In this document: positions 1-41,328 of the stretch, piece after piece | Numbering within the stretch: position 1 is the stretch's first letter | Layout of the letters: the number at the start of each line of letters is the position of its first letter | From: Halobellus captivus | GTDB lineage: Archaea; Halobacteriota; Halobacteria; Halobacteriales; Haloferacaceae | Direction of reading: 5' to 3' | Length of the DNA: 41,328 bases | NCBI RefSeq assembly: GCF_007655485.1 | Contig: NZ_VJXQ01000005.1 | Location: 184,063-225,390, forward strand | Made by a program: the position numbers and the translations under genes | The notes under the pieces: model-generated | Told to the model about the DNA's origin: nothing | Seen by the model: the letters and a program-made list of their open reading frames with translations, nothing else | The model's database searches: none

Positions 1-528
1 AATGAGAGAAGGATCCAAGAAGAGTGCCAGTGCAATGATTGCACGCTGCTGCATCCCACCAGAGAATTCGTGGGGATAATCGTGAATTCGGTTTTCCTGA
101 ATGCCGACAATCTCGAACATCTCCTTAAATTGATCGAGTGCCTCAGATTCGCTCATATCGGAGTGAGTGTTTGCGATCTCCAAGGCCTGCTTGCTGATCT
201 TCTTTAGCGGATCGAGCGAATCCATCGAACTCTGCGGCACGTAGGAGATCTCCTTCCATCGGATGTTTTCGTTCAGGTACTGTTGGGATTTATTTTGCAG
301 CTCCTCACCGTTGTATCTAATTGACCCTGCGCTAACGCGCCCGTTATCGTCCAGGATGCCTAACAGAGACTTTGCAACAGTTGACTTTCCGCACCCTGAT
401 TCACCCGCAAGTCCGAAGTATTCCCCCACATCTACAGCGAAGGAAGCGTCTGAGACAGCCGTGACGGCCCCGTTTTTGGTCTGATATTCGATCGTGAGGT
501 CCTCGATTTCGAGTAGTGGCTCGCTCAT
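1..528 (-). CDS. Oligopeptide/dipeptide ABC transporter ATPase, DppD type (3' end outside window)
   Basis: The first 176 residues of a cytoplasmic ATPase that powers an oligopeptide-type importer; the rest lies beyond the left edge. Visible are Walker A GESGCGKS (residues 42-49), a Q-loop Gln at about 99 and the ABC signature SGGMQ (156-160). The reading stops just before Walker B. It starts with ATG 24 nt after the stop of the upstream permease (553-1479), so the two are probably co-transcribed. It closely resembles the complete DppD at 5673-6701, which shares the motif positions and the DDNGR and WKEIS segments. By analogy with that complete system, a DppF-type ATPase and a DppB permease should follow to the left. 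DppD type is chosen over DppF by similarity to the paralogue. Confidence 0.93.
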   Translation of the reverse strand, partial: MSEPLLEIEDLTIEYQTKNGAVTAVSDASFAVDVGEYFGLAGESGCGKSTVAKSLLGILDDNGRVSAGSIRYNGEELQNKSQQYLNENIRWKEISYVPQSSMDSLDPLKKISKQALEIANTHSDMSESEALDQFKEMFEIVGIQENRIHDYPHEFSGGMQQRAIIALALFLDPSLI

Positions 529-552
529 TGTTTTGTGTAACTTATGTTTCTT

Positions 553-1479
553 TTATGCGGCCCCGTATGCCGCCGCGTCGCCATCGCCATCCCCGGCAAC
601 GTTTTCGTATCCTCGTCCGAGTGTATACAACGATAGTACTGTGAATGAGATCATCAGTCCGGGTGCGATCGCCCACGGCCAAGCCGTGGTGAGCCGACCC
701 GAATTGTACGCGTTTCTAATCATAATCCCCCAAGAGGGGACCGTCGGATCTGAGACGCCCAAGAACGCGAGTCCTGCTTGGAGGATAATCGTGTATCCAG
801 CACCCAACGCAAAGAACAGAAACGCCATCGGTAATACGTTCGGCAGTACGTGCTTGACGATAATGTATGGTGTACTTGCTCCCGCCGCCTTCGCGGAGAG
901 GATAAACGGCTGTTCACGTATCTGTAACGCCTGCGATCGGATAACCCTCGCACTCCCTCGCCAAAGCACTAGGCCGATCACAAGGATGGATTGAAAGAAT
1001 CCCACTCCAAGAATAGCGACGAGAACCAACGCGAACGGGATGACTGGCACTGCATACACCACGTCGGTAATTCGCATAAGCACGTCATCAGATCTACCAC
1101 CAACGTACCCCGAAGTCAGTCCCATAAACGAACCGATTGCGATGATCATCCCGCCACCCAGCAGACCGGTGATCGCTGTCGGCCTCGCACCCGCGACTAA
1201 TCGAGTCAGAACGTCGTATCCCGAGTCGGTAGTTCCAAGCGGGTGTGTAAGCGATGGTTCAGCAAGGCGAAGAAGCCCCCCATCTTCACCGCGTATCCGC
1301 TCGTCGTGGTCGTAGGGCATAATTGTCGGGCCGAAAAGCGCTAGGATCAGCAACGTTAACAGAAAGAGCATCGCGAGTTTCGTCGAACGCTCTCCGAGGG
1401 CTTTCCGGAAATCGGAATCCCCCAGTGCACCGCTGACATCAACCCTCGTTATTTTTCCCAATCCTGACCTGACATCCAT
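553..1479 (-). CDS. Oligopeptide/dipeptide ABC transporter permease, DppC type
   Basis: Integral membrane permease of 308 aa. An N-terminal hydrophobic helix lies at about 35-52, then the PLGTTDSGYDVLTRL segment typical of DppC/OppC, and a BPD_transp_1 domain with about five further helices. The cytoplasmic EAA loop is visible as AAGASTPYIIVKHVLPN, where the ATPase docks. It starts with ATG 25 nt downstream of a TATA element, so it may be transcribed separately from the binding-protein gene 150 nt upstream. By eye it is about 60% identical to the permease at 4741-5667. The substrate is unknown; family members move di- and oligopeptides, and in haloarchaea many such systems have uncharacterised substrates. 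Confidence 0.94.
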   Translation of the reverse strand: MDVRSGLGKITRVDVSGALGDSDFRKALGERSTKLAMLFLLTLLILALFGPTIMPYDHDERIRGEDGGLLRLAEPSLTHPLGTTDSGYDVLTRLVAGARPTAITGLLGGGMIIAIGSFMGLTSGYVGGRSDDVLMRITDVVYAVPVIPFALVLVAILGVGFFQSILVIGLVLWRGSARVIRSQALQIREQPFILSAKAAGASTPYIIVKHVLPNVLPMAFLFFALGAGYTIILQAGLAFLGVSDPTVPSWGIMIRNAYNSGRLTTAWPWAIAPGLMISFTVLSLYTLGRGYENVAGDGDGDAAAYGAA

Positions 1480-1503
1480 AGGAACCGGTAAACGCAGAAG
1501 TGG

Positions 1504-1509
1504 TATAAA
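1504..1509 (-). promoter_or_regulatory. TATA box of the DppC permease at 1479
   Basis: On the minus strand this reads TTTATA, beginning 25 nt before the ATG. That spacing suits a leaderless archaeal transcript. A second AT-rich stretch lies just upstream at 1511-1522. Confidence 0.55.
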
Positions 1510-1543
1510 GTTTTATTATATACACGCCATTCGCCCCGTGTGA

Positions 1544-1570
1544 TGACTCACACTCCTAGTGAGTGAGTCA
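1544..1570. other. Inverted repeat between binding protein and permease genes
   Basis: The arms TGACTCAC (1544-1551) and GTGAGTCA (1563-1570) are perfectly complementary, with an 11 nt loop. An alternative fold pairs CACT with AGTG inside the loop. It lies downstream of the binding-protein stop and upstream of the permease TATA. It could be an mRNA stem that protects the abundant binding-protein transcript, a processing site, or an operator. Confidence 0.4.
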
Positions 1571-1631
1571 GAACCAACGGTTTCTGGAGCGGCAAGCGAC
1601 AGGCTGAGGAGAGGGTTGCGACGGAAGACGA

Positions 1632-3458
1632 CTATTCAAACGTCATCTCGCCGTCACCGTTGATACAGCTGAAGTTCTCGGAAGTGGGTTCCTCGCCTGC
1701 TGGCCAGAGCGGGGAGGTGTCTGCATCTGCAGGATACCGTAGGACGCCATCGTTATCCCAGCCCCAACCAGCGTCTTCGAGCCGTTGCCGCGCGCCCTCG
1801 ATGTCACCAGTGACATCGTCGGTCATCTGATAGAGCATATCTTCCGGTGGACGCGATGGGTGTGATGGAAGGAATACAACCGAATGCAGCGTCTGCTCGG
1901 GTTCTGCCCCACCGTTCGCCGCCAGCTCATTCATGAGGGATCGATCCAAGGATTGACCAACAGCCGCACGGAATTCACGGAATTTGACCGGAGCTATCGG
2001 ATGCTGCGGAGCGAGATAGTGAGGCCACATTGAGGAGTTTATCACTGTCTCACCCGCGTCGAATTCCTCTTCGACTCGTTGGGCGGCACCGGCAGAGATA
2101 CTGCTCACGATTTCGAGTTCACCTGCGAGGAATGCTTCCATCACTGCGGATTCCTCAGTATAGGACACGTAATCGACGCCGTGACTCGGGTTGTGTACCG
2201 GATGTTCGTCCTCACGCGGATCCATCGAGAGGAACTCACCTTGCGTCCATTCCGTCACTTCAAACGGACCTGAGTTCACGAACGGGGGCGTGAACGTCTC
2301 TGGATCCTCCTCTGCGCCTGCTTCAGTCCATGCTGACTCGCTCACGATTCCCCAGCGGGGGAACTTCGTTGGAACGAAGGCCGGACGGGGGGATCCAAAC
2401 TGGAACGTGAGCGAGCGCTCGTCATTGACCTCGATCGTGTACTCCTCAGGTGGTTCGGCATACGGGTATACTCCGACGTTCGACCAGATGTGTTCGAAGG
2501 TGTATTTGACGTCGTTTGCCGTGACGGGATCTCCATTGCTGAACGTCGTCTCTCTGAGTTGAACGTCGATCTGTTGGGAATCCTCGGAAACTTGCCAGTC
2601 GTCTGCGAGGACCGGGGTTAACTCGAAGTTTTCATCGAATTCTGCGAGCGGCGAATGCAGATATGTATTGAGGCGTGCGAGTGCTGGTCCTGCGGATTGC
2701 TTGTAGTAATTCTTTAGTCTGAGGAGGGATGGATTGCCATTCACGGCAATTCGGTCTCCCTGCGTCGGAGTCGACTTGATTAACGGATATGGTGCCGTAT
2801 CATGGATTCCTGTTGTTCCGAGACCACCGATATCCACTCGTTCGGAGTTGTACGCACCCCGCAGGATATCGGGAAGAACTGGAATGAGCCCAACGTCTTC
2901 ACTCATCACCGAATGGGCTTGGTTGACGAGGTCTCGTCTCTCGTCAGGAGACGTGGCTGAACCTTGGGCCATCGCCAATTCTGAATACTCGCAGTTAGCG
3001 TAGTTTGCGAGGTTTGATTGGCCGTCTCCACCGGCCCAATCGATCGCCCAGCGGCGGGTCATCTGATGAGGATCTAACCGCATTGGGTTCATCCCCGAAG
3101 AGAAAAACGAGAAGTGCGAATTGCGCTGATCTTCAATAACGTTCTCGATCATCGTTCCGGCCGCAACCGGCCGGACATCCACGGAGACACCAAGAAGCTC
3201 TTCGAGGTTCTCGGTTATCACAGGGGCCATTGACTCTTGGTATGATGTCCAAGCAATATTCGCGTAGTACTCCACAGTGACCGGTTCGGGGACACGTTCA
3301 CCGAGATTCTGCCCGCCCCCACCGTCACCGCTACCTCCGTCTCCGGAGCCATCGCCGGAACTGTTTCCACCGCACCCGGCGAGCCCAGCCATTGCGAGGG
3401 CACCGATTGATCCTAACACTTTTCGTCGTGGTATGGTATCTCGTCGCCTGTCAGCCAT
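1632..3458 (-). CDS. Extracellular substrate-binding lipoprotein of an oligopeptide-type ABC importer, circularly permuted SBP_bac_5
   Basis: Binding protein of 608 aa. It has a Tat motif RRKVLG (11-16) and a lipobox ending in Cys29, so it should be exported folded and lipid-anchored. A Gly/Ser/Asp-rich linker (30-50) follows. The domain order is unusual. Residues about 60-215 (ending in the ANCEYSE, DERRDLVNQAH and EDVGLIPVL segments) match the part that is C-terminal in DppA/OppA. Residues about 235-330 (VLADDWQVSED, FSNGDPVTANDV) match the usual N-terminal lobe, and 490-575 (FREFRAAVGQSLDR, ARQRLEDAGW) match the usual middle-to-late segment, after which the protein ends. Cys156 and Cys598 are the only cysteines besides the lipobox. 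It is the first gene of the minus-strand transporter cluster and has its own TATA. Confidence 0.93.
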   Translation of the reverse strand: MADRRRDTIPRRKVLGSIGALAMAGLAGCGGNSSGDGSGDGGSGDGGGGQNLGERVPEPVTVEYYANIAWTSYQESMAPVITENLEELLGVSVDVRPVAAGTMIENVIEDQRNSHFSFFSSGMNPMRLDPHQMTRRWAIDWAGGDGQSNLANYANCEYSELAMAQGSATSPDERRDLVNQAHSVMSEDVGLIPVLPDILRGAYNSERVDIGGLGTTGIHDTAPYPLIKSTPTQGDRIAVNGNPSLLRLKNYYKQSAGPALARLNTYLHSPLAEFDENFELTPVLADDWQVSEDSQQIDVQLRETTFSNGDPVTANDVKYTFEHIWSNVGVYPYAEPPEEYTIEVNDERSLTFQFGSPRPAFVPTKFPRWGIVSESAWTEAGAEEDPETFTPPFVNSGPFEVTEWTQGEFLSMDPREDEHPVHNPSHGVDYVSYTEESAVMEAFLAGELEIVSSISAGAAQRVEEEFDAGETVINSSMWPHYLAPQHPIAPVKFREFRAAVGQSLDRSLMNELAANGGAEPEQTLHSVVFLPSHPSRPPEDMLYQMTDDVTGDIEGARQRLEDAGWGWDNDGVLRYPADADTSPLWPAGEEPTSENFSCINGDGEMTFE

Positions 3459-3482
3459 ACCCCTACCAATATGATAAGACGG

Positions 3483-3488
3483 TATAAA
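3483..3488 (-). promoter_or_regulatory. TATA box of the binding-protein gene at 3458
   Basis: On the minus strand this reads TTTATA, beginning 25 nt before the ATG. The spacing matches the TATA of the permease gene at 1479. It supports the annotated start and a leaderless transcript. Confidence 0.55.
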
Positions 3489-3604
3489 CCTTTACATAAA
3501 TTTGTTAATATTAGGCGTTACCCCACAGACTGGGCGTCTTCACCCCCGAGCGGTCCATATCTACCCTGCTAGCGTCGGATCGAGAAAGGAGCCTCTTGGG
3601 ATTT

Positions 3605-4558
3605 TCAGGGGCCACTACTGAGAATCGGATCCTCGGCTGCGTTGACCTCGATTTTCTCTTCGACTTCCAAGGCCTCATCGAGATACTGCTCGAAAACTTT
3701 GATTACTGCAGGTGCATTCTCTTTTGCGTACCCACTGGCCGCGGCCGCAGTATACAGTTGAAGTATCGACGTCATCACGTGCATTGGGAAATCAACGTCC
3801 TCTGCAGCCCGTAGAGCGTATCTGAGGTCTTTTTGTGTGTATTCGACGGGAAAACCGGGCTCAAAATCCCGATTAAGCGCCGATGGCATCAACACGCGAA
3901 ATGCTACCGAACTCCCGGCCCCGAATTTTAGTGTATCGAATAGATCACGCACATCGAGCCCCTGCGCTGCTCCCAACGAAAGTGCCTCCAGCGCAAGAAC
4001 GGTGTTTCCGAGCGAAATACAGTTGTTTACGAGCTTCGTTGTTTTCCCAGCACCGCTTTCGCCCATGTACTGTGTATGCCTAGCAATTGAACTAAAAACG
4101 GCTTGGACGTTATCATCATCGAATGCGCTTTTCGGGCCACCTACTGGCAGGAGTACTGTGCCATTCCTTGCATTATCTGGGCCTCCGAAAAATGGGGCAT
4201 CGAGCAGATCGATCCCGTGGGTTCGGAGGTCGGCGGCAAGTTCCCGCGTTGATTCCGGCGGAACAGTGCTCTGTTCGATGCAGATGAGGTCCTCGTGTGC
4301 TCCGTGGACAACTCCGTCATCCCCGAGATAAGCCGCTTCGACGATTTCCGGATAACTCAGTGCACTAAGGAGGATATCCACCTCTGAAGCGAGTTCCGCG
4401 TTTGATTCGGCAATCCGCCCACCGTGCGCTTCAAACTCTGCAAGGGCATCGTCTTGAATGTCGAAACCGATTACATCGAATCCCTCATCGACAAGATGGT
4501 ATGCGATGCCTCCTCCCATTCTTCCTAGCCCGATCTGCCCAACGGTAACTGATGCCAT
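3605..4558 (-). CDS. NAD(P)-dependent beta-hydroxyacid dehydrogenase (3-hydroxyisobutyrate dehydrogenase family)
   Basis: Soluble oxidoreductase of 317 aa. The N-terminal Rossmann fold has the GLGRMGG loop (10-16), followed by the DAPFFGG substrate-binding segment (120-126) and the catalytic-helix motif KLVNN with Lys175. The family oxidises 3-hydroxyisobutyrate, tartronate semialdehyde, 4-hydroxybutyrate or similar acids, or reduces the matching semialdehydes; the substrate cannot be read here. The start is ATG with an AT-rich element (4582-4589) about 25 nt upstream. It is divergent from the second ABC importer (4741) across 182 nt. A close paralogue lies at 22658-23605, sharing long blocks such as PSALNRDF and ILQLYTAAAASGYA. 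A role with the aldehyde dehydrogenases nearby is likely but unproven. Confidence 0.9.
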   Translation of the reverse strand: MASVTVGQIGLGRMGGGIAYHLVDEGFDVIGFDIQDDALAEFEAHGGRIAESNAELASEVDILLSALSYPEIVEAAYLGDDGVVHGAHEDLICIEQSTVPPESTRELAADLRTHGIDLLDAPFFGGPDNARNGTVLLPVGGPKSAFDDDNVQAVFSSIARHTQYMGESGAGKTTKLVNNCISLGNTVLALEALSLGAAQGLDVRDLFDTLKFGAGSSVAFRVLMPSALNRDFEPGFPVEYTQKDLRYALRAAEDVDFPMHVMTSILQLYTAAAASGYAKENAPAVIKVFEQYLDEALEVEEKIEVNAAEDPILSSGP

Positions 4559-4740
4559 ACAAATCGGTAAGGTGATCGCCTACAAATAGCTACTGATAGA
4601 TACTGCGAAAGTGATCGATGGAGAAGGCTGTAGCCTGCCACACTGGTCTCCGAAAAAGAGGTTTTCCGCCTAGCAAAAGTGGCAGTATATCAAGGTAAAA
4701 CCTATATGTAGGGGTTTCCTCATTGGGATTCAGAGGAAGA

Positions 4741-5667
4741 ATGGTTAAGAATAACCTCAGTCTGATGGATAATCGATTTGCCAACAATTACGTGGTGCGT
4801 AATGTAGTTGGATCTCTGAGACTTATGCTGGAAGACAAAGCGACAATGGTGTATTTCAGCTATCTCGTTTTTGTCTTGTTTCTCGGTGCGTTCGGACCAA
4901 TGCTCGCGCCTTACCCATACGATGAAACACTCTACGTGAATGGGGAAATACTCCGTTCGGCGCCACCGTCTCTCGCCCATCCACTGGGGACGAACAACAT
5001 CGGGCAGGATATCTTTTCTAGGCTCCTTTACGGAGCTCGGCCGACAATGATCACCGGTCTGCTCGGCGGATCAATGATTATTAGCATTGGAATGACCGTC
5101 GGTGTTACTGCCGGGTACGTCGGTGGCCGCGTCGACAATACGCTGATGCGAATTACTGATGTTGTGTACGGTGTCCCCCTCATCCCATTCGCGATCGTCC
5201 TCGTCTCGCTTTTCGGAATCGGATTTGTCCAATCAATCGTAGTGATCGGACTATTACTCTGGCGGGGGAATGCTCGAGTTCTCAGATCACAAGTGCTACA
5301 GATACGCGAGCGGCCCTTCATTCTAGCCAGCAAGGCGGCCGGTGCGAGTAGGACCAGAATCGTCTTCAAACACGTGTTACCAAATATTGCGCCGATGGCG
5401 GTGCTGTTTTTCTCGCTCGGTATCGGATTCAGCATCTTGATCCAAGCAACGCTCGCGTTCCTGGGGGTTACCAGTCCGTTTATTCCATCCTGGGGCGTTA
5501 TGGTTCGAAGTGCATACAACTCGGGATTGATGTCACAAGCTTGGTGGTGGTCGCTCCCGCCCGGATTGATGATCGCATTTACCGTACTTGCAACGTTTAT
5601 GTTCGGTCGTAGCTACGAGAACATCGCTGGACAGGGTAACGAAGAAGCGTTCGTACAGGCTGGATAA
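4741..5667 (+). CDS. Oligopeptide/dipeptide ABC transporter permease, DppC type (second system)
   Basis: Permease of 309 aa and first gene of a DppC-D-F-B operon. It has an N-terminal helix at about 35-55, the HPLGTNNIGQDIFSRLL segment, and a BPD_transp_1 domain with an EAA loop around KAAGASRTRIVFKHVLP. ATG 4741 is preferred over an in-frame TTG at 4723. A TATA-like CTATATG (4702-4708) lies 33 nt upstream, and a GAGGA element sits shortly before the ATG, so a short leader is expected. The next gene starts 5 nt after the stop. Similarity to the permease at 553-1479 extends over nearly the whole length, which suggests duplication of a complete importer. Confidence 0.94.
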   Translation: MVKNNLSLMDNRFANNYVVRNVVGSLRLMLEDKATMVYFSYLVFVLFLGAFGPMLAPYPYDETLYVNGEILRSAPPSLAHPLGTNNIGQDIFSRLLYGARPTMITGLLGGSMIISIGMTVGVTAGYVGGRVDNTLMRITDVVYGVPLIPFAIVLVSLFGIGFVQSIVVIGLLLWRGNARVLRSQVLQIRERPFILASKAAGASRTRIVFKHVLPNIAPMAVLFFSLGIGFSILIQATLAFLGVTSPFIPSWGVMVRSAYNSGLMSQAWWWSLPPGLMIAFTVLATFMFGRSYENIAGQGNEEAFVQAG

Positions 5668-5672
5668 TCACA

Positions 5673-6701
5673 ATGACTACACCACTACTTGAAGCCGAAA
5701 ACCTCACAGTCCAGTACGAAACAGCGAACGGGATGTTGACCGCTGTTTCCGATGCCTCGTTTACGATTAACACCAGCGAGTATTTCGGGCTCGTCGGCGA
5801 ATCTGGATGCGGAAAGAGCACGATAACCAAGGCAGCATTAGGGGGCCTTGATGATAACGGACGGATTACGGCCGGAAAGATCCGTTACAAGGGTGAAGAG
5901 ATACAGGATTACACCGAGAAGGAATTCAATGAGAAGCTCCGGTGGAAAGAGATCTCGTGGATCCCGCAGGGGTCGATGAACAGTTTGGACCCCCTACAGC
6001 GAATCAGCGAACAGGCGGCAATGATCGCGAGAGTCCACACAGATCTCAGCAAAGATGAGGCGGTTGAACGCCTCCGTGAGATGTTCGATATCGTTGGCCT
6101 TCCGAAGGAACGGGTGACGGACTACCCGCACCAATTCTCCGGCGGGATGCAACAGCGTGCGGTCATTGCACTCGCTCTGTTTCTTCGACCCTCCCTCCTG
6201 ATCGCCGATGAACCGACGACTGCCCTTGACGTCATTATGCAGGATCAGGTGTTCAAATATCTCAACGAGATCAAACAGGACGGGGAGATTGGAATGCTCC
6301 TCATCACCCACGATATCAGTCTTGTTTTCGAATCTTGCGACCGGATGTCGGTGATGCACGCAGGACAGATATCCGAAACCGGCACTGTCGAAACCATCTA
6401 CGAGGAACCTCACCACCCCTATACGATCCTCCTCAAGGAGGCTTTTCCCGATCTCCGTTATCCGGATCGCGAACTCGGTATCATCGAAGGGAACCCTCCG
6501 CAGAATATGGGGGAGGTCGACTACTGCACGTTCGTCGACCGCTGCCCGTGGGCAGTCCCCGAGTGTCAGGAACAAGCGCCCTCACTGGAACCTGTTGGCG
6601 GAGACGAAGATCATCCGGTGTCTTGTTTCAGGCGAGAAGAAGTCCTCGAGGAGTACCGCGCTGAAAACGAAACTGTGGCGCAGACTGGGGGTGACCAATG
6701 A
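5673..6701 (+). CDS. Oligopeptide/dipeptide ABC transporter ATPase, DppD type
   Basis: ATPase subunit of 342 aa. It has Walker A GESGCGKS (42-49), Q-loop Gln99, signature SGGMQ (156-160), Walker B LLIADE (175-180) and H-loop His213. The C-terminal oligo_HPY extension carries the Cys-containing segment CTFVDRCPWAVPEC and a final conserved Cys. That extension marks peptide/nickel-type transporters. The gene begins 5 nt after the permease and its last codons overlap the DppF start by 4 nt (ATGA), so translation is probably coupled. All catalytic motifs are intact. Confidence 0.96.
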   Translation: MTTPLLEAENLTVQYETANGMLTAVSDASFTINTSEYFGLVGESGCGKSTITKAALGGLDDNGRITAGKIRYKGEEIQDYTEKEFNEKLRWKEISWIPQGSMNSLDPLQRISEQAAMIARVHTDLSKDEAVERLREMFDIVGLPKERVTDYPHQFSGGMQQRAVIALALFLRPSLLIADEPTTALDVIMQDQVFKYLNEIKQDGEIGMLLITHDISLVFESCDRMSVMHAGQISETGTVETIYEEPHHPYTILLKEAFPDLRYPDRELGIIEGNPPQNMGEVDYCTFVDRCPWAVPECQEQAPSLEPVGGDEDHPVSCFRREEVLEEYRAENETVAQTGGDQ

Positions 6702-7756
6702 CGGAGAACGCGGGGCCGGTCCTCGAGACGCAGAACCTCGAGAAGTACTTCGATCAAAGCACAAGCATAATTGATACGCTCCTGCGCAGGGAGAACGAGA
6801 AGGTACAGGCAGTCGACGGGGTGTCGATTGCGCTTGACAGTAACGAGTCTCAGGGTGTCATCGGCGAGAGCGGATGTGGCAAAACGACCCTCCTCAAGAC
6901 GCTGATGGGGCTCTACCAACCGACAAATGGAAAGATTCTATTCAAGGGCAATGATACGGCCGAATTCGGCCGAAAAGACTGGAAGGAGTTCCGCCGCAAC
7001 GTTCAGATCATTTTCCAGGATCCCTTCGATTCACTCGACCCGAAGCTGACCATTCGAGAAACGCTCGAAGAGCCACTCAAGATACACAACATCTCAAACG
7101 TTGACGAGCGTATCGTCGATATCCTCGAACAAGTGGAGCTCAACCCACCGGAAAAGTATCTCGATCGGTTCCCCCGACAGATGAGTGGCGGAGAACTCCA
7201 GCGTGTCTCAATCGCCCGTGCGCTTATTTTGGAGCCAGAAGTTATCCTTGCGGACGAGCCGGTCTCAATGCTCGACGTCTCGACTCAGGCATCGATTTTG
7301 AATTTGCTTTCGGAGTTAGTCGATGAACTGGACGTGTCGATGTTCTACATTTCTCACGACCTTTCGACGGTATCGTACGTCTGTGACCGGATTAACGTGA
7401 TGTACCTTGGACGGATCGTTGAATCTGCACCCACCAGTGAGTTGTTAGAAGATCCACAACACCCGTACTCCCAAGCATTGATCGATGCAGTTCCGATTCC
7501 GGACCCGAAGTACAACCGTGGCTACACAACGCTAGAAGGCGATGTACAGAACCCCGTCGGAATCGGAGACGGGTGTCGGTTTCGAGATCGATGTCCCGAT
7601 CGAATGGACGTCTGTGAGCAGACGCCCAAGTTCATCGACGTCGAATCGGATGATGACCGGAAGGTGGCTTGCCACCTGTATTATGATCATCCACAGCATA
7701 CGGAAACAGCGCATACAGACGAGGAGCAACAGGAACCGGAGGTGTCCGCACAATGA
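6698..7756 (+). CDS. Oligopeptide/dipeptide ABC transporter ATPase, DppF type
   Basis: Second ATPase of the importer, 352 aa. It has Walker A GESGCGKT (56-63), a Q-loop in IIFQDPFDSLDP, signature SGGEL (163-167), Walker B VILADE (182-187) and H-loop His220. The C-terminal oligo_HPY region has CRFRDRCPDRMDVC and a later Cys. It overlaps dppD by 4 nt. The DppF assignment rests on the FQDP-SLDP form of the Q-loop and the second position in the ATPase pair. The 79 nt before the DppB gene contain only a weak imperfect GC-rich stem. Confidence 0.96.
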   Translation: MTENAGPVLETQNLEKYFDQSTSIIDTLLRRENEKVQAVDGVSIALDSNESQGVIGESGCGKTTLLKTLMGLYQPTNGKILFKGNDTAEFGRKDWKEFRRNVQIIFQDPFDSLDPKLTIRETLEEPLKIHNISNVDERIVDILEQVELNPPEKYLDRFPRQMSGGELQRVSIARALILEPEVILADEPVSMLDVSTQASILNLLSELVDELDVSMFYISHDLSTVSYVCDRINVMYLGRIVESAPTSELLEDPQHPYSQALIDAVPIPDPKYNRGYTTLEGDVQNPVGIGDGCRFRDRCPDRMDVCEQTPKFIDVESDDDRKVACHLYYDHPQHTETAHTDEEQQEPEVSAQ

Positions 7757-7835
7757 TGTTACAACCGACTAGTAAACCCGCCGATTGCGGGGTTCGTACA
7801 GTGCTTAATCAGAACCATTCGCTGGGTGATCACCG

Positions 7836-8828
7836 ATGAGCCGCGTTCGTTACGTCGCTTTCAGGTCCGTACAGACGGTCGTCTTACTGTTCTTGATCCT
7901 GACGTTCTTGTTTTTCTTCTTCAGGATGCTCCCCGGTTCCTACGCAGATCTGATGGCGTTTCAAGGCGCAAACGAGGCGACCGTTGAAGCAATGCAAGAA
8001 AAATGGGGGTTGAACGACCCGCTGTACGTCCAGTATTTCCGATATGTCACTAACCTCCTGACAGGTGACGCTGGATCGTCACTCCAGTTCCGAATCCCCG
8101 TTTGGGACTTCGTGAAGATGAAAATCTTCAACTCACTTCTCCTTGTTGGCCCCGCGATCACGGTTGGCTACATCTTCGGTACCTTGATCGGTGGATTCCT
8201 CGGGAACAGACGGGGATCAAAGGAAGAGAAATATGGTCTGATCCCGCTCATCCTGACCGGATCATTCCCATCGTTCGTCACAGCAATTATGTTTATCATC
8301 GTGTTCGCGGGATGGCTAAACTTGGTGCCGACGTCCGGAATGTTCGGCTTTTCCAACCCGTACAACAGCAGCGAATTCGCGTGGTGGCGGCCCTACTTAA
8401 CCAAAGACTTCGCAATCCACTACGCGCTGCCGTTCCTGACGATCGTGGCCAGATATACCTACCTACCGGCACTCGTTATGCGAACCAACGTCGTTGAGGT
8501 CCTTGGGCAGGACTTCTTCTACTATCACAGGATGACTGGTCTTCCTGGAGAACAGCAACTCAAACGGCTGATGAACCACGCAATCCTCCCAGTCGTCACG
8601 CTGTACCCGATCTCGATGACGCGAGCCATCGGAGGTCTCGTCGTGATCGAAATGGTCTTCAACTGGCCAGGAATTGGCTACGCACTCGTACAGGCTGTGT
8701 TCGCCCGTGACTTCCCGGTGGTACAATTCGTTTTCTTCTTAGTCGCAACCTTCGTCGTCGTCGGGAACTTCGCGGTCGATATCCTGTACGGCTACATCGA
8801 CCCACGAGTCTCAGTCGATAACAACTAA
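7836..8828 (+). CDS. Oligopeptide/dipeptide ABC transporter permease, DppB type
   Basis: Permease of 330 aa with about six membrane helices. The N-terminal helix at about 10-32 is followed by the FRMLPGSYADLM segment, the LNDPLYVQYFRYVTNLLTGD loop typical of DppB, and an EAA loop around GLPGEQQLKRLMNHAILP. Placing DppB last (C-D-F-B) differs from the usual bacterial A-B-C-D-F order. A T-rich stretch right after the stop (8840-8846) may serve as an archaeal terminator. Together with 4741-7756 it forms a complete membrane and energy module without its own binding-protein gene in the same direction. Confidence 0.95.
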   Translation: MSRVRYVAFRSVQTVVLLFLILTFLFFFFRMLPGSYADLMAFQGANEATVEAMQEKWGLNDPLYVQYFRYVTNLLTGDAGSSLQFRIPVWDFVKMKIFNSLLLVGPAITVGYIFGTLIGGFLGNRRGSKEEKYGLIPLILTGSFPSFVTAIMFIIVFAGWLNLVPTSGMFGFSNPYNSSEFAWWRPYLTKDFAIHYALPFLTIVARYTYLPALVMRTNVVEVLGQDFFYYHRMTGLPGEQQLKRLMNHAILPVVTLYPISMTRAIGGLVVIEMVFNWPGIGYALVQAVFARDFPVVQFVFFLVATFVVVGNFAVDILYGYIDPRVSVDNN

Positions 8829-9275
8829 CCCAACCTATTTTTCTCAGTTGGTGACTTGCTTGCGGGGAAACTCCTGTTTCGATATTCGAGGTGGGTAAAC
8901 CCGCCAGTAGTGACATCAGGAAAAGCTACACTTCCACCACTTGCTGTGGACTCAATTCGGAACAGGTCGCTCAGAAAAGCACACGACGACACGAGGATTT
9001 CTACACTACCGTATTCGATATCACGAAACCCAACTGGGAAGCGGCAGACGAATACTGATCAGTTCACACACAGAGAAGGAAGAGAATTAGAATTGTAGTT
9101 AGGTGTCATACGCGGAGAAAAATGGAAGGGGTAATCATCGGCCAATGATTGGATCGCGACTCCGTGAAACAAGAACTAACAGAGAATCAGCGGAATTCCA
9201 CGGAGTGAACACGTCACGCAGAGTCAGCAGCTCGAGTAAACGGTTATACGATGCGAAACTGGGTCTGGAGATCAG
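8829..9275. other. Intergenic region between convergent genes; no gene supported
   Basis: 447 nt between dppB (+) and the second binding protein (-). A T-rich tract at 8840-8846 could end the dpp transcript. An 8-bp inverted repeat, ACTCCGTG (9159-9166) and CACGGAGT (9199-9206), has a 32 nt loop; a small palindrome CCAAT-G-ATTGG lies at 9142-9152. An 80-codon frame at 8856-9098 shows no protein-like pattern and no promoter. Confidence 0.5.
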
Positions 9276-11120
9276 CTAGGAGGGAGTGTAGTCCGAATTG
9301 TAATCGTTTTCCCCAGTCACACACGCGAAATCCTCAGGGGATGGCGTCTCACCTTGCGGCCAGAGTGCATCAAGATCAGCATCCGGTGGGTAGTGGAGCC
9401 GACCTTGGTCGTCCCACCCCCAACCTGCCTCTGAGAGGTGCTGGCGTGCCAGTTCCTCGTCTCCCGTCGGGTCATCAGTCATTTGTGTTAGCCTGTCCTC
9501 TGGTGGTCGCCACGGATGAATCTCGGTGAACGGACACGAGTAGAGTTCCACATTTGAATCGCCCCGCCAACCCAGTTCATTCGCTTGCTGCCGGTCGATT
9601 GCAGCGCCGATAGCGGCCCGGAACTCCTGGAACTTCGTCGGGCCCCAGTTGGCCTGCGGGTACACAGCGTAATTGGCGATGCCGCCAGCAATGACAACAT
9701 CTCCGGCATCTCCCATTTCGTCTCGCACCCGCTGTGCGGTACCCGTCGAGAGCCGCGCAGCCATATCAATCTCACCAGCTAGGAATGCTTGGATGATCGT
9801 TTGGGTGTCCTGATACACCTGAAGGTACAGATCGTGGTCCGGGCTGTATACTGGGTGGGAATCAGCTGGAGTAAGTTGCATACTCGAACCAATCGTGATA
9901 TTCGACACCTCGAACGGTCCCGACCCGATAATCGGATCAAATTCGAATCCGTCCGGATCATCCATCGCTGGCTCCCAGGTGTCCTTATGGAGAATTCCCC
10001 AGCGCGCGAAGACATTGCCCTCTAGCGGTGGGTACGGCTCCTCGAGGTTAAACTGGACCGTTTGATCGTCGACAACCTCTATCGATTCGTACGGCGGCGA
10101 CGATGCGTACGGGTAGTTGGTGGCATTCTCGGACATAAGCTGGAACGTGAACTGTACGTCCTCGGCAGTAATCGGATCGCCGTTGTGGAAGGTACCACCG
10201 TCAATGAGCTCTACCGTTACTTGCCTACCCTCATTGGATGTTTGGATGCTGTCTGCCAGCACGTTCTGAAGTTCGTAGTTCTCGTCGTAGGAAACGAGCG
10301 GCGAGTGAACGAGACGCGTCCATATTCCCGGTACGTAATCGATCGTTGGGAAGTTTGTTGTCTGGACCGTCACTGATGATATATTGTACACGATCTGGTT
10401 ATCATCAATGGGCTCGGAGTTGATGAGCGCGAGCGGGTTCTGGTCGAGAACTCCGGCATCACCAATACTCCCGGGGTTGACTTGCTCAGTGTTGACTGCA
10501 CCGTATGCGAGATAACTGAACACGGGAACGCCAGCCATCTCTTCGCTCCAGATCTCCATCGCGCTGTTCACGTGCTCTCTGCGTGTCTCGTCGTCCGGTG
10601 CCTGCCCTTGCTGGACAGCGTGATACGTGTACTCACAGTTTGCCCAGTTCGGCGTGTTGGACTGTCCATTCGCACCTGCATAATCAGCCGAAAACCGACG
10701 CGTCAACCCCTGCGGATCGAGTCGGGAGAGATTGTTAGTGTGCGCCCAGAGCGTCAGGGAAGCTGTTCGTTCGTCGTGCAGGAAATTTTCGACGTTCGTA
10801 GCCCATTCGGTGGGGACTAGTTCGACCTCCACTCCCATTCGGTCTTGCATATTGCTTTGAACGATTGGACAGACGCGCTCTAGCATACTTGAGGTTCCCC
10901 CAAGATTGGACCAGAACTCGAACTGCTGTGTAGCGACCCGCTCGCCAAGTTCGCCCCCGCCTGAGTCGCCTCCCCCGCTGTCGCTGTCATCGCCCCCGTC
11001 ACTAGACCCACTATTTCCGCCACAGCCTGCGAGTCCTGCAATTGACGTCGTTCCTAGAACTTGCAAGGCCCTCCGTCGGCTGATAGTACCCCCTGTAATC
11101 TGTGGTGATTCTTCACTCAT
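9276..11120 (-). CDS. Extracellular substrate-binding lipoprotein, circularly permuted SBP_bac_5 (second system)
   Basis: Binding protein of 614 aa with a Tat motif SRRRALQVLG (14-23), lipobox Cys33 and an Asp/Ser/Gly linker (35-56). Domain order matches the permuted paralogue at 1632-3458. A block normally found at the C-terminus (VCPIVQSNMQDRMGVEVELV, then NWANCEY and REHVNSAMEIW) comes first. The usual N-terminal lobe (NVLADSIQTS, FHNGDPITAEDV, about 285-325) and then FQEFRAAIGAAIDR and ARQHLSEAGWGW (about 497-570) follow, ending at 614. Cys162 and Cys600 are shared with the paralogue; Cys84 and Cys529 are extra. ATG 11120 is chosen over an upstream TTG because a TATA lies 29 nt before it. 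It probably serves the importer at 4741-8828. Confidence 0.92.
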   Translation of the reverse strand: MSEESPQITGGTISRRRALQVLGTTSIAGLAGCGGNSGSSDGGDDSDSGGGDSGGGELGERVATQQFEFWSNLGGTSSMLERVCPIVQSNMQDRMGVEVELVPTEWATNVENFLHDERTASLTLWAHTNNLSRLDPQGLTRRFSADYAGANGQSNTPNWANCEYTYHAVQQGQAPDDETRREHVNSAMEIWSEEMAGVPVFSYLAYGAVNTEQVNPGSIGDAGVLDQNPLALINSEPIDDNQIVYNISSVTVQTTNFPTIDYVPGIWTRLVHSPLVSYDENYELQNVLADSIQTSNEGRQVTVELIDGGTFHNGDPITAEDVQFTFQLMSENATNYPYASSPPYESIEVVDDQTVQFNLEEPYPPLEGNVFARWGILHKDTWEPAMDDPDGFEFDPIIGSGPFEVSNITIGSSMQLTPADSHPVYSPDHDLYLQVYQDTQTIIQAFLAGEIDMAARLSTGTAQRVRDEMGDAGDVVIAGGIANYAVYPQANWGPTKFQEFRAAIGAAIDRQQANELGWRGDSNVELYSCPFTEIHPWRPPEDRLTQMTDDPTGDEELARQHLSEAGWGWDDQGRLHYPPDADLDALWPQGETPSPEDFACVTGENDYNSDYTPS

Positions 11121-11148
11121 AGATTCGGCCCTACCAAAAATCTGCAAG

Positions 11149-11156
11149 TATAAATA
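11149..11156 (-). promoter_or_regulatory. TATA box of the binding-protein gene at 11120
   Basis: On the minus strand this reads TATTTATA, 29 nt before the ATG at 11120. It argues against the upstream in-frame TTG, which would fall inside the promoter. Confidence 0.55.
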
Positions 11157-11274
11157 AGTTGTTGTAACACGTCACCAACAGAATATTTTCGGACAAATAG
11201 TAGGGACTTTTGGACAGGTATTTAGATACTATCTCCGGTGCAAACCAACAGAGGAGATGCAGTCAGTAACGAGC

Positions 11275-12678
11275 CTATGACGTTCCAGCAGGAGGCTGCT
11301 CTCCTTGTTTGGCTTTGGCACGCTTCGCAGCGTGTTTACCTGCAGTTCGACCAGTAGCGAGACCGAGAGAGAGCCCAAGGTGGTAATAGCTGTGATCTTC
11401 AGAACGACCGACTTCGATCCCAGCGGCGTACAGACCCGGAATCGGTTCGATGCTAATCTGGGTCATATCCGTCGGAACGTACTCCAGTCCGGTTGTCGAT
11501 CGCTGCTGTGAGACTACCTCTGCATTATGATTAATGTCGAGTCCACCGCGGATGTACACGATAGTTGGTTGAACCGCGATCGCATAGAACGGTGGTTCAT
11601 CGATCGCATACCGGTTATCCTCCCTTGGTGGTCGAAGCCGCTCGTCGCTCTCGCCGCGGACGGCTGCGTTGAACGTCCTGATCGTCTCCACCGCTTGATA
11701 GCCATCCGCGCCGAGTTCATCGAGTCCGTTCCCTAACTCCTCAAGCGTCTCAGCCTCGACGACGGGCGCACCTGCATCTCGTGCGCCCTCAACGAGTGTT
11801 CCGATTTTGGGGCTGAAGGCCATTTGATCCGTATGGGACTCGTAGATATCGTGATCTAAGACGAGATACCCGTCTTCCTCGACGTTGTTGAGGAACTGTG
11901 AGACGAGACCGGTTGATCCGCTCACGGCTTTCGACTCGTCGGTGAATCGGATACCGTCGGCGTTGAGAATAACCGTTTGGTCCCGGTATACGGTACTTGT
12001 GTCTCGACGGTTGTCGTCTGTGATCTGAGCAGGCGGCGCTGGTCGAACCCCGCCCAGCGCGTTCGAGAGCCCTCGCGTGGTCTTCGCACCGATGTTTCGT
12101 GCTGCGATGAAGCCCTCTCCCGTTGACCACGGGTGGCGGCCATTCCAGATATTTGAGTGCGGAAAATACTGTTCGATGAGATCCGCGTTTCCACTGAACC
12201 CGCCGGTCGCCAAGATTACGCTGGCTGCATTAATCTCGAATTTTCCATTCTCGTTGTGGGCAACCACACCAGAGATTTCATCCTCGTCGTCAAGTTTCAG
12301 TCGCTTGAACGCCGTCTCCCTGTGGATCTCGCCGCCGTTCTCCTCGATTAACGCTGCCATCTCGTCGATGAACTGTAACGTATCTATCCGACCGATCCGT
12401 TCGGCATCGTCAGTCAACCACCGATCATCGGGATCATTGACGGAGATTCCATGATCTCTTAGCCATTCGATTCCCGTTTCGACCGGCTCAAACACGTCAA
12501 TCGCTGGATCTTTGTTCTTCTCTACGGCGAACGTGCCGCCAGTTACTGGGAGTGTCCCCCCTAGTGTGGGAGCTTTTTCGAGCAAAACCACGTTTTCGCT
12601 GTACTCTAACGATCGAAGGGTCGACACGAGCCCAGCAATACCTCCGCCGACAACGACTACGTCCGCATCGAAGTCCAT
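11275..12678 (-). CDS. FAD-dependent oxidoreductase, FAD_binding_2 (fumarate reductase/succinate dehydrogenase flavoprotein-like)
   Basis: Flavoprotein of 467 aa. The dinucleotide-binding loop is VVGGGIAG (9-16), followed by EKAPTLGGT and a TGG segment. The C-terminal FAD-contacting motif is IPGLYAAGIEVGR and then LGLSLGLATGRTAG. A PPFYAIAVQPTIVY segment precedes GGLDIN, as in fumarate-reductase-like domains. The family includes fumarate reductases, 3-ketosteroid dehydrogenases and tricarballylate dehydrogenase, all of which make or reduce an activated C=C bond. There is no signal peptide, so it is probably cytoplasmic. It is about 45% identical by eye to the paralogue at 24422-25810. The substrate is unknown; an unsaturated or saturated carboxylic acid fits the neighbourhood. 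Confidence 0.9.
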   Translation of the reverse strand: MDFDADVVVVGGGIAGLVSTLRSLEYSENVVLLEKAPTLGGTLPVTGGTFAVEKNKDPAIDVFEPVETGIEWLRDHGISVNDPDDRWLTDDAERIGRIDTLQFIDEMAALIEENGGEIHRETAFKRLKLDDEDEISGVVAHNENGKFEINAASVILATGGFSGNADLIEQYFPHSNIWNGRHPWSTGEGFIAARNIGAKTTRGLSNALGGVRPAPPAQITDDNRRDTSTVYRDQTVILNADGIRFTDESKAVSGSTGLVSQFLNNVEEDGYLVLDHDIYESHTDQMAFSPKIGTLVEGARDAGAPVVEAETLEELGNGLDELGADGYQAVETIRTFNAAVRGESDERLRPPREDNRYAIDEPPFYAIAVQPTIVYIRGGLDINHNAEVVSQQRSTTGLEYVPTDMTQISIEPIPGLYAAGIEVGRSEDHSYYHLGLSLGLATGRTAGKHAAKRAKAKQGEQPPAGTS

Positions 12679-12700
12679 ACGTCAGGATAAAATGTGGGAA

Positions 12701-12707
12701 ATATTAA
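12701..12707 (-). promoter_or_regulatory. TATA box of the flavoprotein gene at 12678
   Basis: TTAATAT on the minus strand, centred about 26 nt before the ATG in the 91 nt gap after the aldehyde dehydrogenase gene. It suggests independent leaderless transcription. Confidence 0.5.
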
Positions 12708-12769
12708 GCGCTTTGGGTTACTGGGGACGACGATAAACTGTCTCGACGAATCTACGGCTAATAGCGCAC

Positions 12770-14260
12770 TTAGCGTAGTTGGAACGGGTTCGCTACTTCA
12801 CCAGTCTGGTCAATGTAGATGCACTTCTCTTGTCGATATTCATCTAGCCCTTCCTTTCCACCTTCTCGTCCGAGTCCGCTATCTTTGAAGCCGCCGATCG
12901 GCGCACGAGTCGCACCCGTACGGTATTCATTTATCCAGACTGTTCCAGCATCGATTTGATTCGCCACGCGCTGTGCTTGTCGCATATCTTCGGTCCAGAC
13001 GCCAGCGGCGAGTCCGTACCGCGTGTCGTTTGCGATTTCAATTGCCTCCTCTTCATCGGAAAACTGAATAACGGCTGCGACAGGCCCGAATATTTCGTCT
13101 CTGGCGATCGTCATCTCGTTGTCTACATCGACAAAGATGGTTGGCTCGATGAAACAGTCGCCCGGGAGATCATCCGGTCGGTCGCCACCGTACGCGATTG
13201 TCGCTCCCTCGGACGTTCCGATGTCGATGTACTTCCGCACTTTTTCCCACTGTTTGTCGAAGGCGATCGGCCCCATCTCTGTTTCAGGCTCTCGCGGGTC
13301 GCCGAGACGGATCTGCGACGCTCGATCGACAAACCTGTCGACGAACTCATCGTAAATCTCCTCGTGCACCAACACTCTCGAACCCGCAACACACGTTTGG
13401 CCGGTCGCAGCGAAGATACCCTTAACCGCCCCAGTTACGGCGTTCTCGAGTTCAGCACTGGGGAACATAATGTTCGGGCTCTTCCCTCCGAGTTCGAGCG
13501 TCACTGGACTCAGGTTACGACCGGCGCTCTCTGCGATACTCCGCCCGGTCGAGGAACTTCCAGTGAACGCCAGTTTATCTACATCCTCATTGTCGACGAG
13601 CGCCGCACCGGTGTCTCCGTGTCCGGTGACGACGTTGTACACTCCCTTTGGGAGATTCGTTTCTTCAGTGATGATCTCAGCCATCCGAAGTGCGCTCACC
13701 GGTGTCTGTTCGCTCGGCTTGTGAACAAATGTGTTCCCCGCTGCTAGTGCGGCACCGAGCTTTCCGACTGTTAATAGGAGCGGGGAGTTCCAGGGCGTAA
13801 TTGCACCAACGACTCCGTAGGGTTCGTGAACAACGTAGTTGAACATTCCCTCATCCTTGGTGTTGACCGGGATGACCTCACCACGGTCAGAATCGATGAG
13901 ACTTGCGTAGTGACGGAGTGTACCACCGAATCCAGAGGCCTGACCCTGCATCTCGCGGATCAGTTTACCGTTTTGTCTCGTTTCGAGTTCGCCGAGTTCT
14001 TCGGCGTGATCGTCGAGCGCGTCCGCGATCGAATGCAGGTAGTCGTATCGCTCTGAAATGGTCGTTCGTCTCCACTCTCGGAAGGCTTTTTTCGCGGCGT
14101 TGACCGCTTGATCAACGTCTTCTTTGGTTCCGTGCGGTACGGATCCCCAGATCTCTCCGTTATAGGGGAATTCGACGTCTATCCGCGTATCTCCGGTCGA
14201 TTCGACGAACTCGCCATTAATAAAATGCTGGTAGTGCTCAGATTGTTCACGTAGGGCCAT
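12770..14260 (-). CDS. NAD(P)-dependent aldehyde dehydrogenase
   Basis: ALDH-superfamily enzyme of 496 aa that oxidises an aldehyde to a carboxylate. The catalytic apparatus is complete: Asn158 in TPWNSP, general base Glu256 in LELGGKSPN, nucleophile Cys290 in GQTCVAGSR, the FTGSSSTGR coenzyme segment, and EIFGPV. The ATG at 14284 lies 8 codons upstream. The internal ATG 14260 is preferred because a TATA (14284-14290) covers the upstream ATG and sits about 25 nt before 14260. The overall look is of betaine-aldehyde or hydroxymuconic-semialdehyde type dehydrogenases, but the substrate is not deducible. The paralogue at 28301-29761 is more distant. Confidence 0.93.
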   Translation of the reverse strand: MALREQSEHYQHFINGEFVESTGDTRIDVEFPYNGEIWGSVPHGTKEDVDQAVNAAKKAFREWRRTTISERYDYLHSIADALDDHAEELGELETRQNGKLIREMQGQASGFGGTLRHYASLIDSDRGEVIPVNTKDEGMFNYVVHEPYGVVGAITPWNSPLLLTVGKLGAALAAGNTFVHKPSEQTPVSALRMAEIITEETNLPKGVYNVVTGHGDTGAALVDNEDVDKLAFTGSSSTGRSIAESAGRNLSPVTLELGGKSPNIMFPSAELENAVTGAVKGIFAATGQTCVAGSRVLVHEEIYDEFVDRFVDRASQIRLGDPREPETEMGPIAFDKQWEKVRKYIDIGTSEGATIAYGGDRPDDLPGDCFIEPTIFVDVDNEMTIARDEIFGPVAAVIQFSDEEEAIEIANDTRYGLAAGVWTEDMRQAQRVANQIDAGTVWINEYRTGATRAPIGGFKDSGLGREGGKEGLDEYRQEKCIYIDQTGEVANPFQLR

Positions 14261-14283
14261 ACGCAAATGAAACATCTCACTCA

Positions 14284-14290
14284 TAATAAA
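14284..14290 (-). promoter_or_regulatory. TATA box deciding the start of the aldehyde dehydrogenase gene
   Basis: On the minus strand TTTATTA overlaps the far-upstream ATG (14284) and lies about 25 nt before ATG 14260. The mature start is therefore likely 14260. Confidence 0.5.
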
Positions 14291-14343
14291 TCATTATCCC
14301 TGTAAACCGTTTGACCCGAGGCGATTCTGCTGAGATCCTTGGC

Positions 14344-15513
14344 TCACAACCCTAGCTGGAGCCATCGATTTACCGCAATAGACGCCATACTCATTACACA
14401 TAATGCTGCAAGCAAACCAAATGCAACGGTCCAACCGAACGATTCCGCGAGGATACCGACCGTAACCGATCCAAGCGATCCCAGAATCATATATACGGTT
14501 CTGACGAGACCGAACTCGGTACCACGGTCTCCGTCCGTCATTCGGTCGAGAAAACGGGTCTGAACTACGATAACGAGACATGTTCCAAACGCGAGCAGTG
14601 TAACACCGAGAAGAGGAGCCAAACTGAAGGGTGTCAAAATCACAGCGATGCCGACGACCACCAGTAGCAGACACCCCGCGATTGTCAGATCCTGTCCGAA
14701 GCGATCCGAGACTGATCCGATAGTAACGCTACCAAGCGCGGAGCCCAGGAAGAAGAGCGAGAAAAGGGCTCCAGAAGCCGTTGCGCTGTAGCCGTGGTAC
14801 TGGACGAGAAACACGGGGAGAAATGAAATCAGCCCTTGATTATAAAATTCGCCCACGACTGCGATGCCGATCGAGAAAGATATCGGCGGTTGTCGGATTA
14901 ACTCGGTGACGATATCCAGATTAACGCTGTCAGTAAACGATTGTGTTGGGTTCGTGGGCGCGGTTGGTCCGACCTTCGAATAAAATAGTACGAACACCGG
15001 GAGCGATACCGCTACTGTAGATATAACCGCCAGCCGCCATCCGTATCGGACTCCAATCCACGTTATAAGCACAGGTACAACGAGACCGGCAAATGGAGCC
15101 CCGAAAGCATGAATCCCTATGACTCTGCCATCTCTGTCGAACTTCCTCGTCAGAAACGTCGTTGCTGCGGCGTACTCCAAACCGGCGAATCCACCGAGAA
15201 GAATACATCCTACAAAAAATAGCTCAAATACGGGTGTGAGGCCTAACAACACGCTCATAACACAAACTCCACCGAGAGATAACAGGATAACTTTCTTTTC
15301 TCCGTGCTGTTCACCGAGGACCCCACTAGGATACTGTGTCAGGGCATATGCAAGCCACATCCCCGTCAGTGCTACCCCAATTAACGATTTGGAAATCTCG
15401 AACTCGTCGAGCACGAACGGTGTCAGCGGACTAACCGCTAATCGAGCGGCCATCGTGACAAAAAATGCGGACGTGCATAGAACGAGAATGTGATTCCTGT
15501 GATGACCGTTCAT
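14344..15513 (-). CDS. MFS transporter, 12 transmembrane helices
   Basis: Major facilitator of 389 aa in the cytoplasmic membrane. The N-half has the loop 2-3 signature region GVLGEQHGEKKVIL, and the C-half repeat is GSVSDRFGQDLT; about twelve hydrophobic stretches are visible. It is the third minus-strand gene after the MaoC-type hydratase (17584) and the CoA-transferase (17027), with 86 nt to the latter, so it may bring in the acid that those enzymes process. No good TATA lies within 35 nt of the ATG; an AT-rich element at 15569-15577 is the nearest. It is closer in length to compact carboxylate or drug carriers than to sugar carriers, and its substrate is unknown. Confidence 0.9.
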   Translation of the reverse strand: MNGHHRNHILVLCTSAFFVTMAARLAVSPLTPFVLDEFEISKSLIGVALTGMWLAYALTQYPSGVLGEQHGEKKVILLSLGGVCVMSVLLGLTPVFELFFVGCILLGGFAGLEYAAATTFLTRKFDRDGRVIGIHAFGAPFAGLVVPVLITWIGVRYGWRLAVISTVAVSLPVFVLFYSKVGPTAPTNPTQSFTDSVNLDIVTELIRQPPISFSIGIAVVGEFYNQGLISFLPVFLVQYHGYSATASGALFSLFFLGSALGSVTIGSVSDRFGQDLTIAGCLLLVVVGIAVILTPFSLAPLLGVTLLAFGTCLVIVVQTRFLDRMTDGDRGTEFGLVRTVYMILGSLGSVTVGILAESFGWTVAFGLLAALCVMSMASIAVNRWLQLGL

Positions 15514-15599
15514 TGATGATTCAGTCGGAGACCTGGAATTGGGTGGTTTCGGAAGCCAATCTGCCTGCTTATTATTCTGGTCAGTATGCGCCTGGATAT

Positions 15600-17027
15600 C
15601 TAGGTGGTGTGCGGGATGTGGCCACCCTGTGTTTTCGCTTTTTGAAGGTACTCTCTCAGGCTGTCTCTATGATCCGGGTGAGCGCAGCTCTCAATGATTT
15701 CAGTGGCTCGTTCCAGTGGTGACAGGCCACGAAGGTCCGCTACACCTTGTTCGGTGACCACCACGTCAATGTCGTGTTCTGTGTGGTCGATATGCTCTGC
15801 TTTCGGGACGATTCGTGAGATCCCTTTATCCGCTAATACAGAGGGGAGCGTACAGACGGCAACAAGTGCATTCTGATTGAAATCAGCGCTTCCTCCGATT
15901 CCGTTCAGCACCGTCGTCCCCCCGACGTGTGTGGAATTTACGTTTCCATAGATATCGACTTCCACGGCGCTGTTGACGGCCATCACGCCGAACCGATCGA
16001 TAACTGCCCCATTATTAGATACATCTGTGGGTCGGAGAACAATGTTCTCACTATATCGATCGATATCCTCAAACAGCCGTTTTTGTCCGTCTTCGGAAAG
16101 TGCGAGGGAGGTGGCACTCGTACTCGAAAGCCTGCCAGAGTCAATCATATCGAGCAATCCGTCCTGAATTACTTCCCCGTAGTAGATCACCTCTCGGCCG
16201 TCGAATGACATCTCGTTTAGTTCGCCCATCAGCGCGTTTCCTAGACTGCCAACCCCGAATTGGAGACGCAATGAATCGTCGTACACAGATGAGCGTTCCA
16301 TCTCTTCACGGACGAATTCTCCAAACTGCGTTGCGATGGCTCTGTCCGTCTCTGTTGGTGATCGAAATGAGTACGGGGAATCTGCGCGGTCGGTCTCAAC
16401 GACCGCACACAGCGCATCCGGTGAGAACTCTACTTTCGACTGTCCGATCCGGTCTCCCGGTGACGACAGCGGAATTGGTTCTCTCTCAGGAGGTGGTCCT
16501 GGCCGATAGATATCGTGCACCGCTTGGAGCGCGAGAGGCTGTGAGGAGTTGACTTCAACGATCAACTGGTCGACGCTCTCGACGAACGCTGGTGTCTGGC
16601 CGATTGACGTCGATGGGATTAACCAATCCTCGCCGACGGCAATTGCTTCGATGATCGCGATATCGGGATCTGCTAGGTTTCCATATTGGAGTTCATCAGC
16701 AACGTCAGAAACGTTTCTATCGTGATAGGCGACACGATTTTCGTTAATGGCTGCACGTAGCTGTGGCTGGGATTGATATGGGAACCGCCGTTCTATCTTT
16801 TCCGCTGTCACGAGTGCTTCGTCGATCTCTTCACCGACGCTTCCACCGCTGATAACGGTCAGCGAATGGTTCTGTGCACTTTCTGCGAGTGCTAGTGGAA
16901 CGGCTTTGGGATATCCAACGCTCCCGAAGCCACTTACGAGTACAGTAGCCTCAGACGGGACCTTGGAAGCCGCCTCCGTGGCAGTCTGTATGGGTAACGC
17001 GCCGTTTATCCGGTTTTCGACGGTCAC
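15600..17027 (-). CDS. Acetyl-CoA hydrolase/CoA-transferase family protein (Cat1/AarC/Ach1 type)
   Basis: CoA-transferase of 475 aa. Recognisable segments are LQFGVGSLGNALMG (255-268), YYGEVIQDGLLDMID (282-296), in which Glu285 is the likely glutamyl-CoA residue, and VEVDIYGNVNSTHVGG followed by NGIGGSADFNQNA, characteristic of succinyl-CoA:acetate-type enzymes. The GTG start at 17027 overlaps the MaoC stop as GTGA, so translation is coupled; an in-frame ATG at 17066 lies inside that gene. With the hydratase and the CitE-type lyase it makes the activation step of a C5-dicarboxylate cleavage route. Known itaconate CoA-transferases are from a related branch of the same superfamily, so itaconate is a hypothesis. 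Acetate or propionate activation is the alternative. Confidence 0.9.
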   Translation of the reverse strand: MTVENRINGALPIQTATEAASKVPSEATVLVSGFGSVGYPKAVPLALAESAQNHSLTVISGGSVGEEIDEALVTAEKIERRFPYQSQPQLRAAINENRVAYHDRNVSDVADELQYGNLADPDIAIIEAIAVGEDWLIPSTSIGQTPAFVESVDQLIVEVNSSQPLALQAVHDIYRPGPPPEREPIPLSSPGDRIGQSKVEFSPDALCAVVETDRADSPYSFRSPTETDRAIATQFGEFVREEMERSSVYDDSLRLQFGVGSLGNALMGELNEMSFDGREVIYYGEVIQDGLLDMIDSGRLSSTSATSLALSEDGQKRLFEDIDRYSENIVLRPTDVSNNGAVIDRFGVMAVNSAVEVDIYGNVNSTHVGGTTVLNGIGGSADFNQNALVAVCTLPSVLADKGISRIVPKAEHIDHTEHDIDVVVTEQGVADLRGLSPLERATEIIESCAHPDHRDSLREYLQKAKTQGGHIPHTT

Positions 17028-17584
17028 GATACGTCCTCCGACGTGGTACCAACGTCTTCCGGCCATCCTGGCGGTCGTTCCGCAGATGGTTTCGCGTACT
17101 CGCGCTTCAGCACCATCGGTGTACGCTCTAATGAGAGGACTAGTTCTCCATCTTGGTTGTAGGTCCGCAGCTTCGTGGTGACGATTCCGACGTGGTCTCG
17201 CGAAGAACTCTCACGTTTTGCGGTTACTTCGGACTCCGCAAAGAGGGTGTCTCCGTGATATACCGGTGCGTGATGTCTGATATCATCATAGCCCAGATTT
17301 GCCGTAGCGTTAACCGAGATGTCGATAACGGACATTCCGACTGACAGAGCGATGACGAACGTTCCATCGACGAGTCGCTCGCCGAACTCCGTTTCGGCGG
17401 CGTAGGCCTCGTTGAAATGCATTGGATTCAGATTCATTGTGATGTTTGTCATCCAGACATTGTCTGTCTCGGTTACGGTTCTACCAAACGGATGTTTGTA
17501 CACGTCGCCGACCTCAAAGTCCTCGTAATACCTTCCGTGCCATCCCTCAACTATCTGTTTGCTTTTGGGGTCGTTGTCTGTCAT
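17024..17584 (-). CDS. MaoC-family enoyl-CoA-type hydratase (mesaconyl/itaconyl-CoA hydratase-like)
   Basis: Hot-dog fold hydratase of 186 aa. It opens with GRYYEDFEVGDVYKHPFGRT (17-36), then the active-site helix around NLNPMHFNEAYA with His56, and ends in GIVTTKLRTYNQDGE. The Asp of the usual D-x-N-P-x-H hydratase-2 motif is Asn51. As far as I recall this is normal in the mesaconyl-CoA hydratase-like branch (which has NPQPLH), so it does not imply inactivity. ATG 17584 is chosen over TTG 17617. Its last four bases are shared with the downstream CoA-transferase. The divergent neighbour is a CitE-type lyase. The likely reaction is hydration of an itaconyl-, mesaconyl- or similar CoA to a 3- or 2-hydroxyacyl-CoA. 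Confidence 0.88.
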   Translation of the reverse strand: MTDNDPKSKQIVEGWHGRYYEDFEVGDVYKHPFGRTVTETDNVWMTNITMNLNPMHFNEAYAAETEFGERLVDGTFVIALSVGMSVIDISVNATANLGYDDIRHHAPVYHGDTLFAESEVTAKRESSSRDHVGIVTTKLRTYNQDGELVLSLERTPMVLKREYAKPSAERPPGWPEDVGTTSEDVS

Positions 17585-17836
17585 AGTCGTAGACTTCAGT
17601 AATATGGTCTGAAGCAAGACTCTGTAAAAAACGTTCGTATCTCTCGGTTCGGTGGTGTCTCTGACGGCTTTCGCATCCTAGCGGAGAACCACTGTACGGC
17701 GTTCAATTTGAGCAGTCTACGTTACAGTAGTATCGACCAGCACTGTTTCGCGGGAATACTGTCCAATCTGTGGACTCACTCGGCTCTGGAATGAACCGCA
17801 ACCGAATAGAAGTCCTTCAATTACCCGACCGGAATC

Positions 17837-17844
17837 CTTATTTT
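17837..17844 (+). promoter_or_regulatory. TATA-like element of the CitE-type lyase gene
   Basis: CTTATTTT lies about 26 nt before ATG 17867. This supports that start over the TTG at 17843, which would overlap the element. The 282 nt region (17585-17866) is shared with the divergent hydratase operon. Confidence 0.5.
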
Positions 17845-17866
17845 GAAATCGCTAATCTACGGTCGT

Positions 17867-18715
17867 ATGCCCCGAAGAAGTGTATTATTCACGCCTGGTA
17901 ACAAACCGGACCTGTTCAGCAAGGCAGTCAAAGTGAGCCCTGACACGGTCGTTTTTGATCTTGAGGACGCTGTTCCATCAACACAAAAAGATTCGGCGAT
18001 CGGTGCCGTTTCGAGGTTCTTGACAGAGGTTTCAACGCCCCCCGGTACGGAACTCTGTGTCCGTCTCAATCGGGGAGATGATGGGATAGCCGAGCTCCAA
18101 TCGTTCAAACGGGATGGTGTACTTCCGAACCTTGACGCCGTGATGCTCCCCAAAACAGAGTCTGTAGCTGATGTCAATCGGATTGGACAGGCGCTCCCCG
18201 ATAAGGGTGACTCACTCAAGGTATTCGCTCTCATCGAAACTGCAAAAGGGATTCTTTCGGCCGCTGAGATCGCAAGTGGATCGCAGACTGACGCATTAGT
18301 ATTAGGTGGTGAAGACTTTGCAACGGATATCAATGCCCGGCGCACGGCGACAGGAGCAGAGATACAGTATGCCCGTCAGCACTTGATTGTGGCAGCAGCT
18401 GCACACAATGTGGATGCGATAGATACGGTGTATACCAACTATGAGGATACTGAAGAGCTTCAGAAAGTATCGAAGCAAGCCGTGGATTTGGGATTTGATG
18501 GGAAGCTCGCGATCCATCCATCACAGGTAGAGGTTATCACCACTGCGTTCACCCCGGACGATGCAGAGATTGCTTGGGCAAAAAAGGTCGTCAAGGCCAA
18601 CAAGGACGCTTCTGATGGCGCATTCAGTGTTGACGGTCAAATGATCGACGCACCGGTACTCAAGCAGGCTGAAAATATCCTCGAACGGGCAAGCGATAAT
18701 TCTACAGACGGGTAA
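17867..18715 (+). CDS. HpcH/HpaI (CitE-like) aldolase/lyase; candidate malyl-, methylmalyl- or citramalyl-CoA lyase
   Basis: TIM-barrel lyase of 282 aa. It starts MPRRSVLFTPGNKP, typical of CitE/Mcl proteins. DLEDAV (31-36) is visible, as are Arg66, the metal ligand Glu124 in ALIETAKGI, and Glu149-Asp150 in LGGEDFATDI. The family cleaves beta-hydroxyacyl-CoAs: citryl-, malyl-, beta-methylmalyl- or citramalyl-CoA. It is divergent from the MaoC-type hydratase and CoA-transferase genes. Together they form the three-step set seen in itaconate degradation, where (S)-citramalyl-CoA gives acetyl-CoA and pyruvate. The gene is followed 152 nt later by an IclR regulator on the same strand. The free-standing CitE citrate lyase beta subunit is unlikely, as no CitD or CitF is present. 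Confidence 0.9.
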   Translation: MPRRSVLFTPGNKPDLFSKAVKVSPDTVVFDLEDAVPSTQKDSAIGAVSRFLTEVSTPPGTELCVRLNRGDDGIAELQSFKRDGVLPNLDAVMLPKTESVADVNRIGQALPDKGDSLKVFALIETAKGILSAAEIASGSQTDALVLGGEDFATDINARRTATGAEIQYARQHLIVAAAAHNVDAIDTVYTNYEDTEELQKVSKQAVDLGFDGKLAIHPSQVEVITTAFTPDDAEIAWAKKVVKANKDASDGAFSVDGQMIDAPVLKQAENILERASDNSTDG

Positions 18716-18837
18716 CTACCACCGTCTCAGCTGACTCTCTAGCAATTACCCATACTACTGCGGTAACGGATGTCGGATTACGATTCTCCACGACCTCTCA
18801 AACTTATCGGAACCCGCGCGTCGGCTCCGTGAATGGG

Positions 18838-18845
18838 TTTAATTA
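18838..18845 (+). promoter_or_regulatory. TATA box of the IclR regulator gene
   Basis: TTTAATTA lies about 26 nt before ATG 18868. It overlaps the beginning of a longer GTG-initiated frame (18829), which is therefore not used. Confidence 0.5.
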
Positions 18846-18867
18846 TCTTGGATATCTATCCTCTGAT

Positions 18868-19671
18868 ATGGAATCTAAATCAACGCTCACCACCGTCACG
18901 CGGGCATTCACTGTTCTTGATATTCTGTGGGAACACGAAAGCTTGACCCCAAAAGAATTGGCTAATAAGATGGATATTCCTTTGAGTACCGCGCATAGCT
19001 ATTTGCACACGCTTGCGGAAACAGGATATGTGGACCGAGAGAAGGGCCGTTATAAACCGGGGTTATTATTTTTCACAAACGGCAATAAATTGAAACACCG
19101 AGAAGCACTCTTCCACAAAGCCAAACCGGAGCTGCAGCGAATAGCCAACGAAACTGGGGAAGCCGCTGTGCTCCACATTGAATACAAGGGGAAAGCGGTT
19201 GTATTTCACATCGAAGAGGGGTCACAAGCAGTTGATGTTGGAATTTACCCTGGGATCAGTGCACCGCTACATACGATTGCAGGCGGGAAAGCTATCCTCG
19301 CACACTACTCTCAGGATCGTGTTCGCGAAATTGCGGAGAAACGAGGTCTGGACCCCGTTACTGAGCATTCAATCACGGACCTCCCGACGCTCACTGATGA
19401 GTTAGAGGCTGTTCGAGAGAATGGATACGCTGCCGACTGGGACGAGCAGGTGATTGGAATGGGGATGGTTGCCGCGCCACTTCTCATCAACAAGGCGGAT
19501 TCCAACAGCGTTCGGGGCGTTGACGTCGACATACTTGGATCAGTGACTATCAACTGCCCAACAGGGCGTATTCGTGAACAGGAGTATCGGACTAAATTGA
19601 TACGATACGTCAGAGAGGCTGCTGATACAATTATTGTTAATTACCAATACGGCGGTGGTGGTTCCACATAG
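18868..19671 (+). CDS. IclR-family transcriptional regulator
   Basis: DNA-binding regulator of 267 aa. The N-terminal winged helix-turn-helix covers about residues 5-65, with the recognition helix around DIPLSTAHSYLHTLAETGYV. The C-terminal effector-binding domain (about 80-255) shows the typical LHTIAGGKAILAH, NGYAADWDEQV and VAAPL segments. IclR proteins sense small organic acids and control adjacent catabolic genes. Here the neighbours are the CitE-type lyase upstream and the PrpD-like gene downstream, so both are candidate targets. It is the only dedicated regulator in the catabolic part of the window. Confidence 0.92.
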   Translation: MESKSTLTTVTRAFTVLDILWEHESLTPKELANKMDIPLSTAHSYLHTLAETGYVDREKGRYKPGLLFFTNGNKLKHREALFHKAKPELQRIANETGEAAVLHIEYKGKAVVFHIEEGSQAVDVGIYPGISAPLHTIAGGKAILAHYSQDRVREIAEKRGLDPVTEHSITDLPTLTDELEAVRENGYAADWDEQVIGMGMVAAPLLINKADSNSVRGVDVDILGSVTINCPTGRIREQEYRTKLIRYVREAADTIIVNYQYGGGGST

Positions 19672-19994
19672 CGAATCTGCTCACCGAGGCAACCGACGCT
19701 TAGATCACCCATATTTCATCCCTCAACGGAGTTCAGAGGGCTGGATCGTGAGAAGCATCCGTCCGCTTTGGATGCTCCGAGTTGACAATCGAGGATACGA
19801 GCCGGGCATACAATATCCAATATTGCCGGATTTGAGTTTAAATTTGGATTGTGCACTGTGGAAATAACAAGCGTACATCTATGATATCCTTTGGTAGTTC
19901 GATCGGGATTTTTGGTGTCTTGTTCCATTTGGTATCTCAAAACCTAATTGTTATTCGTTCACAAGTGACCTATGGCTTGTAATGTTAATTCATA

Positions 19995-20012
19995 CCACAT
20001 CCGCATATGTGG
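19995..20012. promoter_or_regulatory. Candidate operator: inverted repeat next to a TATA box
   Basis: CCACAT and ATGTGG arms are separated by 6 nt and end 3 nt before CTATAAAATA. This is the position where an archaeal activator or repressor would act. The neighbouring IclR regulator is the obvious candidate, with no direct evidence. Confidence 0.3.
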
Positions 20013-20130
20013 GATCTATAAAATAACTGCCAATATTGAGCTATATTCTCCGCTTATCAGCCTTCACATCCTGTTTGTAGTGCTGGACCCATCGGCACAG
20101 TACTACTCACAGAACGACCACATCCACCAG

Positions 20131-20139
20131 TAATTATTT
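20131..20139 (+). promoter_or_regulatory. TATA-like element before the PrpD-like gene at 20167
   Basis: TAATTATTT lies 28-36 nt before GTG 20167. A palindrome CTGATC-AATC-GATCAG (20152-20167) covers the presumed transcription start and could be an operator. Confidence 0.4.
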
Positions 20140-20166
20140 GTGACTACTCCGCTGATCAATCGATCA

Positions 20167-21552
20167 GTGTCCACCAGTAATTCATCCGCAAACGACGATC
20201 TCGTAGATGCACTATGCTCGTTCGCCACTGAGCTATCATACGAGGATATTCCCCCAGAGACGATTGAAACGGCGAAACTCCGGCTCTTTGATTCAGTAGC
20301 GGTCGGTCTGATGGCCCTCAAAGAGGAGCCCGTACAACGACTGGTTTCCCACGCAGCAACGAAAAGTAGTACTGAGAACGCGTCGATACTTGGAACAGAT
20401 CAGACCGCCTCTCTGGAGTATGCCGCTTTCTCCAACGCTGGAATGATTCGATACCTCGATTGGAACGATACATACCTGACAGCCGAGGCTGCTCACCCAT
20501 CCGGTAACGTGGGTGCCATCTTGGCAGCCGGTGAAGTTAATGAGAGCAACGGGCGCGACATACTCTTGGCAACAGTTCTCGCTTATGAGATCCAGTGCCG
20601 ACTTTGCGACCTGGCCAGCTTTACCGGCAACGGGTTTGATCACGTGAATTACGGTCTGGCCTCCATTCCCCTCGCCGTCGGGAAACTGATGAACCTCTCG
20701 AAAAAGCAGCTAAAAGAAGCTGTGAGCATTTCGTTAACTGGTCACCTCGGGCTCCTGCAGGCGCGACAAGCCCCGCTCTCGGAGTGGAAGAGCTTCGCGT
20801 TTGGCAACGTTGCGCGCAATGGGGTAGTCGCGGCGGAGTTGGCCCAGAGTGGAATCCGGGGTCCATCCCAGGTATTTACCGGGACATACGGTATTGATAG
20901 CGTTGTTGATCCTGGTTTGAATCCCGCTGACCTGGCCCTTAGTGATGGGTTTCTAATCGACAAGACACATCTCAAGCGGTACCCAATTTGTCACCACATC
21001 CTTGCTGGTATCGACTGTGTAACCGACATTGTCGAAGAGACAGGTTTAGATCCCACAGACATTCGCTCCATAGACGTAGATACCTACGACATCGCGATTC
21101 GAGCAACTGCCGGATCCGGAAGATGGCGTCCGACGACTCGTGGTACCGCAGACCACTCGCTTCCCTACTGCCTCGCACGGACGCTTATCGACGGGACAAT
21201 CGGTCCCGATGAACTTGACGAGAGCCGATTGGAGGAAGACGATGTCGTGGCATTGATGGATACGATCGAGGTTCATCATGATGAGTCATTCACCGAGCGA
21301 TACGGAGATACCTTCTCACACAGGGTAACTATCGAAACAACCACTGACGAGGTTGAGCATCGTGTCGATTATCCCCAAGGGCATTTCAAGAATCCGCTCA
21401 AAACCCAGGATGTGGCCGACAAGGTTCTCAACCACTCCCACTGCTCACCAACAGCCGTCGATGATCTCCGAACAGCTATCGAGGAGATCGACAGTGCGAC
21501 CGATATCAGCGATGTACTTCGCTCCGCGGCTAGAATAGGCCAACAAATCTAG
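20167..21552 (+). CDS. MmgE/PrpD family protein (2-methylcitrate dehydratase-like)
   Basis: Soluble protein of 461 aa with the two-domain PrpD fold. The active-site segment is YLDWNDTYL (96-104) with Asp98, Asp101, Thr102 and then His110 in HPSGN. Thr-to-His spacing is 8, as I recall it for PrpD, and longer than the 6 of cis-aconitate decarboxylase. AYEIQCRLCD, GFDHVNYG and LKRYPICHH are further family landmarks. GTG 20167 is preferred to GTG 20140 because a TATA element lies just before it and the N-terminus then fits the paralogue at 29839. Likely chemistry is dehydration or isomerisation of a hydroxy-di- or tricarboxylic acid. No prpB or prpC lies in view, so a methylcitrate cycle role is doubtful. 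Confidence 0.88.
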   Translation: MSTSNSSANDDLVDALCSFATELSYEDIPPETIETAKLRLFDSVAVGLMALKEEPVQRLVSHAATKSSTENASILGTDQTASLEYAAFSNAGMIRYLDWNDTYLTAEAAHPSGNVGAILAAGEVNESNGRDILLATVLAYEIQCRLCDLASFTGNGFDHVNYGLASIPLAVGKLMNLSKKQLKEAVSISLTGHLGLLQARQAPLSEWKSFAFGNVARNGVVAAELAQSGIRGPSQVFTGTYGIDSVVDPGLNPADLALSDGFLIDKTHLKRYPICHHILAGIDCVTDIVEETGLDPTDIRSIDVDTYDIAIRATAGSGRWRPTTRGTADHSLPYCLARTLIDGTIGPDELDESRLEEDDVVALMDTIEVHHDESFTERYGDTFSHRVTIETTTDEVEHRVDYPQGHFKNPLKTQDVADKVLNHSHCSPTAVDDLRTAIEEIDSATDISDVLRSAARIGQQI

Positions 21553-21579
21553 AGATACGGTAGCGGCGAAGTTTCCCGC

Positions 21580-22572
21580 CTACTTGTGACCCACAACATT
21601 GACTGCATTATAGGGCTCCTCTAGGTAAGTGACGTTGCTTTTCGACAGCGAGATTTCCAGTGCCTCGACTGCATCTTCAAGGTGCTCAATACTTGTCACG
21701 CCAATAAGAGGGGCATCAACGTAGTCATTCTGGAATAACCACGCGAGAGCGATCTGGGCCATACTCACACCCTTCTCTTCAGCGAGCGCCTCCACACGCT
21801 CGTTGATTTCGATTCCGCCGTTGGCTCTGTAGGCATCGATGCGTTTGCTGATCCGATCATCCTTGCTGATGTGCTGTCCGCGTTCAGTCCGAGTAAATTC
21901 CTCGTGCGGTCGAGTTAAAAACCCACGCGCGAGTGCGCTCCACGGGACGACGCCGATTCCTTTCTGTTCACACAACGGAAGCATCTCCCGTTCTTCTTCC
22001 CGGTAGGTCAAATTATACTGATTCTGCATCGTCGAAAATGACTCGGTGTGTAGGATCTCGCTTTGACGTAGCGACTCTGCGAACTGATACGCCCACATTG
22101 AGCAGGCACCGATGTTGTGGACTAACCCGTCTTCAACAGCCGTATCGAGTGCTTTCAGCGTCTCATCAATCGGAGTGGAGTAATCCCACCGGTGAATCTG
22201 ATAGAGATCGACTCGGTCCATCGAGAGGCGGTCTAGACTATGTCGTAGCTCTTGATCGATTGACTTTCGGGAGAGTCCACCAGAGTTCGGGTTGTCCTCG
22301 TCCATCTGTCCAAGGACTTTCGTTCCAACGACGAGTCGTTCCCGATCGTATTCGGAGAGCACATTCCCGAGGACCCGCTCTGAATCTCCGTAGGAGTATA
22401 CGTTTGCAGTATCGAAAAAATTGACACCCAAATCAATCGCTCGCTCGATTATCTCTCTGGACTGTTCCTCACCAAGCACCCAGTCCCGTCGTGCGTTCGA
22501 GCCGAAGCTCATACAGCCAAGACAAATCTTCGAAACAGTCATCCCAGTCTCACCCAGTGTGGTGTATTCCAT
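21580..22572 (-). CDS. Aldo/keto reductase
   Basis: NADP(H)-dependent TIM-barrel reductase of 330 aa. The catalytic tetrad is visible as Asp54 and Tyr59 in FDTANVYSYG, Lys85 in VVGTKV and His127 in YQIHRWD. The C-terminal GVTSIEHLEDAVEAL segment binds the adenosine phosphate. It resembles the YajO/IolS-type soluble reductases. ATG 22572 is used because TATATAA (22594-22600) lies about 25 nt upstream; a GTG at 22608 would start ahead of that box. It is convergent with the PrpD-like gene (27 nt between stops) and lies upstream of the second beta-hydroxyacid dehydrogenase. Broad carbonyl reduction is possible; the substrate is unknown. Confidence 0.92.
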   Translation of the reverse strand: MEYTTLGETGMTVSKICLGCMSFGSNARRDWVLGEEQSREIIERAIDLGVNFFDTANVYSYGDSERVLGNVLSEYDRERLVVGTKVLGQMDEDNPNSGGLSRKSIDQELRHSLDRLSMDRVDLYQIHRWDYSTPIDETLKALDTAVEDGLVHNIGACSMWAYQFAESLRQSEILHTESFSTMQNQYNLTYREEEREMLPLCEQKGIGVVPWSALARGFLTRPHEEFTRTERGQHISKDDRISKRIDAYRANGGIEINERVEALAEEKGVSMAQIALAWLFQNDYVDAPLIGVTSIEHLEDAVEALEISLSKSNVTYLEEPYNAVNVVGHK

Positions 22573-22593
22573 ACCCGACCAATGATCGACTTG

Positions 22594-22600
22594 TATATAA
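22594..22600 (-). promoter_or_regulatory. TATA box of the aldo/keto reductase gene
   Basis: TTATATA on the minus strand, centred 25 nt before ATG 22572. It indicates a leaderless transcript. Confidence 0.55.
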
Positions 22601-22657
22601 TTCCTCACCCGACTACCTCAGCGAATCGGTCCGGTGACTCGCCAGGGTCAGTTTCAA

Positions 22658-23605
22658 TTAGGCGGTGTAAACCGGGTCGTCAATGTCAACTTCGACCTCG
22701 TCATCAGATTCGAGGGAGCTTCCTGTCCACTCCTCGAATACCTTCACCACGGCACTAGATCCTTCGTCGGCGTATCCGCTCGCCGCGGCAGCAGTGTAGA
22801 GCTGCAGTATCGAATTCGTAACGTGCATTGGGAAGTCGATGTCTTCGCCAGCCCGGAGCGCAAACCGAAGATCCTTTTGTGAAGATTTCACCGGGAAGCT
22901 CGGGGAGAAATCCCGGTTCAGCGCAGACGGCACCGCAACCCTAAACATCACCGAACTACCCGCACCATACTTCAGCGTTTCAAAGAGGTCCTGACTGTCG
23001 AGGCCTTGCGCTACGCCCAGTGACAGTGCTTCGAGTGAAAGGACCACGTGTCCTAGCGCCATGATATTGCTCACAAGCTTCGTCGCTTTTCCGTTCCCGA
23101 CGGCACCCATATAATGGAACTCCCGTGACATTGAAGCCAACACTGACTGGATGTCTTCATCGTCGTATAGTGCTCTGTCGCCGCCGATGGGTAGCACCAT
23201 CGTCCCATTTCGGGCGAATTGTGGCCCGCCAGAGAGAAATGGAGCATCCAACATTTCAATACCTCGCTCGTCGAGTTCCTTTGCGAGCTGTCTCGCTGGT
23301 TCTGGTGGGATCGTACTCTGTTCGATGCACACTAGTCCGTCGTGGGCACCCTCAACGATTCCGCCGTCCCCAAGGTACACCTCTTCGACGATTTCGGGGT
23401 AATTGAGTGCGGTTAGGAGAATATCTGACTCTGCAGCGACTTCGGCTCCCGAAGCAGCGATGTCACCACCGTATTCGGAAAGTGAATCGCAAGCCTCCTC
23501 ACTGATGTCGAACCCGAGTACGTCAAAGCCATCATCTATCAGACACTTAGCCACACTTCCGCCCATACTTCCAAGTCCTATCTGGCCAACAGTAATCTCC
23601 GGCAT
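22658..23605 (-). CDS. NAD(P)-dependent beta-hydroxyacid dehydrogenase, second paralogue
   Basis: 3-hydroxyisobutyrate dehydrogenase-family enzyme of 315 aa. It has the Rossmann loop GLGSMGG (10-16), DAPFLSGGP substrate segment (120-128) and KLVSN with catalytic Lys176; the first Asn of the usual KxxNN motif is Ser here. ATG 23605 is used because the TATA ATATAA (23626-23631) lies just upstream; the longer frame from 23647 would overlap it. Identity to the protein at 3605-4558 is roughly 55-60% by eye over the whole length, with shared blocks PSALNRDF and FPMHV. It is divergent from the thioredoxin-like gene across 122 nt. It probably handles a related but not identical hydroxyacid. Confidence 0.9.
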   Translation of the reverse strand: MPEITVGQIGLGSMGGSVAKCLIDDGFDVLGFDISEEACDSLSEYGGDIAASGAEVAAESDILLTALNYPEIVEEVYLGDGGIVEGAHDGLVCIEQSTIPPEPARQLAKELDERGIEMLDAPFLSGGPQFARNGTMVLPIGGDRALYDDEDIQSVLASMSREFHYMGAVGNGKATKLVSNIMALGHVVLSLEALSLGVAQGLDSQDLFETLKYGAGSSVMFRVAVPSALNRDFSPSFPVKSSQKDLRFALRAGEDIDFPMHVTNSILQLYTAAAASGYADEGSSAVVKVFEEWTGSSLESDDEVEVDIDDPVYTA

Positions 23606-23625
23606 AGCGCTGAATTCTCTTCGTG

Positions 23626-23631
23626 ATATAA
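23626..23631 (-). promoter_or_regulatory. TATA box of the second beta-hydroxyacid dehydrogenase gene
   Basis: TTATAT on the minus strand, about 23 nt before ATG 23605. It supports that start over the longer frame. Confidence 0.5.
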
Positions 23632-23727
23632 GTATTTGTTGGGGCATTACCGGTAAGTGGGGTACTGAACGAGAGGATTGGAACGGGGATCAATATTTAA
23701 CCGGCAGTAATCCCAAGCCCCGATCGT

Positions 23728-24411
23728 ATGAATGCCGAACCTCACGTCGATCCCGAAAACCTCCTCGAATCCCTGATCGAGGCAGGCGTATTCCAGTTGC
23801 AAGCCGACTCAATCGCGTTTTCTGATGATTTTCTCCGAGAACTCGATCGGACACGTGATCGCCTGAACGGAACGAGTCGGGACGACAAGCGACCCATCGT
23901 CGATGCAGTGACAACGGACGCAACAGAAACAGACACTCTACTAACGCTGAGTGATCAAGTACCAGCTATCGTTCCCGAATATCTGACGCTCGCCGAACAG
24001 ACCGGTTTGACACACACCGACCGGTTGCGGACACTCCCGTTCTTCGATACCGTTCTCAATTCTCCGCCAGACGGAGGTGCCCCCGAAGCGTTCGTTTCAA
24101 TCTCTGGAGAGCGACTCCCGCTCTACGTACTGCTTCACGATACGGCGATCATTTACGTTTGGCGCGACGATTGCCCGCCATGTGAAGAGGTACGCACAAC
24201 CTTCGACGCCATATTTGATTCTGCACCAACTGATATTGCACTCTTTGCGACCTATGGGCCTGACGCCGCAAAAAAATTGGATGAATGGTACGATGTGGTC
24301 GGCGGACCCGCGACGCTATTTTTCTCCGATGGGCAGGTCGAAGCACGAATGTATGGTGCGTACGCCCAGTCCGTCTTGGAGACGGAGATCGATCGTCATC
24401 GAACCGACTAA
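23728..24411 (+). CDS. Thioredoxin-fold protein with CPPC motif and N-terminal helical extension
   Basis: Protein of 227 aa without signal peptide. The C-terminal half (about 128-225) is a thioredoxin fold: a beta strand IIYVWRDD, then CPPC (149-152) starting a helix, and the cis-Pro loop VGGPATLFF with Pro194. The first 125 residues are mostly helical and acidic and are not recognised. They may be a partner-binding domain, as in haloarchaeal thioredoxin-like proteins. A TATA (TATTTAA, 23694-23700) supports ATG 23728. It is convergent with the second flavoprotein (10 nt between stops). A role in thiol/disulfide maintenance of a catabolic enzyme is possible but speculative. Confidence 0.78.
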   Translation: MNAEPHVDPENLLESLIEAGVFQLQADSIAFSDDFLRELDRTRDRLNGTSRDDKRPIVDAVTTDATETDTLLTLSDQVPAIVPEYLTLAEQTGLTHTDRLRTLPFFDTVLNSPPDGGAPEAFVSISGERLPLYVLLHDTAIIYVWRDDCPPCEEVRTTFDAIFDSAPTDIALFATYGPDAAKKLDEWYDVVGGPATLFFSDGQVEARMYGAYAQSVLETEIDRHRTD

Positions 24412-24421
24412 CGGCAGCGCC

Positions 24422-25810
24422 TCAGTGTTGACCGGATACCGTCTGTTTCGCCCGCTTCGCTGCGTGCTCTCCTGCCACTCGTCCCGCCGCAAGTCCAAGT
24501 GAAAGGCCACCGCCATAGTAACCTTCCTCCGTGCGTTTTCCAACCTCAACTCCGGCGGCATACAATCCTGGAATGGGTTCCCGTGCAGACTCACCGTTTG
24601 TTTCCGGCTTATACGGTAGTGTGCTTGTAGAGACCGTACGAGACACAACCTGGGCATTTTCATCGATATCGAGGCCGCCGACAAAATACAAAATGGCTGG
24701 CAGCACCTTGACTGCGTAGAACGGTGCACGGTCGATCGGATCCCGGTACCCTTCCCGTGGTGGTTGGAGTGCCGTGTCGCGTTCACCGCGAACAACGGCG
24801 TTGAACTCTGTAATTGTCTTGTGGACCTGATCCCCGTCGACGCCCTGTGCATCAAGTTTATCACACAGTTGATCGAGAGAGTCGGTCTGGATTACCGTAC
24901 CGCCAAACTCCCGGGCCATTTCAAGCCGTTCTTCGACTGTGCTTTGGTACCGACTATCCATCTCGTATATGTCCTGATCGATGATCAGGTAGACCTCGCC
25001 TTCAACGTCCTTCAGATAATCCTTCACGAATTTATCACTCTGGGAGGCGGAGGCCGATTCATCCGTGAATCGATATCCCTCGGTCGTGACTGCGATTGAT
25101 GACGTGTCGTATATCTGCCCACAACGCATATCCTCGAACGCGATCTCTGCTGGCGGTGAGGGACGTGTTACCCCGATCGGCTCGGAGAGATTTTCGGTAG
25201 ACTTCGCTCCCACCTCTTTCGCCGCGAAATACCCGTCGCCCGTTGACCACGGATCACGCCCCAAAAGGAGGTCAGAGTGTGGAAAGTACTCTGAGAGGAT
25301 CGCTCCGTTCGCGCTCCGACCACCGGCAGCGAGAACGACACTTGGCGCGTTGATCTCAAACGGCTCGTTTTCCGGCGTGGCTGCGACCACACCGGTAACC
25401 TCTCCGTCTTCATCAGTACGCAATTCCTTGAACGGCGTTTCGGTCAGCAACTCTCCACCCATCTCCTCGATAAGCTCCTGCATTCGATCGGCAAACTGAG
25501 GTGGATTGATCCGAATCCGCGACGTTACGGATTCTCCGTGCTCCCATTCCTGCATCCGGTTGACCTCGACGTCGTTACCTTCGAGCCACTGCAGCCCGTC
25601 TTCGATCGGTTCAGATAGGTCGACGTTTCGGTCTGCGTCTTCGTCGACCGCGATGTACCCTCCTGTGACACGTGTCGTCCCACCAACCTTGTCTCCTTTT
25701 TCCAGCACAATCACGTCTGCACCCTCTTCAAGCGCTCTAACCGCAGAAACAAGGCCACCCATTCCCGATCCGACGACTACGACATCAGTGTTTCGACTCT
25801 CTAGACGCAT
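24422..25810 (-). CDS. FAD-dependent oxidoreductase, FAD_binding_2, second paralogue
   Basis: Flavoprotein of 462 aa. It has VVGSGMGG (12-19) for the FAD ADP moiety, EKGDKVGGTTRVTGG, a PFYAVKVLPAILYFVGGLDI segment, and the C-terminal IPGLYAAGVEVGK plus GGGLSLGLAAGRVAG. As with the first paralogue it belongs with fumarate reductase, ketosteroid dehydrogenase and tricarballylate dehydrogenase flavoproteins. There is no signal peptide and no heme motif (CxxCH), so electrons must come from or go to a separate carrier; the ETF pair at 33584-35325 is one candidate. A TATA (CATATA at 25835-25840, minus strand) lies 25 nt before the ATG. Confidence 0.9.
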   Translation of the reverse strand: MRLESRNTDVVVVGSGMGGLVSAVRALEEGADVIVLEKGDKVGGTTRVTGGYIAVDEDADRNVDLSEPIEDGLQWLEGNDVEVNRMQEWEHGESVTSRIRINPPQFADRMQELIEEMGGELLTETPFKELRTDEDGEVTGVVAATPENEPFEINAPSVVLAAGGRSANGAILSEYFPHSDLLLGRDPWSTGDGYFAAKEVGAKSTENLSEPIGVTRPSPPAEIAFEDMRCGQIYDTSSIAVTTEGYRFTDESASASQSDKFVKDYLKDVEGEVYLIIDQDIYEMDSRYQSTVEERLEMAREFGGTVIQTDSLDQLCDKLDAQGVDGDQVHKTITEFNAVVRGERDTALQPPREGYRDPIDRAPFYAVKVLPAILYFVGGLDIDENAQVVSRTVSTSTLPYKPETNGESAREPIPGLYAAGVEVGKRTEEGYYGGGLSLGLAAGRVAGEHAAKRAKQTVSGQH

Positions 25811-26122
25811 ACTACGTTCACAGGCTTACATTGTCATATAGATTTGGAAATCCACAACCGAGCCGTGTTGAGATGCCAAGACCAGTGAATTTCGCAACTT
25901 TGGTTATTGAGACCACGTCCGTGCACCATCTACGGAGACAGGTGCTGTTCCGGATTTATCCTATGTGAACAGCACCGCATCCGAATATCAGACACGTCTG
26001 AAACACTAGCTGAGTAACGTTCCATCACTGATCGCGGTTACAACTTGTTCAGTTGCGGTCAATGACTGATCTGGGTCGTGTTGATATGGTTTTGAAACGC
26101 CGTTGACTGCGGATCGCGTTGC
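25811..26122. other. Intergenic region; no gene seen apart from the flavoprotein promoter
   Basis: 312 nt between the flavoprotein start and the stop of the M29-type gene, both on the minus strand. Beyond the TATA near 25838 I see no reading frame, strong repeat or RNA-like structure. Confidence 0.5.
25835..25840 (-). promoter_or_regulatory. TATA box of the second flavoprotein gene
   Basis: TATATG on the minus strand, beginning 25 nt before ATG 25810, consistent with a leaderless transcript. Confidence 0.5.
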
Positions 26123-27127
26123 TTACAGCACGTACTCACCCTCGTCGAGGATTGTGGTCCCATCGACCTCGACAGTTGGACTCATTAGCACCAGATCGTG
26201 GTGGACTGGTGAGTAGACATCTTGACCGTAAGCCGCACCACTACCGATAGCCGTATGGAACGTCCCCAATGTCTTTTTGACTACGTTCTCGTCCTCTGAT
26301 TCCATCTGGATGGGATTTGTTCCCAGCGCGATTTCGGCGATATTGCCCCCATTGTTATTTTCCTCGACGGTGTTGCCGACCATCCGAACGTACTCGCTGT
26401 TTCCGGATAGGTTCGTCACACGTCCGTCCTCAACTTCGACCTCCAGCGGCGATTCCGGCCAGCCGTGATCTTGGACCGGACCATCGACGACAAACGTGCC
26501 GTTCGCGCTCCCCGCATTCGGTGCCTGTCCGTACTCTCCCCACGTCATAGTGGTAAATCCGCCCGGTTCAGTGGCAAACCCACCGCCACCGTGGGGTCTG
26601 CCGTGTTCGTCAATGCGCATCGTGACATCTGTCCCCTTCTCGCTCGTGACGTGAGCCACCTCTCCGTCGTTGAAGACCTCCGCTATCGCATCTTGAATCT
26701 CCATAATACGCTCGTAGTCGGCCTCGAGCGTGAATGGACTCGTCAGTGTCTCGTAGGACCGTTTTGCCATCACGAGTCCGCGGTGTTCGCCCTGTTCGCG
26801 CAGCGTATCTGGAAATTCGTGGTGAGTGACCGACGCGATTGTCGTCAGCGTGATCCCGATCAGTACATCTGCGGCCTCAATCCCAGCTTTGGCCACCGCT
26901 GTCAGCGTATCACCTTCTTCTTGCCCGGGTGCTTTATCTTCGATGACGATCAAGTTTGTCGTCGCACCGATCTGTCTCGCGATGCCGAACATTGCATCGA
27001 CGATCTCTCCGTTTTCCTCCATCCCTGATTCATCCGCGATAATAGAGACGTGTTCCCCCTCTTGTACGTTAGTGAATTTGGTCAGTGCCAAGTAGGCGGT
27101 ACGAGTTGCTTTGTGGGTCTTTCCCAT
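26123..27127 (-). CDS. M29-type metalloenzyme (aminopeptidase T / 2,5-dihydroxypyridine dioxygenase fold)
   Basis: Protein of 334 aa. The metal-binding residues expected for this fold are visible as Glu265 in NIAEIALGTNP, His291 in GTFHTAIG, and His309-x-Asp311 in PVHHDLV. N-terminal KFTNVQEGEHVSII resembles the start of COG2309 aminopeptidases. ATG 27127 is used because ATTAAATT (27153-27160, minus strand) lies about 26 nt upstream; ATGs at 27154 and 27142 would overlap or follow it too closely. The same fold includes the ring-cleaving dioxygenase NicX, so peptidase activity should not be assumed. Neighbouring oligopeptide importers favour a peptidase; neighbouring ring-degradation-like families (carboxymuconolactone decarboxylase) favour a dioxygenase. 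Confidence 0.8.
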   Translation of the reverse strand: MGKTHKATRTAYLALTKFTNVQEGEHVSIIADESGMEENGEIVDAMFGIARQIGATTNLIVIEDKAPGQEEGDTLTAVAKAGIEAADVLIGITLTTIASVTHHEFPDTLREQGEHRGLVMAKRSYETLTSPFTLEADYERIMEIQDAIAEVFNDGEVAHVTSEKGTDVTMRIDEHGRPHGGGGFATEPGGFTTMTWGEYGQAPNAGSANGTFVVDGPVQDHGWPESPLEVEVEDGRVTNLSGNSEYVRMVGNTVEENNNGGNIAEIALGTNPIQMESEDENVVKKTLGTFHTAIGSGAAYGQDVYSPVHHDLVLMSPTVEVDGTTILDEGEYVL

Positions 27128-27152
27128 ATGCGTAGCGGGCATCGCCTGAGTC

Positions 27153-27160
27153 ATTAAATT
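27153..27160 (-). promoter_or_regulatory. TATA box deciding the start of the M29-type gene
   Basis: AATTTAAT on the minus strand, about 26-33 nt before ATG 27127. Upstream ATGs lie within or too near the box, which favours the shorter protein. Confidence 0.5.
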
Positions 27161-27371
27161 TTGCGTCACGCTCCTGTCGAGTTTATTTTGCCTGGATAAC
27201 GTTGATGTGCCTGGTAAAACGCGCACATCGTCTGGTCCGCCAAACTTGCATCAAGGAGCCGAGTTCAATATCCGGACGTCTTCTGTTTTATTGGAATCAC
27301 CACTCCTCAGTGCGTGGCCGCTATCATTCAGTGTCCGACTGTTCATCCGATCAGTTGTTAGGTAACGCAAT

Positions 27372-27378
27372 TTTATTA
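27372..27378 (+). promoter_or_regulatory. TATA box of the tandem CMD gene
   Basis: TTTATTA lies about 28-34 nt before ATG 27406, in the 278 nt region divergent from the M29-type gene. Confidence 0.5.
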
Positions 27379-27405
27379 GAAGGTGCTTAGTTGTAGCCGG
27401 TATAG

Positions 27406-28170
27406 ATGGTGAGCGACCAACAGCTAACCGACCAGCAACGCCGGGTCAAAGAACAGTACAGGGATCGTCGGGGCTTCTGGGTTCCCCAAGATTATCTCCT
27501 CCAGGCGGACCCGGCGTTCCTCGAATATTACCTCGACTTTTCTGCACACCCGAAGGACGTCCTTGGGACGAAGTTGAAGCACCTGATCCACATCGCCATC
27601 GATTGTTCCGTTACACACCTCCACGTCCCAGCGACGCGGGCTCACATCAGTATGGCTATGCAGGATCACGGGGCTACGTTTTGGGAGATTTTACAGGTGA
27701 TAGAGCTCGCGAGCACCATCGGGGTCCATTCAGCAATGGAGGGCTCACAGATACTTCGAGAGGAACTCAATGGAGAGACGGGAGACGCCACGGATGGGCA
27801 CGGGAGAGTCACAGCAGACCGGCCTGTTGGCGACTGGGCGGATGCGTTCGAGGCGATTTCGGCATTTGACGAAGATTGGGCAGAGTATGCGCTCGAGTAC
27901 TGGATACACCCAGTGGAGAACGGCCCGCTTGACGACGTCGACTTGGAACTGATCTGTATTGCCATCTGCGTTTCGCCGACCTACCTTAACGCAGATGCAG
28001 TCCGGCGGCACGTCAACAACGCCCTCGATTGTGGGGCCTCCACTGATGAAATTATGGCTGCTATTGAGACGGCAAGCGTGCTCAGTATGCACACAGCGAG
28101 CGATACTGTCTCAGTCCTCGTCGAAGAGGCCAAGAAGTGTGAGAAACTCCCGGATTCGATCGACGGCTGA
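27406..28170 (+). CDS. Tandem carboxymuconolactone decarboxylase-like (AhpD-fold) protein
   Basis: Protein of 254 aa with two copies of the CMD domain. In the first, LKHLIHIAIDCSVTHLHV is followed by the helix MAMQDHGATFWEILQVIELA. In the second, LELICIAICVSPTYLNADAV is followed by ALDCGASTDEIMAAIETASV. The CxxC that makes AhpD a peroxidase partner is absent from both copies; each keeps a lone Cys near the start of its helix (in IDC and ICV). That suggests a decarboxylase or isomerase-like role rather than thiol peroxidase. A TATA (TTTATTA, 27372-27378) lies about 28-34 nt before the ATG. It is divergent from the M29-type gene and 130 nt upstream of the aldehyde dehydrogenase. Confidence 0.85.
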   Translation: MVSDQQLTDQQRRVKEQYRDRRGFWVPQDYLLQADPAFLEYYLDFSAHPKDVLGTKLKHLIHIAIDCSVTHLHVPATRAHISMAMQDHGATFWEILQVIELASTIGVHSAMEGSQILREELNGETGDATDGHGRVTADRPVGDWADAFEAISAFDEDWAEYALEYWIHPVENGPLDDVDLELICIAICVSPTYLNADAVRRHVNNALDCGASTDEIMAAIETASVLSMHTASDTVSVLVEEAKKCEKLPDSIDG

Positions 28171-28266
28171 TCGGTAACCGATTCGAGTATTGAACAACAT
28201 AATTCGGTCCCTCGATCCCCGTTTCGTGCCGCACTTTTCATTGATAGCTGGTTTCCCAACCCGGGG

Positions 28267-28275
28267 AAATATATA
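28267..28275 (+). promoter_or_regulatory. TATA box deciding the start of the second aldehyde dehydrogenase
   Basis: AAATATATA ends 25 nt before ATG 28301. The open frame extends upstream to 28190 but that extension carries this promoter and does not look like ALDH sequence. Confidence 0.55.
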
Positions 28276-28300
28276 TGCGTGGGGAGGATTTCAACCTCGT

Positions 28301-29761
28301 ATGGGACAATTTGAGCCACCAGAGGGTAAATTACGGGAGGAATACGGTTTCTTCATCGACGGAAAGCCGGACACGCCTGTCGACAGAGAACGCTTCGAAA
28401 CCGTCGACCCTTCGACGGAACAGCCGCTTGTCGAGATCAGTGCAGGAACCGAAGCAGATGTTGACCGCGCTGTATCGTCTGCACGACAAGCACTAGATGA
28501 GTGGCGTGCGACCTCAGCCACGGAACGGGGTCAGGTGCTCTTCCAAATTGCGGATGCGATTCGAGATCATTCGGAGATGCTGGCCGTCATCGAGGCACTG
28601 GAATCTGGCAAACCGTATACACAGGCGGTGTTCAGCATCAAAAGCTGCATCGATTACTTTGAGTATTTCGCTGGGCTCGCCGACAAGGTACAGGGCGACA
28701 CTATCCCAATGGGATGGGAGTACGTCGATTTTACAATCCGGGAGCCGATGGGCGTTACCGCCCACATCACGCCGTGGAACTTTCCTACGAGCATCATCGG
28801 GCGTTCGATAGCTCCGGCACTTGCCTTTGGGAACACTGTGGTCCACAAGCCTGCCGAAGAGACTTCAATCAGTGCGCTTGAAGTAGCCCGTCTGGCGGTT
28901 GATGCTGGTCTCCCACCGGGAGTGTTCAACGTGGTTCCCGGCAGAGGGACGGAGGCTGGTGCCGCGCTTGCTGGCCACCGAGATATCGACAGCCTCACCT
29001 TCACCGGCTCAGTGGAAACCGGCCGTGAAGTGGCCCGATTGGCGGTTGACAACGTTGCAGCACCTCACTTGGAACTCGGTGGAAAAAGTCCTCACGTGAT
29101 CTTCCCGGACGCCGATTTCGACGCCGCAGTTCCTAGCATCCTCCGTGGGATATTCAGTGCAAACTCCGGACAGTCCTGTACGGCAGGTTCTCGCCTCCTC
29201 GTACACCAGGACATTCACGATGAACTGGTCGACCGCGTCGTTGCGGCCGCAAGCGAACTTACACTCGGTCCACCGATGGATGATCCAGATATGGGACCGT
29301 TAGTCTCCGCCGCCCAGTACGAACGCGTCACCGACTACATTGAGATCGGCAGGGAAGAGGTCGGAGAGCCGATTATTGGTGGCGCACCTGACCGAACCGG
29401 ATACTACGTCGAACCAACAATATTTGACGGTGTGAGCAACGATTCGCGGATTGCACGTGAGGAGATTTTCGGGCCGGTGCTGACCGTTATCGAATTCAGC
29501 GACGAATCTGAAGCGCTCGAAATCGCCAACGACACAGATTACGGACTCGCAGCCGGTATTTTCACGAGTGATGTCGGCAGAGCTCTTCGGTTCGCACGGA
29601 ACATCCAAGCAGGGTCCGTATTCGTCAACGAGTACTATGCTTTCGGTACTCAAACTCCGCACGGCGGCTTCAAACAAAGCGGGATCGGCCGAGAGAAAGG
29701 TCTAGAGGCGATCAGAACTTACACACAGACGAAGAACGTCGGCATAAATATCGAAGTATAA
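28301..29761 (+). CDS. NAD(P)-dependent aldehyde dehydrogenase, second paralogue
   Basis: ALDH-superfamily enzyme of 486 aa. It has Asn160 in TPWNFP, Glu258 in LELGGKSPH, Cys293 in GQSCTAGSR, FTGSVETGR for coenzyme and EEIFGPVLTV. It differs from the enzyme at 12770-14260 along its length (perhaps 40-45% identical), so it probably takes another aldehyde. The C-terminal FGTQTPHGGFKQSGIGREKG is typical of betaine- and succinate-semialdehyde-type dehydrogenases. It is followed by the second PrpD-like gene after 77 nt on the same strand; that gene has its own TATA. Confidence 0.93.
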   Translation: MGQFEPPEGKLREEYGFFIDGKPDTPVDRERFETVDPSTEQPLVEISAGTEADVDRAVSSARQALDEWRATSATERGQVLFQIADAIRDHSEMLAVIEALESGKPYTQAVFSIKSCIDYFEYFAGLADKVQGDTIPMGWEYVDFTIREPMGVTAHITPWNFPTSIIGRSIAPALAFGNTVVHKPAEETSISALEVARLAVDAGLPPGVFNVVPGRGTEAGAALAGHRDIDSLTFTGSVETGREVARLAVDNVAAPHLELGGKSPHVIFPDADFDAAVPSILRGIFSANSGQSCTAGSRLLVHQDIHDELVDRVVAAASELTLGPPMDDPDMGPLVSAAQYERVTDYIEIGREEVGEPIIGGAPDRTGYYVEPTIFDGVSNDSRIAREEIFGPVLTVIEFSDESEALEIANDTDYGLAAGIFTSDVGRALRFARNIQAGSVFVNEYYAFGTQTPHGGFKQSGIGREKGLEAIRTYTQTKNVGINIEV

Positions 29762-29807
29762 CCGCTCCATTCGACCACGCAGACTTCTGTTTGTTTCCAA
29801 CTGCCAC

Positions 29808-29815
29808 CTTTATTT
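29808..29815 (+). promoter_or_regulatory. TATA box of the second PrpD-like gene
   Basis: CTTTATTT lies 24-31 nt before ATG 29839, within a longer open frame that begins upstream and is not the true start. Confidence 0.55.
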
Positions 29816-29838
29816 CTGACCACGCCGTGCCCGACAGT

Positions 29839-31206
29839 ATGCCCGATGAATCAGTCGTCGATCATCTCGCTGAGTACGCTTCGAATCTTTCCTACGCTGA
29901 CCTTGACGACAATACGGTTCGGATAGCGAAGGGGCGAATCCTCGACACGATAGTATGTGGAATCGGAGGTGCACGGAGTGAAGACCCGGCACTCGAACGG
30001 CTCATCGAATTTTCGGCTTCTCAACCGGCCAAAAGATCGGGCCGGATTCTGACTACACAGAAGGTGGCTCCGCTTGAGTACGCCGCTTTCGCTAACGCCG
30101 GGTTGGTTCGCTATCTCGACTGGAATGACAGCTACTTGAGCTGGAACGATCGATACGAGTCGCCATCCGCTGGTCATCCGTCAAGCAACATCGGTGCGCT
30201 CCTGCCGGTCGTTCAGGCCACCGGGAGTGATGGTCGAGAGTTGCTAACCGCGACCGTCCTCGCCTACGAGATATACTGCAGACTCATCGACGAGACCGCG
30301 TTGCACGTTGACGGAATCGATCATGTGACGATCGGACAGGCATCCTGTACGCTCGCGATCGGGAGACTTCTCGGACTCACTGAAACGGAGCTCGCGGAGG
30401 CGGTGAACATCGCGCTAAGCAGTCACATAGGCCTGTGGCAGGCTCGAGCTGGGGAACTCACAGAATGGAAGGGTCTTGCATTTGGAAACGGCGCTCGTAA
30501 CGCTGTTGTAGCGGTAAAACTAGCGAAGTCAGGACTCTCTGGCCCGACGCACGTAGTTGAAGGTGAGTCCGGGTTCTCGAACCTCCTCACACACCCCATC
30601 GATATCGAAGTCGGTGATCTTGCTGGAAACGGGGGAGACTTTTTGATCGCCGATACGTCGATCAAACCCTATCCGGTCTGTGGTGGCATTCAGGACGCGA
30701 TGGATGCGGTCTTTTCTCTGTTAGCGGAACAAGAGTTCCACTGGACGGAGATTGTCGGTATCCAGATGGGTGTCTCAAAACACACTATCGACGTGTGTGC
30801 AACGGGCGCGAAATGGAAGCCGCAGAATCGAAACACCGCGGATCATTCCCTCCCGTGGTGTGTTGCCCGAGCACTGATTGATCAAGAGATGGGACCCCAG
30901 CAGTTCGCCGAAAAGAACATCGACGATGAACGGGTACACACACTTATTGACCGAATTGAAGTAACAGAACACCGCGACCCGTTTGTACTCCGAATTGAGA
31001 CTGAAACAGACTCCTTCGAACGAAAAGTCAGAGAAGGACCCACCAACACCTTCGAGCTGAGAAGCGATGAAATGCGAACCAAGCTTCGTATCGCAGCCGG
31101 GAACCGATTGCCAACAGACCGTCTCGATGCAGTAATCTCGTGGATCGATACGCTTGAGACAAAGGAATCGATCGATGATCTGTTTGATCTGGTTGAATTT
31201 AGCTAA
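29839..31206 (+). CDS. MmgE/PrpD family protein with an insertion in the active-site segment
   Basis: Protein of 455 aa, paralogous to 20167-21552. The landmark YLDWND (92-97) is followed by Ser98 where the paralogue has Thr. About six extra residues, which repeat a WND triplet (102-104), come before His113 in GHPSSN. Later landmarks AYEIYCRLID, GIDHVTIG, IKPYPVCGG and NRNTADHSLPWCVA are intact. PrpD enzymes dehydrate 2-methylcitrate; relatives decarboxylate cis-aconitate or epimerise iminodisuccinate. The Thr-to-Ser change and the insertion suggest a shifted substrate. It lies 77 nt after an aldehyde dehydrogenase and 173 nt before a CapA-family gene on the same strand. Confidence 0.88.
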   Translation: MPDESVVDHLAEYASNLSYADLDDNTVRIAKGRILDTIVCGIGGARSEDPALERLIEFSASQPAKRSGRILTTQKVAPLEYAAFANAGLVRYLDWNDSYLSWNDRYESPSAGHPSSNIGALLPVVQATGSDGRELLTATVLAYEIYCRLIDETALHVDGIDHVTIGQASCTLAIGRLLGLTETELAEAVNIALSSHIGLWQARAGELTEWKGLAFGNGARNAVVAVKLAKSGLSGPTHVVEGESGFSNLLTHPIDIEVGDLAGNGGDFLIADTSIKPYPVCGGIQDAMDAVFSLLAEQEFHWTEIVGIQMGVSKHTIDVCATGAKWKPQNRNTADHSLPWCVARALIDQEMGPQQFAEKNIDDERVHTLIDRIEVTEHRDPFVLRIETETDSFERKVREGPTNTFELRSDEMRTKLRIAAGNRLPTDRLDAVISWIDTLETKESIDDLFDLVEFS

Positions 31207-31365
31207 TCTACTTCCGTCGGCTTTCACTAACCCCGATAATGGACCGTAATTGTCGCTGTCCGATTCCGGCACGTGAACCGAATCTATAAGCAGACTGGTC
31301 CAGTACGCTACTCACAAGATGTACAGCCCCCATATAGTGTCAGCCGGGCAGAAGATCAGTCCTGA

Positions 31366-31370
31366 GGAGG
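31366..31370 (+). promoter_or_regulatory. Shine-Dalgarno site of the CapA-family gene
   Basis: GGAGG ends 9 nt before the GTG at 31380, and a TATA-like CATATAG lies at 31331-31337. This gene therefore seems to have a leader with a ribosome binding site, unlike most neighbours. Confidence 0.55.
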
Positions 31371-31379
31371 TCATTATCT

Positions 31380-32708
31380 GTGACTGACTCAATCGCGATT
31401 TCGGGCGATTCGATTATCAACCGCCGTCTCTCGTCATTGAACGACCCCGGACTTAACGACATCGCTGAGATATTCCGCTCCGCGGATGTCGGCTTTACAC
31501 ACTTCGAGACACTCATTCACGACTACAACGATGACGGTGTCTACGCAGCAGCCGAGGCGGGTGGGACATGGATGCGGTCGCCATCATTTGTGGTTGAGGA
31601 GTTACAGTGGCTCGGGATCGATGTAGTCTCTCACGCCTCAAACCACGCGCTTGATTACGGGTATGGTGCTCTCCGACGCACGTGGGACGCGTTTGATTCC
31701 GCAGATTTCCCCATCGCCGGAACTGGTGAAGACTTGAGCGAAGCCCGTGAACCTGTGTTTCTCGATACTAACATAGGACGCGTCGCGCTCGTATCGATGA
31801 CCACATCTTTTGCGCCGTGGAGTCGCGCGGGAGCAGCGCGGTATGATCACCGCGGGCGACCAGGATTGAACCCGCTTGGGTTCCATCACGCGGTGGATAA
31901 GCCGACGCTGGAACGCATCAAATCACTCGCCGAACAGCTCGGGTTGTGGATCACAGAACTTCGTGACGGTGAATGGGCCCTACACCCCCCAGGGCTACAT
32001 AATACGCTCACAAAATTTTACGAGAGCGACCACAAGAAACCCCAAATGATCGCGGACGAACGTGACCGCGAGGGAAATCTACGGGCGATTCGCTCTGCAG
32101 CAAGACAGGCTGACTTCGTCATTACGCATCTCCACACCCACGCGTGGGATCCGGATGGTGGGCTCGCCGACCCACCAGCATTCGTCCAACAGTTTGCCCG
32201 GGACTGCATCGACGCAGGGACCGATCTCTTTGTCGGTCAGGGAAGCCACGTGCTGCGTCCAATCGAAATCTACGATGGAAAACCGATCTTCTACGATCCC
32301 GGGGATCTGATTATGACGAACAACACTGTCGATCGGCTCCCTATGGAGTTTTACGAGCGATTCCCGCACACATTGGATGTTGACCCGCACTTGGCTTCTC
32401 CGTCTGACGGTCAGGCTGCTCGGCCCACCGCATACAAGCGTGCAATCTCCCCACCCGACGGCTACTTGGGACCACCGTTCGGCCGTCGCCCTGTGGTTCC
32501 CGTTTGCGAGTTTACCGACGAGGGGCGCGTACAAACGATCACGCTCCATCCTGCACGGTTGCAGGATGAACCAATCTCTCACTCCGGGATCCCAACGAAA
32601 CCATCGGTCGCCGAGGCGGAAGCAATCATTGAGTACATCAGTACGATCTCGGAACCGTTCGGAACCAACGTCTGCTTCGAGGACGGAACCGGCGTTATCA
32701 ATGCTTGA
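31380..32708 (+). CDS. CapA-family (PGA_cap) metallophosphatase-like protein
   Basis: Protein of 442 aa with a calcineurin-like CapA domain. It has IAISGDSIINRR at the N-terminus, HFE (41-43), SHASNHALDYG with Asn88-His89, ITHLHTHAWD with His250, His252 and His254, and GQGSHVLRPIEIYDG ending in YDPGDL. CapA (PgsA) is known from poly-gamma-glutamate synthesis, where it is membrane bound. This protein has no signal peptide or membrane anchor and no capB or capC neighbour, so a cytoplasmic hydrolase linked to the surrounding catabolism is more likely. It begins with GTG behind a clear GGAGG. A C-terminal part (about 310-440) outside the core domain is not recognised. Confidence 0.87.
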   Translation: MTDSIAISGDSIINRRLSSLNDPGLNDIAEIFRSADVGFTHFETLIHDYNDDGVYAAAEAGGTWMRSPSFVVEELQWLGIDVVSHASNHALDYGYGALRRTWDAFDSADFPIAGTGEDLSEAREPVFLDTNIGRVALVSMTTSFAPWSRAGAARYDHRGRPGLNPLGFHHAVDKPTLERIKSLAEQLGLWITELRDGEWALHPPGLHNTLTKFYESDHKKPQMIADERDREGNLRAIRSAARQADFVITHLHTHAWDPDGGLADPPAFVQQFARDCIDAGTDLFVGQGSHVLRPIEIYDGKPIFYDPGDLIMTNNTVDRLPMEFYERFPHTLDVDPHLASPSDGQAARPTAYKRAISPPDGYLGPPFGRRPVVPVCEFTDEGRVQTITLHPARLQDEPISHSGIPTKPSVAEAEAIIEYISTISEPFGTNVCFEDGTGVINA

Positions 32709-32741
32709 ATGTCGAGGTTTCCCGATTGAGTGAGTCTCAGT

Positions 32742-33473
32742 TCAGAAATCTCTGAACCGGTTACGACGGTACAGATCGAGTTCACTCACGGTCAGCGGTT
32801 CTTCTTGTGAGGCGGCGAACGTAATCGCCGATGCGATATCTTTTGGACTCGCGATCTTCTCCTCATCGAACCGCTCTTTCATCGCTCCGTCAGCGAGATT
32901 CGTGTGCACTTCCGAGGGGTTGATTACTGTGATCGCGACCTCATCATCGGCGATCTGTCCGGCAAGGCTCTTAGCGAACCCCCGGATCCACCACTTTGTT
33001 GCCGCGTAGACGGGTGAGTACGGTCGAGGGAAACAGCCTGCGTAACTCCCCAGGAAAATTATGTTCCCACTGACGGCTCGGATGTGCGGAAGCGCGGCGC
33101 GAGTCGTAAAGAACGTGCCGTCAACATTCACGCCCATTTCGGCGCGGTACGTTTCCGTCTCCATTCCCTCAACCTCGTCGGATAAAGCCACGCCCGCGTT
33201 GTTTACGAGGATATCGATGCCGTCGAACGTTGATGCCGCCCGTTGGACCGCGGCCTCGACTTGGTCTTCAACCGTGAGATCTACCTGAATTGGAACGAGT
33301 TCCGCTCCCGTTTCCTCCTCTAAGTCGTCAAAATGCTCACGGAGGTCTTCTGCTTCGATGTCGAATCCAATGACGTTCGCACCCTTGTGGGCAAACTTTC
33401 GCGCGGTTTCCGCTCCAATACCGGACGCCGCCCCTGTCACAACTACCGTTGAGGTCTCCAGCGAATTCACCAT
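32742..33473 (-). CDS. Short-chain dehydrogenase/reductase (SDR)
   Basis: Oxidoreductase of 243 aa of the classical SDR type. It has TGAASGIG (13-20), Asp38 at the end of the second strand (suggesting NAD(H)), NNAG (91-94), and the active-site Ser143, Tyr156 and Lys160 (YAATK). Length is normal. It is convergent with the CapA-family gene (33 nt) and divergent from etfB across 110 nt containing AT-rich TATA elements (33491-33496 and 33502-33508). The substrate is unknown; a secondary alcohol or 3-hydroxy acid is typical. Its position next to the ETF genes may mean shared control. Confidence 0.92.
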   Translation of the reverse strand: MVNSLETSTVVVTGAASGIGAETARKFAHKGANVIGFDIEAEDLREHFDDLEEETGAELVPIQVDLTVEDQVEAAVQRAASTFDGIDILVNNAGVALSDEVEGMETETYRAEMGVNVDGTFFTTRAALPHIRAVSGNIIFLGSYAGCFPRPYSPVYAATKWWIRGFAKSLAGQIADDEVAITVINPSEVHTNLADGAMKERFDEEKIASPKDIASAITFAASQEEPLTVSELDLYRRNRFRDF

Positions 33474-33583
33474 AACCTACATATTCCACCATATAGTACT
33501 GATATATAAGTGACGGTGACGGCAGACCTTTTTCAGCGAGGGAAACAAAATCTTCATTACACCGCTAGTGGTAGCTCGACGGT

Positions 33584-34375
33584 GTGAAAATCCTTGTCAC
33601 AGTCAAGGAAGTCGCAGAGGTATACGACGACTTCGAAATCTCGGGGCTTGAGGTTGCTGAATCATCGCTGAACTACACTCTGAACGAATGGGATAACTAC
33701 GCCATCGAAGAGGCAGTATCGTTCGCTGAATCAAACGACGATGTCGAGGTAGTCGTCGTTTCTATCGGGCCACAGCGGTGCGAGGAAACCATCCGAATGG
33801 CCCTTGCAAAGGGAGCGGATCGTGCCATCCGGGTTTGGGACGACAGGCTCACTGAGCAGAGTCTAGTCAGTCCCAATGTGAAGGCAACAATTCTCGCCGC
33901 AGTTGCACGTGAGGAGGATCCAGACATCGTTCTGACCGGCGTTCAGGCAAGCGACGATGGATTCGGGGCGACGGGGGTGGCACTGGCTGAGGAACTCGGA
34001 TACGAGTGGGCAGCAGTCGTGAACGCTCTCGATATCGGATCGGATAGCAGTGTTGCGAGCGTTCACCGGGAACTCGAAGGTGGTATCGAGGAATTTGTCG
34101 ATATCGAGTTGCCTGCAGTGTTTACGATCCAGACGGGGATCAATGAACCCCGCTACGCCAGTATGCGGGGTATCCGACGGGCTCAGGGCCAACCCCTGAA
34201 CGTCAAGGACTTAACTGACCTGGGTCTCTCGGAAAGCGATCTTGACTCCTCTATTCACTTACTTTCTATGAATGAACCCGAAAGCGAATCAGAAGTGCGG
34301 TTCCTCGAAGGAACCCCCGAGGAAACAGCCACGGAGCTTTCTGGCGTTCTGCAGGAGTTGGGGGTGAAAGAATGA
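33584..34375 (+). CDS. etfB: Electron transfer flavoprotein beta subunit
   Basis: ETF beta subunit of 263 aa, cytoplasmic. The N-terminus MKILVTVKEVAEVYDDFEI, the NEWDNYAIEEAV segment, MALAKGADRAIRVWDD and the IVLTGVQASDDGFGATG nucleotide-binding loop are all typical. It starts with GTG and shares the ATGA overlap with etfA. ETFs pass electrons from flavin dehydrogenases to the membrane ETF:quinone oxidoreductase, which is not in the window. No acyl-CoA dehydrogenase is present either, so the donor must be encoded elsewhere or be one of the FAD_binding_2 proteins. The loop is of the classical kind, so I see no sign of a bifurcating type in this subunit. Confidence 0.94.
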   Translation: MKILVTVKEVAEVYDDFEISGLEVAESSLNYTLNEWDNYAIEEAVSFAESNDDVEVVVVSIGPQRCEETIRMALAKGADRAIRVWDDRLTEQSLVSPNVKATILAAVAREEDPDIVLTGVQASDDGFGATGVALAEELGYEWAAVVNALDIGSDSSVASVHRELEGGIEEFVDIELPAVFTIQTGINEPRYASMRGIRRAQGQPLNVKDLTDLGLSESDLDSSIHLLSMNEPESESEVRFLEGTPEETATELSGVLQELGVKE

Positions 34376-35325
34376 GTGTGCTCGCCGTCGCTGAGCATCG
34401 GAATGGTGAGATCCGCGACGTGAGTTTTGAGCTCATCACTGCTGGGCGTGAACTGGCTGAGGACCGGGGCGAACCTCTCCACGTGGTCGTCATTGGAAAC
34501 CCGGTCGACCACTTTGCTTCGGAGCTAAATCTCGATGGGGTAGACACCGTTCACACTTTTGATCGCAACGAGGAATTCAACCATAATGTCTACCTCCAGG
34601 TGATCGTCCAACTCGTGGATGCGATTGATCCGAGTACGATTCTCCTTCCACACACGTCGAACAGCTTGGATTTCGCTCCTGCTCTGGCCGTTCGACTTAA
34701 TCGTCCGATCGTCACTGACGTGGTTTCGATCAAAACCGAAGATGGTCTCATTGTGACCCGAGAAATGTACGGCTCGAAAGTCGAGACCACGATCGGTATC
34801 AGAAGCGACCGTTCCGTGATTACGATTCGGCCATCGGAATGGGATCCCACTATCGCACCCGGGAAGGCCGCTGTTGAAGCGGTTAATGTATCGATCGACG
34901 AAGACGCGATTCGATCGACAGTAACCGGGTTCGGTGAAGTAGCAGCCGGAGATGTCGATATCACCGAGGCTGACGTGCTCGTGTCCGTCGGCCGGGGTAT
35001 CGATAGTGAGGAAAACCTCTCTCTCGTCTTCGATCTCGCGGATGCTCTCGATGCGACTGTCGCAGCCTCGCGGCCAATTATCGACAACGACTGGCTCCCT
35101 GCCAACCATCAGGTCGGTCAGTCAGGGAAGGTCGTCTCACCGCAGGTGTACATCGCGATCGGTATCTCCGGTGCCGTCCAACACGTGGCAGGAATGAAAG
35201 ACTCCGATACGATCGTCGCAATCAACAGTGACCCTAATGCGCCAATTTTTGATATTGCCGACTATGGTATCGTTGATGACCTCTTCGACGTGGTTCCGGA
35301 AGTAATCGAGCAGTTCGATTTGTAA
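34372..35325 (+). CDS. etfA: Electron transfer flavoprotein alpha subunit
   Basis: ETF alpha subunit of 317 aa. The C-terminal FAD domain has SRPIIDNDWLPANHQVGQSG, then YIAIGISGAVQHVAGM, TIVAINSDPNAPIF and ADYGIVDD, all family hallmarks. The N-terminal domain (about 1-190) is the usual Rossmann-like half. It overlaps etfB by 4 nt and forms the heterodimer with it. Nothing downstream on the same strand appears to belong to the operon; the next gene (uspA) is convergent with 73 nt between. Confidence 0.95.
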   Translation: MSVLAVAEHRNGEIRDVSFELITAGRELAEDRGEPLHVVVIGNPVDHFASELNLDGVDTVHTFDRNEEFNHNVYLQVIVQLVDAIDPSTILLPHTSNSLDFAPALAVRLNRPIVTDVVSIKTEDGLIVTREMYGSKVETTIGIRSDRSVITIRPSEWDPTIAPGKAAVEAVNVSIDEDAIRSTVTGFGEVAAGDVDITEADVLVSVGRGIDSEENLSLVFDLADALDATVAASRPIIDNDWLPANHQVGQSGKVVSPQVYIAIGISGAVQHVAGMKDSDTIVAINSDPNAPIFDIADYGIVDDLFDVVPEVIEQFDL

Positions 35326-35398
35326 CTCCAGCGTCGAAACGATACGTATCGTCAAAACCCTTGTTGATCCGAACTTGTCGAAATCTCAGAACACGTAC

Positions 35399-35845
35399 TC
35401 AGGAATCTAATTTGGACACTACAGGGCACTCCGCTTGCAACAAGATGTTCTGTGCGGTGCTTCCGAAGACCGCCTTCCCGGTCGGGGACCGACGGCGGCC
35501 GCTAATGACAAGGAACCGGGGGTCAACAGCCGACACCTCTGCGAGTATCTGGGTTGTGACGTCTCCAACCCGTCCGCGTGGGTCAAGTCGATCCTCATCA
35601 AGGTCCTCAATCGTATCTTGGACGAATTTTTGTACAAACCGCTTGGCACTGTCCTCGTGCTGTGTGAATGAGATATCATTGAATCCCGAGATCTCCCGAA
35701 GCGAATCCTTGTGTGCCTCAAATTCTTCCTGTGGGGCAACGTGTAGTGCAATAAGTGTATCGTCGTATTTCTCTGCGAGATCGTAGCCGATTTTTACAAC
35801 CTGCCTTGACCGTTCATTTTCATCAACCGCAGCTAGGATAGCCAT
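35399..35845 (-). CDS. Universal stress protein A family
   Basis: UspA-domain protein of 148 aa. It starts MAILAAVDENERSRQVV and carries the ATP-binding signature G-2x-G-9x-G(S/T) in SGRRRSPTGKAVFGSTAQN, so it is an ATP-binding type. ATG 35845 is chosen over GTG 35860 because AATTTATT (35871-35878, minus strand) lies 26 nt upstream. Haloarchaea carry many such small stress proteins. No link to the ETF genes is needed beyond convergence. Confidence 0.92.
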   Translation of the reverse strand: MAILAAVDENERSRQVVKIGYDLAEKYDDTLIALHVAPQEEFEAHKDSLREISGFNDISFTQHEDSAKRFVQKFVQDTIEDLDEDRLDPRGRVGDVTTQILAEVSAVDPRFLVISGRRRSPTGKAVFGSTAQNILLQAECPVVSKLDS

Positions 35846-36171
35846 AGTGAAATGAGACACCGAGGAATCAAATAAATTTCTATCAGCAACAGGAAATAGT
35901 TCGACTATCGATGATGTTACTTTCTGCGTTAGTCTTGGCTCTATTCGCCCCGCTGTTCCGAGGTTGCTACCGCCGGGCTAACTTAGATTATCATAAATTT
36001 ATCAACACTGAAAACTTTGTGACCGTACCGCCGTAGATATTGACCGGTCTCGATTCCTTGGTCGAAAACAGCCTGACGGTACTCTTCCCCAGAGTCAGTA
36101 GAGAGTATACATACAGAAGTGCTGTCTTTTGAACCACCCTCTTATACATACAGTACCTCTTTTAGGACTGT
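35846..36171. other. AT-rich intergenic region with promoters for uspA and MATE genes
   Basis: 326 nt. TATA elements lie at 35871-35878 (minus, uspA) and 36141-36147 (plus, MATE). On the minus strand an open stretch of 53 codons without a start codon (36141-35983) reads like protein, with EEYRQAVFDQGIETGQYLRR, and may be a gene remnant. Confidence 0.4.
36141..36147 (+). promoter_or_regulatory. TATA box of the MATE exporter gene
   Basis: CTTATAC lies about 25-31 nt before ATG 36172 and supports that start. Confidence 0.55.
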
Positions 36172-37554
36172 ATGCTATGGATCCCGGACCGAGCTTTCTC
36201 AATTTGGTCACGGATGTTGACTCTCGGATGGCCCATTGCTGTTCAAGAGATGTTAAATACGCTAATGCGAACTGTCGATATTATTGTCACAGGCCTTTTC
36301 TCACCTGCTGCGGTAGCCGCAATTGGGCTTGCAGATTTGTATGCACAGATTCCACTTCGAGTCGGACTTGGGCTTGGTGCAGGATCAATTGCTCTCTCAA
36401 GTCAAGATACAGGGCGAGGTGCTACGCTAACTCGTGATGAATCGATTACGCAGGCTCTCCTCATTGGTGCAGTTTGCGGTATCCCAATAGTTATTGTCGG
36501 ACTCTTATTTAGTCATTCACTTATCGAGATACTCGGTGCTAACTCAGCAGTTGTACGCCAAGGAGGGATTTACTTAGCAATCATTTTTGCTGTTGCACCG
36601 ATGAGAATTATCGGGCTCGTTGGCTCTCGCGCGCTTCAAGGAGCAAGTGATACACGGACGCCTATGCTCATCAATGTCAGCACAAATGTCATCAATATCC
36701 TGTTAACAGTAAGTTTGGGACTTGGGATCTGGATCGCGCCGAGGTGGGGGATAATTGGTGTTGGCGTTGCCACCGCGATTAGTCGAACATTTGAGGCGTT
36801 CGCAACAGTTTCGGTGATTGGTCTGGGTTGGACATCTCTCTCATTCACTCGACCTGAATCGTTCACGATTACTCGGCAGCTGATCACGATTAGTATTCCA
36901 ACCTTCGCAGAAGGAATGGCTACCTCTCTCGCAAACTTTCCATTCAATGCACTGTTGTTGTTATTTGGCACCGAAGTAAACGCTGCATTCCATATCGGCC
37001 GACGGATCTATCAGCAAGTGAGCGGTCCGTTACATCGAACGTTTAGTACTGTGACAAGTATTATGGTTGGCCAAGAATTAGGAGCGGGAGATCCTGGTAG
37101 TGCACGGAATACTGCAACTGTAATCCTCGGATTCAGTGTTATTACACTCACGATTGCTGGTAGCATACTATTTGTGAGTGCTAATCAGATTGTGGGGCTA
37201 TTTACCCAGGATGCGTCAACACTCAATTATGCAGTCACGTTCACGCGAGTGTTTGCCGTATCAATGTTCCTCTTCGGTATTTTCTTCCCTCTTGCGGGCG
37301 CACTTCGGGGGGCTGGTGATACCCGGACACCCTTCTATGCACGTTTAATTGGTTCCTTCGTAGTTATGCTTGGAGGGTCCTATCTGCTTGGAATTGTACT
37401 AAATCTTGGATTGATGGGGATTTATATGGGGATTGTTCTGTCGTATATTTGTTGGGTTATAATTATTGGTGTGGGATTTCTCTGGGGTAGTTGGGAGAAT
37501 ACTGCTGAATCGATGATCTCAGAACGAGTACAGATCCAACAACATCGCAACTGA
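36172..37554 (+). CDS. MATE family efflux transporter
   Basis: Membrane exporter of 460 aa with about twelve helices in two homologous MatE halves. The repeated motif SRALQGASDTRTPM in the first half and GALRGAGDTRTPF in the second shows the internal duplication. DIIVTGLFSPAAVAAIGLAD near the N-terminus is also typical. These proteins exchange Na+ or H+ for cationic drugs or metabolites. The gene is richer in A and T at silent positions than its neighbours, which could reflect a different origin. It is flanked by gene-poor DNA on its right and not obviously linked to the catabolic genes. Confidence 0.93.
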   Translation: MLWIPDRAFSIWSRMLTLGWPIAVQEMLNTLMRTVDIIVTGLFSPAAVAAIGLADLYAQIPLRVGLGLGAGSIALSSQDTGRGATLTRDESITQALLIGAVCGIPIVIVGLLFSHSLIEILGANSAVVRQGGIYLAIIFAVAPMRIIGLVGSRALQGASDTRTPMLINVSTNVINILLTVSLGLGIWIAPRWGIIGVGVATAISRTFEAFATVSVIGLGWTSLSFTRPESFTITRQLITISIPTFAEGMATSLANFPFNALLLLFGTEVNAAFHIGRRIYQQVSGPLHRTFSTVTSIMVGQELGAGDPGSARNTATVILGFSVITLTIAGSILFVSANQIVGLFTQDASTLNYAVTFTRVFAVSMFLFGIFFPLAGALRGAGDTRTPFYARLIGSFVVMLGGSYLLGIVLNLGLMGIYMGIVLSYICWVIIIGVGFLWGSWENTAESMISERVQIQQHRN

Positions 37555-38065
37555 GATTCCAATTCGATAAGCGGTTCAGATCGGCGTGTGAGATACAGAG
37601 CGTGAATCGCTCATCGGCGTAAACCTATCCAACAATATTTCGAACAATATGCTGTATGGGGCCCAACTACTGGACGATCACAGACTTCATCAGTTCACCT
37701 TTTGACGAACTTCGCGAAAGGCCACCGAGACCGCAGACATTGATGATCGAGTGTATCCCATTGTCCCCGGGCGACCGTCGTCAGCTACCACGCCTATCAA
37801 GGAGTCGCAGCTGTTCCGTTCCAAGCGTTGATGAGGTGGAGCGACCAGTAGGCACGGAAAGCTCTGCTGTCTGGGTTGATTCGGGGTCACAGGCCGTTCG
37901 AGTTTCTCATCCAGCTCTGGTCAAGTTCTTCCCCCGCCGTCTGCAGATTCGCCGACCGTGGGTGCATCGATCCCTTGCCGACAGGTGTCGGTTCCGAGGA
38001 CGGGAACAGCGGCGAACTGAGCGATGGCGAGAACAAGCAGGTGACACAACCAATCGAGTATTGGA
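37555..38065. other. Gene-poor stretch; no gene supported
   Basis: 511 nt between the MATE gene and a lipoprotein gene. An ATG frame (37656-38189) has a TATA-like AACAATATT upstream. Its product is Arg-, Ser- and Pro-rich, unlike acidic haloarchaeal proteins, and it runs into the opposite-strand lipoprotein gene. A direct repeat AACAATAT occurs at 37631 and 37643. This may be decayed sequence. Confidence 0.45.
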
Positions 38066-38563
38066 TCATTCACAGTCAGCACTCTGGTACCACGAAACCT
38101 CGACCCGCCACCTGTCTCCACCTTTCGTCAAATTTCTACTCAGAGCCCGCACCACGTATCGACCCTCGGTTTCCGTCGCGATATCGTAAAGGTTCGACGA
38201 ATCCCGGCCCTCGAGGACGACCTCGCCGTCCGGGTCGACGATCTCGATAGCTGGGAATCGACCATTGGTTCTCGAGCGAGGCTCGGTACTGTAGATGGAG
38301 ACGTCGAGTCTCCTGTCTGCGTCCATATCGATGTGCCACTCGACACTCGAGTGGCCGACAACACGAGAGGTTAGTTTCCCCGAGAGACTGAACGTGTCTT
38401 CGAAGAGTTCTGCCTCCTGACAGTCGTAGTCGAATTCGGTCGTCGCTGGATCGATCGTGTACTCCCCCCTGACCTCACCACCGTCCCGGTCTGCGGAGAG
38501 ACAACCAGCGAAAAATCCGATCCCTCCTGATGCGATGCCACCGATGAATACTCGGCGTTGCAT
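38066..38563 (-). CDS. Small secreted lipoprotein of unknown function (Tat-type signal)
   Basis: Protein of 165 aa. The N-terminal MQRRVFIGGIASGGIGFFAGC has twin arginines and a lipobox ending in Cys21, so it should be exported and lipid-anchored on the outer face. The mature part is acidic and probably all-beta. It includes a hydrophobic strand VEWHIDMDADRRLDVSIY and DGEVVLEG, with a C-terminal GRYVVRALSRN strand. This pattern resembles haloarchaeal small beta-sandwich lipoproteins, but no named family is recognised. A TATA (TGTAAATA at 38585-38592, minus strand) lies about 25 nt before the ATG. Confidence 0.75.
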   Translation of the reverse strand: MQRRVFIGGIASGGIGFFAGCLSADRDGGEVRGEYTIDPATTEFDYDCQEAELFEDTFSLSGKLTSRVVGHSSVEWHIDMDADRRLDVSIYSTEPRSRTNGRFPAIEIVDPDGEVVLEGRDSSNLYDIATETEGRYVVRALSRNLTKGGDRWRVEVSWYQSADCE

Positions 38564-38950
38564 AATTTCGATTCATCGGACTACTGTAAATACCTTCGCC
38601 AGAAGTAGTACGTTTTCCTGATGAATCGGCTCATTCCCGATCTAGACGATCGTTAATTGTCCAACACTGGCCAATGGGTGGGTACCGAATACGCTGGTTA
38701 TGGCGACATCGTGGTTCCCCCCGAGAGAGTTCCTCGACGACATCCCGAGAGTTCATTCAGTACAGCCATTGTGAGGATAGTATGCTCTAATTGTCAAATG
38801 AGTTTTTGAACTTACCTCCGCCCTGTTTGGTGGCCCTGAGAAGCGTGGGATCAGTCAAACCAGTGGTGAACGACGGTTGAAACCGGCCACGCTGGCACTG
38901 TCGGGGTCCTGGCCAAGGTACGAGGTCGAACGTACGTCCAGATTCCAGCG
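38564..38950. other. Intergenic region; only a lipoprotein promoter seen
   Basis: About 390 nt. It includes the TATA for the lipoprotein gene near 38588. From 38870 onward an open frame leads into the probable frameshifted gene. No RNA or repeat was recognised. Confidence 0.4.
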
Positions 38951-39231
38951 TTGAGAACAGTGCTACTCGACGACGAACTATCGGGTTGTACCACCATCGA
39001 CGACGTCGAGATCGGGCTCATCGAACTCAAGGTCCTCCGCGACGGCATCCGGAAGCTCTGGGCGGGGCAATCCTCGGATTGGTAGTGACGTGGTTTGCCG
39101 CCACCGGCAATCCCGTCTTCACGCCCGTCTTCCTCGTGAGCTTCGGGATCTATCTACTGTTGACTGTAGGGATCTCATATGGATCGTACCGGTACGCAAT
39201 TCGACGATATCGACACTGTATGCTCGATTAA
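38951..39231 (+). pseudogene. Probable frameshifted small membrane-protein gene
   Basis: Two adjacent frames join into one sensible protein. The first (from TTG 38951 or GTG 38960) reads LLDDELSGCTTIDDVEIGLI and ELKVLRDGIRKLWAG. The second continues AILGLVVTWFAATG with two membrane helices and ends RRYRHCMLD at 39231. The switch falls in the GGGG run at 39064-39067; five Gs would restore one frame of about 90 aa. The acidic N-terminal part and the two hydrophobic helices look like a haloarchaeal small membrane protein, unidentified. It could be a sequencing error, a decayed gene or, less likely, programmed frameshifting. Confidence 0.4.
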
Positions 39232-39416
39232 CTGCACTGCTGACAGCAGCGGGCGCTCGTAATATATGTCGTCTTCTTGGTACATCTGACATCCTCTACT
39301 GACGATCTCCAGATAAGTAACGCACCATCCCGTTTTTGATGATTCGATGAAAACTATCTTTCCAGAAAATCGCAAGACGGCAATAAGTCACAACAATACT
39401 CCTCTGATCGCTTCCC

Positions 39417-40763
39417 TCACCGACTGCGATCCTCTGCGTCATCGTTTCCTAGCTTGATTTCGATCGGCTCGCCAGGCTTGAGGTTCGTGCTGGCGATTAG
39501 GTCCGGATTCGGGTCGGATGACAGTTCGAACGTGTACTCTCCGAGAATCGTCGCTAGGACGACCTTCATCTCCATCCGTGCGAAGCGCATCCCGATACAG
39601 TGACGGGGCCCACCACCGAACGGGAAGTACGCGTATTCTGGCCTGTCGGTATCGCTGGCGAACCGTTCCGGACGGAACGTCTCAGGATCGTCCCACCACT
39701 TCGAGTCACGGTGGACAGCCCATTGTGGTATGACTAACGTCGTGCCAGCAGGAATATCGAAGACCTGTAGTTCTACGTCCTGCGTCGCTTCGCGGAAGAA
39801 CATATACACTGGAGGATAGAGACGCAGCGCCTCGTCGATCACGGACTCCAGTCGTTCGAGTTCCGGTAGGCTTTCTGCGGTTACGACGCCCTCACAGACC
39901 GCACCCACTTCGGCTTGGAGCTTGGCTTGCTCGTCGGGGTGCTGAGCGAGACAGAGTAATGTGTACGTCAGTCCTAGAGCCGTCGTCTCGTGCCCCGCAA
40001 AGAGGAACGTAACGATGTTATCACGGAGCTCTTCTTGGGTCAAATCGCCTGCCTCGACAAAGTTCACGAGGATCGATAGTAGGTCATCGCCACGGTTCTC
40101 GGGGTGTTGTTCCCGGCGCCGGTCGGCTAGCTCATCAACGAACGTCTGGAGTTCGGTGAGTTTCCGTCTATACCGCCGATTCGTCGGTGTTGGAATCCGG
40201 TCTGGAAGAAACGACCAGAACCGACTCGTATCGAATCGTGCGAGGATTGCATCCGATGCCTCCGAAATGACGGGGTTCTCCGTCACATCCACACCGAATA
40301 ACGTCCGACCGAGCACGTCGATCGTCGTCCTAGTCATCCAGTCGTTAACGTCGACGACCATCCCGTCGCGCCACTGTTCGACTGTCTCTGCTGCAGTAGC
40401 ACGCATCTCGGGGACGTACGTGTTCAATTGTTCGCGGTAGAACGCTGGTTGTATCTGCGTCCGCTGGTTCCGCCACTGATCGCCGCCGGTCAAAAATACC
40501 CCTTCTCCCATCGCGTCGGAGAGGTTCCGGGTTAGAACCTCACCTTTCTCGAAAGCCTCGTGGTTGTCAAGGAGCACCTGCTGGATCGCATTCGGGTGGG
40601 CGACCATACACGCGTCTGTCCCGAATACTTCGTAGCTTGCGACGCGACCATAGTCATCACGCAACTGCTCATAAAAATCGAGGATGTCACGGCTCAAATC
40701 AACAGTGTTGCCGATAACTGGCAGTCCGCGTGGACCGGGAGGATATGTCACTTTTGAACTCAT
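39417..40763 (-). CDS. Cytochrome P450
   Basis: Heme monooxygenase of 447 aa. Signature elements are the proline-rich start YPPGPRGLPVIGN, the I-helix oxygen-binding AGHETT (256-261), EALR (311-314) for ExxR, FRPERF (363-368), and the heme loop FGGGPRHCIG with ligand Cys389. It has no membrane anchor, so it is probably soluble and needs ferredoxin partners encoded elsewhere. ATG 40763 is preferred; the frame extends to a GTG at 40814 but has no domain sequence there. It is divergent from the Bat-like gene across 87 nt, in which an AT-rich element (40818-40824) could serve both directions. Confidence 0.93.
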   Translation of the reverse strand: MSSKVTYPPGPRGLPVIGNTVDLSRDILDFYEQLRDDYGRVASYEVFGTDACMVAHPNAIQQVLLDNHEAFEKGEVLTRNLSDAMGEGVFLTGGDQWRNQRTQIQPAFYREQLNTYVPEMRATAAETVEQWRDGMVVDVNDWMTRTTIDVLGRTLFGVDVTENPVISEASDAILARFDTSRFWSFLPDRIPTPTNRRYRRKLTELQTFVDELADRRREQHPENRGDDLLSILVNFVEAGDLTQEELRDNIVTFLFAGHETTALGLTYTLLCLAQHPDEQAKLQAEVGAVCEGVVTAESLPELERLESVIDEALRLYPPVYMFFREATQDVELQVFDIPAGTTLVIPQWAVHRDSKWWDDPETFRPERFASDTDRPEYAYFPFGGGPRHCIGMRFARMEMKVVLATILGEYTFELSSDPNPDLIASTNLKPGEPIEIKLGNDDAEDRSR

Positions 40764-40817
40764 ATATACGTATTTTCGATACTCGAACTCCGGCTTTCTG
40801 TCGGACACGTCCACCTC

Positions 40818-40824
40818 TATTTAA
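40818..40824. promoter_or_regulatory. Shared TATA element for the divergent P450 and Bat-like genes
   Basis: TATTTAA on the plus strand lies 27-33 nt before ATG 40851. The same bases give TTAAATA on the minus strand about 55 nt before the P450 ATG. A single AT-rich element may serve both genes. Confidence 0.4.
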
Positions 40825-40850
40825 CTATCGTTGGAGATAACCCTCTAGTA

Positions 40851-41309
40851 ATGCGGTACCTCCAGTTACAGATCCGGATCCCCCCCGGGGCACGGCACCC
40901 AATGCACCAGTTCCTCACCGAGCAAAATTCGATTCAACGGGTGTACCTGCGGCACTGGAACTTCTCGAACCCTGAGTACGTCGCTACGTTACTCCAGATC
41001 GTCGGAAACGGTGAGAACGGACGTGAGGAATACCTCGCGGCACTCGAAGCCACAGAGTCCATCCAAGAGTTCGATGTGACACTGATCGATGACCGCAGTT
41101 TCTATGTCTACATCCGGGAGAGTGGTGAAGGATTCGCCGGTCGTCTTCGGGATCTCCTCACCGATACGGAACTGCTCATCGTGCCACCGGTCGAGTACGG
41201 CACTGACAGTGAGATGGTCTTCGAGATCGCCGGTGAACAGGACGCTCTCAAGCGTCTCGTCGCTAACCTCCCGGATCACCTCTCGGTGTCTGTCAACGGT
41301 CGTGTTTAG
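40851..41309 (+). CDS. Bacterio-opsin-activator-like sensor domain protein lacking the C-terminal HTH
   Basis: Protein of 152 aa. MRYLQLQIRIPPGARHPMHQFLTEQNSI and later segments (SIQEFDVTLIDDRSFYVYIRE, LLIVPPVEYG, MVFEIAGEQDALKRL and LPDHLSVSV) match the N-terminal part of haloarchaeal HTH_10 regulators of about 215 aa. Those normally continue into an LTxRQxEAL-type helix-turn-helix. Here a TAG follows NGRV at the point where the DNA-binding part should begin, and the window ends 19 nt later. It could be truncated by mutation, lead into a shifted frame, or be a genuine HTH-less regulator. Divergence from the P450 gene suggests control of it. Confidence 0.8.
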   Translation: MRYLQLQIRIPPGARHPMHQFLTEQNSIQRVYLRHWNFSNPEYVATLLQIVGNGENGREEYLAALEATESIQEFDVTLIDDRSFYVYIRESGEGFAGRLRDLLTDTELLIVPPVEYGTDSEMVFEIAGEQDALKRLVANLPDHLSVSVNGRV

Positions 41310-41328
41310 TTAAGGATGAAGGGTGAGG

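Follow-up and report, generated by a model that had tools for sequence, protein, structure and literature searches.

Within the periplasmic binding protein (PBP) superfamily, types I and II reportedly differ in topology through a domain dislocation, and permuted halves of the ribose-binding protein are said to have been engineered. Natural circular permutants are few, and the sole solved case found among lipoprotein solute-binding proteins (SBPs) is TpMglB-2 (Tp0684) of Treponema pallidum, a natural, lipid-tethered and circularly permuted SBP with proven glucose binding (PMC4990184). Its authors proposed a subclass for this cluster B permutant (PMC4990184). No described circular permutant of cluster C, the cluster of the family-5 SBPs (PF00496), was found in the open-access literature searched, and TpMglB-2 is the nearest precedent for the proteins considered here, although it belongs to another SBP class.

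A protein of the archaeon Halobellus captivus, here called P0001, is very probably a circularly permuted lipoprotein that catches the substrate for a Dpp/Opp-type ABC importer. It shares with the canonical SBPs DppA (1dpp), AppA of B. subtilis (1xoc), NikA and OppA both blocks of the chain, the predicted fold class, the lipoprotein or secreted form and the DppBCDF partners. Unlike in these proteins, the blocks of P0001 are swapped, and its termini would lie in lobe II instead of lobe I. P0001 resembles TpMglB-2 in being a natural, lipid-tethered and apparently permuted SBP, whereas the latter has a type I/cluster B fold, an unrelated cut site and a fourth hinge crossing (PMC4990184). Moreover, the permuted part of TpMglB-2 shows only 13% identity to its proposed equivalent (PMC4990184), whereas the blocks of P0001 are clearly homologous to theirs and its hinge crossings would number two. 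The top fold and sequence matches of P0001 all belong to family 5, which places it outside the TpMglB-2-like class (type Ic/cluster Bc). As in the PBP dislocation and the ribose-binding protein halves, topology has changed within the periplasmic binding protein superfamily; those changes are deep or engineered, whereas the class of P0001 is family-level and recurrent, with one event apparently lying within a genus.

P0001 is encoded in the window, which is the whole stretch of 41,328 nucleotides analysed, and its gene lies on the minus strand, for which the earlier note had given no strand. The features are collected in Table 1. Residues 11-29, RRKVLGSIGALAMAGLAGC, read as a putative twin-Arg/lipobox signal and are followed by the Gly/Ser/Asp linker.

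Table 1. Coordinates of P0001, its putative parts and the associated importer genes in the window
Feature	Position	Strand	Basis or remark
DppD-like ATPase	1..528	minus	operon continues past the left edge of the window (L206)
DppC-like permease	553..1479	minus	downstream of the P0001 gene, same operon
P0001 (608 aa), probable circularly permuted family-5 solute-binding lipoprotein	1632..3458	minus	
P0001 C-terminal tail, residues 580-608	1635..1721	minus	alignment; conserved in the haloarchaeal subfamily only
P0001 residues ~231-579, canonical opening block (DppA 14-339), ending in LEDAGWGWDNDG	1722..2768	minus	profile and secondary-structure matches
P0001 residues ~55-225, canonical block from after LLKEAG to the C-terminus (DppA 356-497)	2784..3296	minus	profile and sequence matches
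P0001 Gly/Ser/Asp linker, residues 30-52	3303..3371	minus	sequence
P0001 twin-Arg type signal and lipobox, residues 1-29, Cys29 as putative tether point	3372..3458	minus	inferred from motif
Second importer, DppC-DppD-DppF-DppB	4723..8828	plus	convergent with the P0002 gene
P0002, second permuted SBP, 614 aa	9276..11120	minus	41-43% identical to P0001

The Pfam SBP_bac_5 profile (PF00496) matches P0001 with an E-value of 1.2e-48 and 166.6 bits (cut-off 32.4). It does so in two stretches, the best of which sets residues 279-579 on profile positions 1-288 of 368; a single collinear SBP_bac_5 match to P0001 was not found. Using P0001 as a single sequence, phmmer aligned residues 278-513 with 56-292 and residues 60-197 with 342-468 of CtaP (5isu), and residues 271-449 with 56-250 and 75-194 with 379-489 of DppE (8ay0). 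The single-sequence matches of the N-terminal block are weak (E 0.01-0.2), as would be expected if residues 60-215 were an additional domain of unrelated origin, placed before a family-5 chain just truncated past LEDAGW. A profile built from 63 homologues of P0001, in contrast, assigns this block to the complementary part of the fold that such a truncation would lack. Its positions 204-510 match residues 14-339 of E. coli DppA (E 3.5e-61) and its positions 26-172 match residues 356-497 (E 1.7e-18); the two blocks are swapped, non-overlapping and jointly cover the canonical DppA chain. AppA is swapped in the same manner, with an E-value of 6e-16 for the N-terminal block. Thus, the proposal in the earlier note that residues 60-215 represent the C-terminal block of DppA-type proteins was borne out as homology (E 2e-18 against DppA with the family profile). 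In addition, the order of secondary-structure elements fits after rotation, and an operon that is still intact would be unlikely to retain a truncated fold without much of lobe II. The unrelated-domain reading is very improbable, being contradicted at the sequence level by the family-profile matches to DppA and AppA.

Among the best PDB matches, no chain was collinear with the family profile. In the fetched set of open reading frames (ORFs), the swapped order occurs in 139 ORFs, some genes being counted twice, and the canonical order in 59, and a number as large as 139 excludes chance. Since its blocks are swapped, P0001 is best regarded as a permuted variant of SBP_bac_5/cluster C instead of a regular member. 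That P0001 is a circular permutant of this fold had been claimed from its sequence in the earlier note, which also proposed a search for two profile matches in swapped order and a structure prediction. Both matches were found, with DppA, AppA and other family-5 SBPs, and the claim gains further support from a confident AlphaFold model.

Given an alignment of 63 permuted proteins as input, AlphaFold2 predicted a single fold for the mature P0001 chain (mean pLDDT 95.1, pTM 0.92). The canonical archaeal relative L182 was modelled as a control (pLDDT 89.5, pTM 0.88), and family-5 SBPs are the best PDB matches of both models in Foldseek. Sequential TM-scores (TMq) lie at 0.31-0.47 for nearly all top matches of the P0001 model, with 240-390 columns aligned, and at 0.70-0.92 for those of L182, with about 500 columns; this contrast serves as a control of kind because the two are different proteins and not a matched pair. 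The low sequential score of P0001 is as expected for a permuted chain, which can be aligned in order only in part. When the secondary structure of P0001 was scanned against the canonical model over rotations (mean score 326, sd 80), the native order scored 279 and the best rotation 518.6. The peak falls at mature residue 180, i.e., residue 231 of the P0001 protein, and the secondary-structure string of the high-confidence model fits the canonical one only after rotation at that point.

Two details of the earlier description need correction. The chain was said to stop just past ARQRLEDAGW; about 42 more residues follow in P0001, beginning with GWDNDGVLRYPAD and comprising a conserved hairpin and then the subfamily-specific tail. 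Both lobes were said to be left intact by the cut, which holds for the fold and fails for the chain. Lobe II of DppA spans about residues 261 to 478, so the cut (DppA ~340/~355) interrupts the stretch of chain that forms lobe II. Going by the known domain borders of DppA, the permutation would make lobe I continuous and split lobe II, the reverse of the arrangement in DppA.

A young case of the same rearrangement is found within one archaeal genus of the same phylum, in which three genomes carry a permuted SBP (L125, L126, L127) and sister genomes carry a canonical SBP gene (L182-L185) instead. The canonical chain of this genus runs signal - AITIGVTDK...AGYSEDNK - LKLELWWTP...FRYYLIYEV, and the permuted chain runs signal - LKIELWWTP...FRYYLVYSEEQK - DTITIGVTDK...AGYSE. 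Block by block, the permuted and canonical proteins are 83-92% identical. As both blocks are that close to one canonical orthologue, permutation of one gene does occur at this site, and the identity of about 85-90% to the canonical sisters makes this recent event, judged by sequence, real beyond reasonable doubt. In two of the genomes (G300 and G339) the only match of the permuted gene is itself, so that it appears to have replaced the canonical gene there. Values of dN/dS are mostly 0.02-0.07 in all comparisons among L125-L127 and L182-L185, permuted pairs included, indicating that selection keeps the recently permuted gene. Its neighbourhood is unlike that of the canonical sister gene; in G300 it lies divergently beside DppBCDF. 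In canonical numbering, the cut is at 326/327 in the recent group, near 326-336 in the main clade of permuted sequences and at 328 in a further permuted SBP (L128), and the recent cut falls in the same loop as the haloarchaeal one.

The recent case also bears on the possibility that block 55-225 came from another family-5 SBP and was fused before a truncated one, so that P0001 would be a chimera produced by domain shuffling and not a one-gene permutation. In the ancient haloarchaeal and bacterial clade the blocks are too diverged to reveal a common parent gene, as shuffling would allow. Nevertheless, the two blocks of the recent permutants share a single canonical orthologue as their match, at 83-92% identity, and the halves of a chimera would have to fit each other by chance; shuffling is accordingly considered improbable, and one-gene permutation is the preferred reading.

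The permuted form is not confined to P0001. The genome of Halobellus captivus holds five SBP_bac_5 genes, two canonical and three permuted, and the latter comprise the two in the window and the distant P0003 (locus L005). A match to P0001 was detected in 175 of 195 genomes of the same taxonomic order, and many of these matches span the full length in collinear fashion; in a sample of the phylum at least 17 of the 32 matching genomes of the order have a full-length collinear match to the permuted profile. A pattern scan of 84,980 species returned 67 loci with the permuted order in all but a few, L096 and L099 surfacing as canonical controls. Permuted SBPs are present in haloarchaea and in at least six bacterial phyla (Pseudomonadota, Bacillota, Spirochaetota, Chloroflexota, Actinomycetota and Myxococcota), and the cut lies in the same loop across the haloarchaeal and bacterial proteins. 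In each of six bacterial genomes, a single full-length match of about 570-640 bits falls on the permuted gene, and the remaining SBP5 genes give mainly two-piece matches in the opposite order. Collinear matches to the permuted protein also occur on plasmids of haloarchaea, Maritalea and Neorhizobium, where annotated ones are labelled merely 'ABC transporter substrate-binding protein'. Two permuted SBP genes stand in tandem in Halarchaeum nitratireducens (L049 5826-9630). Permuted SBPs are therefore a large recurrent class, which the earlier note missed by treating P0001 as one odd protein.

An artefact of assembly, gene model or rearrangement in the Halobellus captivus genome would have to account for three permuted members on two contigs, for an identical block order in numerous independent genomes, plasmids and single-contig assemblies, for open reading frames throughout and for purifying selection in the recent case. 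Nothing in its favour came to light. The probability left to such an artefact is minute, and the independent genomes with the same order rule it out.

The number of origins was addressed with a tree built from de-permuted sequences, from whose midpoint rooting no direction was inferred. The label permuted or canonical changes at least four times on this tree, and the starred branches force at least two changes. Placing all permuted sequences in one clade was rejected (AU p 0.0067), as was joining the main clade and L128 (AU p 0.014, for a group named after the tree had been seen), which supports at least two independent permutations as far as sequences can tell. The haloarchaeal L135, L165 and L166 are cut one element earlier, leaving the LLKEAG helix at the N-terminus; a single origin of the main clade and the L135 group was not rejected (AU p 0.14), so no extra event is claimed for this group despite its earlier cut. 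The main clade intermixes sequences from bacteria and haloarchaea, with moderate support, and this mixing points to transfer between Archaea and Bacteria. L128 (G359) is a permuted SBP of 588 aa with the C-terminal tail TPGFGVIAVIAGVMAATYLLRRRR, which by eye resembles an archaeal C-terminal membrane anchor of the PGF type.

The permuted form arose more than once, probably when a gene was duplicated in tandem and in frame and the outer pieces were then lost. Leftover duplicate pieces were searched for beside the recently permuted genes, and none were found. One ORF (L139; G281:C18:9900-14400, ORF 410-3487) encodes 1026 residues in which two canonical family-5 SBPs, both complete, are joined head to tail in frame; a DppB gene follows. 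It looks permuted only in that its best matches fall on different copies; as a tandem fusion of canonical SBPs it was rejected as a permuted gene and left out of the second tree. As it comes from another lineage, it only shows that the intermediate needed by duplication and trimming exists.

By computation, the two family-5 blocks have exchanged places, with the former termini joined via a short linker and the new termini placed in the loop that leads from the LLKEAG helix to the following strand of lobe II. By homology, the product should be the same two-lobed clamp, closing on its solute and docking on DppBC. Topology suggests that the chain still crosses the hinge twice and that the lipid tether after Cys29 sits on lobe II instead of lobe I.

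The genomic context is that of an importer. The operon of P0001 reads SBP-DppC-DppD-DppF-DppB and extends leftward beyond the window. Flanking DNA was sufficient at 54 permuted loci; DppB or DppC lies within about 6 kb in 51 of them, and DppB, DppC and an ATPase together in 47. With importer genes beside them, the economical reading is that the permuted SBPs are most likely functioning catchers of Dpp/Opp-type importers. They could instead now act as receptors or sensors that no longer serve an importer, as L078, L088 and L101, which have no importer nearby, and P0003, whose 4-kb locus has no ORF for a permease, might suggest. Against this stands the complete set at 47 of 54 loci, which both copies in the window share, and a switch to sensing appears quite unlikely compared with a retained role in import.

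The dipeptide contacts of DppA are R383 and D436 (PMC12136057). Unlike DppA, the permuted family has no Asp at the D436 position in its profile, and a nearby Arg, two residues upstream of the conserved DP, is instead retained almost without exception in the close permuted family; the R383 position falls just ahead of the profile-aligned block. The neighbourhood of P0001 encodes hydroxyisobutyrate-type dehydrogenases, MmgE/PrpD, an HpcH/HpaI lyase, a CoA-transferase-like protein and FAD oxidoreductases. These catabolic genes faintly suggest an organic acid or a derivative of one as the ligand, rather than a plain dipeptide.

Positions 1-34000 of the window form a catabolic island with paired gene copies, which looks like a block duplication. 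The pairs include the two Dpp importers with permuted SBPs, hydroxyisobutyrate-type dehydrogenases (3605-4558 and 22658-23647), FAD oxidoreductases (11275-12678 and 24422-25810), two aldehyde dehydrogenases and two MmgE/PrpD proteins. To the left of the window (L206 1-4523), a further MmgE/PrpD and a PGA_cap-like protein adjoin the first operon; a 231-aa protein there resembles by look the product of window positions 23728-24411, and the L206 genes echo the right part of the window. A cytochrome P450 gene lies at 39417-40814.

A bolder proposal, which is rather doubtful, is that the permuted SBPs form a large class across Archaea and Bacteria, generated repeatedly at one hot spot in the loop of lobe II and selected because moving the tether from lobe I to lobe II would alter the way in which the importer meets its catcher. 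A whole class of permuted SBPs has been hidden behind the annotation 'ABC transporter substrate-binding protein'; pipelines that rely on collinear domains misread its members. The recent event, with both forms in one genus, offers a natural test of how permutation affects folding, ligand binding, tethering and transport.

Follow-up and report, generated by a model that had tools for sequence, protein, structure and literature searches.

A circularly permuted family 5 solute-binding protein encoded beside importer genes in Halobellus captivus, and apparent recurrence of the permuted order at one loop

The window (the whole 41,328-nucleotide stretch of Halobellus captivus DNA analysed here) encodes two solute-binding proteins, P0001 and P0002, in which the parts of the family 5 chain follow one another in swapped order. 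P0001 is read from the minus strand, a point absent from the preliminary description of this DNA. In its product, a glycine-rich linker is followed by a segment of approximately 175 residues that corresponds to the C-terminal third of a normal family 5 protein, and then by the normal N-terminal two thirds. The two genes and the parts of P0001 are as follows.

9276-11120, minus strand: P0001, permuted family 5 solute-binding protein, 614 aa, stop codon within the coordinates
11022-11120, minus strand: P0001 signal region, residues 1-33, with a twin-arginine motif (SRRRALQVLG) and a lipobox (LAGC), both read from the sequence
10413-10934, minus strand: P0001 front segment, residues ~63-236, corresponding to the C-terminal region of normally ordered family 5 proteins (OppA 349-513, DppA 336-505, AppA 355-514)
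9387-10412, minus strand: P0001 rear segment, residues ~237-578, corresponding to the N-terminal region of normally ordered family 5 proteins (AppA 18-361, DppA 1-346)
9279-9386, minus strand: P0001 C-terminal tail, residues 579-614, a trait of family A (the window's own group of permuted proteins)
10635-10637, minus strand: codon of P0001 Cys162, the partner of Cys600 proposed from the co-occurrence of cysteines across family A rows
9321-9323, minus strand: codon of P0001 Cys600, in the tail
1632-3458, minus strand: P0002, permuted solute-binding paralogue of P0001, 608 aa, with a PF00496 match

The seven motifs quoted earlier from P0001 are all present and in the order then given (residues 84-102, 158-164, 181-191, 286-295, 313-322, 497-510 and 558-569). 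The paralogue had been described as built in the same way, and this holds: the PF00496 match lies at the chain end in both proteins, and the two are 41% identical over residues 12-606 of P0001 and 8-604 of P0002, so that order and boundaries are common to both. The match spans residues 284-575 of P0001 (profile positions 2-286 of 368; E 6e-47) and residues 279-579 of P0002 (positions 1-288 of 368), and at 160.9 and 166.6 bits the two window proteins pass the gathering cut-off of 32.4 bits. As it stops at positions 286-288 of 368, the final portion of the model has no counterpart behind the match. The whole model was not found in normal order and its remainder lies ahead of the match, and P0001 is therefore classed as a permuted variant and not as an ordinary member of the family. 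PF00496 searches should accordingly be read with caution here, as the family model stops three quarters of the way through permuted proteins.

Comparison with proteins of known structure gave the same arrangement. In phmmer searches of PDB sequences, residues 265-576 of P0001 aligned with 26-325 of 4ofl and residues 82-210 with 391-513 of 4qfk, while a profile of 23 permuted proteins matched AppA (1xoc) in swapped order, with profile positions 202-530 on residues 17-347 (E 7e-69) and positions 38-176 on residues 363-496 (E 1e-13). These swapped matches lie far beyond chance. A bacterial permutant searched against PDB sequences gave the same swapped picture as the haloarchaeal profile; all PDB chains in the displayed alignments have the normal order, and no listed best stretch covers both query modules. 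An AlphaFold model of P0001 residues 55-614 (pLDDT 93.8, pTM 0.91) could be aligned sequentially, over model positions 183-528, with the first 330-361 residues of normally ordered proteins (Z 20-23). The front segment folded alone reached a pLDDT of only 74.8, and its model aligned with OppA 1ola 349-513 (Z 8.4), DppA 1dpp 336-505 (Z 7.7) and AppA 1xoc 355-514 (Z 7.4). The predicted models therefore align to family 5 structures in two pieces and have the cluster C fold, although both are predictions from a program that knows the normal family 5 fold. In a fold search with the whole model, the rows listed were family 5 structures; no cluster B structure was among these rows, an absence by which nothing is excluded. 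The lobes of binding proteins are similar in general fold, and it could be argued that the matches are cross-matches between lobes and that the order has been misread. This is scarcely credible, given that the profile matches to AppA are specific and collinear inside each module and that the front-segment model falls, among the rows listed, on the last third of normal proteins; a misread order is rejected by the swapped AppA matches together with the structural alignments of both models. The order of P0001 and P0002 is circularly permuted, and profile searches and the two AlphaFold models agree on this. It is genuine and not an assembly artefact, as had been claimed, and is common to both paralogues and many homologues.

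Both proteins are encoded beside genes for Opp/Dpp-type ABC importers, which in the window are as follows.

553-1479, minus strand: OppC/DppC-type permease of the P0002 importer, whose ATPases and second permease continue to the left of the window
4723-5667, plus strand: OppC/DppC-type permease of the importer beside P0001
5673-6701, plus strand: OppD/DppD-type ATPase of the same importer
6698-7756, plus strand: OppF/DppF-type ATPase of the same importer
7836-8828, plus strand: OppB/DppB-type permease of the same importer, convergent with P0001

P0002 heads a minus-strand series in the order SBP-C-D-F-B, and P0001 stands tail to tail with the plus-strand C-D-F-B set at 4723-8828, so that two permease and two ATPase genes accompany each of the window proteins. 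Most permutants with enough flanking sequence likewise have two permease and two ATPase genes alongside, and a complete importer set is the usual answer to the earlier question of which transporter genes these proteins accompany. Annotated importer operons of this kind were seen in Nitratireductor, Ketogulonicigenium, Roseomonas, Halalkalicoccus, Haloarcula and Maritalea. Importers of family A (4723-8828 and those of L057-L078) are mostly C-D-F-B with the receptor at either end, unlike the usual opp/dpp operon order of B-C-D-F, and those of family B and of bacteria are mostly SBP-B-C-D-F. In a quick permease tree (131 rows, long branches flagged), the label ‘partner is permuted’ changed 6 times compared with 36 when shuffled; the order of the receptor has thus for the most part moved along with its importer. 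For the L054-type paralogue on contig C18 and its relatives (11 rows), a full importer set was not found nearby, and not every permutant need therefore be an importer receptor; these proteins may be receptors or carriers with another job. L054:6244-8091 forms, with L158-L164, L166 and L167, a further permuted haloarchaeal group, and a gene for a PAP2-type phosphatase adjoins the gene of this group in the three loci checked (L054, L158 and L163).

We consider it likely, at a probability of roughly 0.86, that P0001 is exported, probably carries a lipid anchor and serves an Opp/Dpp-type ABC importer as its receptor, with a chain in which the family 5 (cluster C) fold is circularly permuted. Of this, the order, the cut site, a complete predicted fold and the company of importer genes are shown by the data. 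It would capture its ligand by the usual closure of two lobes and dock on the neighbouring permeases; the simplest mechanism would be an ordinary receptor cycle with relocated termini, and the permuted proteins are functional-looking. The neighbouring genes may point to the substrate. A run of catabolic genes on the minus strand, at whose end P0001 stands, encodes a RipB-like hydratase, a CoA-transferase, an MFS carrier, an aldehyde dehydrogenase and an FAD-binding oxidoreductase, and because of this pathway, at 11275-23647, a carboxylic acid or related compound is weakly favoured over a peptide. Within the block, a succinyl-CoA:acetate CoA-transferase scored above its NCBIfam cut-off, RipB and RipC (itaconate degradation) scored below theirs, and an IclR-type regulator, an MmgE/PrpD protein and an aldehyde dehydrogenase are also encoded. 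The dipeptide-binding residues of E. coli DppA are given as R383 and D436 in the excerpt consulted of PMC12136057. Their equivalents were found in 0/45 and 7/45 family A proteins and in 8/58 and 14/58 of the normal proteins sampled, and, being rare in normal proteins too, they say little about the substrate of P0001. NikA, Opp4A, GsiB and other NCBIfam equivalogs all scored far below their curated cut-offs, and no link to nickel was obtained from the NikA-type match (56 against a cut-off of 393).

To follow the order across genomes, a profile for the front module (C) and another for the rear module (N) were made from family A and run on all ORFs of the retrieved loci. Proteins split cleanly into C-N or N-C: 124 ORFs had the front module first, 59 were normal, one was normal with a split C match and five had one module only, although 124 to 59 is not a natural frequency, as loci were picked by likeness to permuted proteins and duplicates are included. 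The genome of the window has five PF00496 matches, three of them C-N (P0001, P0002 and one on contig C18) and two N-C. The suggestion that the permutation defines a haloarchaeal subfamily stands for the group of P0001 and P0002 and fails for the permutation itself. Family A (23 rows, none bacterial, 100/100 in a tree of 109 rows) is a haloarchaeal subfamily, and the permuted order, with the same cut, occurs in Alphaproteobacteria, Deinococcota, Bacillota, Spirochaetota, Chloroflexota and others. A haloarchaea-only permutation is rejected by these C-N proteins of many bacterial phyla, as is the possibility, raised at the outset, that only the two window sequences are permuted. C-N proteins were found in MAGs of Clostridia, Trueperaceae, CSSED10-310, Spirochaetales, Alphaproteobacteria, Deltaproteobacteria and Herminiimonas, in Lentibacter, and on plasmids of Nitratireductor, Ketogulonicigenium, Roseomonas, Neorhizobium and Maritalea. 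The annotated permutants viewed carry the plain label ‘ABC transporter substrate-binding protein’. On the Neorhizobium galegae plasmid pNgVX (L138:5655-7308), the annotation gives a hypothetical protein and a short binding protein where the permuted receptor lies, which looks like a split gene or a wrong gene call.

Prevalence was estimated from full-span matches to the permuted profile, and all values are lower bounds, since the genome searches scored few candidates per genome and listed the best rows. In the phylum of the window, at least 28 of 246 genomes had such a match (24 of its own order or closer, four of another family, f11). Matches were also found in at least 8/190 genomes in the class of Lentibacter, at least 10/111 in the phylum of the Trueperaceae MAG (an eleventh genome matched in the normal-order range only), at least 6/199 in the phylum of the Clostridia MAG (a seventh in the normal range only) and at least 2/301 in the phylum of the Anaerolineae MAG (five others in the normal range). 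In the phylum of the Spirochaetales MAG (at least 1/149) and the class of the Herminiimonas MAG (at least 1/185), the match was the seed itself. Bacterial genomes viewed whole had one permutant amid several normal proteins, for example 1/9, 1/7, 1/24 and 1/5 matches.

The position of the cut is the same across these proteins. The new termini lie in the loop after the helix ending ‘LxeAGW..d.G.L.yP’, just ahead of the strand that opens the normal last third, with the old C and N termini connected by a short linker. Most of the bacterial permutants displayed end at the motif ‘AGF.W...G.L..P’ and begin with the next strand, their end falling mostly near the place of P0001 residue 578, beyond which family A has its extra tail. 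Across 45 family A rows, the tail cysteine and the cysteine of the ‘NYANCEY’ motif were both present in 40, both missing in five and never single. In the three of these five that were inspected, the gene stops just ahead of the tail cysteine; the five are close relatives and look like one clade, so the pair was probably lost in a single event. A Cys162-Cys600 disulphide may reasonably be proposed from this pattern, and the tail, its cysteine paired with that of the front segment, could staple the new chain end.

Whether the permuted proteins form one clade, as had been asked, was examined in trees for which the modules of each protein were set in one order, rows were thinned by shared 4-mers and rows with a cut module were dropped, leaving 101/137 usable rows in the first tree, 96/147 in the second and 109/168 in the third. 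They do not: a Deinococcota group, and probably also an archaeal family, became permuted independently. The idea of one permutation event for all, with the nested cases as tree artefacts, draws on the first tree, in which a single branch (SH-aLRT 97) parted 54 permuted from 47 normal rows before later cases had been found, and on a test of family f11 with one member, in which a single clade was not rejected (p 0.341). With E. coli references and further permutants added, however, two changes of order were needed in the 96-row tree and three in the 109-row tree, where a single clade of all permuted rows is rejected at p 1.5e-5. These clade tests are post hoc, as rows were added once the first tree had been seen. 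In the 109-row tree, a 98/95 branch sets apart the main clade, made up of families A and B, the L054 type and most bacteria; the permuted L155 of Deinococcota pairs as sister with L130 of Chloroflexota, which has the normal order (100/87); and f11 (L147, L153) stands beside E. coli DppA, deep among normal proteins. With two f11 members and without L155 and L165, in a reduced tree of 89 of the 109 rows (those two and 18 others removed), one clade was still rejected (p 0.016). L155 is also much nearer to L130, with 405 bits over two pieces, than to the permuted proteins, which reach 184 bits at best among the best nine rows listed. L155 and L130 align in swapped order at 48% identity in the rear module (L155 217-536 to L130 101-429) and 39% in the front module (60-210 to 433-590); the matched pieces are separated in L130 by residues 430-432 only, and the join has about six new residues. 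The L155 type was found full-span in at least 6/111 Deinococcota genomes, the other five proteins being 67-69% identical, and permease genes follow in five of the six loci, the contig ending there in the sixth. One origin for all permutants is rejected by the clade test, and we regard it as very improbable. The root was not inferred, so gain and loss are indistinguishable from the tree for the main clade; the L155 type and f11, being nested, are gains. The L155-type Deinococcota proteins were permuted independently, at the same loop as the main clade, and f11 is a probable third independent case. It is somewhat more probable than its converse that the loop joining the ‘LLxxAGY’ helix to the strand after it is a hot spot, cut and rejoined independently at least three times (main clade, L155 type and f11) with a working receptor kept beside its importer genes, probably through fusion of tandem copies.

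The route that would most likely have led to the permuted order is a tandem duplication with fusion, followed by loss of the outer halves. The order was fixed in one large, laterally spread lineage, and at least one further lineage acquired it anew at the same loop. A fused double protein, the expected intermediate, was not seen among the examined loci. Normal receptor ORFs occur in tandem, five in L105 and pairs in L102 and L128; in L105:6314-14878, from a Rhizobium MAG, the five normal-order ORFs stand in a row on one strand, and some of their stop-to-stop ends overlap. A chimera, in which the C-terminal piece of one binding protein came to stand ahead of the N-terminal piece of another, would yield the same order, and the front module is indeed less conserved than the rear by profile scores. 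We nevertheless hold this to be improbable, as both modules of L155 have the same best normal relative, L130, and the ratio of the two identities resembles that to other normal proteins; duplication with loss of the outer halves also amounts, in form, to joining two copies of a single gene, and with this the data agree.

It is also possible to view the permutation as an adaptation to membrane tethering, an idea raised as a possibility for the permuted protein TpMglB-2 in the excerpt consulted of PMC4990184. A lipobox-like motif is present in 44/45 family A rows and 21/22 haloarchaeal family B rows. By the domain layout of OppA, the new termini would be in the lobe opposite the normal ones, and the lipid anchor would then have changed lobes with them. 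However, 22/28 bacterial main-clade permutants, and L155, have no lipobox by a crude motif test and look freely secreted. Anchoring cannot therefore be the general reason for the permutation, and as an explanation it fits most bacterial members poorly; we consider it unlikely, though less so than the chimera or the single event. Within f11, L153:5733-7496 (minus strand) has a hydrophobic, probably membrane-spanning stretch past the new C terminus and L147 and L148 have an N-terminal lipobox, and the family thus shows two anchoring styles.

Family 5 proteins are common prokaryotic nutrient receptors, and their chain order is usually assumed to be fixed. Recurrent permutation at one site shows which loop this fold tolerates opening, and, if the hot spot is real, the permutants amount to a natural replicate experiment in circular permutation. 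They are also natural templates for engineered permuted sensors, and L155 with L130 offers a paired natural comparison of the effects of chain order on folding, export, anchoring and docking. No earlier report of a natural family 5 permutant was found in the open-access literature, which is weak evidence of absence; among the papers listed, TpMglB-2 was the one natural permuted binding protein. A natural permutant is thus already known for cluster B, and the surprising part here is recurrence.

The normal proteins AppA (1xoc), OppA (1ola) and DppA (1dpp) have the same modules, the same predicted fold and the same kind of importer genes as P0001, but are ordered N-C where the P0001 type is C-N. 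Proteins of the NikA/NikZ type (4oet, 4oer) are among the structures that the rear segment matches best (4oet, Z 23.2) and, unlike P0001, have the normal order. The closest parallel in chain order is TpMglB-2 (Tp0684) of Treponema pallidum, described in the excerpt consulted of PMC4990184 as a solute-binding protein, circularly permuted in nature and part of a probable ABC importer, that is found in many species, still binds ligand and changes conformation on binding. Its authors proposed the name ‘Type Ic / Cluster Bc’, and by analogy the family 5 permutants would be ‘cluster Cc’. As far as that excerpt goes, TpMglB-2 has the cluster B (sugar) fold and the P0001 type that of family 5 (cluster C); the moved segment is roughly the last 70-100 residues in the former and about 150-180 in the latter, with different cut sites; and the TpMglB-2 type belongs to treponemes and Gram-positive bacteria, whereas the order described here is spread across archaea and many bacteria and is the product of a recurrent event.

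Follow-up and report, generated by a model that had tools for sequence, protein, structure and literature searches.

The locus at the edge of this contig raises the question of why an open reading frame (ORF) that resembles a haloarchaeal regulator stops short of its DNA-binding domain, next to a divergent cytochrome P450 gene. The window, which is the whole 41,328-nt stretch of Halobellus captivus DNA that was analysed, ends where its contig ends (C17:184063-225390, contig C17 having 225390 bases), and this end lies 19 nt past the stop codon of the ORF. Overall the evidence makes it almost certain that the ORF is the front part of a full-length HVO_0513_N/HTH_10 regulator gene that was split by an IS6-family element and is seen here at a contig edge.

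The truncated ORF carries the sensor domain of an HTH_10 regulator

The ORF at 40851-41309 on the plus strand codes for 152 aa with the C-terminus ...SVNGRV, and the preliminary description of a reading frame that ends in NGRV and has no helix-turn-helix (HTH) is borne out. Specifically, the Pfam domain HVO_0513_N (PF24278) covers residues 16-148 at 66.0-66.3 bits (cut-off 29.8), and a Pfam scan of the 152-aa ORF at E values up to 1 detected no HTH. The sensor half also matches the Pfam domain HVO_A0563_N, below the cut-off. Note that the regulator's own share of the ORF is limited to its first 149 codons, with element sequence running from 41298 onward:

40851..41297, plus strand: N-terminal 149 codons of an HVO_0513_N/HTH_10 regulator (sensor domain, PF24278), 64-79% identical to nine intact orthologues

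Two details of the earlier reading hold in part. The protein had been said to end exactly where its HTH should begin, which is roughly right, although the break falls at residue 149, about 16 residues ahead of the HTH_10 start (residue 165 in the orthologue L129). It had also been called Bat-like, a label used for HVO_0513_N/HTH_10 regulators of the 'bacterioopsin-activator HTH' type. In Bat (bacterio-opsin activator) proper, PAS/GAF domains precede HTH_10. The label therefore suits the HTH but not the sensor half, which is HVO_0513_N and has no PAS or GAF domain by Pfam.

An IS6-family element supplies the end of the ORF

The final bases of the window belong to a repeated element with the following features:

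41290..41297, no strand: left copy of the 8-bp target-site duplication CTGTCAAC, with the right copy at C17:32-39 (8/8 match)
41298..41328, plus strand: left end (31 nt) of an IS6-family insertion sequence that recurs at 10 other places in the genome, C17 stopping inside the element
41298..41311, plus strand: 14-bp terminal inverted repeat GGTCGTGTTTAGTT, with its inverse AACTAAACACGACC at C17:18-31, which gives G-R-V and the stop

The last 31 nt of the window are found at these 10 other places with at most two mismatches, and three of the places are ends of contigs (C1, C12 and C16). Because the left end of the element starts at 41298, the residues G-R-V (GGT CGT GTT) and the TAG stop (41307-41309) are the terminal repeat of the element rather than regulator sequence. 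Of the 300 nt after the stop in which an HTH was to be looked for, the window contains only 19, and these too are element sequence. The element in the gene shows two traits of the IS6 family, in that its terminal repeats are short, inverted and begin with GG, and the 8-bp duplication CTGTCAAC flanks it on both sides.

The copy in the gene is seen at its two ends only (31 nt each), the rest being an assembly gap. We found 14 distinct copies that have both ends, five in this genome (three of them with runs of N) and nine in relatives, all bounded by GGTCGTGTTTAGTT and its inverse with one base changed in some. Seven of the 14 are exactly 697 bp long, and perfect 8-bp duplications flank seven of the 14 (four of the five in this genome and three of the nine in relatives). 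An apparently intact copy at C17:51270-51966, on which the IS6 transposase call rests in place of the copy in the regulator gene, codes for a transposase that matches NF033587 at 186.8 bits (cut-off 125) and PF13610 at 27.2 bits (cut-off 27).

The haloarchaeal elements ISH14 and ISH29 are described as 696 and 697 bp long, with 211-aa transposases, repeats that start with GG and 8-bp duplications (PMC6807381). The element here resembles these members of the IS6/IS26 family in its length of 697 bp, a transposase of about 211 aa, its GG repeats and its 8-bp duplication (PMC6807381, PMC7986276). It is likened to them by these published features, and the copy in the gene differs in being known from its two ends only.

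The gap may be more complex than a single element. It could hold a cointegrate, with two element copies and a replicon or segment between them, and the gene would still be split. IS26 is described as moving via cointegrates, with single copies that bear a duplication arising by later resolution (PMC6807381), and the outer ends of a cointegrate would carry the same 8-bp duplication. Against this, four of the five full copies in this genome are single elements with a duplication. We consider a cointegrate unlikely, and the gene is broken either way.

As a separate observation, two short elements of 206 bp (C17:162746-162951) and 208 bp (C19:17315-17522) have the same terminal repeats as the IS6-family element. 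They are flanked by the 8-bp duplications TGAGGTAA and GCAACCTT, have no room for a transposase and look like IS6-derived miniature elements.

The HTH half lies at the opposite end of the contig

A search of the genome with HTH_10 returned 16 places, one of which is at the very start of the same contig (C17:85-240, 74.8 bits). The order there is the right end of the element, then CTGTCAAC, then an open frame that leads into HTH_10, and the HTH_10 frame is open from the first base of C17:

C17:40-273, in frame: HTH half of the regulator, 78 aa, HTH_10 (PF04967) at 74.7 bits (cut-off 23.1)

When one copy of the duplication is removed, the joined frame is open for 227 codons, as compared with 226-231 aa in the orthologues. 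The C-terminal HTH_10 (PF04967) is thus present in the genome but separate from the ORF of the sensor half. The locus is like other HVO_0513_N/HTH_10 regulators in that its sensor half matches PF24278 and its HTH half PF04967, and differs from them in that the halves are parted by an insertion sequence and a full-length protein is not expected. The idea that the protein had lost its HTH is correct for the ORF itself, although the cause is IS6 insertion and not deletion or evolved truncation, and the HTH half survives beyond the element. Similarly, the reading frame does continue in frame past its stop into an HTH half, but it is an insertion that lies between the two and not the sequencing error that the preliminary description had envisaged.

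Both flanks, both element ends, the duplication, an open frame on each side and the orthology of both halves are direct observations. The ancestral gene would have coded for a one-component haloarchaeal regulator of about 227 aa, with sensor and HTH_10, divergent from the P450 gene. An IS6-family element, elsewhere typically 697 bp, would then have inserted itself between codons 149 and 150 and duplicated 8 bp of target sequence. The assembly probably stops inside the element because the element is repeated in the genome, and the assembler's halt there would have left the gene halves at opposite ends of C17. The halves at both of its ends, joined by the duplication and by orthology, make it most likely that C17 is a circular replicon. 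A recent insertion is suggested by the perfect duplication and by the frames that are open on either side.

An in-frame ATG at C17:10, within the right end of the element, opens an 88-aa ORF that contains only the HTH (C17:10-276). The same place in a full copy of the element (L083) lies just ahead of the transposase stop codon and is in a different frame.

One could suppose from these reading frames that the split gave two proteins that are both expressed, a 152-aa sensor with an element-coded end and an 88-aa HTH-only protein that would act constitutively on the P450 operator. The 88-aa protein would be made by a translational restart at the ATG that closely precedes the position of the transposase stop. 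We regard such a two-protein outcome as quite improbable.

It is also very improbable that the HTH half comes from another gene and that the two ends of C17 are unrelated breakpoints at two copies of the element. Several contigs do end in the same element, and the borders of C16 match those of C17 at six of the eight duplication bases. We therefore consider the border 8-mers together, using the four left-end and four right-end contig borders that were found (a set that may be incomplete), where the 16 pairings gave three perfect matches, two at 6/8 and 11 at 2/8 or less. The perfect pairs are C17 end with C17 start, C16 with itself and C1 end with C18 end, and the element borders at C12 and C20 have no partner in this matrix of eight borders. 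The end of C17 thus matches at 8/8 only the start of C17, and C16 matches at 8/8 itself. Furthermore, the frame is kept across the junction, and the sensor half has one match only in its own genome, with no second one. Finally, among 50 loci compared with the HTH half (16 HTH_10 loci of this genome, itself included, and 34 of relatives), the nine best relatives coincide exactly with the nine sensor-half orthologues, with 68-84% identity and 107-127 bits. The next homologue reaches 55% and 76.6 bits, and the best of the other HTH_10 proteins of this genome 55.1 bits.

Two other contigs gave related observations. C16 has the same element at its start and at its end, with the matching duplication AGGTCAAC (L002, L098), and probably represents a circular replicon that was opened at a copy of the IS, and the end of C1 pairs with the end of C18 through ACCTACGG.

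The homologues scanned retain both domains

Nine distinct orthologues of the sensor half were found in 170 genomes of the family and a named genome collection, with 64-79% identity. They come from Natrinema hispanicum, Halobellus rarus, Halorubrum aquaticum, Halomicroarcula sp. SYNS111, Halobacteriales archaeon QH_8_64_26, Halorussus amylolyticus, Halolamina pelagica and genomes G087 and G041, and all nine are intact proteins of 226-231 aa with HTH_10. In the wider set of 34 distinct homologues (29 loci from the 170-genome search and five of the 10 from the named collection, the other five being duplicate records), HVO_0513_N and HTH_10 occur together in 34 of 34 at E values up to 0.001.

These data bear on the earlier proposal that the protein acts as a stand-alone ligand sensor, a naturally HTH-less form that would have evolved beside the P450 gene. 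In its favour, the 152-aa reading frame is open from a start codon onward, and the P450 neighbour is conserved. However, the survey for HTH-less forms that had been suggested yielded none among the 34 homologues scanned for domains, the nine close orthologues included. Among the matches listed, 149 others all have frames of at least 219 aa, a figure that refers to open-frame length only. The last three residues and the stop of the ORF lie within the transposon repeat, and the genome still contains the HTH half. We therefore set this proposal aside as very improbable indeed. As for a false stop produced in an intact gene by a sequencing or assembly error, the position 19 nt from the contig end is its one attraction, and its chances are negligible given that the 31 nt that begin at 41298 show no difference from the element end at C18:160180-160210 and stand beside an 8-bp duplication.

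The P450 neighbour and a conserved palindrome in the divergent promoter

The region upstream of the split regulator gene has the following features:

39417..40763, minus strand: cytochrome P450, 448 aa, divergent partner (p450 321.6 bits, haem motif FGGGPRHCIG)
40799..40812, no strand: candidate operator TGTCGGACACGTCC, with the core GGAC-AC-GTCC at 40803-40812, the core being found in 9/9 regulator-P450 pairs
40818..40823, plus strand: TATA-like tract TATTTA, 33 nt before the regulator start, which fits a leaderless transcript

The divergence of the ORF from a P450 gene, noted earlier, is confirmed. The P450 match of 321.6 bits spans profile positions 1-460 of 462 and was obtained with a 465-aa ORF that uses an upstream GTG start, whereas homologues back the ATG at 40763, which gives 448 aa and leaves 87 nt between the ATG codons of the two genes. 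A divergent P450 gene with the same haem motif is found 84-88 nt away in eight of the nine orthologous loci, the regulator of Halolamina pelagica being the one that lacks this neighbour.

The palindrome GGACNNGTCC (GGAC-NN-GTCC, its two central positions being free) is found in all nine regulator-P450 pairs (the window and eight others) at a distance of 46-49 nt from the regulator start, on its upstream side; these promoters are related and do not amount to nine independent trials. Across these pairs the arms are kept and the centre varies. The palindrome is absent upstream of the Halolamina pelagica gene, of three homologues that are less closely related (two of which are nearly identical to each other) and of 22/22 control homologues, these controls being loci from the 170-genome search for which the match, rather than a mapped promoter, defined the start. 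The 41-kb window has a single occurrence, and simple base shuffling of the 100 upstream bases in the window produced the palindrome in five of 20000 shuffles. TGTCGGACANGTCC occurs exactly once in the genome; its one-mismatch sites number four, as do those of a reversed-pattern control, and for this reason we claim no wider regulon. Taken together, the sequence comparisons make GGACNNGTCC a likely candidate operator for autoregulation and control of the P450 gene.

Directly downstream of the palindrome, T(A/T)TTTA or TTTTA is present at -34 to -31 in eight of the nine pairs. A leaderless haloarchaeal gene has its TATA box at such a position. The tract is also found at -33 to -30 in three of four homologues without a P450 neighbour and is thus not specific to the pairs. 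The AT-rich promoter element that the two genes were suggested to share is upheld to the extent that the conserved GGACNNGTCC stands next to the T(A/T)TTTA tract, but the AT-rich stretch at the P450 start is not common to the relatives in alignments judged by eye. No conserved AT-rich tract was seen by eye about 26 nt before the P450 start. Because the palindrome immediately precedes the TATA-like tract of the regulator, and with no such conserved tract ahead of the P450 gene, we would guess, with a slight leaning, that the intact regulator may be an activator rather than a repressor. If so, the P450 gene would now be poorly induced.

Consequences of the insertion and known parallels

The split regulator would be non-functional because its sensor domain is no longer part of the same protein as its DNA-binding domain, leaving the P450 gene without a dedicated regulator. 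Ligand-dependent DNA binding would be lost in the absence of the covalent link between sensor and HTH. The strain is thus probably a natural regulator knock-out.

Similar events are described in Halobacterium NRC-1, where insertion sequences with target duplication disrupt arcR and bop (PMC7193027). The likeness is that a target-duplicating insertion breaks a gene, arcR being a regulator, and the difference is that those cases involve ISH1, ISH3-2 and ISH8-2, other genes and laboratory-evolved clones (PMC7193027). As regards the present locus, nothing on it appeared among PMC titles and abstract beginnings under Halobellus insertion sequences, haloarchaeal IS6 duplications, HTH_10/Bat with P450, or HVO_0513/HTH_10.

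An HTH-less sensor would have hinted at a new mode of signalling, and this false lead is now removed: the gene is simply interrupted, an ordinary case of a transposon-split gene at the margin of a contig. Where a protein ends oddly and the contig stops only a few bases further on, it is advisable to look for insertion-sequence repeats. What the locus leaves of lasting value is a haloarchaeal regulator-P450 pair that is conserved and has a candidate operator, which can be tested in the intact relatives.

The surroundings of the pair were also compared by eye. Among the ORFs of the first 4 kb of C17 no hydrolase or second regulator was seen. In Halobellus rarus, Halorubrum aquaticum and G087, an alpha/beta-hydrolase-like gene and a second regulator-like ORF, which bears an HTH, come after the regulator. 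Halorubrum aquaticum (L090) and G087 (L091) also have an amidohydrolase-like gene on the far side of the P450 gene.
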